From: Cyanobacteriota bacterium
Lineage (GTDB): Bacteria; Cyanobacteriota; Cyanobacteriia; PCC-6307; Cyanobiaceae
Length of the DNA: 42,000 nt
Assembly: GCA_026389285.1 (NCBI GenBank)
Contig: JAPLID010000175.1
Location: forward strand, 1-42,000
Direction of reading: 5' to 3'
The position numbers and the translations under genes were made by a program. The notes under the pieces were generated by a model. That model made no database searches. It was given only the letters and a program-made list of their open reading frames with translations, and was not told where the DNA came from. Below are positions 1 through 42,000 of the stretch, piece after piece (positions within the stretch are counted from its first letter, which is position 1; each line of letters begins with the position of its first letter).

Positions 1-261
1 GCCGACCCCACCCTGGCGGCGAGATTCCTCAGCGACGAACTGAGCCTGCAGGTGCTGCATCGCCCCGGCCAGGAGCCTCGCGTCAGCCAGGTGGAAACCC
101 TGGGCCGCTGGCAGCGGTGCACCGATGGCGGCATTGAAGGCGAACAGTGGCAGGCCAGCTATCCGTCACCGGCAGTGGGCCTGGCGGCAATCGCCGTGGC
201 CACCGATCACCTGCGACTCAGACTTGACCCGCTTCCACCACAATCCGATCCCGCCAGCTGA
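1..261 (+). CDS. C-terminal part of an unidentified protein (cut by window edge)
   Basis: An open frame enters from the left edge and ends in TGA at 259-261, giving the last 86 residues of a protein. It contains a Trp/Gln-rich stretch (GRWQRCTDGGIEGEQWQASY) and has no membrane segment or motif I recognise. Codon use is the same GC-rich style as the neighbours, and the frame is open from the first base, which supports real coding. Its last 44 bases overlap the end of the convergent GST-like gene. I do not recognise the family; no function is offered. Confidence 0.6.
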   Translation, partial: ADPTLAARFLSDELSLQVLHRPGQEPRVSQVETLGRWQRCTDGGIEGEQWQASYPSPAVGLAAIAVATDHLRLRLDPLPPQSDPAS

Positions 262-937
262 ACAGACCCGCCAGCAGGGGGTTGTCGGCGATGCCCTCGA
301 CCCCGAGGCCCGCCAGGGGAGCACCGGCACTGGCGGGGAATTTCAGCAGGCTCAGCTGGGCCGCGACCGCCAGATCCGCCAGACTTAAGGCCTCGCCCTC
401 GAGGTAGGGGCGCTCTGCTGTGAGCAGGGCCAGCTGCTCGAGATTGCGGCGCAGCTGGCGGGCTTCACAGGGGCCGATCACCTCGCTGAGCGCCTCGCTC
501 AGCGGCGCCATCACGCCACCGGGCAGGGCATTGACCAGGCGCCGCAGGGGCGATGGCGTCGTGTCGGGCAACAGGGCCGTGCGCAGCACCGGATTGACGG
601 CAGCCGCCTGCAGCAGGGCCAGCCGGGCGCCGCCGGCCAGGGCGGTATCGGCCCAGTCCTCCAGCAGCAGCACCCGGGCCAGGGCCTGCGGATCCGCCGG
701 CAACAGGGCCGGGATCGGATGGCGATCCTCAAGATGGAGGGCGATGGCGGTGGAATCGGCGATCACCTCGCCACCATCCACCAGCACCGGCACCTGGCGC
801 TGGCCGGAGAGCCGGAACACCTCCAGCTGGCCCAGTCCGGGACTGACCTCAACCAGGGTGACCTGCAGGCCTTTGACCGCCAGGATCAACCTGACCTTTT
901 CACAGAAGGCCGAATGTCTGAACTGATGGAGCTCCAT
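218..937 (-). CDS. Glutathione S-transferase-like protein
   Basis: 239 residues, the usual size for a soluble GST. The N-terminal thioredoxin-like half begins MELHQFRHSAFCEKVRL, where Ser9 and Cys12 sit at the place of the catalytic or GSH-contacting residue. QVPVLVDGG (cis-Pro loop) and ADSTAI (glutathione gamma-Glu contact) follow near residues 48-65. The all-helical C-terminal half contains YLEGEALSLADLAVAAQL, the typical N-capping segment of GST helix 6. The frame stays open upstream to 1228, but it would run through the oppositely oriented ycf33, so I chose the ATG at 937, which starts exactly at the thioredoxin fold. It should conjugate or reduce substrates with glutathione in the cytosol; the substrate cannot be told. 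Confidence 0.85.
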   Translation of the reverse strand: MELHQFRHSAFCEKVRLILAVKGLQVTLVEVSPGLGQLEVFRLSGQRQVPVLVDGGEVIADSTAIALHLEDRHPIPALLPADPQALARVLLLEDWADTALAGGARLALLQAAAVNPVLRTALLPDTTPSPLRRLVNALPGGVMAPLSEALSEVIGPCEARQLRRNLEQLALLTAERPYLEGEALSLADLAVAAQLSLLKFPASAGAPLAGLGVEGIADNPLLAGLFSWRDRIVVEAGQV

Positions 938-1012
938 CGTCACGGGGACTCTGCGGGGCGGGCCTTCGGGCGGCAGAGTAGCGGGCATCCGTACCAAGAC
1001 GTTGCCGCCGCG

Positions 1013-1219
1013 ATGAAGGACTTCTTCCTGAACGTGACGCGCTACCCGCGCTATCTGGTGGCTTTTGGCCTGGGGGTGTTCAACTCCGTGCTCCAGCCCC
1101 TGATCAGCCGCCTCAGCAACCCGGTCACCGCCGTGGCTCTGGTGGGAGCGCTGGTCAGCGGCCTGCTGAGCATGGGGCTGGTGCTGCGTGCGATGGTGAA
1201 TCCAGCACCGCTGGCATAG
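1013..1219 (+). CDS. ycf33: Ycf33/DUF751 small membrane protein
   Basis: 68 residues with start [20 protein letters not shown], followed by two hydrophobic stretches separated by [11 protein letters not shown]. This pattern is the cyanobacterial and plastid Ycf33 (DUF751) family, whose role is unknown. The ATG at 1013 was preferred over the in-frame ATG at 719, because the upstream part would lie antisense to the GST gene and does not look like the family. It ends two bases before the rbfA start, so the two are almost certainly co-transcribed; the link to ribosome maturation may be positional only. Confidence 0.85.
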
Positions 1220-1221
1220 CC

Positions 1222-1737
1222 ATGGCACAGGGCCGACGGGTGGAGCGGATGGCGGCCTTGATCCGCCGCGAAGTGAGCGAGCTGCTGGTCAACGGCATCA
1301 AGGACGAGCGGGTCCATCAGGGCATGGTGAGCGTCACCCATGCCGATGTGGCCGGGGATCTGCAGCATTGCCGCATCTTCGTAAGCGTGCTCGGCAGCGA
1401 CGAGGATCGCCAACTGGTACTGGACGGCCTCAAGGCGGCCGCGCCCTATGTGAAGGGGGAACTGGGGCGACGCCTGAAAATGCGCCGCACCCCCGAGGTG
1501 GTGTTCCTGCTCGACAAGGGTCTGGAACGGGGGACCACGGTGCTGGGGCTGCTCGGCCGGCTCGAAGCGGACAGGGTCGTCCGCGGCGACGTGCCTGAGG
1601 GCACGGGCGGCGACCCTGCCGATCCAGCGGAAGCCACCGCAGACGCGGAGAGCGGAGCGGACGACAACAGCCCCGTGACAGAGAACAGCCGCATCACAGA
1701 AAACAGCCCCATCACAGAGAACAGCCATGGCGACTGA
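1222..1737 (+). CDS. rbfA: Ribosome-binding factor A
   Basis: 171 residues. Residues 1-115 are a typical RbfA KH-like domain: [17 protein letters not shown] at the start, then [20 protein letters not shown] and [19 protein letters not shown]. RbfA binds the 30S subunit and is needed for maturation of 16S rRNA, notably in the cold. The remaining 55 or so residues are an acidic, low-complexity tail that ends in a six-residue repeat ([23 protein letters not shown]) and is not part of the usual fold. The last 11 bases overlap the start of the glycosidase gene, indicating translational coupling in the run ycf33-rbfA-nagZ-glycosyltransferase-hemD. Confidence 0.93.
1666..1726 (+). repeat. Tandem 18-bp repeat in the rbfA tail
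   Basis: Three full units (1666-1683, 1684-1701, 1702-1719) and a partial fourth (1720-1726) of an 18-base unit close to AACAGCCCCATCACAGAG. The unit is in register with the rbfA frame and yields a six-residue peptide repeat. The partial fourth unit runs directly into the ATG (1727) of the next gene. Confidence 0.9.
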
Positions 1738-3505
1738 CGCAACCGATCTGCGCCGACGGGTGGCCCAGCTGCTGGTGGTGCGCGCCAGCGGCTACCTCAG
1801 CGACGGCCAGCGCCGCTATCCGCGCTGGGAGCTGACCAATGGCGAGCTGCAGCGCCTGCTGGCCGAGGGGGTGGGCGGCGTGATCCTGCTGGGCGCCAGC
1901 GCCGCCGAACTGGGCCAGCGCACCCGCCAGCTGGCCAGCTGGAGTGACGAGCCCCTGCTGCTCTGCGCTGACGTCGAAGAAGGGGTGGGCCAGCGCTTCG
2001 AGGGGGCCAGCTGGCTGGTGCCGCCCCTGGCCCTGGGCCGCATCCATGCCGGCGATCCCACCCAAGCCCTGGCCCTGGCTGAGCGCTATGGGCGCTGCAG
2101 CGGCCGCGAAGCCAGGGCCCTGGGGCTGAACTGGGTGCTGGGCCCGGTCTGCGATGTCAACAACAATCCCGACAACCCGGTGATCAATGTGCGGGCCTGG
2201 GGGGAGGATCCCGCCACGGCCGGCGCCCTGGCCGCGGCCTTCCTCGTTGGCGCCCAGGCCGAAGGGGTGCTCTGCTGCGCCAAACATTTTCCGGGCCATG
2301 GCGACACCAGCAGCGACTCCCACCTGGAGCTGCCCCTGCTGAACCACAGCCGCGAGCGCCTGGAGCGCATCGAGCTGCCGCCGTTCCGCCAGGCGATCGC
2401 CGCTGGGGTGGCCTCGGTGATGACAGCCCACCTGCTGCTGCCCAGCCTCGATGCCGAGCGGCCGGCCACCCTGTCGGGCGCGGTGCTCACCGGTCTGCTG
2501 CGCCAGGAGCTGGGGTTCGATGGGCTGGTGGTCACCGATGCGCTGGTGATGGAGGCGATCAGCGGCCGCTACGGCGCCGGTGAAGCGGCGGTGCTGGCCC
2601 TGGAAGCCGGAGCCGATCTGGTGCTGATGCCCACCGATGCCGATGCCGCCATCGAGGCGATCGTGGCGGCAATCACCGCGGGCCGCCTCACGGAGGAGCA
2701 GATCGAGACCAGCCGGCAACGGCGGCGCCTGGCCCTGGCGCGCTGCGGCAGCCCCGCGCCAAGCCCGGCAGCGCCCATGGCCCAGACCCCTGCTGCTGCC
2801 AACGAGCGATCGGGGTTGGATCGTTCAAGGATCGAGGCGGCGGCAGTCCAGCCGACGGAGCTTCATCCGCGCGGACGAGACCTGGCCACGATCGATCAGG
2901 TCGGCAGGCCCCCAAGCGCTCCCCTCGGGGCCCTCAGCAATGGCCCATTACCCGACGATCAGGCCCTCGCCCTGGAGCTGGTGCAGCGCAGCCTGGAACG
3001 TCAGGGGCCCCTTCTGAGCACCGACTCCCTCGCCGGCGGCGGCCTCAACCTGATCCGGGTCGATTCCTTGCTGGGTTGCCCATTCCTGGCCGTCGGCGCG
3101 CCGGCCCTGATGTTGCCCGCCGAGGCCGGCCTGCGCCCCTGCCTATTCGATGGCCAGGGCCCATCGCCCTGGAGCGGCGATCCAGCGGCGCCCCTCGCCC
3201 TGGAACGCCTGGCCCCGGGACCGCTGCTGCTGCAGTTGTTCGTGCGCGGCAATCCCTTCCGCGGCAGCGCCGGCGGCGGCGGGGAGCCCTGGCCTGCCGT
3301 GATCGCCCAGCTGCAGGCCGCCGGGCGGCTGGCAGGGCTCGCCGTCTACGGCAGCCCCTACCTGTGGCAGACGCTGCAGCCCCTGCTGGAACCCTCGATC
3401 GCTGCGGCCTACAGCCCCGGCCAGATGCCCCTGGCCCAGAGCGAACTGCTGGCCAGCCTGGGGCTGGGCGCGACGGTGGAGCGCGCCGAGAGCTTCACGG
3501 ACTGA
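1727..3505 (+). CDS. nagZ: GH3-family beta-N-acetylhexosaminidase (NagZ-like)
   Basis: 592 residues. The N-terminal barrel (about 1-340) carries the NagZ signature KHFPGHGDT at 186-194 with a nearby DSH, the His-Asp pair that acts as general acid/base in NagZ. It also carries [10 protein letters not shown] with the nucleophile Asp at about residue 271. NagZ enzymes remove GlcNAc from muropeptides during cell-wall recycling. After an Ala/Pro-rich linker (about 341-365) comes a GH3 C-terminal-type domain, so the protein is longer than one-domain NagZ enzymes. No signal peptide is visible, so a cytosolic location is likely. The start lies inside the end of rbfA, and the stop TGA shares one base with the next ATG (TGATG). 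Confidence 0.85.
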
Positions 3506-4707
3506 TGAACCGGATCAGCTTGTCGATGATCATGCGCGACGAGGCGGCCCAGCTGCGGGACTGCCTGGAGTCGGTGGCGGATTTCGTCGACGAGATGGTG
3601 GTGCTGGACACCGGCTCAGCCGACGACTCGGTGGCGATCGCCGAAGACTGCGGCGCCGTGGTGCACCACCTGGCCTGGCCGGGGGACTTCGCGCCGGCCC
3701 GCAACCGGGCCCTGGAGCTGACCCAGGGGGACTGGGTGCTGGTGCTGGATGCGGATGAGCGTCTGCTCCCCCAGGCGAAAGAGCCGCTCCTCTCCCTGAT
3801 CGAGCAGCCCGACCTGCTGGTGATCAACCTGCTGCGCTCCGAAGAGGGGGCCGTGCAATCGCCGTATTCGAGCGTCAGCCGGCTGTTCCGGCGCCATCCG
3901 GCGATTCACTGGAGTGGCAACTATCACGCCATGGTCGATGACAGCGTCATGGCCCTGCTGGAGCACGAACCCCACTGGCGGGTGCAGCAATGGAACGAGC
4001 CGGCCCTGAGCCATGGCGGCTACCGGCCCGAGCTGCTGGCCGGCTCCGGCAAATCCGGGAGGCTGCGGCAGGCGATGGAGGCGGAGCTGCGCGCCAATCC
4101 AGGCGATCCCTACGCCAGCGCCAAGCTCGGCGGACTGGAGCTGGCCGAGGGCCGCCGCGACCAGGCGATCGCCCTGCTGCAGCGGGGGTTGGCCGCCTGC
4201 CCCGCCCAGGCCCATCCGCAACGCTATGAGCTGCTGCTGCACCTGGCCATGGCCCACGGCCAGAGCGATCCCGTGCGGGCCCGCAGGCTTTACACCGAAG
4301 CCCTGGCCCTGCCCCTGGATCCCCGGCTGAGCCTGGCGGCACGCCTCAACCTGGCGGCCGTGGAGCTGCGGCTGGGAAGCCTGGAGGAGGCCGCCCGCCA
4401 CTGCCGGCAGGCCACCACAGCGGCTCCGGAAGTGGCGATCAGTTGGTACAACTCCGGCCTGATCGATCGCCAGCGCGGGGATCTGCCGGCAGCGATCACC
4501 GCCTATCGCCAGGCGATCGCGCTGGCGCCGCAGCATGCCGAAGCCCACCAGAACCTGGCCGTGGCCCTGCTGCTCAGCGGCGACATCGACGGCGCCCGCC
4601 TGGGATTCCGCCAGGCGATCACCCTGCTGGAGGCCCAGAACCGTTCGGAGGCGGCCGCCCGGCTGCGCCGCGAGGCCGGCGCCATGGTCCGCCTGGAGAA
4701 CCCATGA
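3505..4707 (+). CDS. Family 2 glycosyltransferase with TPR repeats
   Basis: 400 residues starting [20 protein letters not shown]. The N-terminal half is a GT-A fold: VVLDTGSADDS around 33-43, and VLVLDADERLLP near residue 80 with the metal-binding DXD-type acidic pair. From about residue 210 to the end there are tetratricopeptide repeats, with repeated patterns such as AISWYNSGLIDRQRGDLPAA. Such cytosolic GT2-TPR proteins transfer a sugar from a nucleotide sugar; the acceptor is unknown. The start overlaps the glycosidase stop by one base and the end overlaps hemD by four (ATGA). A much longer in-frame opening upstream (from 3076) is only the shadow of the glycosidase. Confidence 0.85.
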   Translation: MNRISLSMIMRDEAAQLRDCLESVADFVDEMVVLDTGSADDSVAIAEDCGAVVHHLAWPGDFAPARNRALELTQGDWVLVLDADERLLPQAKEPLLSLIEQPDLLVINLLRSEEGAVQSPYSSVSRLFRRHPAIHWSGNYHAMVDDSVMALLEHEPHWRVQQWNEPALSHGGYRPELLAGSGKSGRLRQAMEAELRANPGDPYASAKLGGLELAEGRRDQAIALLQRGLAACPAQAHPQRYELLLHLAMAHGQSDPVRARRLYTEALALPLDPRLSLAARLNLAAVELRLGSLEEAARHCRQATTAAPEVAISWYNSGLIDRQRGDLPAAITAYRQAIALAPQHAEAHQNLAVALLLSGDIDGARLGFRQAITLLEAQNRSEAAARLRREAGAMVRLENP

Positions 4708-5525
4708 CCCCTTCTGTGACCGTGCCAGCCGACGGCCCCCTGACGGGCCGCACGATCGCCGTCACCCGGGCGGAACAGCAGGCCGGCGAAGCCAGGCGCC
4801 TGTTCGAGGCTGCCGGCGCCCGGGTGCTGGACCTGCCGGCCCTGGTGATCGGTCCGCCTGACAACTGGGGGCCCCTGGACGACGCCCTGGCCGAACTGGA
4901 GCATTTTCACTGGCTGATCTTCTCCAGCGCCAATGGCGTCGAGGCGGTCCAGCAGCGGTTGCTGCGGCTCGGCACCAGCCTGGCGGGCCGGCCGGCCGGG
5001 GTGAAGGTCGCAGCCGTGGGCCGCAAGACGGCCGGCACGCTGGAGGCGATCGGGACCGCGGCCGATTTCGTGCCCCCCAGCTTCGTGGCCGACAGCCTGA
5101 TCGAGCACTTCCCGGTTTCGGGCTGGGGTCTGCGGCTGCTGCTGCCCCGGGTGCAGAGCGGCGGCCGCACCATGCTGGCTGAGGCCTTCGCCGAGGCCGG
5201 GGCGCGGGTGGTGGAAGTGGCGGCCTACGAAACCCGCTGTCCCGAAGGTCTGCCCACAGGCACCCTGCAGGCGATCGAGCGGTGCCAGCTGGACGCGATC
5301 ACCTTCAGCAGCGCCAAGACGGTGAGCCACACCGCCCAGTTGCTGGAGCGCAGCTTCGGGGCCGACTGGCTACAGCGACTGGAACGCACCCGCGTGATCT
5401 CGATCGGCCCCCAGACCAGCCTGCGCTGCCGGGCCCTGCTGGGCCGGGTGGAAGCCGAAGCCGACCCCCACGACCTTGATGGCCTGGTGGCGGCCTGCGT
5501 CCACAGCTTCCGGCCTGAAGCCTGA
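4704..5525 (+). CDS. hemD: Uroporphyrinogen-III synthase
   Basis: 273 residues. Two similar alpha/beta domains are joined as in HemD: TGRTIAVTRAEQQAGEARRL and LPALVIGPP in the first half, HWLIFSSANGVEAVQQRL at about 70-90, VAAVGRKTAGTLEAIG, and in the second half LDAITFSSAKTVSHTAQLL and VISIGPQTSLRCRALLG. HemD cyclises hydroxymethylbilane with inversion of ring D, the branch point towards haem, chlorophyll, phycobilins and cobalamin. The ATG overlaps the preceding stop (ATGA). It is the last gene of the plus-strand run and converges on the lipoprotein gene, with about 60 bases between the stops. Confidence 0.9.
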   Translation: MTPSVTVPADGPLTGRTIAVTRAEQQAGEARRLFEAAGARVLDLPALVIGPPDNWGPLDDALAELEHFHWLIFSSANGVEAVQQRLLRLGTSLAGRPAGVKVAAVGRKTAGTLEAIGTAADFVPPSFVADSLIEHFPVSGWGLRLLLPRVQSGGRTMLAEAFAEAGARVVEVAAYETRCPEGLPTGTLQAIERCQLDAITFSSAKTVSHTAQLLERSFGADWLQRLERTRVISIGPQTSLRCRALLGRVEAEADPHDLDGLVAACVHSFRPEA

Positions 5526-5586
5526 GCGAACGGGAGCCCTCGCCCGCTCCGGGGGGCTCCAGCGTGGGGGCAACAGGCCCTGGGGC

Positions 5587-6249
5587 TCAGATCTTGACCC
5601 TGACCCGCTGACGACCGCTCTGCAGCAGGAGGGTGGGGACATCGTCCTGGCCGCGGCCGCCGAGATGAATGGCCACAACCGACCAACCGGCCGGCAGCAG
5701 CCCCGTGGAGCGGCCGCCGCGATCACCGATCCGCACGGTGCCGCTCTGGCTGCCGTAGGTGACCACGGCCTCGGCCTGGCCGTTGGTCTGGATCACGCCG
5801 GTGAGCTGCACGTTCAGCGGAGCCTGCAGGCTCGCCGCTTTGCCGGGAACACCCGCCGATCCAGCTCCCTTCGGCGCTGCCTTGGCCGCAGTCTCCGCCT
5901 GGACCTTGAGGGCGGCCTGAAGCGCCCGCTGTTGGGCGGCGGCGTCGCCGCCGCCCCTGGCGACCCTGGCGACCGCTAGGGCCGGCTCGCTCGCCGGAGC
6001 CACCCCCTGGGGCAGGGGAATAGCGGGGACGACGACCGGCGCAAAGGGATTGCGGCGGCCGAGACTGGACGAAGTCAGCACCTGCTGGGGAGAGGGCAGG
6101 GGCAGCAGACCCGCATCGCTGTCAGGGAGGAGCTTCTCCGGGCTCTGGCGGATGGGGGGGGGAGGCGGCGGCGGCTGGGGAGCCACTAACTGCAGAAGAT
6201 CGCATCCCCCCAGCAGAACCAGGGGAAGCAGGACAAAGGGGAGCAGCAC
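5587..6249 (-). CDS. Putative lipoprotein of unknown function
   Basis: About 220 residues from the GTG at 6249. The N-terminus is a hydrophobic stretch ending LVLLGGC, which fits a lipobox. It is followed by a run of seven prolines and a long Ala/Pro/Gln-rich region. The C-terminal third (LQAPLNVQLTGVIQTNGQAE to VRVKI) looks like a compact beta domain, reminiscent in outline of type IV pilus PilP-like small domains; that resemblance is only my impression. The start is uncertain: the frame is open to an ATG at 6345, which would overlap the upstream gene by 77 bases but supply the positively charged n-region that the GTG start lacks; a TTG between them is also possible. Last gene of the minus-strand group behind zds. 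Confidence 0.6.
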   Translation of the reverse strand: MLLPFVLLPLVLLGGCDLLQLVAPQPPPPPPPIRQSPEKLLPDSDAGLLPLPSPQQVLTSSSLGRRNPFAPVVVPAIPLPQGVAPASEPALAVARVARGGGDAAAQQRALQAALKVQAETAAKAAPKGAGSAGVPGKAASLQAPLNVQLTGVIQTNGQAEAVVTYGSQSGTVRIGDRGGRSTGLLPAGWSVVAIHLGGRGQDDVPTLLLQSGRQRVRVKI

Positions 6250-6268
6250 GGGACCCCGCAGAGACCGC

Positions 6269-6703
6269 CTACCCCCTCTCCACCAGATCTCGGAATCGAT
6301 CAAGGTTGGCCTGAAGCTCCCGTGTGACGATGTTACCCATGACACTCGGGTCCATCAGGGGGGCCAGCACACCGGGCAACTCATAACTGACCGAGAGTTT
6401 GACGGCGGTGAGCTCGGAGCTGAGCGGATAGAAACGCACCCCCCCCTTGGTGGGCAGACCGCCGACGGATTCCCAGTGCAACTGCTGCAACTCGACGCGA
6501 CGGGTGATCCGCGCCTTCCAGTGAAAACGGAACCCCTGCGCCGCCAGAGTCCAGTCGGTGAGGTTGGGGTCATCCAGAGTGTCCACCGATTCGATCCAGC
6601 GCATCCAGCGGGGCATCGCCTCCAGATCACTCCAGACCTCCCAGACGCGATCGACGGGAGCCTGGATCTCCGTGGTGACCGTGTGTTCCAACCAGCGTCC
6701 CAT
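6269..6703 (-). CDS. SRPBCC (START-like/polyketide cyclase) protein
   Basis: 144 residues, the length of a single SRPBCC domain. The start TVTTEIQAPVDRVWEVWSDL and the following MPRWMRWIESV are the usual first strand and helix of this lipid- or ligand-binding helix-grip fold. The last helix is NIVTRELQANLDRFRDLVE. The protein probably binds a hydrophobic ligand. It lies directly behind zeta-carotene desaturase on the same strand (75-base gap), an arrangement that invites a role with carotenoids or chlorophyll, but the sequence itself does not show the ligand. Confidence 0.8.
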   Translation of the reverse strand: MGRWLEHTVTTEIQAPVDRVWEVWSDLEAMPRWMRWIESVDTLDDPNLTDWTLAAQGFRFHWKARITRRVELQQLHWESVGGLPTKGGVRFYPLSSELTAVKLSVSYELPGVLAPLMDPSVMGNIVTRELQANLDRFRDLVERG

Positions 6704-6778
6704 CAGTGTGTTCCGGACGTCATGGGCGGCGATTGATCATGGAGACGGTCTGCGCAGAGTTTCAGGCTAATCAGCGGT

Positions 6779-8272
6779 TCAGGCCACCGAGGCATTGCTG
6801 GCCAGGGTCACGGGGCGATCGAGGATCGCCGCCGCCGCCAACCGGCCGCTCATGGTGGCGCCCTCCATCGAATCGATGTAGTCCTGGCGGGTATAGCTTC
6901 CGGCCAGGAAGAAGTTGGCCACTGGGGTGCGCTGGGCCGGCCGGTAGGGCTCCATCCCTGGAGCTTCGCGGTAGAGGGATTGGGCGAGCTTGACCACGTT
7001 GCTCCAGAGCAGCTGCAACGGCGCCGACGAGGGGAACAGCTCCCGCACCTGGCGATCGGTGTGGGCCACGATCTCTTCGCTCTTCCTGGGAATCCAGGGA
7101 TCGCCGGGCGTGAGCACGCACTGCAGCAGCGAACCCTGCCCCTCGCGGCGGTAATCGACCGGACTGGCCAGGGCCAGATCGGCGAAGCAACTGAAATCAG
7201 CGTCAGCCGTGTACAGCAAGTTGTCGAGTCCGGCGGGCTGGCCCACATCGCCGCGACGGCGGATCGCCTCCGGGCCCTCGCCCAGTTCGGTCACCCAGCC
7301 GTCGTAGCGCAACTGCACCGTGGCCACCGGCACCGCCTCGAGCCGGTCGATCGCGGCGAACTGGGGGAAACGGCGCCAGTCCTGCGGCAGCAGCCGCTGG
7401 ATCCCCGGCACATCACAGGCCGCCAGATAGACATCGGCCTGCACATGCACATCGCCCTCGGGGGTGCCCAGGGTGAGGCCGGAGACCTTGACCTCAGAAG
7501 CCTCAGCCGTGGCGGCGCCTTCGGGCGTGTAGTGGACCTCGGTGACCCGGTGGCGCAGATGCAGCCGGCCGCCCCGGGCTTCGATGTAGGCCAGGATCGG
7601 CCCGGTCAGCCAGCGATGGGGGGAACCCTTGAGCAGGTTGAGTTTGGAGGCCTCGGTTTTGGTGGCGAACATCAGGAAGATCGTCAGCATGCAACGCGCC
7701 GAGATCGCCTCGCAATCGATGAAGCCAAGGGCATAGGCGATCGGGTTCCACATGCGCTCGATGCTGCGCTGGCTACCGCCATGGCCGAGGAACCACTGCT
7801 GGAAGCTGGTGCGATCGAGATCGCGGATCACCTTCATCGCCGCCTCGTAATTGACCAGCCCCAGCACGATCGGACTGGTGCCTAGGGCGAGGGCATTGCG
7901 CAGCTTGTCGACCCAGTCGAGCTGGGGCGTGGTGAAGAAGGCCTTGAGACCATTGAAGGGGGCGCCGATCAGAAAGCGGAAATCGAGTTCGCGCAGGTCC
8001 CCGCCGCGGTTGACGAACAAATGGGTGTGATCCTTGGGCAGGAGATTGTCGATCGCCCCCACCTTGCGCATCAGGGCGAAAAGGTTGGCGTAGTTAAAGA
8101 AGAAGACATGCAGCCCCATCTCGATGTGATTGCCACCCTCATCGACCCAGCTGCCCACCTTGCCGCCGAAAAAAGGGCGCGCCTCATAAAGGTCGACCTG
8201 ATGGCCGGCGTCCACCAGGTCGACCGCCGCCGACAGTCCGGCCAGTCCGGCACCCACGATGGCGATCCGCAC
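6779..8272 (-). CDS. crtQ: Zeta-carotene desaturase (plant type)
   Basis: 497 residues starting from a GTG codon: [19 protein letters not shown] is the FAD dinucleotide-binding motif, followed by the second glycine-rich block [31 protein letters not shown], the internal [16 protein letters not shown] and the C-terminal [20 protein letters not shown] are typical of the plant-type CrtQ/ZDS and phytoene desaturase branch. The enzyme converts zeta-carotene via neurosporene to lycopene at the membrane, with electrons passing to plastoquinone. It is first in a minus-strand group with an SRPBCC protein and a lipoprotein, and is transcribed away from sufA. Confidence 0.93.
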
Positions 8273-8577
8273 GCTTGTTCTTTGGCGTCAGGCTTGACTC
8301 TATGGAGCGGCGGGCGGGGACGGGGGCAGAGAAGACCCAGGCCGGCATCGCCCCCACAGCCGGCAGCATGGTGGGCAGGCGGCCCCGCGGCGGACTCCAT
8401 AGAGTGACGACATTGTTTCCGCCATCTGCATCGGTCCGGTCCCAGGGCTGATCGGGACTGAACCGGGTCCGCCAGCAATCAGCTGACCTCCCTAAGCCTC
8501 ACCTTCCCAGCCTTGAAGACCGCCTCCCGGCAGCTCCGATCCCGATCCCCGCTTTTCCAACCCCCTCCCCTGACGCC
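8273..8577. other. Divergent control region between zds and sufA
   Basis: 305 bases without a gene. It holds an inverted repeat (8297-8307 and 8395-8405) described separately. The last 95 bases before the sufA start are very rich in C and T on the plus strand and contain no clear Shine-Dalgarno sequence. No convincing -35/-10 pair could be picked for either gene by eye. Confidence 0.6.
8297..8405. repeat. 11-bp perfect inverted repeat flanking the divergent promoter region
   Basis: ACTCTATGGAG at 8297-8307 and its exact reverse complement CTCCATAGAGT at 8395-8405, with 87 bases between. With one mismatch the match extends to 13 bases. Each arm also contains the imperfect palindrome CTC-N4-GAG. 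Read outward, both zds and sufA therefore face the same CTCCATAGAGT element. Confidence 0.75.
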
Positions 8578-9006
8578 ATGACCCCGGAGACCGCCGCCCT
8601 CACTGCCAGCTCGATCAGCACCAGCGAGGCACCCACCGCCACCTTCACCGGCATCGACGGCAAGGGCATCCTGATCACCGAGCCGGCGATGAAGCAGCTG
8701 GCCAACCTGACGCGCCAGCAGGGTGACACCAAGCTGCTGCGGGTGGGCGTGCGCTCGGGGGGATGCAGCGGCATGAGCTACACCATGGATTTCATCGATG
8801 CCGACGCCATCCAGGGCGACGATGAGACCTATGTCTATGAGCCGGCCGGAGCCCCCGGTTTCCGGGTGGTCTGCGATCCCAAGAGCCTGCTGTACATCTA
8901 TGGCATGCAGCTCGACTTCTCCAGCGCCCTGATCGGCGGCGGCTTCAACTTCACCAATCCCAACGCCACCCAGACCTGCGGCTGCGGCAGCTCCTTCGCC
9001 GTCTGA
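8578..9006 (+). CDS. sufA: Iron-sulfur cluster carrier of the IscA/SufA/HesB family
   Basis: 142 residues. After a 20-residue variable N-terminus comes an A-type carrier domain: ILITEPAMKQLANL, then LLRVGVRSGGCSGMSYTMDF with the first conserved Cys, and near the end TQTCGCGSSFAV with the other two. The three cysteines are the ligands with which A-type proteins hold and hand over [2Fe-2S] or [4Fe-4S] clusters. Cyanobacteria need these for photosystem I and ferredoxin, though the genetic dependence varies between species. It is divergent from zds. Whether it is SufA or IscA in the strict sense cannot be decided from sequence alone. Confidence 0.88.
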   Translation: MTPETAALTASSISTSEAPTATFTGIDGKGILITEPAMKQLANLTRQQGDTKLLRVGVRSGGCSGMSYTMDFIDADAIQGDDETYVYEPAGAPGFRVVCDPKSLLYIYGMQLDFSSALIGGGFNFTNPNATQTCGCGSSFAV

Positions 9007-9079
9007 AACCGCTGGCCGCACCCGGTTGGTCGCGCGGCGTGGGAATCTGAGGGTCACGCCCTGCCCCGTTGCCGCTGCC

Positions 9080-9511
9080 ATGACGGCCAGCCCCTCCTCC
9101 AGCGAGACCTCCCTGTTCGACCAGGCGATCGGCCGCTATCAGCAGGGGGCCGCCCCCGAAGAGCTGATCGACGACTTCCTGGCGATCACCGCCCAGTCCC
9201 CCAAGCAGTCGGCCGGTTGGGCCTGCCTGGCCTGGTTGCAACTGCTGCTCGATCGCCCCAACGATGCCCTGGGCTCCGCCCGCATGGCGGTGCGCCTCAA
9301 TCCCCAGGATCCCCAGGCCCGCATCAATCTCAGCGTGGCGATGCTGGAGACCGGTCAGAAGGGCGTGCGCGAGCACATCGAGATCGTGCAGCGAGTGATG
9401 CTGATGGCCCCTGAACTGGCCGCCGAACTGACTGACTCGATGGCCGATGGGCTCAGGCGACGCCCGGGCTGGCAGGCCCTCGAGAAAGTGCGGAACTGGC
9501 TGCAGGCTTGA
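9080..9511 (+). CDS. Small TPR-like protein
   Basis: 143 residues from the ATG at 9080; an in-frame opening further upstream (9026) adds an unlikely, basic leader. The body is helical with a TPR pattern: GWACLAWLQLLLDRPNDALG followed by SARMAVRLNPQDPQARINLS, and a third helix pair ending in EKVRNWLQA. The N-terminus (SSETSLFDQAIGRYQQGAAP) resembles the start of other short cyanobacterial TPR proteins. No catalytic motif. The last codons overlap the TTG start of the next gene (TTGA), so translation is likely coupled. A scaffold or chaperone-like role is a guess from the fold only. Confidence 0.75.
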   Translation: MTASPSSSETSLFDQAIGRYQQGAAPEELIDDFLAITAQSPKQSAGWACLAWLQLLLDRPNDALGSARMAVRLNPQDPQARINLSVAMLETGQKGVREHIEIVQRVMLMAPELAAELTDSMADGLRRRPGWQALEKVRNWLQA

Positions 9512-10749
9512 GCCAGCTGCTGCTGCTGAGCAACGGCCACGGGGAAGACCTCAGTGGCGCCTTGCTGGGCCGGCAGCTGCTGGCGCGGGGGGTGACGGTG
9601 GAGGCCCTGCCCCTGGTCGGTCACGGCCACCCTTACCGCCAGGCCGGCATTGAGGTGATCAGCCGCACCCGCGAGTTCAGCACCGGCGGACTGGGCTACA
9701 CGAGCGTGGCCGGCCGCATCACCGAACTGCGGGAAGGGCAATACCTCGATGTGCTGAGGCGCCTGCTGAGCCTGCGGGGCCGCCGCGATCAGCTGATTGT
9801 GACCGTCGGCGACCTGCTGCCGGTGCTGGCGGCCTGGCTGAGCCTGCGGCCTGCGGTGGTCTATCTCGTCGCCTACTCCAGTCACTACGAGGGCCGCCTG
9901 CAGCTGCCCTGGCCCTGCGGCTGGCTGCTGCGCCGGGACGGTTTCCGGCGGGTGTGGAGCCGGGATGCCCTCACCGCCAGCGATCTCAGCGACCAGCTGG
10001 GGCGGCCGGTGAGCTTCCAGGGCAATCCCTTCCTTGATCTGGTCAGCGACGCCGGCGAGCCGATCCCCTGCAGTGCCGCCCAGACCCTGGCGGTCCTGCC
10101 CGGCAGCCGCCTGCCCGAAGCCCTGCGCAACCTTGAGCTGATGCTGGGCCTGCTCAGCCGGCTGCCCGAGCAACGGCGCGCTCCTCAGGCGCTGGCCCTG
10201 CAGGCCGCCCTGATGGGGGATCTCGATGCCGGCACGCTGGCCCGCCTCGGTGCGCCCCTGGGCTGGAGCCTGGAGCAAGGGCAGGGGCCTGCAGATGGCA
10301 ACGCCTCACTGGTGCTGGTGCGAGGGTCCCAGCGGCTGCAGCTGCACTGGGGGCGTTTTGCGGCGGTGCTCCACGGCAGTGATCTGGTGCTGTCCATGAG
10401 CGGGACCGCCGCCGAGCAGGCGGTGGGACTGGGCAAGCCGGTATTGCAGCTCGAAGGCCATGGCCCCCAGTTCACGGCGGGCTTCGCCGAAGCCCAGCGC
10501 CGCCTACTCGGCCCCGGTGTCCACTGTGCGTACCGTTGTGGCGGGGTGGGCAGTGATGAGGCCCTGCAGGCCGGCGCCGATCTGGCCAGCGAACTTCTGG
10601 CCAGAGCCGCCGATCCGGTGCAGGGCCCGACCTGGCGGCAACAACTGGCGGCGATCGGCGCCGAACGGATCGGCGGCGCCGGCGGCAGCCGCCGCATGGC
10701 CGCGGCGATCATGGAGCTGCTCAGCGACCTTCAGCCCGGAGCGCAATGA
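9508..10749 (+). CDS. Lipid-A-disaccharide synthase-related protein (cyanobacterial conserved)
   Basis: 413 residues from a TTG start that overlaps the previous stop by four bases. It begins SQLLLLSNGHGEDLSGALLG and has the two-domain layout of GT-B glycosyltransferases: LIVTVGDLLPVLAAWL and VVYLVAYSSHYEG in the first half, LAVLPGSRLPEALRNLELML at about residue 195, and LVLSMSGTAAEQAVGLGKPV in the second half, where GT-B enzymes bind the nucleotide sugar. This is the cyanobacterial family annotated as related to LpxB but not a true LpxB. The substrate is not known to me. It is followed, again with a four-base overlap, by a small membrane protein. Confidence 0.82.
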   Translation: MSQLLLLSNGHGEDLSGALLGRQLLARGVTVEALPLVGHGHPYRQAGIEVISRTREFSTGGLGYTSVAGRITELREGQYLDVLRRLLSLRGRRDQLIVTVGDLLPVLAAWLSLRPAVVYLVAYSSHYEGRLQLPWPCGWLLRRDGFRRVWSRDALTASDLSDQLGRPVSFQGNPFLDLVSDAGEPIPCSAAQTLAVLPGSRLPEALRNLELMLGLLSRLPEQRRAPQALALQAALMGDLDAGTLARLGAPLGWSLEQGQGPADGNASLVLVRGSQRLQLHWGRFAAVLHGSDLVLSMSGTAAEQAVGLGKPVLQLEGHGPQFTAGFAEAQRRLLGPGVHCAYRCGGVGSDEALQAGADLASELLARAADPVQGPTWRQQLAAIGAERIGGAGGSRRMAAAIMELLSDLQPGAQ

Positions 10750-11123
10750 CCCCCCCACCGGCCAACAGCGGCGCCCCCGGCGATCGTCCGGCGCGCAGCG
10801 CCGAGCCCAACGACAACCCAGGAGCAGCCGCCACTACGGAGGAGCGGCCAGCCAAAGCTCAGCTGACACCAGCCTCGACGTCGCTGCTGCAGCGGCTGAA
10901 GGGCTGGCTCGATCTGGTCCTGGTGGCCGATGTGTTCCTGGTGATCGCGGCAGCCCTCTGGTTCGCTGCGGCGGTGCTGCTGCACAGCCGCGGCGTGGAG
11001 GCCCCCCTGCGGCTGTTCCAGCAGCTGTGGGAGCCGCTGTTCACCCCGGCGATCGGACTGTTGATGGCGGCGGCCCTGCTCAGCGGGGCCCTGGGCTGGT
11101 GGCGGCGGCGAGGGCAGCGTTGA
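10746..11123 (+). CDS. Small two-TM membrane protein
   Basis: 125 residues. The first 45 are disordered and rich in Pro, Ala and charged residues. Two hydrophobic segments follow, LVLVADVFLVIAAALWFAAA and TPAIGLLMAAALLSGALGWW, and a basic C-terminus (RRRGQR). The ATG overlaps the previous stop (ATGA), so it is probably co-translated with the LpxB-related protein. The last 44 bases lie over the end of the convergent epimerase gene. The layout is conserved-looking, but I do not recognise the family. Confidence 0.72.
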   Translation: MTPPPANSGAPGDRPARSAEPNDNPGAAATTEERPAKAQLTPASTSLLQRLKGWLDLVLVADVFLVIAAALWFAAAVLLHSRGVEAPLRLFQQLWEPLFTPAIGLLMAAALLSGALGWWRRRGQR

Positions 11124-12015
11124 GCGAGGGGTAGTGGAATTGGAAGCCCTGGGCCTGCAGCCGCTCCGGCAGCACCTGCTGACCCTCGAGCACGACCCGG
11201 GCGCCATCGCCCAGCAGCAGATGCAGGATCGCCCCGGGCACCGGCAGCAGGCTGGGCCTTCCCAGAGCCCGCCCGAGGGCGTTGGCGAAGATGCCCATAC
11301 GCGTGGGTTCCGGCGCCACGGCGTTGTAGGCCCCGCAGTAGGCGGGATCCTCCAGGGCGGTGGCGATCAGCCGGCAGAGATCGTGGCGCTCGATCCAGCT
11401 CATCCACTGCTGCCCGGAACCGACCGGGCCACCGAAGCCGAGCCGGAACACCGGCAGCATCTTGCCGAGGGCACCGCCGTCGGGGCCCAGCACGATGCCG
11501 ATGCGCAGAATCACCAGGCGGCAGCCTCCGGGAACAGCTGCGGCAGCGGTTTCCCAGCGCTGGCAGAGCTGGGCGAGCAGATCGTGACCGGCCGGGCTGC
11601 TCTCCTGGAAAGCCCGATCGAGGCTGGTGCCGTAGTAGCCGACGGCGGAGGCGTTAACCAACACACCCGGCGGCTGACGCAGGGGCGCCATCGCCGCCAC
11701 CAGGTTGGCCGTAGTGCGCAGGCGGCTGTCGAGCAGAAGCTGGCGATGCTCGGGGGTCCAGCGCTTTTCGGCGATCGGCTCCCCCGCCAGATTCACGACC
11801 CCCTCGGCCGCCGCCAGGGCCTGGCGCAGCGCCTCGTTCTGCCAGCTGGCCGGATCGGCGGGATCGAGCCGCAGGCAGACCAACCGGTCACTTTCCAGCA
11901 GCGGGAAGGGCTGGGCGCGGCGGCTGACCAGGGTGAGCGCGTGTCCCAGCTCCAGCAGCAAGGGCACCAGCTGCCGACCCACGAATCCCGAACATCCCAG
12001 CAGCAGCAGCCTCAT
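11080..12015 (-). CDS. TIGR01777-type SDR epimerase
   Basis: 311 residues. The N-terminal NAD(P) motif MRLLLLGCSGFVGRQLVPLL is followed by VVNLAGEPIAEKRWTPEHRQ and NASAVGYYG with the SDR active-site Tyr, then LRIGIVLGPDGGALGKMLPV. The last 50 residues form the DUF1731-type end (LPVPGAILHLLLGDGARVVL, then LQAQGFQFHYPSLNAAL). This matches the YfcH/SulA-like extended SDR family, found as a conserved protein of unknown substrate. It is divergent from ndhO, with 91 bases between the start codons. Confidence 0.87.
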   Translation of the reverse strand: MRLLLLGCSGFVGRQLVPLLLELGHALTLVSRRAQPFPLLESDRLVCLRLDPADPASWQNEALRQALAAAEGVVNLAGEPIAEKRWTPEHRQLLLDSRLRTTANLVAAMAPLRQPPGVLVNASAVGYYGTSLDRAFQESSPAGHDLLAQLCQRWETAAAAVPGGCRLVILRIGIVLGPDGGALGKMLPVFRLGFGGPVGSGQQWMSWIERHDLCRLIATALEDPAYCGAYNAVAPEPTRMGIFANALGRALGRPSLLPVPGAILHLLLGDGARVVLEGQQVLPERLQAQGFQFHYPSLNAALAAATSPGPR

Positions 12016-12106
12016 GGCGTGATCCCGAACCGGTCCTGGCGGCGAGGCTAGGAGGGCGCCCGCTGCCGCCGCCAGCGCCTAGCCTGATGCCGCCGCCCAG
12101 TCCGCC

Positions 12107-12415
12107 ATGGCCGACAAGCTCGCCTCCACTCCGCCGGCAGTCACTCCGCCGGCAGCCGTTCAGCCGGCAGGCACTCCTGCGGCAGCCAGCGCCGCGCCCG
12201 CCTTCAAGAAGGGTGCCCTGGTGCGCGTGGCCCGCGCCGCCTACGGCAACAGCCTGGAGGCCGGCGCCAGCGATCCTGAGCCGCCCGCCTACATCTTCGA
12301 GGGACCGGGCGAAATCCTGGCGATCAAGGGGGCCCATGCCCAGCTGCGCTGGCGCCGACCCGTGCCGGATGTGTGGCTGCGGCTCGATCAACTGGAGGCC
12401 TACCCGGCCACCTGA
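12107..12415 (+). CDS. ndhO: NDH-1 subunit O
   Basis: 102 residues. The core (about 32-102) starts FKKGALVRVARAAYGNSLEA and ends QLRWRRPVPDVWLRLDQLEA, which is the NdhO signature. NdhO is a small stromal-side subunit of the cyanobacterial and plastid NAD(P)H dehydrogenase-like complex (cyclic electron flow, respiration). Family members are usually about 70-80 residues. The extra N-terminus here is a Pro/Ala-rich stretch coded by a tandem DNA repeat. The ATG at 12107 is the only good start; an internal start near the core cannot be excluded, since none of the repeat is needed for the fold. Confidence 0.9.
   Translation: MADKLASTPPAVTPPAAVQPAGTPAAASAAPAFKKGALVRVARAAYGNSLEAGASDPEPPAYIFEGPGEILAIKGAHAQLRWRRPVPDVWLRLDQLEAYPAT
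12128..12187 (+). repeat. Four tandem 15-bp units in the 5' end of ndhO
   Basis: Units at 12128-12142, 12143-12157, 12158-12172 and 12173-12187, close to ACTCCGCCGGCAGCC. The first two differ at one base, the third and fourth are more diverged. They are in frame and encode TPPAV, TPPAA, VQPAG, TPAAA. Confidence 0.88.
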
Positions 12416-12433
12416 AGCGGGGCTTTCAGCCCC

Positions 12434-13162
12434 TCAGAGCTCAAGACGGCGCCGCTCGGCCTGCAGCAAGCTGCGACGATACTTGGCTTCGCGCAGCATT
12501 TCGCGACCATCGTGCAGGTAGCTGTCGACGTAGCCCATGGTGTAGCGCTCCAGTTCCACGAGGGCGTCCTGCACCTGGCTGAGGCAGTGGTAGAGGCTGA
12601 GCCCGAAACCCTGGGCACTGCGCGGGCAGGCCATGGAGCGGTAAAGGCTCACCACTTTTTCAAGGCGGGCCTGGCTCTGCTCCAGGAAGGCGCAGAAGGC
12701 CTCCATCAGGCGATCGTCATAGGGATCGGCGGCCAGGGCCCGCAACTGGGCGGGGAAGGGATTGATCACCTGGGCGAGCAGCCGATCGATCGGCGCGTAC
12801 ACCTTCTGCAACCAGTCCAGCAGCTGCTCGTCACTGGCGGCGCTGCGCCGCCGGCGAGGGTTCGCTGGCGACGACTCTCCAGCCGGGAAAGGGGCCTCCC
12901 CATCCGGGGCAGGGACCGCTGCAGCCACGCCGCAAGCGGCGTCGTAGCGCCGGCGCCGCGGGCCGTCGCGCAGCACGTGCCAGGCGGCGTTAAGCGCCAG
13001 GATCCGCTGATCATCGCCACCGGCGTCCGGATGGTGGAGCTTGACCAGGGCCCGATAGGCGGCCTTGATCTGGGTTTCCGTCGCCAGGGGCGACACCCCG
13101 AGCACGGCGTAATGATCAACCCCGGTGACAAGGGGAGCAAGGCGGGTGCGCTGGCCTGACAC
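12434..13162 (-). CDS. J-domain (DnaJ-like) protein
   Basis: 242 residues from a GTG start. Residues 16-75 are a J domain: DHYAVLGVSPLATETQIKAA, LVKLHHPDAGGDDQR with the obligatory HPD at 44-46, and NAAWHVLRDGPRRRRYDAAC. No Gly/Phe region or zinc finger follows; instead there is a basic linker (RRRRSAASDEQLLDWLQ) and a helical domain of about 120 residues. It should stimulate an Hsp70 (DnaK) with a client chosen by the C-terminal part. It converges on ndhO, with only 18 bases between the stop codons. Confidence 0.87.
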   Translation of the reverse strand: MSGQRTRLAPLVTGVDHYAVLGVSPLATETQIKAAYRALVKLHHPDAGGDDQRILALNAAWHVLRDGPRRRRYDAACGVAAAVPAPDGEAPFPAGESSPANPRRRRSAASDEQLLDWLQKVYAPIDRLLAQVINPFPAQLRALAADPYDDRLMEAFCAFLEQSQARLEKVVSLYRSMACPRSAQGFGLSLYHCLSQVQDALVELERYTMGYVDSYLHDGREMLREAKYRRSLLQAERRRLEL

Positions 13163-13227
13163 GGAAACAGGAATCGTCCGCCGCCATCATCGACCAGCCG
13201 GCCCCATCACCGCGATCGAAGCCGGCC

Positions 13228-13255
13228 AACAAAAGCCCCCCGATAGCGGGGGGCT
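13228..13255 (-). terminator. Rho-independent terminator of the first porin gene
   Basis: A perfect 9-bp stem, AGCCCCCCG / CGGGGGGCT (13234-13255) with the loop ATAG. On the minus strand it is followed by TTTTGTT. It lies about 60 bases behind the stop codon of the porin. Confidence 0.85.
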
Positions 13256-13313
13256 GGAGGCTTCGGGGAACCCGATGTGAGAAGGGGCTTCCAGAAGGAT
13301 TCCGATCGATGGA

Positions 13314-15071
13314 TCAGAACTTGAAGGTGGTCTGCACCAAAGCACCAAAGGTGCCAAGGGTATCGCCGCTGCTGATCGTGGGATCGGCCAGGGCGGCGGC
13401 GAAGGCGGGGGTGCTGGTCATCTGACCGCGGGCGCGGGAGAGCCAGAAGATGGACGGGGTAACGGCAATCTTGTCGGTGACCTGGAACTTGTAGTAGGCC
13501 TCCAGGGCGTAGTTGCCGTCGTAGACGTCCTGATCGCTGCCTTTGTAGTTGACACCGGTGATGAAGGTGGGCTGGCCCACCGCAATGCCGAGGACGTTGC
13601 CCTTGACGAACAGATCCTTCCAGTTCAGACCCACGAACCAGGATTGGCTGGTGGCCGAATCGAGGTCGATGACCTTGGTGAGTGGGGAAGCCGCTTCGCC
13701 CGTGTAGGAGTAGGAGTTGTAGCCCCAGCCAGCGCTGAACGAAGGTGCCCAACCGGACTTGAGGGGCTGCCAGTAACCAGCCAACGACCAGGACGACACG
13801 TGGCCGCCACCTTTGTTGTTGTAGATGCTGGGCAGCAGGTTCTGGGACAGCGGGGTACCGGCAATGCCGACGCCAGCGCTGTTGTAGGTGTAGGCGCCGG
13901 TGACGTTCCAGCCCTTGCCGGTATAGGCCAGCTGCAGGGTGCCGCTCTGCTTGGAGGCCTCGTTGCCGATGCCGCCGCAGAAGCCGCCGCTGTTGTAGTC
14001 GTAGCTGGTGCAACCGGTGCCGTTGGGCTGGCCGCTATCACCATTGGCGGCGATGTAGACAGCACCGAAGCTGAAGCCAGTCTTACCAGCTTGCTTCCAC
14101 CACAGACCGGCACCGGGGCCGAGCAGCTGGGTGTAGGCACCAGGTGCGCCGTTGAAGTCCCACAGCTTAAGAATCTTGTCGCCGGTGTACACGCTGGGCT
14201 TGACGGGCAGGCCGTCGTCCTGACGCATACGGCCACCGATCACGGCCGTGAACTGTGAGCTGACAGGGAACTTGTAATAGAGGCGGTTAATGGCGACGAC
14301 GTCGCCGCAATCCGTACCAGTGCCGCAGGCTTCTTCAAAAGCCGCATCCAGGTTGGTCAGCGGCGTAACGGCGTTGGCGCTGCTGAAACCGCTATCGGCG
14401 AAGTTACCGGCGCGCAGGGTGGTGCGCAGCAAGTCCTTACCGGTGAAGCTGGTGTCGAAGTTCAGGCGAACGTCGTAGTTAAAGGTGAACGCGTCACGCA
14501 GCTGGTTGTAAGTGAACGGCGTCTTTTTACCATCGCCACTCGTGGGAGGCTTGTAGGTATTATTATCGCCCACCTGGTTACCGCTGTAGTTGAGGCCACC
14601 GATCACCCAGCGGGTGTCAGCGCGCAGCTTGGTGGTGGTGGAGAACTGGGTGGCTTCGAGCTCGCCCACCTTGGCTTCCATGCGATCGACGCGACCGCGC
14701 AGCAGGACGAGCTCCTCCTGGAACTCCTGCATGAGCTTCTTGAGCTCGTCGGTCACCTCGGAGATGCGATCGAGACAGGCGTTGAGCAGGGCCGCCGCTT
14801 CGTAGCGGGTCATGGCCTGGCCACCCTTGAAAGTGCCGTTGGGATAGCCGGCGACGCAGCCGTACTGCTCCACCAGGTTGCTCAGGGCCTGATAAGCCCA
14901 GTCGGTGGGCTGAACGTCGGAAAACTGGCTGACGCTGGTGACCTGGGATGCACTAGCCGTGGGGGCGTAGCGGTTGACATCGCTCAGGTTCAGCTCGGAC
15001 GCGGTGACGGCCATTGGGGCTACCAAGCCAAGCGCCACGGGAGCCAGCAGCAATTGCTGGAACGGTTTCAT
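13314..15071 (-). CDS. som: SOM-type outer-membrane porin with SLH domain
   Basis: 585 residues. A signal peptide (MKPFQQLLLAPVALGLVAP to about residue 24) is followed by a full SLH domain at about 48-100: FSDVQPTDWAYQALSNL, YGCVAGYPNGTFKGGQAMTR and YEAAALLNACLDRISEV. A coiled-coil segment comes next (ELKKLMQEFQEELVLLRGRV to VGELEAT). The rest is a Gly/Tyr/Thr-rich beta barrel (carbohydrate-selective porin, OprB-like fold) ending in Phe (TTFKF), the usual outer-membrane insertion signal. The SLH domain of such porins binds the peptidoglycan-linked polysaccharide. A Cys pair (EACGTGTDCGD) may form a disulphide. It has its own terminator, and its leader carries a Yfr1-complementary Shine-Dalgarno region. 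Confidence 0.92.
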   Translation of the reverse strand: MKPFQQLLLAPVALGLVAPMAVTASELNLSDVNRYAPTASASQVTSVSQFSDVQPTDWAYQALSNLVEQYGCVAGYPNGTFKGGQAMTRYEAAALLNACLDRISEVTDELKKLMQEFQEELVLLRGRVDRMEAKVGELEATQFSTTTKLRADTRWVIGGLNYSGNQVGDNNTYKPPTSGDGKKTPFTYNQLRDAFTFNYDVRLNFDTSFTGKDLLRTTLRAGNFADSGFSSANAVTPLTNLDAAFEEACGTGTDCGDVVAINRLYYKFPVSSQFTAVIGGRMRQDDGLPVKPSVYTGDKILKLWDFNGAPGAYTQLLGPGAGLWWKQAGKTGFSFGAVYIAANGDSGQPNGTGCTSYDYNSGGFCGGIGNEASKQSGTLQLAYTGKGWNVTGAYTYNSAGVGIAGTPLSQNLLPSIYNNKGGGHVSSWSLAGYWQPLKSGWAPSFSAGWGYNSYSYTGEAASPLTKVIDLDSATSQSWFVGLNWKDLFVKGNVLGIAVGQPTFITGVNYKGSDQDVYDGNYALEAYYKFQVTDKIAVTPSIFWLSRARGQMTSTPAFAAALADPTISSGDTLGTFGALVQTTFKF

Positions 15072-15075
15072 TGGA

Positions 15076-15084
15076 TCCTCACAC
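15076..15084 (-). promoter_or_regulatory. Porin 1 ribosome-binding region complementary to Yfr1 sRNA core
   Basis: On the mRNA strand the bases are GTGTGAGGA, five bases before the ATG. GAGG is the Shine-Dalgarno sequence. The nine bases are the exact complement of UCCUCACAC within the conserved single-stranded Yfr1 core ACUCCUCACAC. In Prochlorococcus, Yfr1 is known to pair with porin mRNAs in this way. The Yfr1 gene itself was not seen in this window. Confidence 0.6.
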
Positions 15085-15450
15085 CAATAAGAGGAAACTT
15101 CCCTAAGGAAGCAGAGACCAAGGTAACGGGCAGATGCTGCAGATCAGAGCCCTATCGACACCCATCCATGTATCCCTGGCGACAAGAACCCCCATCAAGC
15201 AGGCCAGTGGGAATAGTGGCCCTGATGCTCTCGGGCGACCCCATGATCAGGTCCCCTGACCACCTGCGAATCGGCAGGAGTGGGCCAGGCCGGATCTGGC
15301 CACGACCGACTCAATCGCGCTGCTTCGGATAAAGAAATCAACCCTGGAATGCCAGCACCAATGCAAGCCGACTTCCCCTCGGCCCCTGATCACAGCCACC
15401 AATGATCAGATCCGGTAAGCCATACCAAGCCCTTGGATAGCAAGTTCCAT

Positions 15451-15479
15451 AAAAAAACCCGGCTGCCAAAGCAGCCGGG
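15451..15479 (-). terminator. Rho-independent terminator of the second porin gene
   Basis: On the minus strand a perfect 9-bp stem CCCGGCTGC / GCAGCCGGG with loop TTTG, followed by seven T. It lies about 60 bases behind the stop codon, so the two porins are separate transcription units. Confidence 0.93.
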
Positions 15480-15536
15480 AGGGGATGAGGATAAAGGGGG
15501 AGTGAGTGGTTGGCCGCCGAAGCGGCCGGGCCACAA

Positions 15537-17180
15537 TCAGAACTTGAAGGTGGTCTTGATCAGACCGCCGAAGTTGGTGAGGGCAGCACCGGAATCGCCG
15601 GTACGCTGATTATCGACGTAACCAGCTTGACCCAGCGGATTGCTGAGATAATAGATGGCAGGGGTCACGCTGATGTTGTCGGTGACCTGGAACTTGTACC
15701 ACCACTCCCAGGCATAGTTGCCATCGTGAGGCGTGGTGTTGCGGTCGCCGTCGTAGTTGTTGCAGACATCACCGCAACCGGTGACGAAGGTGGGTTGACC
15801 CACAGCCATGCCGAGGGAGTTGCCTTTGATGAAGGCATCAGCCCACTGCAGGCCGACATACCAGGACTGGCTGGTGGGGCCGTCGAAGTTGAAGGCGTCG
15901 TCGTTGCCGTTGTAGGAGTTCAGACCCCAGCCGGTGCTGATCGAGGGGAACCAGCCGCTGTTCTTGGGCTGCCAGTAGCCACTGATGCCGACCGAATTGA
16001 TCGAGCTGAAGCCGACGCCGGAGCCATCGGGAGCCGCAGCCTGCGGAGCGATGGACAGGGGCGTGCCGCTGGCAACACCAATACCGTTGCTGTAGTTATA
16101 GGCAGCCGCCAGGCCCCAGTTTGAGCCGGCGTAGCCCAGCTGAACCGTACCGGTTTCCCTGGAAGCCTCGGTACCGATGCCGCCGCATGATCTACCTGTG
16201 ACGTTGCCATTCTTGTCAAGGCAAGAAGCTTGGTCCGGGCTGCCACCGTCACCATTCTCGGCAACGTAGTTGGCACTGATGCTCCAGTTGCCGCTCTTCC
16301 ACCACAGACCTGCACCTGCACCCAGGTTCAGGTTGTAGGCACCGGGGGCACCGGCGTAGGTGAAGATGTCAAGGATGGTATCGGCAGGATAGGCACTGGG
16401 CCACATGGCCAGCATGTCGTCCTGACGAACCTTGCCACCGATGGTGGCGGTGAAGCCCGAACCGATCGGGAACTGATAGAACAGACGGTTGATGGCGACG
16501 ACGTCGCCGCAATCAACGCCGGTGCCGCAATTTTCCTGGAAGGCGACCTCAAGGGAGTTCAGACCTTGGACGGGGCGGCCATCGCTGTCGTAGCCGTAGC
16601 CATTGCCGAAGGCGGAATCACCGAAGTTGCCGGCCCGCAGGGTGGTGCGCAGCAGGTCCTTACCGGTGAAGCTGGTGTCGAAGTTCAGGCGAACGTCGTA
16701 GTTGAAGGAGGTAGCTCCTTCCTTATTGGAGGCGAAGTTCGAAAGGTCGCGGTTGCCGCCGCCGAAGCTGTTGGCGCCCAGAACGAAGGTGGCAATACCC
16801 TTCAGCTTGGTGGTGGTGGAGAATTGGTTGGCTTCCAGCTCGCCAACTTTGGCTTCGAGGCCATCGACGCGGCCGCGCAGCACGGCGAGTTCCTTCTCGA
16901 ACTCAGCCATCAGTTTCTTGAGCTCGTCGGTCACCTCGGTGATCCGATCGAGGCAGGCATTGAGCAGGGCAGCGGCTTCCCAGCGGGTCAGGGCCTGGCC
17001 GCCCTTGAAGGTGCCGTTGGGGTTGGGCTTGACGTCAGAGAATTGGGTGACGCTGGTGACCTGATCCGAACTGGCGTACTGATTGACGCCGGTCAGATTC
17101 AGCTCGGAAGCGCTGACAGCCATAGGGGCCAGCAGGCCCAAAGCCGCAGGAGCGACCAGCAGTTGCTGGAAAAGTTTCAT
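15537..17180 (-). CDS. som: SOM-type outer-membrane porin with shortened SLH domain
   Basis: 547 residues from the ATG at 17180; a longer frame to 17225 would add a poor N-terminus. The signal peptide (MKLFQQLLVAPAALGLLAP) is nearly the same as in the first porin. The SLH region reads FSDVKPNPNGTFKGG, whereas the first porin has DWAYQALSNLVEQYGCVAGY at that place: about 20 residues are missing in frame. The coiled coil (ELKKLMAEFEKELAVLRGRV), the Cys pair (ENCGTGVDCGD), the barrel and the final TTFKF are kept. So it is probably a working porin, but its anchoring to the cell wall may be weaker. A paralogue of the neighbour by tandem duplication, with the loops diverged. Confidence 0.9.
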   Translation of the reverse strand: MKLFQQLLVAPAALGLLAPMAVSASELNLTGVNQYASSDQVTSVTQFSDVKPNPNGTFKGGQALTRWEAAALLNACLDRITEVTDELKKLMAEFEKELAVLRGRVDGLEAKVGELEANQFSTTTKLKGIATFVLGANSFGGGNRDLSNFASNKEGATSFNYDVRLNFDTSFTGKDLLRTTLRAGNFGDSAFGNGYGYDSDGRPVQGLNSLEVAFQENCGTGVDCGDVVAINRLFYQFPIGSGFTATIGGKVRQDDMLAMWPSAYPADTILDIFTYAGAPGAYNLNLGAGAGLWWKSGNWSISANYVAENGDGGSPDQASCLDKNGNVTGRSCGGIGTEASRETGTVQLGYAGSNWGLAAAYNYSNGIGVASGTPLSIAPQAAAPDGSGVGFSSINSVGISGYWQPKNSGWFPSISTGWGLNSYNGNDDAFNFDGPTSQSWYVGLQWADAFIKGNSLGMAVGQPTFVTGCGDVCNNYDGDRNTTPHDGNYAWEWWYKFQVTDNISVTPAIYYLSNPLGQAGYVDNQRTGDSGAALTNFGGLIKTTFKF

Positions 17181-17185
17181 GGGAA

Positions 17186-17193
17186 CCTCACAC
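17186..17193 (-). promoter_or_regulatory. Porin 2 ribosome-binding region complementary to Yfr1 sRNA core
   Basis: The mRNA strand reads GTGTGAGG five bases before the ATG, complementary to CCUCACAC of the Yfr1 core over eight bases. Just upstream in the leader lies the palindrome GGCGCA-A-TGCGCC (17199-17211), which could form a small hairpin. Confidence 0.55.
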
Positions 17194-17334
17194 GATGTGG
17201 CGCAATGCGCCTGCCAAATGATCACGGGATGTGGCCGAGAACACCATCGGTCGTGTGCCAGCTGCTGGAACGGTCAGGGGTCGGGCCCCTCGGGCACACT
17301 GCTTCTCAGGTCCTGCCTGGCCGCTGCCATCCCG

Positions 17335-19470
17335 ATGCCTGACAGCCCCGGCCCGAACCCGACGCCCTGCAGGCCACGCCAGCCAACGCTGATCTGGTGG
17401 CTGCTGCTGCTGGCGCTCTGGGCCAGCGCCACCGTGGCCGACCGGCTCTGGCTTGCCACCGATGGGCGCCTGCCCAGCTGGGATCAGGCCGACTATCTCA
17501 ACAGTGCCCTCGACCATGGCCGCGCCCTCGGCCTGTTGCCGGGCGGCGGCTGGCAGGGCTGGGGGCATCTGCTCGATCTCTCCCCGAAGATTCCGCCGCT
17601 GGCCTCCCTGATCGATGGCAGCGTCATGGCCTTCAGCGGCGAGACCGCTGACCAGGCCAGCTGGAGCCTGGCCCTCTGGCACGGGCTGTTGCTGGTGGTG
17701 GTGGCCTGCTGGGGCCGGCAGCTGGTGGGAGCGGGATTCGGCCTGCTGGCCGCCGCCCTCGTGGCTCTCGCTCCGGCCCTGGCCGCCCTGCGGGTCGACT
17801 ACACCCTGGACATTCCCCTCACCGCCAGCACCACCCTGGCCCTGTGGTTGCTGGGTCGCTGGCAGCGCCAGCCCCCCGCCGGTGGCCGCTGGCGCCAGGC
17901 GATCTTCGCCGCCCTGGCGGTGGCCGGAGCCCTGCTGGTTAAGCAGAGCGCCCTGCTGCTGGTGGCCCTGCCCAGTCTCTGGGCTGCCATCGCTGGCCTC
18001 GGTCAGCGGCGGCGGCGGCTTCAGGTCTTGGTGGCGCTGATCATTGTGCTGGGCCTGCTGCTGCCCTGGCTGCACCACAACTGGATCACCACCCTGGGCG
18101 GCACCAACCGGGCCGTGATCGAGTCGGCCGCCGCCGAGGGCGATCCCCCACCCCTGAGCCTGGCCTCGCTGCTCTGGTACCCGCGGCTCTGGCCCCAGCA
18201 GCTGGGCCTGCCGATCCTGGTGCCGGCCCTGGCAGGCGGACTGCTGGCCCTCTGGCGAGGCCGCAGCCAGCTCCTGCCCCGGCTGCGCCACCTAGGCCAA
18301 GCCCTGCCACAGGACTGGTCCTGGCTGATCGGCTGCACCCTGGCCGGCGCCTTGGCCACCACCCTCAGCCCGAACAAAGATGCCCGCTACTTCGCACCGG
18401 TGCTGCCCCTGCTTCTTCTTGTTTTGGCCCGCGGCTGGTGGCAGCTGGGGCTGGAATTGCGGCGGCTTGGGGGGCCAGGCCTGAGCGGCAGCCTGCTTGG
18501 AGGCGGTTTGCTGGGCGGGGGGCTGCTGGCGGTAGCGACCGCCACGGCCCAGACCGCCCTGGCCGCGATCGAACGACCAGGGCCCAGCCCGATTCCGGCG
18601 GCGATCGCCCGGCTGCGAGCCGCGGTGGGAGACGCCCCCACCACGCTGCTGGTGGTTCCGGGCAGCCCCGATCTCAATGAACAGACCGTTTCTTATTTCG
18701 GGCGGCTGGGCGGTGGCCGGATCGAAGCCCGGCGGCTGGGCCGCCAGCGCCATGAACATCCCCTGGTGCTGGAGCGCAGTAGTTGGATCCTGCTGGCCAG
18801 CGGCGACCAAGGCAGCAACCGGCCGCCTTCGCGGGAACTGAGCTTCAAGGTGCGTGGCGATGGCCGCTTCAGCCAAGTGGGCAGCTGGCCCTGGAGCGAA
18901 GGGCGCAGCGTCGAACTGTGGCAGCGGCGTGGCGGGCCGGCCCCGCGCTTTGACCCCCAATTCATCGCCCTGGCCCGAGGGATGGAGCGGGGGCCGGAGG
19001 GATTGGCGACCCTGTTCGCCCGCATCGGACCGGAACATCAGCTCGACGGGCACTTTCTCTATCAGCAGCGGGTGCGGGCCTGGGCCCGGCAGCGCCTGAA
19101 TCAGAATCCCACCGATGGCGATGCCCTGTGGAGCCTGGCGTTGCTGGCCACCCTCAACAATCGCCCCGGTGAAGCCGAAGGCTGGTACAGCAGGCTCGCT
19201 GAGCTGCAACCCACCAACCCCTGGCCGGCCGCCTATCGGGCCGTGGTGCAAGTGGCGGACTGGCGGCCCGGCTCCGCCGTTGACGGATTGGATCAGACCC
19301 CCGCCAAGGTCCAGGAGCAGCCGGTGGTACGGGCGCTGGCCGATCTGAGCGGCGTGCTCTCCGGCCGCCTCTGGCGCCTGAGCTCCCTGCGCCAGCATCT
19401 GCCGCCAGCGATCGAAGAGGTGATCCAGCGGGTGAAGGCTGGCGCCCATCGCCTTGGTCCCCACGGCTAG
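17335..19470 (+). CDS. GT-C (ArnT/PMT-like) membrane glycosyltransferase
   Basis: 711 residues from the ATG at 17335; the in-frame opening upstream lies over the porin leader and was not used. After a first TM (LIWWLLLLALWASATVADRL) comes the lumenal loop LPSWDQADYLNSAL, with an Asp at the place of the catalytic acid of GT-C enzymes. About ten hydrophobic segments follow (LLVVVACWGRQLVGAGFGLL, ALLVALPSLWAAI, VALIIVLGLLLPWL). A soluble C-terminal domain of about 250 residues has TPR-like helices (ALWSLALLATLNNRPGEAEG). It should transfer a sugar from a polyprenyl-phosphate donor on the outer side of the membrane; the acceptor is unknown. It is divergent from the second porin, with 154 bases between. 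Confidence 0.8.
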   Translation: MPDSPGPNPTPCRPRQPTLIWWLLLLALWASATVADRLWLATDGRLPSWDQADYLNSALDHGRALGLLPGGGWQGWGHLLDLSPKIPPLASLIDGSVMAFSGETADQASWSLALWHGLLLVVVACWGRQLVGAGFGLLAAALVALAPALAALRVDYTLDIPLTASTTLALWLLGRWQRQPPAGGRWRQAIFAALAVAGALLVKQSALLLVALPSLWAAIAGLGQRRRRLQVLVALIIVLGLLLPWLHHNWITTLGGTNRAVIESAAAEGDPPPLSLASLLWYPRLWPQQLGLPILVPALAGGLLALWRGRSQLLPRLRHLGQALPQDWSWLIGCTLAGALATTLSPNKDARYFAPVLPLLLLVLARGWWQLGLELRRLGGPGLSGSLLGGGLLGGGLLAVATATAQTALAAIERPGPSPIPAAIARLRAAVGDAPTTLLVVPGSPDLNEQTVSYFGRLGGGRIEARRLGRQRHEHPLVLERSSWILLASGDQGSNRPPSRELSFKVRGDGRFSQVGSWPWSEGRSVELWQRRGGPAPRFDPQFIALARGMERGPEGLATLFARIGPEHQLDGHFLYQQRVRAWARQRLNQNPTDGDALWSLALLATLNNRPGEAEGWYSRLAELQPTNPWPAAYRAVVQVADWRPGSAVDGLDQTPAKVQEQPVVRALADLSGVLSGRLWRLSSLRQHLPPAIEEVIQRVKAGAHRLGPHG

Positions 19471-19621
19471 AGATCGCCAACTGGCCCTGCTGTTCTTTGC
19501 GCTGGTGCTCGATCTGGAGTGCCGGCTGGCGTGGAGGTGCGGCAACGCCATGGAGCGGCCAGGCCGGAGCTCAGGGGTCAGCGGCAAGACCTTCTGCCCA
19601 GGCTGAAGCCCCAACGGCCGC

Positions 19622-19657
19622 AAAACGATGCCCCCGATCCCTGATGGGACCGGGGGC
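19622..19657 (-). terminator. Strong hairpin, probably a minus-strand terminator
   Basis: 12-bp arms GCCCCCGATCCC / GGGACCGGGGGC with loop TGAT. The single non-match is A-C when read as plus-strand RNA but a G-U pair on the minus strand. Minus-strand RNA continues AUCGUUUUG; plus-strand RNA has no U-run. This suggests a transcript coming from the psbD side that ends here, separate from the psbD terminator 370 bases upstream. Confidence 0.5.
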
Positions 19658-19739
19658 TCTCGCCGGGTCCGCTCTGGCGCGGAACCGTTCGATCTGGAGT
19701 TGATCAACCGGGGCAAAGCCACGGAGGATCGGGGCCGTC

Positions 19740-19793
19740 TCAGCCGGCGTTCTCCGCGATCAGCAGACCCTGGGGTTGATGACTGTGATCCAT
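19740..19793 (-). CDS. Possible 17-residue small ORF
   Basis: ATG GAT CAC opens a frame for MDHSHQPQGLLIAENAG. It is preceded by GGAGGT (19798-19803) four bases before the ATG, a better Shine-Dalgarno match than at most genes of this window, and followed about 80 bases later by a terminator-like hairpin on the same strand. The frame is open further upstream, so a longer form of about 60 residues is possible. I recognise no family; it could be chance. Confidence 0.25.
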   Translation of the reverse strand: MDHSHQPQGLLIAENAG

Positions 19794-20023
19794 GGACACC
19801 TCCGGTGAGTGAACGCCAGCCGGCGACGCATCCGGGACAACACTCCAAGAAGTGAGTCCCACGTCACTGCTGACAAGACTTGTTGAGTTTAAGGGGAAGG
19901 TCACTGGCGGCGCGAAGGCCATCAAGGAATCCCCATCATTCACAAACGGCGACAGGTGGCGAGAAACGGGCCATGGCCAGCCAGGGCTGGCTCGAGCCGC
20001 CAACTCTCCGCCAGGCAAAGCAC

Positions 20024-20047
20024 AAAAAAAGGACGCCAGGGGCGTCC
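20024..20047 (-). terminator. Rho-independent terminator of psbD
   Basis: On the minus strand a 7-bp stem GGACGCC / GGCGTCC with a three-base loop, followed by seven T. It starts about 30 bases behind the psbD stop codon, so the transcript ends without a psbC gene. Confidence 0.93.
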
Positions 20048-20076
20048 TCAGAATGATTGAGACACGAAGTCTGAGA

Positions 20077-21135
20077 TCAGAGAGCGTTGCCGCGAGGCAG
20101 AACCTCTTCAGGGAAGACGAAGTTTTCGTGCGGCTGGTCCGCAGGGGCCATCCAGGCGCGCAGACCCTCATTCAGCAGAATGTTCTTGGTGTAGAACGTC
20201 TCGAACTCAGGATCTTCAGCGGCCCGGATTTCCTGGGACACGAAGTCATAGGCGCGCAGGTTGAGCGCCAGGCCGATGATGCCGATGCTGCTGGTCCAAA
20301 GACCCATCACCGGCACGAACAGCATGAAGAAGTGCAGCCAGCGCTTATTGGAGAAGGCGATCCCGAAGATCTGGCTCCAGAAGCGGTTGGCGGTGACCAT
20401 CGAGTAGGTCTCCTCTTCCTGGGTCGGCTCAAACGCCTTGAAGGTGTTGGCCTGGTCGCTGTCCTCAAACAGGGTGTTCTCCACCGTGGCGCCGTGGATG
20501 GCACACAGCAGCGCGCCGCCCAGGATGCCGGCCACTCCCATCATGTGGAAGGGATTCAGCGTCCAGTTGTGGAAGCCCTGCAGGAACAGCAGGAAGCGGA
20601 AGATCGCCGCCACCCCGAAGGACGGGGCGAAGAACCAGCTGCTCTGACCCAGCGGGTACATCAGAAAAACACTGACGAACACCGCGATCGGGCCTGAGAA
20701 GGCGATGGCGTTGTAAGGGCGGATGCCCACCAGACGAGCAATCTCGAACTGGCGCAGCATGAAGCCGATCAGCGAGAAGGCGCCGTGTAGCGCCACGAAC
20801 GGCCAGAGGCCGCCGAGCTGTACCCAGCGCACGAAGTCGCCCTGGGCTTCGGGGCCCCAGAGCAGCAGCAGGCTGTGGCCCATCGCGTCAGCGGGGGTGC
20901 TGACAGCGGCGGTGAGAAAATTGCAACCCTCGAGGTACGAGCTGGCAATGCCGTGCGTGTACCAGGAGGTGGCGAAGGTGGTTCCGGTGAGCCAGCCTCC
21001 CAATGCCAGATAGGCGGTGGGGAAGAGCAGCAGACCGGACCACCCCACAAAAACGAAGCGGTCGCGCTTGAGCCAGTCATCGAGGACGTCGAACCATCCG
21101 CGAGCTGCTGGTGCGCGCCCTACAGCGATCGTCAT
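20077..21135 (-). CDS. psbD: Photosystem II D2 protein
   Basis: 352 residues, the normal D2 length, starting [20 protein letters not shown]. Five TM helices can be followed ([96 protein letters not shown]). [12 protein letters not shown] has the two His known from D2: His189 next to tyrosine D, and His197, the ligand of the P680 chlorophyll. The in-frame opening upstream to 21300 is not D2-like and was dropped. In most cyanobacteria psbC overlaps the end of one psbD copy; here a terminator follows at once, so this is most likely the separate second copy. Confidence 0.97.
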
Positions 21136-21154
21136 TGGGTGAACGGTGGAGTGT

Positions 21155-21223
21155 CGCGGGTTCGATACCCGCGGGCTGTTTGATACGGCGAGATGGTAAC
21201 AACGCTGAAGCGACTCACGTGAG
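21155..21223 (-). promoter_or_regulatory. psbD promoter region with leader hairpin and palindrome
   Basis: Minus strand: a possible -35 TTCAGC (21209-21204) and -10 TATCAA (21185-21180), 18 bases apart. The perfect palindrome CTCACGTGAG (21214-21223) lies just upstream of the -35. The predicted mRNA begins near the 7-bp hairpin CGCGGGT-N5-ACCCGCG (21155-21173), 19 bases before the ATG. The boxes are by eye and weak; the palindrome and the hairpin are exact. Confidence 0.4.
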
Positions 21224-21321
21224 CGCTCGACACGGGCTGACATAGCCCATGGCAGCCGCCCTTCGCCGGTGCGGGCCTGCCTGGGGCCAGGATGGCGCAC
21301 CTACGACCTTTCCTCTTTTCC

Positions 21322-21966
21322 ATGCCGACCAGCCAGGTTCCCCCCGGCCCTTCGCCGGCCTCCAGCTCAGGTCCGGCATCGGACCCCACATCAGGCCCGG
21401 CAACGGGCAAGAAGACAGCTGCCGGCACCGCCGACACCCAGGTGATGGAGCAGACCGTTCTCGGTTCCCGACGCCTGTCCAATCTGCTGGTGGCCCTGGC
21501 GGTCAGCATCGGTGGCATCGGCTTTCTACTGGCCAGTGCCTCCAGTCGCTTCGGCCGAGATCTGCTGCCGATCGGCCATCCGGCCGAACTGGTCTGGGTG
21601 CCCCAGGGGCTGGTCATGGGCCTCTATGGCATCGCGGCCGTGTTGCTCGCCACCTACCTGTGGACCGTGATCGGCATCGATGTGGGCTCCGGCAGCAACC
21701 GCTTCGATCGCGCCGCCGGCCAGGCCCTGATCAGCCGCCGCGGTTTCCGCAGCCGCATCGAAGTCGCCATCCCCCTGCGCGAGATCCAGGCGATCAAGGT
21801 GGAGGTGCGCGAGGGCATCAGCCCGCAGCGGCGGCTGGCGCTGCGGGTGCAGGGCCGCCGGGATCTGCCGCTCACCAGGGTCGGCGAACCGATCCCCCTG
21901 GCTGACCTGGAACTTGCCGGGGCCCAGCTGGCCCGGTTCCTTGGTGTTCCCCTGGAAGGTCTCTGA
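21322..21966 (+). CDS. ycf4: Photosystem I assembly protein Ycf4
   Basis: 214 residues from the ATG at 21322. The Ycf4 body begins at [20 protein letters not shown], followed by two TM segments ([15 protein letters not shown] and [20 protein letters not shown]) and [18 protein letters not shown], then [16 protein letters not shown]. Ycf4 is a thylakoid scaffold used in the assembly of photosystem I. The family is normally about 185 residues; here the N-terminus has an extra Pro/Ser-rich stretch of about 40. An ATG at 21292 and one at 21445 are alternatives; neither has a clear Shine-Dalgarno sequence. Five bases separate it from the cyclophilin gene. Confidence 0.93.
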
Positions 21967-21971
21967 TCCCG

Positions 21972-22727
21972 ATGTCGCTCCCCCTTCATCCCTTCAGCCC
22001 TCCCTGCCGGCGTCGCTGGCCCGATCTGGTGCGCCCCCTGCTCCTGGCTGCTCTGCTGAGCCTGGCGCCCTTCGGCCTGGTGGCCTGCGCCGCCGATCAG
22101 AAACAGGCCGCCATGGGCTGCGGCAGTTCATCGGCCCCCTGTCTGAGCGGCACCGCCGTGGTCAGCCTGGAAACCAGCAAAGGCGAGGTGCAGCTCAGCC
22201 TTGATGGCGGCGCCGCCCCGCTGACCGCCGGCAATTTCGTCGATCTGGTCAAGCGCGGCACCTACAACGGCACCGTGTTTCACCGCGTGGTGCGGGATCC
22301 GGTGCCCTTCGTCGTGCAGGGCGGTGATCCCGCCAGCGCCGATCCCAAGGTGCCTGTCAGCCAGTACGGCACGGGTGATTTCCTCGATCCAGTCACCGGC
22401 GAATCCCGCCAGATTCCGCTTGAGCTGAAACTGAGCAAGGAGCCGCTGCCGCGTTACGGCCAGCCCCTCAGCAGTCCGGTGCTCAACCGTGACCTGGCGC
22501 TCACCCACCAGCGCGGCGCCGTAGCCATGGCTCGCTCCAACAATCCCAACTCCGCCAGTGCCCAGTTCTATGTTGCCCTGGAGGCCCTGCCCGAACTGGA
22601 TGGTCGCTATGCCGTCTTCGGCCGGGTCACCAAGGGCATGGAGGTGATCGACCGCATCCAACAGGGCGATCGCATCGTCAAGGCCAAGGTGATCGAAGGG
22701 GGCACCCTCGTCAAAGGGCAGCCCTAA
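21972..22727 (+). CDS. Cyclophilin-type peptidyl-prolyl isomerase, lipoprotein
   Basis: 251 residues. The signal sequence has a basic n-region (CRRRW), a hydrophobic core and the lipobox LVAC with Cys39, so it should be lipid-anchored in a membrane, facing the periplasm or thylakoid lumen. The cyclophilin domain (about 62-248) shows GTYNGTVFHRVV, FVVQGGDP, RGAVAMARSNNPNSASAQFY and YAVFGRVTKGMEVIDRI, matching the FHR, QGGD and SQFF-type blocks of the family. It probably helps fold exported proteins. It is directly behind ycf4 and converges on ilvH. Confidence 0.93.
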   Translation: MSLPLHPFSPPCRRRWPDLVRPLLLAALLSLAPFGLVACAADQKQAAMGCGSSSAPCLSGTAVVSLETSKGEVQLSLDGGAAPLTAGNFVDLVKRGTYNGTVFHRVVRDPVPFVVQGGDPASADPKVPVSQYGTGDFLDPVTGESRQIPLELKLSKEPLPRYGQPLSSPVLNRDLALTHQRGAVAMARSNNPNSASAQFYVALEALPELDGRYAVFGRVTKGMEVIDRIQQGDRIVKAKVIEGGTLVKGQP

Positions 22728-22749
22728 ACGCTGACCCAGTCGCCTGGGC

Positions 22750-23280
22750 TCAGGCCGGCACTCGCTTCTGGGAGCTGGTGGCCTTGAGCCACTCGGTGTT
22801 CACGCCTGAGGCCCGCTCCAAGGCCACCTTGCCCGTACGCGCGATCTCGAGGATCCCGTAGCTCTCCAGCAGTCGCTCGAAGGCCACCAGCTTGCCCGGG
22901 TCGCCCACCACTTCGAGGGTGAGAGCGTCATCCGCCACATCGACCACCTTGGCGCGGAACACCTGCACCAGATCAAGAATGGCGCTGCGGTTTTCGGCCG
23001 GGGCCGACACCTTCAGCAGCATCAGCTCCCGCTCCACCGCCGGGATCGTCGAGAGGTCGATCACGCCGAGCACATTGACCAGCTTGTCCAGTTGCTTGGT
23101 CATCTGCTGCAGGGTGCGGTCATCGCCCTCGACCACCATGGTCAGTCGCGACACTCCGCGGTTTTCGGCCGGACCGACCGCCAGGCTCTCGATGTTGAAA
23201 CCGCGCCGGGCGAACAGACCGGAGATGCGGCTCAGCGCCCCTGATTCGTCCTCAACCAGCACCGACAGGGTGTGCTTCAT
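22750..23280 (-). CDS. ilvH: Acetolactate synthase small subunit
   Basis: 176 residues from the ATG at 23280. The N-terminal ACT domain [36 protein letters not shown] and [17 protein letters not shown] are the IlvH/IlvN signature; a C-terminal part of about 90 residues follows ([20 protein letters not shown]). It binds the catalytic subunit IlvB and carries valine feedback inhibition in branched-chain amino acid synthesis. The start overlaps the stop of the preceding alpha/beta hydrolase (ATGA). Confidence 0.95.
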
Positions 23281-24305
23281 GTCCGGTCCATCCTTGCGTC
23301 CAACGCTACGTGTCGGTTCAGCGGCCCGAGCCACTCCAGCAGGGCCGCATTGAAGCCCTCCGCCACTTCGTCGTGGGGACAGTGACCCGCCTGATCGAGC
23401 ACCACCAACGGCAGATCGTCCCGCAGGCGCAGGCACTGGCGGGCCACATCCAGCGGCACCAGCCTGTCCTGCCGGCCCCAGATCAGCAGCAGAGGCAGGC
23501 TCAGCCGATTCAGCAGGGAAGGGGCGGTGCCGCCATGGGGCCGCAACGCCATGGCGATGCTCATCGCCCGCAGGGCCCGCGGCGCCGTGACCCGGCGTGC
23601 CGGGCGGGCCATCACCCGATGCAGCTCCCGATCGCCGATCACCGGCCCGTGATACGCGCTCTGAATGCCGAGATCCAGCAGCGGCGAGTGGGCCAGCAGG
23701 GGCACCACCAGCTCCAGGGGCAACAGCCGGCAGAGCACCACCACCACGGCCCGCTGCAACCGCCGCCGCCAGGGGTGCCGGCGCGGCGCCGCCAGGGACC
23801 GATCACCCAGCGGCTGGGCCATCAGCAGCGTGGGGTCGGGTAGGGGTGCCGCCACCACCGCCCTGACCCAGTCGGGGAAATAGACGCTGCAGGTCAGGGC
23901 CACCAGGCCACCGAGCGAATGGCCCACGACCACGGCCGGTGCCTGCACCACCTGCTCAAGAAAGCCCTGCAGCTGACGGGCCCAGAGGCGGTTGTCCAGG
24001 CCGCGGTGGCGGCGGTGGGCCGGTTGGCTGGAGGCCCCGAAGCCGATCAGATCCAGGCCATACACGCACCAGCCGGCGGCCGCCAGGGGACCGGCGTTGC
24101 GCCGCCAGTGGCCGCTGCCGCTGGCGAACCCGTGCAGCAGCACCACTGGCGGGTGCCGGCGGTCGCCCAGCACCCGCCAGTGGCAGCGGTGGTCCCGCCA
24201 CCACCAGGTGCCATGGGCCCCCCAGTCAGCCCCATGAGCCGGGGGATCGGCCTCGGGCTGGTCAGGACCGGGCTGCGGATGGCGCGGACGGGCAGGCTGG
24301 GACAC
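23277..24305 (-). CDS. Alpha/beta hydrolase
   Basis: 342 residues from a GTG at 24305; a TTG at 24314 is the alternative. The frame is open further upstream, but that part lies over trm1. The alpha/beta-hydrolase blocks are clear: [10 protein letters not shown] at 51-60 (oxyanion loop), [20 protein letters not shown] with the nucleophile Ser130, [13 protein letters not shown] with the acid Asp, and [20 protein letters not shown] with the catalytic His. The general type resembles cyanobacterial hydrolases grouped with chloroplast pheophytinase-like enzymes, but the substrate is unknown. It overlaps ilvH by four bases and is divergent from trm1, with only about 26 bases between the starts. Confidence 0.85.
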
Positions 24306-24331
24306 CTCAGACAACGGTGACGGCTCTGGCG

Positions 24332-25492
24332 ATGATCCAGGAAGCAGCGGATGCCACTCACTATTGCGAAGGCTCGGCCCGGCTGCTGCTGGGCGGTGGT
24401 TTCTTCCGCCCGGAATCGCGGCCGTCCAGGGACTGTCTGGTGCTGCTGGCCCGCACCCTGGCCCTGCGGCGCCCCCTGCGGCTCCTGGATCTGATGGCCG
24501 GCTGCGGCATCCGCTCGCTGCGTTGTGGCCTCGAGGCCGGAGCCGCTCAGATCTGGGCCAACGACGCCGATCCCGATCGCCTGCCCCTGCTGCAGGCCAA
24601 CCTGGCCCAGCTGCCCCAGGCGGTGGAGCGGCGCTGCACGGCCCAGACCGCCCAGCAGCTGCTGGCGGGCTGCCTGCAGCGCCAGCAACGCTTTGATCTG
24701 GTCGATCTCGATGCCTTCGGCTGCGCGTCAGCCCTACTGCCCCTGGCGCTTGAGGCGGTGGCCTTCGACGGGGTCCTGATGCTGGCAAGCACCGATGGCC
24801 GTTCCCCCACCGGCCATGACCGCCCAGCGGCGGTGCGGCACCTGGGGGCGGCGGCGCGGGCCCATCCCGCCAGCTGGGAGCTGGCCCTGCGCCTGCAGCT
24901 GGGCACGGTGGCCCGCAACGCCTGGGCCCTGGGGCGGGGGGTCGAACCGCTGCTGAGCTTCAGCGAGGGGCGCACCTTCCGCACCGCCGTGCGCCTGCGG
25001 CGGCGCCCCCGGCCCGGCGAAGAAAACCAACTGGGCATGCTGGCCCACTGCCATGGCTGCGGCGACCAGCAGGTGCAGCCTCTTCTGGCACTGCGCCGCT
25101 GGCAGCCCTGCGGCTGCCCCCCCAGCCCACTGCCGCCGCTGGCGGTGAGCGGACCGCTCTGGATCGGCGACCTGCAGGATCCAGCCACGATCGGCGCCCT
25201 GCTCGAACAGGCAGCGCTGGCGCCACAGACGCTGGCAGCCGACGCAGAACGGCTGCTCCAGCGCCTGGCGGCCGATCCGGCGCCGACGGCGCGCTGCTGG
25301 CCGACGGAGACGATCGCCCGCGCCCTGGGTCTCGGCCAGCCCCCCCTGGCGGCCCTGGTGAGTGAGCTGCAGCGGCAGGACTTCCATGCCGCCGCCAGCG
25401 CCGTGATGGCAGGCCAGCTGCGCAGTGACGCGCCCTGGCCGCGCATTCTTGAAACAGCCAGGGCTCTGCTGGCCGCCACGGCTGCTAAATAG
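24332..25492 (+). CDS. trm1: tRNA (guanine26-N2)-dimethyltransferase, Trm1 family
   Basis: 386 residues from the ATG at 24332; a GTG at 24317 is also possible. The methyltransferase core has [20 protein letters not shown] (SAM-binding motif I), [17 protein letters not shown], and [20 protein letters not shown], the D-x-D-P/A-F-G motif of Trm1. After it, around 240-262, a CxxC...CxC cluster (CHGCGD to CGC) is the zinc-binding C-terminal domain of the family. Trm1 dimethylates G26 of tRNA and is common in archaea and eukaryotes but restricted among bacteria; cyanobacteria are one known group that has it. petM follows after 26 bases. Confidence 0.9.
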
Positions 25493-25518
25493 GTAGCCAC
25501 TTCCCCTTCGTCCGGGTC

Positions 25519-25617
25519 ATGGCCTCTGAAATCTTCGGCACCGCCGCGCTGTTCTGGGTGCTGATCCCCGTGGGCCTGGCCAGCGGTCTGCTGCTGCTCA
25601 AGTTGCTCAAGGACTGA
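25519..25617 (+). CDS. petM: Cytochrome b6f subunit PetM
   Basis: 32 residues, a single membrane helix. It starts [20 protein letters not shown] and ends LLLKLLKD, which is the PetM pattern. PetM is a small subunit at the edge of the b6f complex. The spacing behind trm1 is 26 bases, and a hairpin follows. It is too short to be found by length filters but its identity is clear. Confidence 0.93.
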
Positions 25618-25650
25618 GGCGAAACGAGGGCGGTCGGCGCCACGGAGGCC

Positions 25651-25666
25651 GGGGCCGTCAGGCCCC
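25651..25666. terminator. Hairpin behind petM
   Basis: GGGGCC-GTCA-GGCCCC, a perfect 6-bp GC stem with a tetraloop, 33 bases after the petM stop. There is no T-run behind it on either strand, so it may be an mRNA end stabiliser or a factor-dependent end rather than a full intrinsic terminator. Confidence 0.35.
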
Positions 25667-25732
25667 TCCCATCTCGCCGGTCGCAACCGAGTCAGCTGCA
25701 CCCCTAGGCTCAGCCGGCTTCGGACATGGCAG

Positions 25733-26695
25733 ATGCAGGTTCTGGTTGTCGGTGGAACAGGCACCCTCGGACGCCAGATCGCCAGGCGCGCCCTCGACGC
25801 AGGCCACCAGGTGCGCTGCATGGTGCGCTCCCCCCGCAAGGCGGCCTTCCTGCAGGAATGGGGCTGCGAGCTGACCCGCGGCGATCTGCTCGAACCCGAA
25901 AGCCTCGACTACGCCCTGGAGGGCCAGGACGCCGTGATCGACGCGGCCACCGCCCGGGCCAGTGACAGCGTCAGCACCTACGCGATCGACTGGGACGGAA
26001 AACAGAACCTATTCGCCGCCTGCCGGCGGGCCGGGGTGAACCGGGTGGTGTTCCTGTCGCTGCTGGAGGCAGCCCAGCATCGCTCGGTGCCGCTGATGGA
26101 CATCAAGGCCTGCACCGAGCTTTGGCTCGAGGCCTCCGATCTGAACTACACGATCCTGCGCGGCGCGGCGTTCATGCAGGGTCTGATCAGCCAGTTCGCG
26201 ATTCCGGTGCTCGAAAGCCAGACGGTCTGGGTGAGCGGCTCTCCGACGCCGATCGCCTACATGAACACCCAGGACGTGGCCCGCTTCGCCGTGGCCGCCC
26301 TTGAGCGTCCCCAGACCGAACGGCGGGCCTTTCCGGTGGTGGGCCCCAAGGCCTGGATCACTGGCGAGATCACCCAGCTGTGCGAGAAGTACAGCGGCAA
26401 ATCGGCCAGAATGTTCCGGGTGCCGCCCGCCCTGCTGGCGCTGCTCCAGGGGGCGACCAGCTTCTTCGAGAGCAGCCTGAACGTGGCCGAACGGCTCTCC
26501 TTCGCCGAGGTGGTCAGCGCCGGCGGCAACTTCGATGCACCGATGGAGGAGAGCTATGAAGCCTTCGACCTCGATCCGGCTGCAACCACCCACCTCGAGA
26601 ACTACCTCAGGGAGTACTACGACACAATCCTCAAGCGCCTGCGGGAGATGGAATCGGATCTCGACAAGGAAGCCAAAAAGAAGCTGCCGTTCTGA
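25733..26695 (+). CDS. ycf39: Ycf39-type NmrA/SDR-like photosystem II assembly factor
   Basis: 320 residues. MQVLVVGGTGTLGRQIARRA is the NAD(P)-binding motif. RGDLLEPESLDYALEGQDAV and VVFLSLLEAAQHRSVPLMDI follow, with the long C-terminal part typical of Ycf39 (FFESSLNVAERLSFAEV and YEAFDLDPAATTHLENYL). The atypical SDR family lacks the usual Tyr-x-x-x-Lys pair. Ycf39 acts with high-light-inducible proteins in delivering chlorophyll to newly made D1. The neighbourhood petM-ycf39 fits a photosynthesis role. Confidence 0.92.
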   Translation: MQVLVVGGTGTLGRQIARRALDAGHQVRCMVRSPRKAAFLQEWGCELTRGDLLEPESLDYALEGQDAVIDAATARASDSVSTYAIDWDGKQNLFAACRRAGVNRVVFLSLLEAAQHRSVPLMDIKACTELWLEASDLNYTILRGAAFMQGLISQFAIPVLESQTVWVSGSPTPIAYMNTQDVARFAVAALERPQTERRAFPVVGPKAWITGEITQLCEKYSGKSARMFRVPPALLALLQGATSFFESSLNVAERLSFAEVVSAGGNFDAPMEESYEAFDLDPAATTHLENYLREYYDTILKRLREMESDLDKEAKKKLPF

Positions 26696-26756
26696 GCCCT
26701 GGTGCTGATGCCAGTTCGTCTGTACTATCGCAACAGCGTCCACGCCCGCTTCCTCC

Positions 26757-26972
26757 ATGGCCATCGCCCAGATCAAGAACCTCCAGCGCCGGCTGGCCAA
26801 TCTCGAGGAGGAGGCCACCGAGGAAGTGAATCGGGCCTGCGGCCATGAGCTCTGGCAGGGCCTGGGCTTCGACGCCCTCGACACCCTGGAGGATCCCGAT
26901 CGCCGCGCACGGGCCAACTACTACTACGGTCAGCTGCAGACCGTGCGCGAGCTCAAGGATGTGCTGGGCTGA
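26757..26972 (+). CDS. Small conserved-looking protein of unknown function
   Basis: 71 residues, strongly charged and probably all-helical: AQIKNLQRRLANLEEEATEE is a likely coiled coil, and RARANYYYGQLQTVRELKDV is another helix. No membrane segment and no catalytic motif. The start ATG (TCCATGGCC) fits the first heptad. It stands in the same direction between ycf39 and ribD with about 60 bases to each side, so it may be in one transcript with them. I do not recognise the family. Confidence 0.7.
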   Translation: MAIAQIKNLQRRLANLEEEATEEVNRACGHELWQGLGFDALDTLEDPDRRARANYYYGQLQTVRELKDVLG

Positions 26973-27031
26973 GCGCAGAACGTCCAGCATCCCGCTGACG
27001 ACAGGTCGTCTCATGGCTCCCTGCAGGTCTG

Positions 27032-28147
27032 ATGACTGAGCAGCCCTCCCCCTGGCTCCCCTGGATGCGCCGGGCCCTGCAGCTCGCCGCCCTCGGGGCC
27101 GGACGCACCAGCCCCAATCCTCTCGTGGGAGCCGTCGTGCTGGATGCCGAGGGCCAGCTGGTGGGTGAGGGCTATCACGCCCGGGCCGGCGAACCCCATG
27201 CCGAGGTGGGCGCCCTGGCCCAGGCGGGCGAGCGGGCCCGCGGCGGCACCCTGGTGGTGACGCTGGAGCCCTGCTGCCACCACGGCCGCACACCGCCCTG
27301 CACCGAGGCGGTGATCACTGCGGGAATCAGCCGGGTGGTGGTGGCGATGGGCGATCCCAATCCCCTGGTGGCCGGCGGTGGCCTGCAGCGCCTGCGGGAC
27401 TGCGGTATCGAGGTCATCGAGGCGGTCGCGGCAGCGGAGGCTCTGGAGCTGAACCGCGCCTTCGTGCACCGCATCCGCACCGGCCGCCCCCTCGGGACTC
27501 TCAAGTGGGCGATGAGCCTGGACGGCCGTACCGCCCTGCCCAACGGTGTCAGCCAATGGATCAGCGGCCCCGCCGCCCGCACCTGGGTGCATCAACTGCG
27601 TGCCTCCTGCGATGCGGTGATCGTCGGTGGTGGCACCGTGCGGGCGGATGATCCCCTGCTCACCAGCCGCGGCAGGAGCCAACCGGAACCGCTGCGGGTG
27701 GTGTTCAGCCGCAGCCTGGATCTGCCCGCCACAGCCCGGCTCTGGCAGATCTCCTTAGCTCCCACCCTGGTGGCCCATGGCCCCGGGGCCTCGCTGGAGG
27801 CCTGCGAGCGCCTGGATCAGCTGGGGGTGGAGCGCCTGCCGCTGGCGGCCTGTGAGCCGCTGGCGCTGCTGGAGGCCCTGGGCCAGCGCGGCTGCAATCA
27901 GGTGCTGTGGGAATGCGGGCCAGAGCTGGCGGCGGCGGCCCTGCGCCAGGGCTGCGTGCAAAGGGTCGCGGCGGTGATCGCGCCGAAACTGCTGGGTGGC
28001 CTGGCCGCCCGCACACCCCTGGGGGATCTGGGGCTCACCGGCCTCGATCAGGCGCCGCCCTGGAACGAACGGGCCGCGGCGCGGCTCGGCAACGACCGGC
28101 TCTGGATCCTGGACAACCCCGTCGATACGCCGCCGCCATCCCCATGA
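27032..28147 (+). CDS. ribD: Bifunctional riboflavin deaminase/reductase
   Basis: 371 residues. The N-terminal deaminase (1-150) has TSPNPLVGAVVL, GEPHAEVGAL and LEPCCHHGRTPPC, i.e. the His and Cys zinc ligands and the Glu proton shuttle. The reductase half has LGTLKWAMSLDGRTALPNG, DAVIVGGGTVRADDPLLTSR and VLWECGPELAAAALRQG. Together they carry out the second and third steps of riboflavin synthesis. No FMN riboswitch fits in the 59-base spacer upstream, which only contains a small palindrome (26997-27010). The ATG of the following broken gene overlaps its stop (ATGA). Confidence 0.95.
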   Translation: MTEQPSPWLPWMRRALQLAALGAGRTSPNPLVGAVVLDAEGQLVGEGYHARAGEPHAEVGALAQAGERARGGTLVVTLEPCCHHGRTPPCTEAVITAGISRVVVAMGDPNPLVAGGGLQRLRDCGIEVIEAVAAAEALELNRAFVHRIRTGRPLGTLKWAMSLDGRTALPNGVSQWISGPAARTWVHQLRASCDAVIVGGGTVRADDPLLTSRGRSQPEPLRVVFSRSLDLPATARLWQISLAPTLVAHGPGASLEACERLDQLGVERLPLAACEPLALLEALGQRGCNQVLWECGPELAAAALRQGCVQRVAAVIAPKLLGGLAARTPLGDLGLTGLDQAPPWNERAAARLGNDRLWILDNPVDTPPPSP

Positions 28148-29100
28148 ATCACGCCGGCCTGCCGCCAACGGTCGCGACACTGCCGATCGCGCTGTTCTCG
28201 CTGCAGCTGGCGGCGCTCGCCTGGCTGGGGCTGGAGATGTTGGCGCGGCAGTTCCGCGCGGACACGCTGGACCAGGTGCTGCTGCAGCGCTCGCGCCTGA
28301 GCATCAGCGCCACCCTGCTGGTGGGTGTCCTGGGATGGTGGCTGTTGGATGAGCAACGGCGCCTCGGCTGGGAGCTGCCCCGCGAGGGCCGCGACGTGCG
28401 CGACTTGTGATCAGCCTCAGCATCGCCTGGACCAGCTGCGCTACGGTGAAATGCTGATTCAGCAGGTCGACGCCAACCGCCACTGGCTGCCGCAGCGCTC
28501 CCCCACAGACCGCCGCGCCTTGCTCGATCTCACCGACAAGCTGGTCTCCACCACGGTGCTGCTGCTGGCGGCCTTGGTGGTGCTGCAACTACTGGGGGTG
28601 TAGCCGGCCCTGCTGCTCACCACCAGCGGCTTCGGCACCGCGGTGGTGGGCTTCGGGGCCAAGGCACTGCTGGAGAACCTGCTGAGCGGCGTGATGATCT
28701 ATCTGTTCCACCCGTTCACGGTGGGCGACTGGATCGAACTGCCCGACAAACGGCTGCCAGGAACGGCGCGGACGATCGGCAGCTACTACACCGAGCTGCT
28801 CACAGCCGAGCGGGAGCCGCTGCTCGTGCCCAACGCCCTGTTCGCCGGCTTCGCTGTGGCCAACGACAGCCGCCGCGACCACCGCCGAGCTTGCGCCAAA
28901 GCCTGGTGCACGTCCCCGCCATCGATCAGGAGCTGCCACGGCGGGTGCACGTCAGCGCTATCGACCAGCGCGGCCTGAAGCTGAGGCTGGAGGCGTTTGG
29001 TCCGGCTGATCCGGAGGCGGCGCAGAACCTGCGCCAGGAGCTGTTGCTGGCCCTGGCGGCCGCAGTGCGGCGCCAGAGGGCCGTCTTCAGATCAGCTCCG
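28144..29100 (+). pseudogene. Broken mechanosensitive channel (MscS family) gene
   Basis: The reading starts well at MNHAGLPPTVATLPIALFSL (28144) with TM-like segments, but hits TGA at 28408-28410. The homologous reading goes on in another frame (QPQHRLDQLRYGEMLIQQVD) up to a TAG at 28601-28603, right in the MscS core. The same frame continues after the stop with FGTAVVGFGAKALLENLLSG, VMIYLFHPFTVGDWIELPD and LVPNALFAGFAVAND, the conserved MscS pore helix and beta domain. Near 28885 it shifts back to the first frame (LRQSLVHVPAIDQELPRRV). Two frameshifts and a stop make it a pseudogene. The exact 3' end is unclear. It lies in the ribD transcript and directly borders the A/T-richer island. Confidence 0.85.
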
Positions 29101-29185
29101 GATGGAGCGGGTCTCCCTAGACATAAATCCTCCGCGCTTATAGTCGCCAAAGACGAAGTCAATTTCGAATCTTTTCACCATCAAA

Positions 29186-30814
29186 ATGTTGACCTTTCGA
29201 CCGCAGACCGAAAAGAATAGCAAGGGCGCACTTAATCCGCCTGAACAATCAGCGCTACTGCTGATACTACTAGTCGTGGGATCTTTGCTGTGGTTTGGCT
29301 GGCTGGAATGGCCCGGCCTTCATTGGGATGCCGACTTGTTTTGCTCAGCGCTTATGAATGTCGCGCTGAAGAATGAATGGAGCTTCAATAGCTACTCCCA
29401 GTTTCTCATAACTAAGCCTACCAACGCCTATGACTTTCATGGCGTCTTGCAGATTTGGTTCTATGCGAAACTGCTGCACGTGCGAAGTTGGCAGCAGCTA
29501 TCGATTGCGATGGCCGTGGTTAACATCCTTACCTTTTTGATCTGGTTATTGCTGTACCAAAACGCCTGCTGGCGACGTGGCCGCCGTCTGCCATGGCTGC
29601 AGGCTTCCTTGATGGCTTTGGTACCCGCCGTCATCGTCCTGGGATTACAAGGCCGTCCTGAGCAACTGGCACCGCTGCTCCTGGCAGTGCCAGCCATGAC
29701 GAGGGAGCTGGGGTGGCATTCAGTGATGCGGCGATCTGTTGATGGCATCACTCTCGGTACCTTGTTCCTGCTTTCCCCTCTTGTGGGTCTGATGGGCTGT
29801 ATGGGTTACAGCTTTTGGGTAGCGGCTGAGCGCCAATTCCCTTGGAACAAAAGGGCCGAAATGCTTGCACCAGTACTTCTGCTGACTTTTGTGGTATCTG
29901 CGCTGGGCGTCTCGATGATCAGCCCGATCGGCTTTCTGACCTGGCTGCAGAATCTTCGAGCAGGCGGTTCGACTGTACCGTTCAGTTGGGTGATTCCAAA
30001 CGCGAAAGCCTGGCGATGGGGGACGACACTTCTGGCACCGTTCTGGAGCATGGTGTTGGCAGCAGCAGTGTTGAGCGCTCTGGCTCGGTGGCTACGCAAC
30101 CGCCAGCTGATCGTGGTGGCCGCAGCGATTGCTGCACTGATCTGGGTCAGTCAGCGAGGGTTGGATTACAGCTACACTCCCTTTCTGCCCATGATTCTGC
30201 TGCTCTGGATTGATCAGCGTCTGCTGGTTCCAAAGCAACCGCGCTTGCGCTACCTGGGCTTGAAGCTATTGCCCCTCATTTTTGCGCTCGCCTATGGACT
30301 GATGTTTGGGCAACAACTTTTCTATTCATTCATCGTGCTTCGGGAGGGTGGTACACCAGCACAAGCCAGGCTGATGATCAATGCTTTTCGCGATCCAGGT
30401 ATACCTGCGGGCCAGCAAACCTTGGCTACTAGCATGGCTCAGGGACGTGCTGGCCTTGTACTGGCCTCCGCCGAAACCCCGACCATTGGTTTACCTTGGT
30501 CTGCATCGAATGAATCCGAACCTTGGCCATTCTGGTCGCTGAATCGATTTGAGCAGAAAGACGAAAGAGACGTTAAATTGTTTGTGTTACAGCAAAGCCA
30601 TAACGTAATTTACACCCCCCCGCCATCAATGATTTACCTCGACGACAATCAACCATTTGTTTTGGTCAAAGATGGATGGAAACGGCAATTCTCTTTTCTG
30701 GAGCGGCGACTGATCCCAGCGCGGCTGGGCAACGGCTTTTGGCTGGCAGTATACAAAAGAGGTAACAGTTTACCGCAGCAATCGGCGAGAAGCCATGAAG
30801 GAAAGCCCGGATGA
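29186..30814 (+). CDS. Polytopic membrane protein, GT-C/GtrC-like candidate
   Basis: 542 residues with about ten hydrophobic segments (LLLILLVVGSLLWFGWLEW, MALVPAVIVLGLQG, SMVLAAAVLSALARWL, LIVVAAAIAALIWVS, LLPLIFALAYGLMFG) and a soluble C-terminus of about 130 residues. The first loop, WPGLHWDADLFCSALMN, has an Asp pair soon after TM1, the place where GT-C glycosyltransferases keep the catalytic acid. By length and layout it could be the third component of a Gtr system, transferring the flipped sugar to a surface glycan. I do not recognise a named family. Its last 45 bases overlap the convergent GtrA-like gene. Confidence 0.7.
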   Translation: MLTFRPQTEKNSKGALNPPEQSALLLILLVVGSLLWFGWLEWPGLHWDADLFCSALMNVALKNEWSFNSYSQFLITKPTNAYDFHGVLQIWFYAKLLHVRSWQQLSIAMAVVNILTFLIWLLLYQNACWRRGRRLPWLQASLMALVPAVIVLGLQGRPEQLAPLLLAVPAMTRELGWHSVMRRSVDGITLGTLFLLSPLVGLMGCMGYSFWVAAERQFPWNKRAEMLAPVLLLTFVVSALGVSMISPIGFLTWLQNLRAGGSTVPFSWVIPNAKAWRWGTTLLAPFWSMVLAAAVLSALARWLRNRQLIVVAAAIAALIWVSQRGLDYSYTPFLPMILLLWIDQRLLVPKQPRLRYLGLKLLPLIFALAYGLMFGQQLFYSFIVLREGGTPAQARLMINAFRDPGIPAGQQTLATSMAQGRAGLVLASAETPTIGLPWSASNESEPWPFWSLNRFEQKDERDVKLFVLQQSHNVIYTPPPSMIYLDDNQPFVLVKDGWKRQFSFLERRLIPARLGNGFWLAVYKRGNSLPQQSARSHEGKPG

Positions 30815-31159
30815 AATGCAAATCACTACCAACCCTGAGAGACGCGGATCCATCCACTGGCTTGCACAGCCATTCGCCGCAGAAGCGATAGCACCGACTC
30901 CGATTTGCAAACCACACTGTATGCAAAGGTTTGCGAGATCAAGGCGCTTGCGATGAGTTATGCGAACGTGCAAAAAACTTCCAATAAGCATACCAACGAA
31001 AAATGCAATAAAATAAGATATTGAGGGATCAACGACCGCTAATAGCAATAAGTACGCGCCGTAACTGGAAACAAAGTTAATACTTGCCGAGAAAGCGAAT
31101 CGTTGAAGTACTGGCCAGCGTGAAGGTGATGAGAATAATCGCGATGGCCTCCACATCAT
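30770..31159 (-). CDS. gtrA: GtrA-like membrane protein (undecaprenyl-linked sugar flippase type)
   Basis: 129 residues from the ATG at 31159; a TTG at 31168 directly next to the previous stop is the alternative. Four TM segments with the GtrA pattern: RFAFSASINFVSSYGAYLLL, ISYFIAFFVGMLIGSFLHVR with the following basic ITHRKR, IGVGAIASAANGC, and LVVICISSGLSFMASRRLL. GtrA-type proteins are thought to move undecaprenyl-phosphate-bound sugars across the inner membrane. It is last in a minus-strand group with the acetyltransferase/isomerase fusion and the GtrB-type transferase. Confidence 0.8.
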   Translation of the reverse strand: MMWRPSRLFSSPSRWPVLQRFAFSASINFVSSYGAYLLLLAVVDPSISYFIAFFVGMLIGSFLHVRITHRKRLDLANLCIQCGLQIGVGAIASAANGCASQWMDPRLSGLVVICISSGLSFMASRRLLR

Positions 31160-31168
31160 CAAATTCAA

Positions 31169-32116
31169 TCAAGAAGAGGTGCTGCCGCTGAGGAGAAGAA
31201 ACTTATTGTAATCGCGAATATAATCATCGGGATCATAAGGGTGGGATGCAAAAACTAATAGGCTTGCCGACGGGCTGAACTTGTATTGTATGCCCCATAC
31301 CAATGGAGGGAGATACAAACCTAAGTTGGGGACGTCAAGTCGAAATTCCTCTCGCTCACAACCGTCATCTACGACAACGCTACAGGATCCGGCGGCACAA
31401 ACAAGAAACTGCTCACAAACATGATGGGCGTGTTCCCCGCGGACATATTTACTAGGTACGTCGTGGACGATGAAAAAGCGTTGCGGAGTAAAGGGAAGAT
31501 CCTTGGCCACATCAGCAACACACAGTGAACCGCGCAAATCTGCAAAACTGGATAGCTTGAGTAAGTACACCCCTTGGACACTGGATTTCAGTGTTTCTGG
31601 CATTTGATTGAGTGAAGACCCCGAGTCGGCGGGGAAATGTTGACTGCGGACAGGAGCGTCGCTTTTGGCGTAGCCGATGATGCGGGCCGGATTGCCGTAG
31701 ACCATTGCTTGGGGCGGCACATCCTTGGTTACCACAGATCCAGCGCCAACCATGGCACCAGAGCCAATGCTGATGCCTGGAAGAATAACGGACCCGGCAC
31801 CAATCGAAGCTCCACGCTTTAAGTGTGTCGTAGGATAACTGCTGAGATGCTGCTTTGAACGAGGCCAAAGATCATTGGTGAACGTAACGTTTGGCCCAAC
31901 GAATACATCATCATCAATCACGATCCCGTCCCACATCTGCACTCCAGACTTCACGGTAACGCGATTACCGATGCGAACGTTATTTTCAATAAAACAGTGG
32001 GAGCAAATATTGCAATCTGAACCAATCTCTGCGCCCTCAAGGATAACAACAAACTGCCAAATCGTTGTTCCTGAGCCAATGCGCTTGGCTTCAACTTGTG
32101 ATGATGAATGAATCAT
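31169..32116 (-). CDS. fdtD: Bifunctional sugar N-acetyltransferase / 3,4-ketoisomerase (FdtD/WxcM-like)
   Basis: 315 residues. Residues 1-150 are a left-handed beta helix of hexapeptide repeats (IGSDCNICSHCFIENNVRIG, VGPNVTFTNDLWPRS, GASIGAGSVILPGISIGSGA), as in the FdtC/WbbJ 3-N-acetyltransferases. Residues 178-310 form a cupin with RGEHAHH at 226-232, as in the FdtA/WxcM dTDP-4-oxo-6-deoxyglucose-3,4-ketoisomerases. The fused form is known from FdtD of Shewanella denitrificans and WxcM proteins. It would catalyse the first and last steps of dTDP-3-acetamido-3,6-dideoxyhexose (Fuc3NAc or Qui3NAc) synthesis; the middle step is the DegT-type protein at 35546. One base separates it from the preceding glycosyltransferase gene. 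Confidence 0.88.
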   Translation of the reverse strand: MIHSSSQVEAKRIGSGTTIWQFVVILEGAEIGSDCNICSHCFIENNVRIGNRVTVKSGVQMWDGIVIDDDVFVGPNVTFTNDLWPRSKQHLSSYPTTHLKRGASIGAGSVILPGISIGSGAMVGAGSVVTKDVPPQAMVYGNPARIIGYAKSDAPVRSQHFPADSGSSLNQMPETLKSSVQGVYLLKLSSFADLRGSLCVADVAKDLPFTPQRFFIVHDVPSKYVRGEHAHHVCEQFLVCAAGSCSVVVDDGCEREEFRLDVPNLGLYLPPLVWGIQYKFSPSASLLVFASHPYDPDDYIRDYNKFLLLSGSTSS

Positions 32117-32117
32117 T

Positions 32118-33071
32118 TCAGGACGGCTGGGATATCGTGAAGTTTAGCTTACTTCGGATCAATGCCAATGGGCGATTCTTGGTGTTGTCAAACGCTCGCC
32201 AAGTGTAAAGACCAACGATTGCAACAACTAGATTGTTGAGCATGCAGCAACACAAAATCAGGATCGCCAAGGCTGCGTATCCAGGCACTGTGATCACTCC
32301 AAGCAGACGCAAAATCGCAATCGCTGTAGCGGCGCTAATTGCGAATATAAAACCAAAACAACTCAGCCAAAGAAATACACGAATGGGAAGATCCGAGAAG
32401 GAAAGTATACTATCTGACATATAACGAAGTCGCTTGGCTATCGTCCATGCCGAACTTCCTTCTTGCCGCTTTTGACGCTCATAAGGAATGAAGGCACGAC
32501 GGTAACCAAGCCACATCAACTGGGACACAAGCGATGAGTTAGCTTCATTGAGACGCATCAGGTCATCACGAACCTGAGCAGTGCAGGCAAAAATATCAAT
32601 CCCACCCTTGGGGATATCCGGCAGGATCAGACGACGATACAATCCCCAGAACAAACTGGAGAGCAGGCGTGTGGAGAGCGGGTCATCCCTGCCGACCCTC
32701 TGCCCAAACACCAAATCAACCTCGCCAGAAGCCAACGAATGAAACATCTTCAACACCAATTCAGGTGGTTCCTGGAGATCAGCTGCCATGACAGCCATCA
32801 TGGATCCCCTGGCATGATTCATGCCAACGCGGATAGCGGCAAAGGAACCAAAATTGCGCGTCAATTCAATCAAAGTACCCCGCAGAACCCCTTCATTAGC
32901 ACTTTGTCTTAGTAATTGAGACGAAGCATCCGGAGAACCATCTACGACAAAAATAATCTCAAGCTTGCAATCTAATTCTGCCTGGAGCTGCAAAAGAACT
33001 TTCAGCAGCCGAGGAATTGAGCCCTCACTTTTGTAAATCGGAACGATCAGCGAATAGAGGTTGGATGTCAC
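32118..33071 (-). CDS. gtrB: GtrB/DPMS-type family 2 glycosyltransferase
   Basis: 317 residues from the only available start, a GTG at 33071. GT2 blocks: YSLIVPIYKSEGSIPRLLKV, IIFVVDGSPDASS (nucleotide-sugar binding Asp), ELTRNFGSFAAIRVGM and MAVMAADLQEPPEL with the DXD-type motif. Then two C-terminal TM segments (FLWLSCFGFIFAISAATAIA and LAILILCCCMLNNLVVAIVG). This is the layout of GtrB and related polyprenyl-phosphate glycosyltransferases, which load a sugar on undecaprenyl phosphate. The group with a GtrA-like protein and sugar-nucleotide genes strongly suggests a Gtr-type pathway; the sugar could be the 3-amino sugar rather than glucose. Confidence 0.87.
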   Translation of the reverse strand: MTSNLYSLIVPIYKSEGSIPRLLKVLLQLQAELDCKLEIIFVVDGSPDASSQLLRQSANEGVLRGTLIELTRNFGSFAAIRVGMNHARGSMMAVMAADLQEPPELVLKMFHSLASGEVDLVFGQRVGRDDPLSTRLLSSLFWGLYRRLILPDIPKGGIDIFACTAQVRDDLMRLNEANSSLVSQLMWLGYRRAFIPYERQKRQEGSSAWTIAKRLRYMSDSILSFSDLPIRVFLWLSCFGFIFAISAATAIAILRLLGVITVPGYAALAILILCCCMLNNLVVAIVGLYTWRAFDNTKNRPLALIRSKLNFTISQPS

Positions 33072-33157
33072 AGATAATCGAGAATAATAGAAAATTTTTC
33101 AAGTAAGATTTATCCGAGCGAAGGCTGGCATGGCTATGTCAGCGAACCCTCCAATGA

Positions 33158-33826
33158 TCAAGCCCAACAACAATCAGCAGGAACAAATGTTCGCAATTTG
33201 TGTAGAATAAAGAGCATTCCTTCGAGACCTATGTAAGTATAAGCAAAGCGGTTGCATGTCCATGGGATGCCGGATACCGAACAAAGAATTGATCTAAGCC
33301 CAGATTCGGTACGGACATAGCGACCTCGGTCCATGTACCTAACCAGCCAAGCCCAAGGGCGGCGCCAAGAGGACCTCGGCCAAACAGTATCGAAGATGAT
33401 AATCTTCCCGCTGGGACGAACGCATCGAATCATTTCACTCACACAGGCCACAGTAGACTCATCAGTGAGATGATGAAATAAACCCATCGCTCGGGTTTCG
33501 TCAGAACAAGAATCGCAAAACGGAAGTTTATCAGCACTGGACTTGAAGGCGAGTCGTTTAGGAAGAGATTTAGGATTAAGAAATAAGCCGGGATCAGTGC
33601 TAACGGTAGAAGCATATTGACGAAGATAATCAGTATTTACGTCCACTCCCACAAGCGTTCCATTTGGTTCCGGAGACGGTTCAGGCCCGCAGCCCACATC
33701 AAGTATAATCCCAGTAGATTCGGCAAAAGCTTTGCGCCACTGTGCTGCAAGCAATTTGCGAGCACCAGGCAGCATCAACAACTGAATCAGTAGGTAGACT
33801 CCAGGAATCTCAAGAAGGCGATTCAT
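33158..33826 (-). CDS. SAM-dependent methyltransferase (class I)
   Basis: 222 residues. The class I core is visible: GIILDVGCGPEPSPEPNG (motif I, residues about 39-56), VGVDVNTDYLRQYA, KLPFCDSCSDETRAMGLFHH and VSEMIRCVRPSGKIIIFDTV. No typical N-terminal TM beyond one hydrophobic stretch (IPGVYLLIQLLML). It stands first in the minus-strand group, 86 bases before the GtrB-type gene. A role in methylating the lipid-linked sugar or a glycan is an inference from place only. Confidence 0.8.
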   Translation of the reverse strand: MNRLLEIPGVYLLIQLLMLPGARKLLAAQWRKAFAESTGIILDVGCGPEPSPEPNGTLVGVDVNTDYLRQYASTVSTDPGLFLNPKSLPKRLAFKSSADKLPFCDSCSDETRAMGLFHHLTDESTVACVSEMIRCVRPSGKIIIFDTVWPRSSWRRPWAWLVRYMDRGRYVRTESGLRSILCSVSGIPWTCNRFAYTYIGLEGMLFILHKLRTFVPADCCWA

Positions 33827-33987
33827 TAAAGGAACTTAGGAGTAAATCATGGGCTGTTACGAAAAGTGTTACAACCCCCTCTTACGTTACCATGTCTGAT
33901 GTCTGAGATGCATTTCCCCGATCCCAGCATCTCGTTCCCGCCCCAGCTCATTCCATCCTGCCGATGGAACTGCTTTCATGCCTCTGG

Positions 33988-34026
33988 CTTGTAGCGATTG
34001 CGTGACAAGCTTGCGGTAGCTACAAG
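33988..34026. repeat. Inverted repeat between divergent methyltransferase and acyltransferase genes
   Basis: CTTGTAGC (33988-33995) and GCTACAAG (34019-34026), exact inverted 8-base arms. The spacer contains the perfect palindrome CAAGCTTG (34006-34013). It lies about 130 bases before the acyltransferase ATG and 160 bases before the methyltransferase ATG, a fitting place for an operator or promoter hairpin. The rest of the 33827-34101 spacer shows nothing else. Confidence 0.55.
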
Positions 34027-34158
34027 CAAGACAGAAACGGATGACCAGTACTGCTTAACATGATGGACTATTTAGAGGCATGACAGATTAACTTCATTAA
34101 GGTGAGCAGGGTCTTAGGATTAATCTTTTGTTCAATAACCGTATCTTTTTTCCTAGTC

Positions 34159-35250
34159 ATGAACGTCAGCACAGGCTATCAGCAAGAAACAGGCCGCATC
34201 GCATTCCTGGACTTCTTGCGCATCATTGCATTTTCAAGTGTCCTTATTGGCCATAACTTCTATGATCAAGCTAAATCCTTTGCTGCGAATTCTTCCATTC
34301 ATGCGACTCCTCGGCTGCTTGTGGGTTGGGCGCTCCCGCTCTCCGAGGCTGGCGGGGCAGGAGTTGTTATTTTCTTTCTGATTTCTGGTTACATCATCAG
34401 CCGTATTCTTACTAGGCAGTCCACTTGGAAATTCCTATTCAAACGTATATTTCGAATATACCCTCTCTACATAGCTGCTGTACTTATGCAGGCAATTTAC
34501 CAATGGCGAATTGCCAGTCCAATCCCTTTTTCAGTTCTTGGTCCGCAACTTTTGCTGATTGGTGATTTCTTTGCAACTCCATACTCTCTTGGAGGCGTGG
34601 AATGGACCCTACGCATAGAAATGGTCTTCTATGTGTTGATGGCATGCCTGCAATCACTTGGCTTGATGCATAATCGTGCCAAGTGGCTGCCTTGGATACT
34701 TTTAATTTGTCTTTGGGTGCTGGCTTTTTTGCCACCATTCCCCATCTCCCCATCGTGGTCGAAAGGATATACAAATCTGTACGCACCTTTTCTTGTCTTT
34801 GGAATCTTTATTGATCTTTACGAAAGGCGTAGAGTCAATTTTGTCTGGCTTGCCTGTGTCGGCTTGTTTGTATGCGGACAACACTTTTTTTTAATTAGTA
34901 AATACCAACCGTCTTGGCTGAATGCCCATTTTGCCATTTTAGCTCTTGCTCTATTCCTAGTTTGCTGGGTATTGCGCAATCTATTCATTGTCAACTCATG
35001 GATCCTATTTCTATCGAGCTTGACTTATGGAGTCTACTTGTTCCACCTCTGGACATGGCGACCGATGGGTGATTTTCTTCAGAGAGTTCGCCTTCCTTGG
35101 CTTCCAGTTGATCTCCAGCGCCTGGTTCTTTTGCTGAGCCTTTGTTTGCTGATGAATTATTGTGTGGAGCGGCCTGCAATCCGTTTTGCAGAAAAGCTAC
35201 TTCAGTATTGGTCAAGGCGATTCAGTCCACTCAATTCATCTGGCTCCTAG
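34159..35250 (+). CDS. Membrane acyltransferase, acyltransferase-3 family
   Basis: 363 residues from the ATG at 34159; a GTG at 34102 would add 19 residues. The family start FLDFLRIIAFSSVLIGHNFY has the active-site His after TM1. Further blocks are GAGVVIFFLISGYIISRILT, FLFKRIFRIYPLYIAAVLM and SLGGVEWTLRIEMVFYVLM, followed by about six more TM segments and LTYGVYLFHLWTW, WLPVDLQRLVLLLSL. The family O-acylates (often O-acetylates) surface polysaccharides, LPS or small molecules. The glycan island context points to modification of the surface glycan. A composite inverted repeat begins exactly at its stop codon. Confidence 0.85.
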   Translation: MNVSTGYQQETGRIAFLDFLRIIAFSSVLIGHNFYDQAKSFAANSSIHATPRLLVGWALPLSEAGGAGVVIFFLISGYIISRILTRQSTWKFLFKRIFRIYPLYIAAVLMQAIYQWRIASPIPFSVLGPQLLLIGDFFATPYSLGGVEWTLRIEMVFYVLMACLQSLGLMHNRAKWLPWILLICLWVLAFLPPFPISPSWSKGYTNLYAPFLVFGIFIDLYERRRVNFVWLACVGLFVCGQHFFLISKYQPSWLNAHFAILALALFLVCWVLRNLFIVNSWILFLSSLTYGVYLFHLWTWRPMGDFLQRVRLPWLPVDLQRLVLLLSLCLLMNYCVERPAIRFAEKLLQYWSRRFSPLNSSGS

Positions 35251-35302
35251 TTGCCAATCGGTGGATTTAATATTTACGGGAATGCTGCCATTCCCTGGCA
35301 AC
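35250..35302 (+). terminator. Nested inverted repeats behind the acyltransferase gene
   Basis: The outer arms GTTGCCA (35250-35256) and TGGCAAC (35296-35302) enclose the perfect hairpin GGGAATG-CTGC-CATTCCC (35278-35295). The structure starts at the last base of the stop codon. No T-run follows, so termination is only likely. Confidence 0.4.
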
Positions 35303-35407
35303 CATGAGATGAAGGAAGCTTTCAGTCATGCCCTTGTCAAGCCCCTTCGCACGCATGGCACCGCTTTCGAGTAGATTATTATTGCTGTTCTGCTCGACGA
35401 ACGAGCC

Positions 35408-35518
35408 ATGCCTGAGCTGAGTTCCACAAGTTTGATCAGCGATTTCCAGCTGTCAGCCATCGCAGCCCTCGTTGTAGTCTACCCATCAGTCTTTCTGAAC
35501 GGATTCGGCTCTGAATGA
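35408..35518 (+). CDS. Possible 36-residue single-TM peptide
   Basis: Frame from ATG 35408 to TGA 35518. The peptide starts MPELSSTSLISDFQLS and has one long hydrophobic stretch, AIAALVVVYPSVFLNGF, which would span the membrane once. A weak GAG lies six bases before the start. It stands between the acyltransferase and the aminotransferase genes, in the same direction. I recognise no family and no known small photosystem subunit; it could be chance. Confidence 0.3.
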   Translation: MPELSSTSLISDFQLSAIAALVVVYPSVFLNGFGSE

Positions 35519-35545
35519 TTACAATCAACTTCTTACAGCAACACA

Positions 35546-36649
35546 ATGATTTTTGTTGGTGATCCACGTCCAAGGGCTGCGAGGCGTCGAGCTGATCTCC
35601 TCCAGTGTTTCGACCAGTTTCTTGCAGATGGGCGTTTCGTGCTCGGACCGGGTGTCACTAGCTTCGAGCAGGCCTTCTCCGACTACACGGGCATCCGAAA
35701 TTGCATCGGTGTAGCCAACGGCACAGACGCCATTGAGCTTGCCCTTTCTTCCCTTGGCATTGGGGCGGGTGATCGGGTCGCCACCGCCGCCAATGCTGGT
35801 GGCTATGCGAGTACCTCTCTCGCTGCCGTCGGAGCAGTGCCGCTCTACATCGATGTCGAACCCGATACCTGCTGCCTATCGATTGGTGCAGTCGAGCACT
35901 GTCTCGCCAGCAGGCCTCGTGCCTTGATCGTGACACACCTCTATGGTCGCATCGCCCCAGAGATCAGCGCAATTGCCGAGCTGTGTCGGCGCCATAATGT
36001 TTTCTTGATTGAAGATTGCGCTCAAGCCCATGGCTCTCGGATGGCCGGCCATCACGCGGGAAGCTTTGGAGACGCCAGCAGTTTCAGTTTCTACCCCACG
36101 AAGAATTTGGGTGGGCTCGGCGATGGAGGTGCTATCTGCACCAATGATGATGCTGTAGCTGAGAGATGTCGACAACTCAGGCAATACGGTTGGCTCAGTA
36201 AATATGAAGTTCAACGTCCCATGGGGCGCAACAGCCGTCTGGATGAGCTGCAAGCTCGCTTTCTGGAACTGTTCCTAGCGGATCTGGATGAGGAGAATCA
36301 GAAGAGAATGCTTCTAGCTTCACGTTACCACGAACAGATCACGCATCCCGGTTTGTTTTTGCCACCTGCACCTAGTGATTCCAGTAGCCATGTTTACCAC
36401 CTGTTCGTTGTCCAGGTGCGCCAGAAAAGAGAGCATCTGCAGCAGCACCTGAAAAACCACGGGATCCTTAGCGATATTCACTATCCCATCCCGGACCATC
36501 TTCAGGGCGTGCACTGGGCCAAAGCAGAGGTTCGCCTTCCAGTTACTGAAGACCTGGCAGCCAGCGTTCTGTCTCTTCCGTGCTATCCGGATCTCGAGTC
36601 AGCTGATCAGGACCAAGTAATCGAGGCGGTGAATAGTTGGTCCCAGTAG
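35546..36649 (+). CDS. DegT/DnrJ/EryC1-type sugar aminotransferase (FdtB/QdtB-like)
   Basis: 367 residues. PLP fold type I: FVLGPGVTSFEQAFSDYTG, ANGTDAIELALSSLGI (phosphate-binding loop), VFLIEDCAQAHGSRMAG at 152-168 with the Asp that contacts the pyridine N, and FYPTKNLGGLGDGG with the PLP Lys186. RPMGRNSRLDELQARFL and IHYPIPDHLQGV are typical of 3-aminosugar transaminases of the FdtB/QdtB/DesV group. With the FdtD-like fusion it would make dTDP-3-amino-3,6-dideoxy-galactose or -glucose. Sequence alone does not decide between the galacto and gluco forms. It is alone, at the right end of the island. Confidence 0.88.
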   Translation: MIFVGDPRPRAARRRADLLQCFDQFLADGRFVLGPGVTSFEQAFSDYTGIRNCIGVANGTDAIELALSSLGIGAGDRVATAANAGGYASTSLAAVGAVPLYIDVEPDTCCLSIGAVEHCLASRPRALIVTHLYGRIAPEISAIAELCRRHNVFLIEDCAQAHGSRMAGHHAGSFGDASSFSFYPTKNLGGLGDGGAICTNDDAVAERCRQLRQYGWLSKYEVQRPMGRNSRLDELQARFLELFLADLDEENQKRMLLASRYHEQITHPGLFLPPAPSDSSSHVYHLFVVQVRQKREHLQQHLKNHGILSDIHYPIPDHLQGVHWAKAEVRLPVTEDLAASVLSLPCYPDLESADQDQVIEAVNSWSQ

Positions 36650-37010
36650 GTTCATCAATCTCCATGACAGATGAATTTATGTCGCTGTTGTGATAGCGCT
36701 AAAATTTGAATTCGCAATCGCGATGGTTTTATTTCCTGCCTTGGGAGGGGTGCTAATTAAAGCGTAATTTGTTCGCTGATGTCTTTGAGGCTTATGGCAG
36801 CAATCTTGAATTTTTCAAGAGGAACCTCCAGCAGGCCAATCCTCCTGTAGGGGCACTCGTACCCAAGAAAGGACTCCCTGCGTTGCCCCCACTGACTTTT
36901 TGTTGGGGGAGGTAGCTGGTTCCTTGCAACCAAGGCTGCTTACGCTGATCCCTTCGTCAACGCAACCCTCTCAGCTCTCCGGGCGGCCTTGGGTCCAGGC
37001 CAGGTTGTCA
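36650..37010. other. Spacer at the right edge of the island
   Basis: 361 bases in which the base composition changes from A/T-rich to GC-rich. From a TTG at 36769 a plus-strand frame is open for 48 codons to TAG at 36913-36915 with a protein-like sequence (AYGSNLEFFKRNLQQANPPV), which could be the remnant of a lost gene or element; no homologue can be named. Nothing else recognised. Confidence 0.4.
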
Positions 37011-37541
37011 TCAGATCAGCTCGGGATGCAGCGGATCCCCCTTGAAGGGGCCCTCCAGTTCCGCAGTGATCCAGCCGCCGTAGAAGCCGCCGGGCTGGGG
37101 GATCACCCGCTCACCATCCAGCCAGCAGCTGTCCATCAAGCCCGGATAGAGCCCATACCAACCGGCCAGGGCCGCAAAGGCCGGGGCCGGTTCGAGGTAT
37201 TGCCACACCGCCCGGTTCAGGCGCCGCGACAGGCCTTCGGCGCCGGGGGCGACCACATCGAAATAGCGGGCCACGCCCTTCCACTCGCAGAAGCTGTGGC
37301 CCGGCGCCAACTGCAGCACGGCCAGATCCACCCCCTCGGGCGGCAGGTAGAAGCTGGGTGGATGGAAGGTCTCCAGCACCCGCAGCGAGCGGTGCGTGTC
37401 GACCAGCACCCGGCCGAAGGCCTCGACCCTCACATGGCGGGCGCAGATCTGCAGCGCCGGTGGGCGCGGATAGGCGGCCACCCGCTCACGGCCGTCGGGC
37501 AACTGCCAGGGATGAAGCGGTGGCTCCGTCATCGTCTCCAT
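37011..37541 (-). CDS. DUF427 family protein
   Basis: 176 residues. The DUF427 blocks are clear: VLETFHPPSFYLPPEGVDLA, FCEWKGVARYFDVV, AFAALAGWYGLYPGLMDSCW and ERVIPQPGGFYGGWITAEL. The family is a small beta-rich fold found widely in cyanobacteria and actinobacteria without an established reaction. GC-rich and in normal housekeeping codon style, so outside the island. The next minus-strand gene upstream is the Nif11 protein, 18 bases away, so both may be in one transcript. Confidence 0.88.
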   Translation of the reverse strand: METMTEPPLHPWQLPDGRERVAAYPRPPALQICARHVRVEAFGRVLVDTHRSLRVLETFHPPSFYLPPEGVDLAVLQLAPGHSFCEWKGVARYFDVVAPGAEGLSRRLNRAVWQYLEPAPAFAALAGWYGLYPGLMDSCWLDGERVIPQPGGFYGGWITAELEGPFKGDPLHPELI

Positions 37542-37559
37542 CAGGGGCTGCTCCGCCGA

Positions 37560-37805
37560 TCAACCGGGGATGAAATGGCGCAACCTTCGCGCCTCCTCTC
37601 CCGCCCGACGCTGCAGCTCCTCATCGCTGAGGGCCTGTTCCGCCCGCTGCTGCGCGGCGATCACATCGTTTTCATCGACCTCGAAGCCGGCGCCGCGGGC
37701 CAGAGCCAGAAAATCAGCCAACTCCTTGGGTTCATGCAGATGTTGATCCAGCGCCGGATCCCCGTGGGCATGGGCCAGAAAGGCATCGAGTTGGGCCAGG
37801 CTCAT
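37560..37805 (-). CDS. Nif11-domain protein
   Basis: 81 residues from the ATG at 37805, where the Nif11 pattern starts: MSLAQLDAFLAHAHGDPALD, then ELADFLALARGAGFEVDEND and a final helix ALSDEELQRRAGEEARR. Nif11 domains serve as leader peptides of ribosomal peptides (e.g. prochlorosins) or stand alone with unknown role. Here no double-Gly cleavage site and no Cys/Ser/Thr-rich core follow, and no lanthipeptide synthetase is nearby, so a stand-alone protein is more likely. The frame is open upstream to 37892 but that part is not Nif11-like. Confidence 0.8.
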   Translation of the reverse strand: MSLAQLDAFLAHAHGDPALDQHLHEPKELADFLALARGAGFEVDENDVIAAQQRAEQALSDEELQRRAGEEARRLRHFIPG

Positions 37806-37921
37806 GGGGGCGATCGGGCAACTGTGCCTCCTGTTTAATCGCTGAGCCTGCCCGCTGGCGCCCTGAACGCGCCACCGATCGCTGGCAACCACAGACCCGC
37901 TGTCTCCCCGCAGAGCAGCGT

Positions 37922-38791
37922 TCAGCCGATCAGGTTGAGCTGCTGGGGGCCGGGGCCAGCGGCGGCAGGGCCTCCGGACGCTGAATCACGAGCCGCGGGC
38001 CCCTCCGCAGCGAAACCCCCAGCGACTAGGCCGCTGGATTCCGTGATGCCAGAGACAGGATCTCCAGCATTGGATCTGCCAGAGACAGGGCCGCTCGCCG
38101 CGGAGCGGCGAGGACCGGCGGCGCCGGAGCCACCAACGCCCGGAGCCACCTCGAGCTTCACCGCTTCCCAGGCGGCTGGTTCCCACGGCGCCATCAGCGG
38201 TTCCAGGGCCCTCAGGCCAGACCCATCGGCCGGTTCCAGCCAGGCCTGCTCCAGCCCATCGGGGATCACCACCGGCATGCGGTCATGCACCCGCCGCAGC
38301 AGGTCATTCGGGGCGGTGGTGAGCACGCAGCAGCTCTCCAGTTCGCCGCCATCGGGGCCGATCCAGCGCTCCCACAGCCCGCCGAGCCAGAAGGGGGCGC
38401 GATCGCGGCGGCGAAACAGCCAGGGCTGCTTGTAGCTGCGGCCTGTGCCGGCGTCGATGCGGCTCTGCCACTCAAAGAAGCCGTCGGCGGGCAGCAGAGC
38501 GCGGCGATGGCGCCAGGCGGCGCGGAAGAAGGGCTTGTCGGTCACGGTTTCGCTGCGGGCGTTGATCGGCCGCCGCATCCCCAGGGGATCCTTGCTCCAC
38601 TCGGGCAGAAAGCCCCACAGGGCCAGCCCCACCTCCAGGCGGCCATGCTCCTGGCGCTGCAGCAGCACCGGCTCCCCGGGGCGCACCTGCCGGCAAGGGG
38701 CGTAGTGCTGCACCAGGCCCGGCGGCAGGGGCCCCTTCAGCCGCGGCAGCAGCTGATCGATCGCGGTGGTGAGGCTGTAGCGACCACACAT
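37922..38791 (-). CDS. SRAP (YedK/HMCES-type) abasic-site protein
   Basis: 289 residues. After removal of Met1 the N-terminus is the catalytic Cys2 (MCGRYSLTT), which in this family forms a thiazolidine cross-link with abasic sites in single-stranded DNA. Other blocks: PINARSETVTDKPFFRAAW (Asn and Arg of the active site), LLPADGFFEWQ with the Glu, and VLTTAPNDLLRRVHDRMPVV with the His. The domain ends near residue 215; the remaining 70 or so residues are a Gly/Ala/Ser/Pro-rich tail with a repeated PVSG motif, unusual for the family. The gene is divergent from ftsH, about 110 bases away. Confidence 0.92.
   Translation of the reverse strand: MCGRYSLTTAIDQLLPRLKGPLPPGLVQHYAPCRQVRPGEPVLLQRQEHGRLEVGLALWGFLPEWSKDPLGMRRPINARSETVTDKPFFRAAWRHRRALLPADGFFEWQSRIDAGTGRSYKQPWLFRRRDRAPFWLGGLWERWIGPDGGELESCCVLTTAPNDLLRRVHDRMPVVIPDGLEQAWLEPADGSGLRALEPLMAPWEPAAWEAVKLEVAPGVGGSGAAGPRRSAASGPVSGRSNAGDPVSGITESSGLVAGGFAAEGPAARDSASGGPAAAGPGPQQLNLIG
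38047..38089. repeat. Direct repeat in the SRAP gene tail
   Basis: TGCCAGAGACAGG at 38047-38059 and again at 38077-38089, 30 bases apart and thus in the same frame (10 codons). It encodes the repeated PVSG of the C-terminal tail. Confidence 0.75.
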
Positions 38792-38905
38792 GGGACGAAC
38801 GGCTGAAGGGATGGGAGCGCTGGTGCCATTCGGTTCTCACCACCGGCGGGCGATCCGGCCGGTGGCACACAGGCCTAGCCTGTTGCCACGATCATCCTCA
38901 GCAGC

Positions 38906-40798
38906 ATGGCCATTCGCCAGGACGACAACCGCCCGAACCGGCGTTTCGGGCTGATCAACCTGCTGCTGATCGGCTTCGGGGTGCTGCTGCTGGTCAGCAA
39001 TTTCCTGCCCAACCCGGCCAACCAGGTGCCCAGGGTGCCCTACTCCCTGTTCATCGGTCAGGTGGATGCCGACAACGTCAAGCGCGTTTACATCACTTCC
39101 GACCAGATCCGCTACGAACTCAAGGAGGCTCCCGCCGAAGACGCGCCGACGCTGCTGGCCACCACACCGATCTTCGACATGGAGCTGCCCCAGCGACTGG
39201 AGAAACATGGGGTGGAGTTCGCCGCCGCACCGCCGACCAAGCCCAGCTTCATCACCACGGCCCTGAGCTGGATCGTGCCTCCGCTGATCTTCATCGTCGT
39301 GCTGCAGTTCTTCGCCCGCCGCAGCGGCATGGGCGGCGCCCAGGGAGCCCTGAGCTTCACCAAGAGCAAGGCCAAGGTCTACGTTCCCGATGAGGAATCC
39401 CGAGTCACCTTCGCCGATGTGGCCGGCGTCGATGAAGCCAAGACCGAACTGACCGAAATCGTCGATTTCCTCAAGACACCCGAGCGCTACACCGCCATCG
39501 GTGCCCGGATCCCCAAGGGTGTGCTGCTGGTGGGCCCTCCAGGCACCGGCAAGACCCTGCTCTCCAAAGCGGTCGCCGGCGAGGCCGGTGTGCCGTTCTT
39601 CATCATCAGCGGCTCCGAGTTTGTGGAGCTGTTCGTCGGCGCCGGCGCCGCCCGGGTGCGCGATCTGTTCGAGGAAGCCAAGAAGAAGGCGCCCTGCATC
39701 ATTTTCATCGATGAACTCGATGCCATCGGCAAGAGCCGGGCCGGCTCGATGGGAATGATGGGCGGCAACGATGAACGGGAGCAGACGCTCAACCAATTGC
39801 TCACCGAAATGGACGGCTTCGCCGCCCAAGACAAACCGGTGATCGTGCTGGCGGCCACCAACCAGCCGGAGGTGCTCGATGCCGCCCTGCTGCGCCCCGG
39901 TCGCTTCGATCGCCAGGTGCTGGTCGACCGGCCCGATCTCTCGGGTCGCCGCATGATCCTTGGGATCTATGCCAAGAAGGTGAAGCTCTCGGAAGGCGTT
40001 GATCTCGATCTGATCGCCCAGGCCACCAGCGGCTTCGCCGGTGCCGATCTGGCCAACCTGGTCAACGAGGCGGCATTGCTGGCCGCCCGCGCCATGCGCA
40101 CCACCGTCGCCCAGGGAGATCTCAACGAAGCGATCGAGCGGGTGGTGGCGGGCCTCGAGAAGAAGAGCCGGGTTTTGCAACCTGACGAGAAGAAAGTAGT
40201 GGCTTATCACGAAGTTGGCCACGCCATCGTCGGCCACCTGATGCCCGGCGGCAGCAAGGTGGCCAAAATCTCGATCGTGCCTCGCGGCATGGCGGCTTTG
40301 GGTTACACCCTGCAGCTGCCCACCGAGGAGCGCTTCCTCAACTCCAAGGAAGACCTCGAAGGCCAGATCGCCACCCTGCTGGGGGGCCGCAGCGCCGAGG
40401 AGATCACCTTCGGCGAGGTCACCACCGGCGCCGCCAACGACCTGCAGCGCGCCACCGACATCGCCGAGCAGATGGTGGGCACCTACGGCATGAGTGACAC
40501 CCTCGGCCCCCTGGCCTACGACAAGCAGGGCGGCGGTCGCTTCCTCGGCGGCAACAACAACCCCCGCCGCGTGGTGAGTGATGCCACCGCCCAGGCGATC
40601 GATCGCGAGGTGCGCGGACTGGTGGATCGGGCCCACGATCGGGCCCTGACGATCCTGCGCCACAACAACGACCTGCTCGAATCGATCTCCCAGAAGATTC
40701 TCGAGAAGGAGGTGATCGAAGGCGATGAGCTCAAGGATCTGCTGGCCTCCAGCGTCCTGCCCGAGGACGCCGTGCTGGTCGCTCCGGCGCTCGCCTGA
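38906..40798 (+). CDS. ftsH: ATP-dependent zinc metalloprotease FtsH
   Basis: 630 residues. Two TM segments ([20 protein letters not shown] at about 14-33 and [20 protein letters not shown] near 113-132) flank the periplasmic/lumenal part. The AAA module has GPPGTGKT (Walker A, about 210), [11 protein letters not shown] (Walker B) and [20 protein letters not shown] (second region of homology). The protease has HEVGH at about 435-439, with Val in place of the more common Ala, and the third zinc ligand in the [18 protein letters not shown] region. Cyanobacteria have four FtsH forms for quality control of PSII and other membrane proteins; which one this is I cannot say. It stands alone between a divergent SRAP gene and argF. 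Confidence 0.96.
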
Positions 40799-40826
40799 GC
40801 GACCAGCGCTTGAGACGCGACTCCCT

Positions 40827-40863
40827 AGGCCCCTTGACGCAGGGGCCTGTGATCCCGGATAAC
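40827..40863 (+). promoter_or_regulatory. Hairpin and candidate promoter between ftsH and argF
   Basis: A 7-bp stem AGGCCCC / GGGGCCT (40827-40848, loop of eight) lies about 30 bases behind ftsH; no T-run follows. Starting in its loop is a candidate promoter for argF: -35 TTGACG (40834-40839), 18 bases, -10 GATAAC (40858-40863), 19 bases before the ATG. Confidence 0.4.
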
Positions 40864-40882
40864 AGTTCTTTGTAGCGGCTCC

Positions 40883-41863
40883 ATGGAGTCCCCGTCCGCC
40901 TCAAATCCATCAGACGCTCTCCTGGGCCGCGATCTGCTTTCCTCGGCCGATCTGAGCGCCACGGAAACCCAGGAGCTGCTCATCCTGGCGGCAGAGCTCA
41001 AGGCCGGCCGCCGATCGATCGACCTTGGCGGCAAGGTGCTGGGCCTGATCTTCAGCAAGGCCTCGACCCGCACCCGCGTCAGCTTCACGGTGGCGATGGC
41101 CCGGCTCGGCGGCCAGACCCTCGATCTCAATCCCAGCGTCACCCAGGTGGGCCGCGGTGAACCGATCGCCGACACGGCCCGGGTGCTCAGCCGCTACTGC
41201 GATGCGCTGGCGATTCGCACCTTCGCCCAGGCGGAACTGGCCGAATACGCCCACTGGTCATCGATCCCGGTGATCAATGCCCTCACCGACCTCGAGCACC
41301 CCTGCCAGGCCCTGGCCGACTACCTCACCCTGGCGGAGCGTTTCGCCACGGCTGACGATGGTCGCCTGGATCTCGATCGTCTCCAGGGGCTGACCCTGGC
41401 CTACGTGGGAGACGGCAACAACGTGGCCCACTCGCTGATGCTCTGCGGGGCCCTGCTGGGGGTGAACGTGCGTATCGGCTGTCCGGTGGGGTTTGAACCC
41501 AATGCAGCCGTGCTTGAGCAGTCACGCCGCCTAGCTGCCGCTCGCGGGTCCGAGGTGGCGGTGCTGCACGCACCGGTGGCTGCCGTGCGCGGCGCCCACG
41601 CCCTCTACACAGATGTGTGGGCATCGATGGGGCAGGAGGAAGAAAAGGCAGAGCGGCAGAGGGCCTTTGCCGGGTGGTGCCTCAACGAAGAGCTGGTCGC
41701 AGAAGCAGATCCAAGCGCAATCGTGCTGCACTGCCTGCCGGCCTACCGCGGCCTAGAAATCAGCGCCGGCGTGATCGAGGGCTCCGCCAGCCGGGTGTTC
41801 GACCAGGCGGAAAACAGGCTCCACGCCCAACAGGCGCTGTTGGCAGCCCTGCTCGGGGGCTAG
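40883..41863 (+). CDS. argF: Ornithine carbamoyltransferase
   Basis: 326 residues. The carbamoyl-phosphate site STRTR is at about 59-63, SVTQVGRGEPIADTARVLSR follows, then DLEHPCQALADYLTLAE with HPCQ at about 139, and HCLPAYRG at about 283 with the catalytic Cys of the family. NNVAHSLMLCGALLGVNVRI is in the ornithine domain. It makes citrulline in the arginine pathway. The first 15 residues are a lineage-specific lead. The start ATG at 40883 gives the normal family length. Confidence 0.96.
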   Translation: MESPSASNPSDALLGRDLLSSADLSATETQELLILAAELKAGRRSIDLGGKVLGLIFSKASTRTRVSFTVAMARLGGQTLDLNPSVTQVGRGEPIADTARVLSRYCDALAIRTFAQAELAEYAHWSSIPVINALTDLEHPCQALADYLTLAERFATADDGRLDLDRLQGLTLAYVGDGNNVAHSLMLCGALLGVNVRIGCPVGFEPNAAVLEQSRRLAAARGSEVAVLHAPVAAVRGAHALYTDVWASMGQEEEKAERQRAFAGWCLNEELVAEADPSAIVLHCLPAYRGLEISAGVIEGSASRVFDQAENRLHAQQALLAALLGG

Positions 41864-41923
41864 GAGCGTGTTGCGCATAGATCTCCGAGCAGAAAATGGG
41901 GACGTTTCTGCCGCCGAGGAGAT

Positions 41924-42000
41924 TCAATCCGGAATCGAACTGAGAATGATGCGAATTATTTTTGGGTCGATGGTTTTCTCAAACCAGTTGTGCCGCAATC
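41924..42000 (-). CDS. Possible 3' end of a gene entering from the right
   Basis: On the minus strand a frame is open from the window edge to TGA at 41924-41926; it reads LRHNWFEKTIDPKIIRIILS and a few more residues. It is A/T-richer than argF. With only 25 codons it can neither be identified nor excluded as chance. Confidence 0.2.
   Translation of the reverse strand, partial: LRHNWFEKTIDPKIIRIILSSIPD

Follow-up and report, generated by a model that had tools for sequence, protein, structure and literature searches.

The locus between positions 29186 and 36649 of the window (the whole stretch of 42,000 nucleotides analysed, from a Cyanobacteriota bacterium of the Cyanobiaceae) raises the question of whether its Gtr-type genes and its genes for a dTDP-amino sugar serve one pathway, and of which sugar its GtrB would then use. 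It is difficult to tell from sequence which donor a GtrB-type enzyme uses. A first-pass annotation had proposed a surface glycan system using a 3-acetamido-3,6-dideoxyhexose. The present analysis makes us fairly confident that the locus is an island encoding a surface-glycosylation module of the three-component Gtr type, together with its own supply of an amino sugar.

The seven open reading frames of the island were found where the first-pass annotation had placed them (Table 1). The island has a GC content of 0.50, against 0.67-0.68 in its flanks, and its base composition is foreign. It is flanked by a degenerate direct repeat of 39 bp, the two copies of which are identical at 33 of 39 bases (score 48; mean 18.8 and maximum 29 in 200 shuffles). 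In relatives the same junction is either empty or filled differently. The genes do not form a single operon: the methyltransferase, GtrB, FdtD and GtrA genes make up a minus-strand run, and those of the 542-residue protein, the acyltransferase and the DegT protein lie on the plus strand. No integrase was recognised among these seven main ORFs. A phage origin was also considered and rejected, FdtD matching six records of a phage collection, none of which covered 80% of the query.

Table 1. Genes of the island and repeat copies at its boundaries (positions in the window)
Feature	Coordinates	Strand	Evidence and predicted role
Left 39-bp repeat copy	29083..29121		End of decayed mechanosensitive-channel gene; left island boundary; GC drops from 0.69 to 0.55 between 1-kb windows
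542-aa polytopic orphan membrane protein	29186..30814	+	Candidate terminal glycosyltransferase (putative role)
GtrA-like small membrane protein	30770..31168	-	PF04138 (GtrA_DPMS_TM) 27.0 bits, cut-off 26.1; candidate flippase
FdtD/WxcM-type fusion	31169..32116	-	N-terminal hexapeptide N-acetyltransferase and C-terminal dTDP-sugar 3,4-ketoisomerase
GtrB-type polyprenyl-phosphate glycosyltransferase	32118..33071	-	Glycos_transf_2 (PF00535) 73 bits; PHROG GtrB-like 184 bits
Class I SAM methyltransferase	33158..33826	-	Methyltransf_11 (PF08241) 26.8 bits, cut-off 21.2; first gene of the minus-strand run
Acyltransferase-3 membrane O-acyltransferase	34102..35250	+	Acyl_transf_3 (PF01757) 99 bits; PHROG O-acetyltransferase 147 bits; candidate glycan O-acetylase
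DegT-type aminotransferase	35546..36649	+	PF01041 315 bits; candidate 3-keto-6-deoxyhexose transaminase (FdtB-like)
Right 39-bp repeat copy	37007..37045		3' end of DUF427 gene; right island boundary; GC 0.68 in the window from 37000

Pfam searches confirmed the GtrA-like, GtrB-type, acetyltransferase/ketoisomerase, DegT, methyltransferase and acyltransferase identities, GtrA barely exceeding its cut-off, and none of the NCBIfam matches listed for the island proteins reached cut-off. The FdtD-type protein (315 residues) carries a Hexapep (78 bits) and an FdtA domain (158 bits), the latter occurring only once in the genome. It matches the WxcM-like protein of PDB entry 4mzu from end to end (E 5.6e-111), the two sharing the same full-length two-domain architecture and differing only by sequence divergence. 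The 4mzu enzyme, which we take to come from Shewanella denitrificans, reportedly inverts C4 and hence makes Fuc3NAc. In the alignment, the RGEHAH motif of the window protein retains both His49 and His51 of FdtA, to which the available text of a review ascribes a catalytic role. The same text presents FdtA position 95, His or Arg, as an indicator of stereochemistry. All the fused FdtD proteins compared, 4mzu included, have Gly in place of His95, so that this residue does not settle the choice between Fuc and Qui and was dropped as a guide.

The best PDB matches of the DegT protein are 7b0d, named a scyllo-inositol transaminase (E 4.8e-78), 5u1z, a putative aminotransferase, and QdtB (3frk, E 5e-76), so that similarity does not fix the exact substrate. 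The dTDP precursor had been expected to come from elsewhere in the genome, and rmlB indeed lies on contig C82 (16068-17090; 421 bits, above cut-off) and rmlA on contig C94, where it is broken into two neighbouring fragments that lie in different frames and score 200 and 259 bits, both below cut-off. In the proposed pathway, RmlA and RmlB would provide dTDP-4-keto-6-deoxyglucose, the C-terminal half of FdtD would convert it to the 3-keto sugar, the DegT protein would place an amino group on C3, and acetylation of the resulting 3-amino sugar would fall to the N-terminal half of FdtD. We infer dTDP-Fuc3NAc (galacto) as the most likely product, dTDP-Qui3NAc being less likely. GtrB would then transfer the sugar to undecaprenyl phosphate, GtrA would flip the lipid-linked sugar to the periplasm, and a membrane glycosyltransferase, possibly the 542-residue protein, would attach the sugar to a surface glycan, for example the O-chain. 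The candidate flippase occupies the same cassette position as GtrA elsewhere. A simple hydropathy scan found only one segment above threshold in it; proteins of the GtrA family have four transmembrane helices.

The association of these genes was surveyed in 46 FdtD loci of other bacteria, 22 with FdtD as one ORF and 24 unfused. A GtrB of this type is present in 17 of the 22 fused loci, directly upstream in 16 and 3.6 kb away in L073, and in a single unfused one (1/24). DegT accompanies it in 16/17 of these fused loci, GtrA likewise in 16/17 and a GtrII-type transferase in 8/17. The cassette is thus not local, and its linkage, which like the gene identities is read directly from the sequences, recurs across phyla. 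Family matches and this linkage bear out the proposal that a Gtr-type donor arm (GtrB and GtrA) is joined to a 3-acetamido-3,6-dideoxyhexose supply.

The GtrB of the island consists of a GT2 domain followed by two C-terminal transmembrane segments and would charge a polyprenyl phosphate. It resembles the solved Synechocystis GtrB sll0501 (5ekp) over residues 6-306 (E 3.9e-38), including the two C-terminal helices and residues D96, Q98, R122, D157 and R200. The DXD motif is not intact: DADLQD of sll0501 reads AADLQE here, D94 being replaced by Ala and D99 by Glu. P22 and SfV, whose phage-encoded three-component systems share GtrA and GtrB with the island, differ from it in having DVDLQD in GtrB and, in the stretches compared, no sugar supply of their own; classical Gtr systems are described, in the available text of PMC11127046, as adding glucose from UndP-Glc.

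The GtrB proteins of the cassettes form one clade, seen in Pseudomonadota, Nitrospirota, Acidobacteriota, Bacteroidota and Bacillota besides the phylum of the window. All 22 members near an FdtA, the window protein included, have Ala at sll0501 position 94, and these 22 keep D96, Q98, R122, D157 and R200; the window protein thereby retains the Asp and Gln equivalent to the DPMS metal ligands. In DPMS the residue equivalent to D94, Asp89, is reported in the available text of PMC5526996 to contact the C2 hydroxyl of the donor sugar and not to bind metal. An Ala at this position, with the metal-binding and catalytic residues kept, would fit a donor with a C3-acetamido group.

Two features of the sample bear on this association. 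As the Ala94 proteins are one clade, residue and neighbour may trace to one event, and as 21 of the 22 came from the window or from loci fetched with FdtD, not via GtrB, their adjacency is partly by construction. Among 13 loci opened from GtrB matches, the sole Ala94 one (L154/L167), an unannotated locus of Acetoanaerobium (Bacillota) picked as a control, turned out to be a complete cassette: DegT, FdtA, GtrA and a PMT_2 GT-C, with an acetyltransferase-like ORF, all lie within 6 kb, and its FdtA has Asn in place of the second catalytic His. A second GT2 protein in L053, 1.1 kb from FdtD, has Asp94, and L157, which also belongs to the clade, carries Ser94, with no FdtA in its 12.9 kb of sequence. 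Glu99 was weakened as a second marker: it is unspecific, being carried by two of the 12 Asp94 controls (L156 and L161), and is missing from the Ala94 member L086. On balance we lean towards the reading that GtrB proteins of the Ala94 clade use a dTDP-3-acetamido-3,6-dideoxyhexose to charge undecaprenyl phosphate. Replacement of D94 by Ala, perhaps together with that of D99 by Glu, would be a determinant of specificity, creating space for the C3 acetamido sugar. On this reading, amino-sugar Gtr systems could be predicted from sequence alone by looking at position 94, and the Xanthomonas wxcK-wxcO genes would encode a three-component system.

Fuc3NAc could instead become part of an O-antigen repeat while still in the cytoplasm (Wzx/Wzy route), with GtrA and GtrB serving a different sugar, as might be suggested by the five of 22 fused loci that lack GtrB and by L127, where a fused FdtD is clustered with an O-antigen translocase and there is no GtrB. 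The tight gtrB-fdtD-gtrA run, the linkage to GtrB in the other fused loci and the altered sugar-contact residue in the FdtA-associated clade argue against this explanation and make it very improbable.

The terminal transferase is a separate matter. The 542-residue protein had been described as polytopic and GT-C-like, and it is indeed polytopic, with eight hydrophobic segments, none beyond residue 375; the GT-C similarity did not hold up at the sequence level. Nothing exceeded the cut-offs in Pfam, NCBIfam or PHROGs, PDB profile matches were at chance level, and hhalign gave probabilities of 1.3% against GtrII and 0.1% against a PMT_2 protein. An AlphaFold2 model built from three sequences (pLDDT 39, pTM 0.26) was too poor for reading the fold. 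The absence of GT-C similarity, the marginal GtrA match, the rmlA gene split in the assembly and the DegT gene detached on the strand opposite to the FdtD run are all points against the preferred explanation.

Homologues of the 542-residue protein were found in the same two genomes in overlapping samples of 299, 386 and 400. The only full-length one, in genome G002, lies at the same junction, without GtrA, GtrB, FdtD or DegT there, and a truncated paralogue is present on contig C79 of the bacterium's own genome; a WPGLH.DA stretch is common to the protein and its two homologues. These relatives, together with the missing GT-C match and a PMT_2 protein on contig C42 of the same genome, suggest that the protein may be separate cargo of the variable junction, unrelated to the cassette, the Fuc3NAc donor being used by a transferase encoded elsewhere. 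Against this stand the overlap between the 3' ends of its gene and gtrA, the lack of any other large polytopic protein in the island besides the acyltransferase, and the frequent presence of a large polytopic protein next after gtrA in other cassettes. The last gene of the Xanthomonas cluster, wxcO, is also swapped between strains, an unrelated gene standing in its place (available text of PMC2238763). Separate cargo is thus a serious possibility, short of an even chance. In the preferred explanation, the 542-residue protein may fill the GT-C role.

The acceptor could also differ from an O-chain. A periplasmic modification of lipid A, core or protein, in the manner of L-Ara4N (ArnB-ArnC-ArnT), is brought to mind by the match of the island GtrB to ArnC (9bhc, E 2e-25), by ArnB belonging to the same DegT family (1mdo, E 6e-37) and by the PMT_2 transferase of the Acetoanaerobium cassette, ArnT being a member of the PMT_2 group. 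We consider such an acceptor unlikely, the match to sll0501 being stronger than that to ArnC, several relatives carrying GtrII-type transferases, and the Xanthomonas precedent being O-antigen branching (available text of PMC4878081).

The methyltransferase and the acyltransferase had been listed as parts of the module, a claim that failed: they are not conserved in other cassettes, and both were rejected as cassette core. Using phmmer, neither was found beside other cassettes (methyltransferase at 1e-4). With tblastn and blastp, weak acyltransferase matches came up in L099 and, at a site downstream of the Microvirga cassette, in L060.

Among systems studied by experiment, the closest precedent is the Xanthomonas wxcK-wxcL-wxcM-wxcN-wxcO cluster (LPS region 3), which the available texts of PMC4878081, PMC12573098 and PMC2238763 tie to the Fuc3NAc side branches of the O-antigen. 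Mutants in wxcK and wxcN lose the FucNAc branches (PMC4878081), and the branch has been proposed as a phage receptor (PMC12573098). As described there, a transaminase, a glycosyltransferase and a bifunctional acetyltransferase/isomerase are followed by two membrane-type proteins, which is the order of the proteobacterial cassettes. All five protein kinds are present within the island, compared with Xanthomonas by description only and not in one run; in the window the DegT gene stands apart, the genes have another order and strand arrangement, and a methyltransferase and an acyltransferase are present in addition. PMC12573098 labels wxcN a 'sugar transferase' and wxcO a 'sugar translocase'; we would read them in reverse, wxcL being GtrB-like, wxcN GtrA-like and wxcO the transferase. 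A similar logic of polyprenyl-P-sugar synthase, flippase and GT-C enzyme is described for the pentofuranose (GT136) three-component systems, which differ in using another synthase, a MATE flippase and sugars of the ribofuranose family (available text of PMC11127046). The idea of a distinct amino-sugar module stands as regards the sugar supply linked to GtrB and GtrA; its principle was already known from Xanthomonas.

What is new here is the grouping of the cassette GtrB proteins into a single clade, with Ala for the first Asp of the DXD motif in all members near an FdtA. The island would then have brought dTDP-amino-sugar Gtr chemistry into a new host at a variable junction. If the reading of position 94 is true, the Xanthomonas Fuc3NAc branch would gain a concrete periplasmic mechanism, and if this position marks 3-acetamido-sugar donors, surface-modification systems of this kind become predictable in genomes.

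The seven reading frames of the island (29186-36649) were recovered at the positions reported in the first-pass annotation. Matches to GtrA, GT2 (GtrB), hexapeptide plus FdtA (FdtD), DegT, methyltransferase and acyltransferase-3 all scored above the Pfam cut-offs, GtrA narrowly (27.0 vs 26.1 bits). The genes gtrB, fdtD and gtrA are almost contiguous on the minus strand. A simple hydropathy scan showed one hydrophobic segment above threshold in GtrA and two C-terminal segments in GtrB, which matched the Synechocystis GtrB of known structure, sll0501. The FdtD fusion protein aligned over its full length with PDB 4mzu, and DegT matched sugar transaminases, including 7b0d, 5u1z and QdtB (3frk), with similar scores. 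The acyltransferase matched a PHROG of O-acetyltransferases and could O-acetylate the glycan. The methyltransferase gave no phmmer match in the other loci compared; GtrB, a methyltransferase and GtrA were grouped in two other loci (L155, L163) and on contig C87 of the same genome.

Using FdtD as a query against genome contigs, 46 loci were obtained, of which 22 (L053-L074) carried both domains in a single ORF and 24 did not; the FdtA domain was not seen in two of the latter (L085, L093). A GtrB of the window type was present in 17 of the 22 fused loci vs 1 of the 24 others (L086), lying directly upstream of fdtD in 16 of these 17 and 3.6 kb away in L073. Among the 17, DegT was found in 16 (the L072 copy is cut by the contig end), GtrA in 16 (profile seeded with five of these loci and the window) and a GtrII-type transferase in eight (profile seeded with three of them), on the opposite strand in L055. 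The commonest gene order was degT-gtrB-fdtD-gtrA-transferase. When nine cassette proteins from other loci were run against Pfam, GtrII (PF14264) was found in three of four large proteins following gtrA and GtrA in three of four small proteins; the 1173-aa ORF of L071 had no Pfam match. Five records of the plasmid collection had at least 80% FdtD coverage at one place, and three were examined: L129 carried both GtrB and GtrA, L127 had its FdtD in a gene cluster that also includes an O-antigen translocase, and the Azospirillum plasmid L128 combined a variant GtrB, FdtD, DegT and a 743-aa hypothetical protein with an EamA-family small transporter in the slot occupied by GtrA in other cassettes, no GtrA being found. 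In the phylum sample, 20 of 373 genomes had an FdtD match at 1e-40 or better; the match of the window alone covered both domains, the other 19 corresponding to the acetyltransferase part, with a separate FdtA ORF in 15 of them within the stretch of about 3 kb examined. Among the 42 genomes of the genus, own genome included, the best match outside it had an E value of 5e-30 (residues 10-151).

A similar arrangement is described in Xanthomonas, where, in the available passages of PMC12573098, wxcK-wxcL-wxcM-wxcN-wxcO encode a transaminase, a glycosyltransferase, a bifunctional acetyltransferase/isomerase, a sugar transferase and a sugar translocase; mutants of the wxc region are resistant to one phage, for which use of Fuc3NAc is proposed. 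Excerpts of PMC4878081 describe WxcN as a small membrane protein and report loss of O-antigen FucNAc in wxcK and wxcN Tn5 mutants, in which polar effects are possible. WxcO is a 750-aa integral membrane protein, replaced in other strains by a different 730-aa ORF (PMC2238763, in part). The sugars named in the consulted portion of a paper on three-component systems (PMC11127046) are glucose, galactose and pentofuranoses, and a word search of its main text for beginnings in 'Fuc' gave no hit. A literature search with most subscription journals outside its scope returned no paper combining Fuc3NAc, GtrB and undecaprenyl phosphate and, by title among the matches listed, no report of UndP-Fuc3NAc; because of this scope, novelty is unproven.

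The dTDP precursor had been expected to come from elsewhere in the genome (88.5% complete, 223 contigs), and rmlB was indeed located on contig C82 (421 bits) and rmlA on C94, where it is split into neighbouring pieces that do not share a reading frame and score below the cut-off singly, reflecting either an assembly error or a broken gene. Within this genome the FdtA domain was found in the window only, and GtrA matched in the window, on C42 (a GT2 fusion) and on C87. The C87 cluster comprises an NDP-sugar epimerase, DegT, a methyltransferase, GtrB (DDDLQN), GtrA and a 526-aa polytopic protein, and is possibly another amino-sugar Gtr-like system.

Features of the island and of the loci compared with it
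Sequence	Coordinates	Feature	Remark
Window	29083-29121 and 37007-37045	direct repeat, 39 bp, degenerate	flanks island, near its GC boundaries; 33/39 identical
Window	29122-37006	low-GC stretch	GC 0.497 vs 0.680 (left flank) and 0.665 (right flank)
Window	28160-29100	mechanosensitive-channel-like gene	split over several frames; stop at 28601-28603
L104 (G026)	14450-15724	mechanosensitive channel	single open frame; PF00924, 46 bits; runs into DUF427
L099 (G002)	6853-11064	junction	
L100 (contig C79)	74-919	paralogue of 542-aa protein	truncated, at contig edge
C94	5570-6396	rmlA pieces	
L102 (contig C87)	10482-16409	GtrB/GtrA cluster	
L128 (Azospirillum plasmid)	7042-12828	variant cassette	
L157 (Solidesulfovibrio plasmid)	4377-7041	Ser94 GtrB locus	
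L167 (Acetoanaerobium)	352-6284	cassette	

One copy of the repeat forms the end of a DUF427 gene. In a survey of 21 genus loci (L099, L104-L123) out of 41 relatives, RibD, SRAP and FtsH were found together in all 21 and DUF427 in 19. The junction of G026, whose FtsH is 98% identical to that of the window, is an empty site. By tblastn the cassette proteins were absent from the junction in these 21 loci, a weak FdtD match (26%) in L105 lying outside it. The junction of G002 carries a homologue of the 542-aa protein, between DUF427 and a DUF427-like fragment. Other ORFs occupy the same junction in L109, L115 and L120, with a Mutator-type transposase in L115. The junction is variable among members of the genus.

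The only Pfam hit of the 542-aa protein, to PsbX, was below threshold (E 0.085), and NCBIfam and PHROG likewise gave no match above the cut-off. Genome searches found only two homologues, the G002 protein (552 aa) and the truncated own-genome piece. The suggested GT-C similarity was not detected: hhalign against GtrII and against a PMT_2 protein gave nothing, the PDB profile search gave only chance hits, and the predicted structure model was too poor for use. A role as terminal transferase is possible in view of the position of the gene next to gtrA, the topology of its product and the fact that the same slot holds diverse large proteins in other cassettes; we give it about an even chance.

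The cassette GtrBs share a substitution in the active site. In sll0501 the DXD motif spans 94-96, and the available part of PMC4728340 depicts D94, D96, R122, D157 and R200 in the active site. We aligned 21 cassette GtrBs to sll0501 (window, L053, L055-L062, L064-L067, L069, L071-L073, L086, L128 and L129); D96, Q98, R122, D157 and R200 were retained in all 21, and D94 was replaced by Ala in all 21. Of these proteins, 20 carry Glu at position 99, and that of L086 has Asp there. As a control, the window GtrB was compared with plasmids (123 records) and phages (120 records), and 13 loci were examined (10 plasmid, 3 phage), L157 being chosen with prior knowledge of its adjoining FdtC-like gene. 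Eleven had Asp94 and lacked FdtA on the examined stretch. L157 had Ser94, next to an epimerase and the FdtC-like acetyltransferase, likewise with no FdtA on the examined stretch, and the unannotated Acetoanaerobium locus L154 had Ala94. Glu99 also occurred in 2 of 12 Asp94 controls (L156, L161), and is therefore not specific.

When GtrB-like proteins were gathered from all loci with sll0501 as query, those lying no more than 4.5 kb from an FdtA domain had Ala94 in 22 cases and Asp94 in one, the second GT2 of L053, 1.1 kb from FdtD; those with no FdtA on the examined stretch had Asp in 12 cases, Ser in one and Ala in none. The extended stretch of the L154 locus, L167, contains within 6 kb, in order, an acetyltransferase-like ORF, GtrB, a 339-aa ORF, PMT_2 (28.6 bits vs a cut-off of 26.1), DegT, an unfused FdtA with Asn in place of His51, and GtrA (48.6 bits). 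It is a complete Bacillota version of the cassette, with an Ala94 GtrB, a PMT_2 GT-C protein, DegT, FdtA and GtrA. All Ala94 proteins and that of L157 fell in one clade (support 100/99), and the signature may therefore go back to a single change.

D94 of sll0501 is equivalent to Asp89 of PfDPMS. According to the portions of PMC5526996 consulted, Asp89 of that enzyme is close enough to hydrogen-bond with the C2 hydroxyl of the donor, and His94 with its C3 hydroxyl; Asp89 is not a metal ligand, and the D89A variant retains some activity. We infer that Ala94 would determine the specificity of the cassette GtrBs for a C3-acetamido donor.
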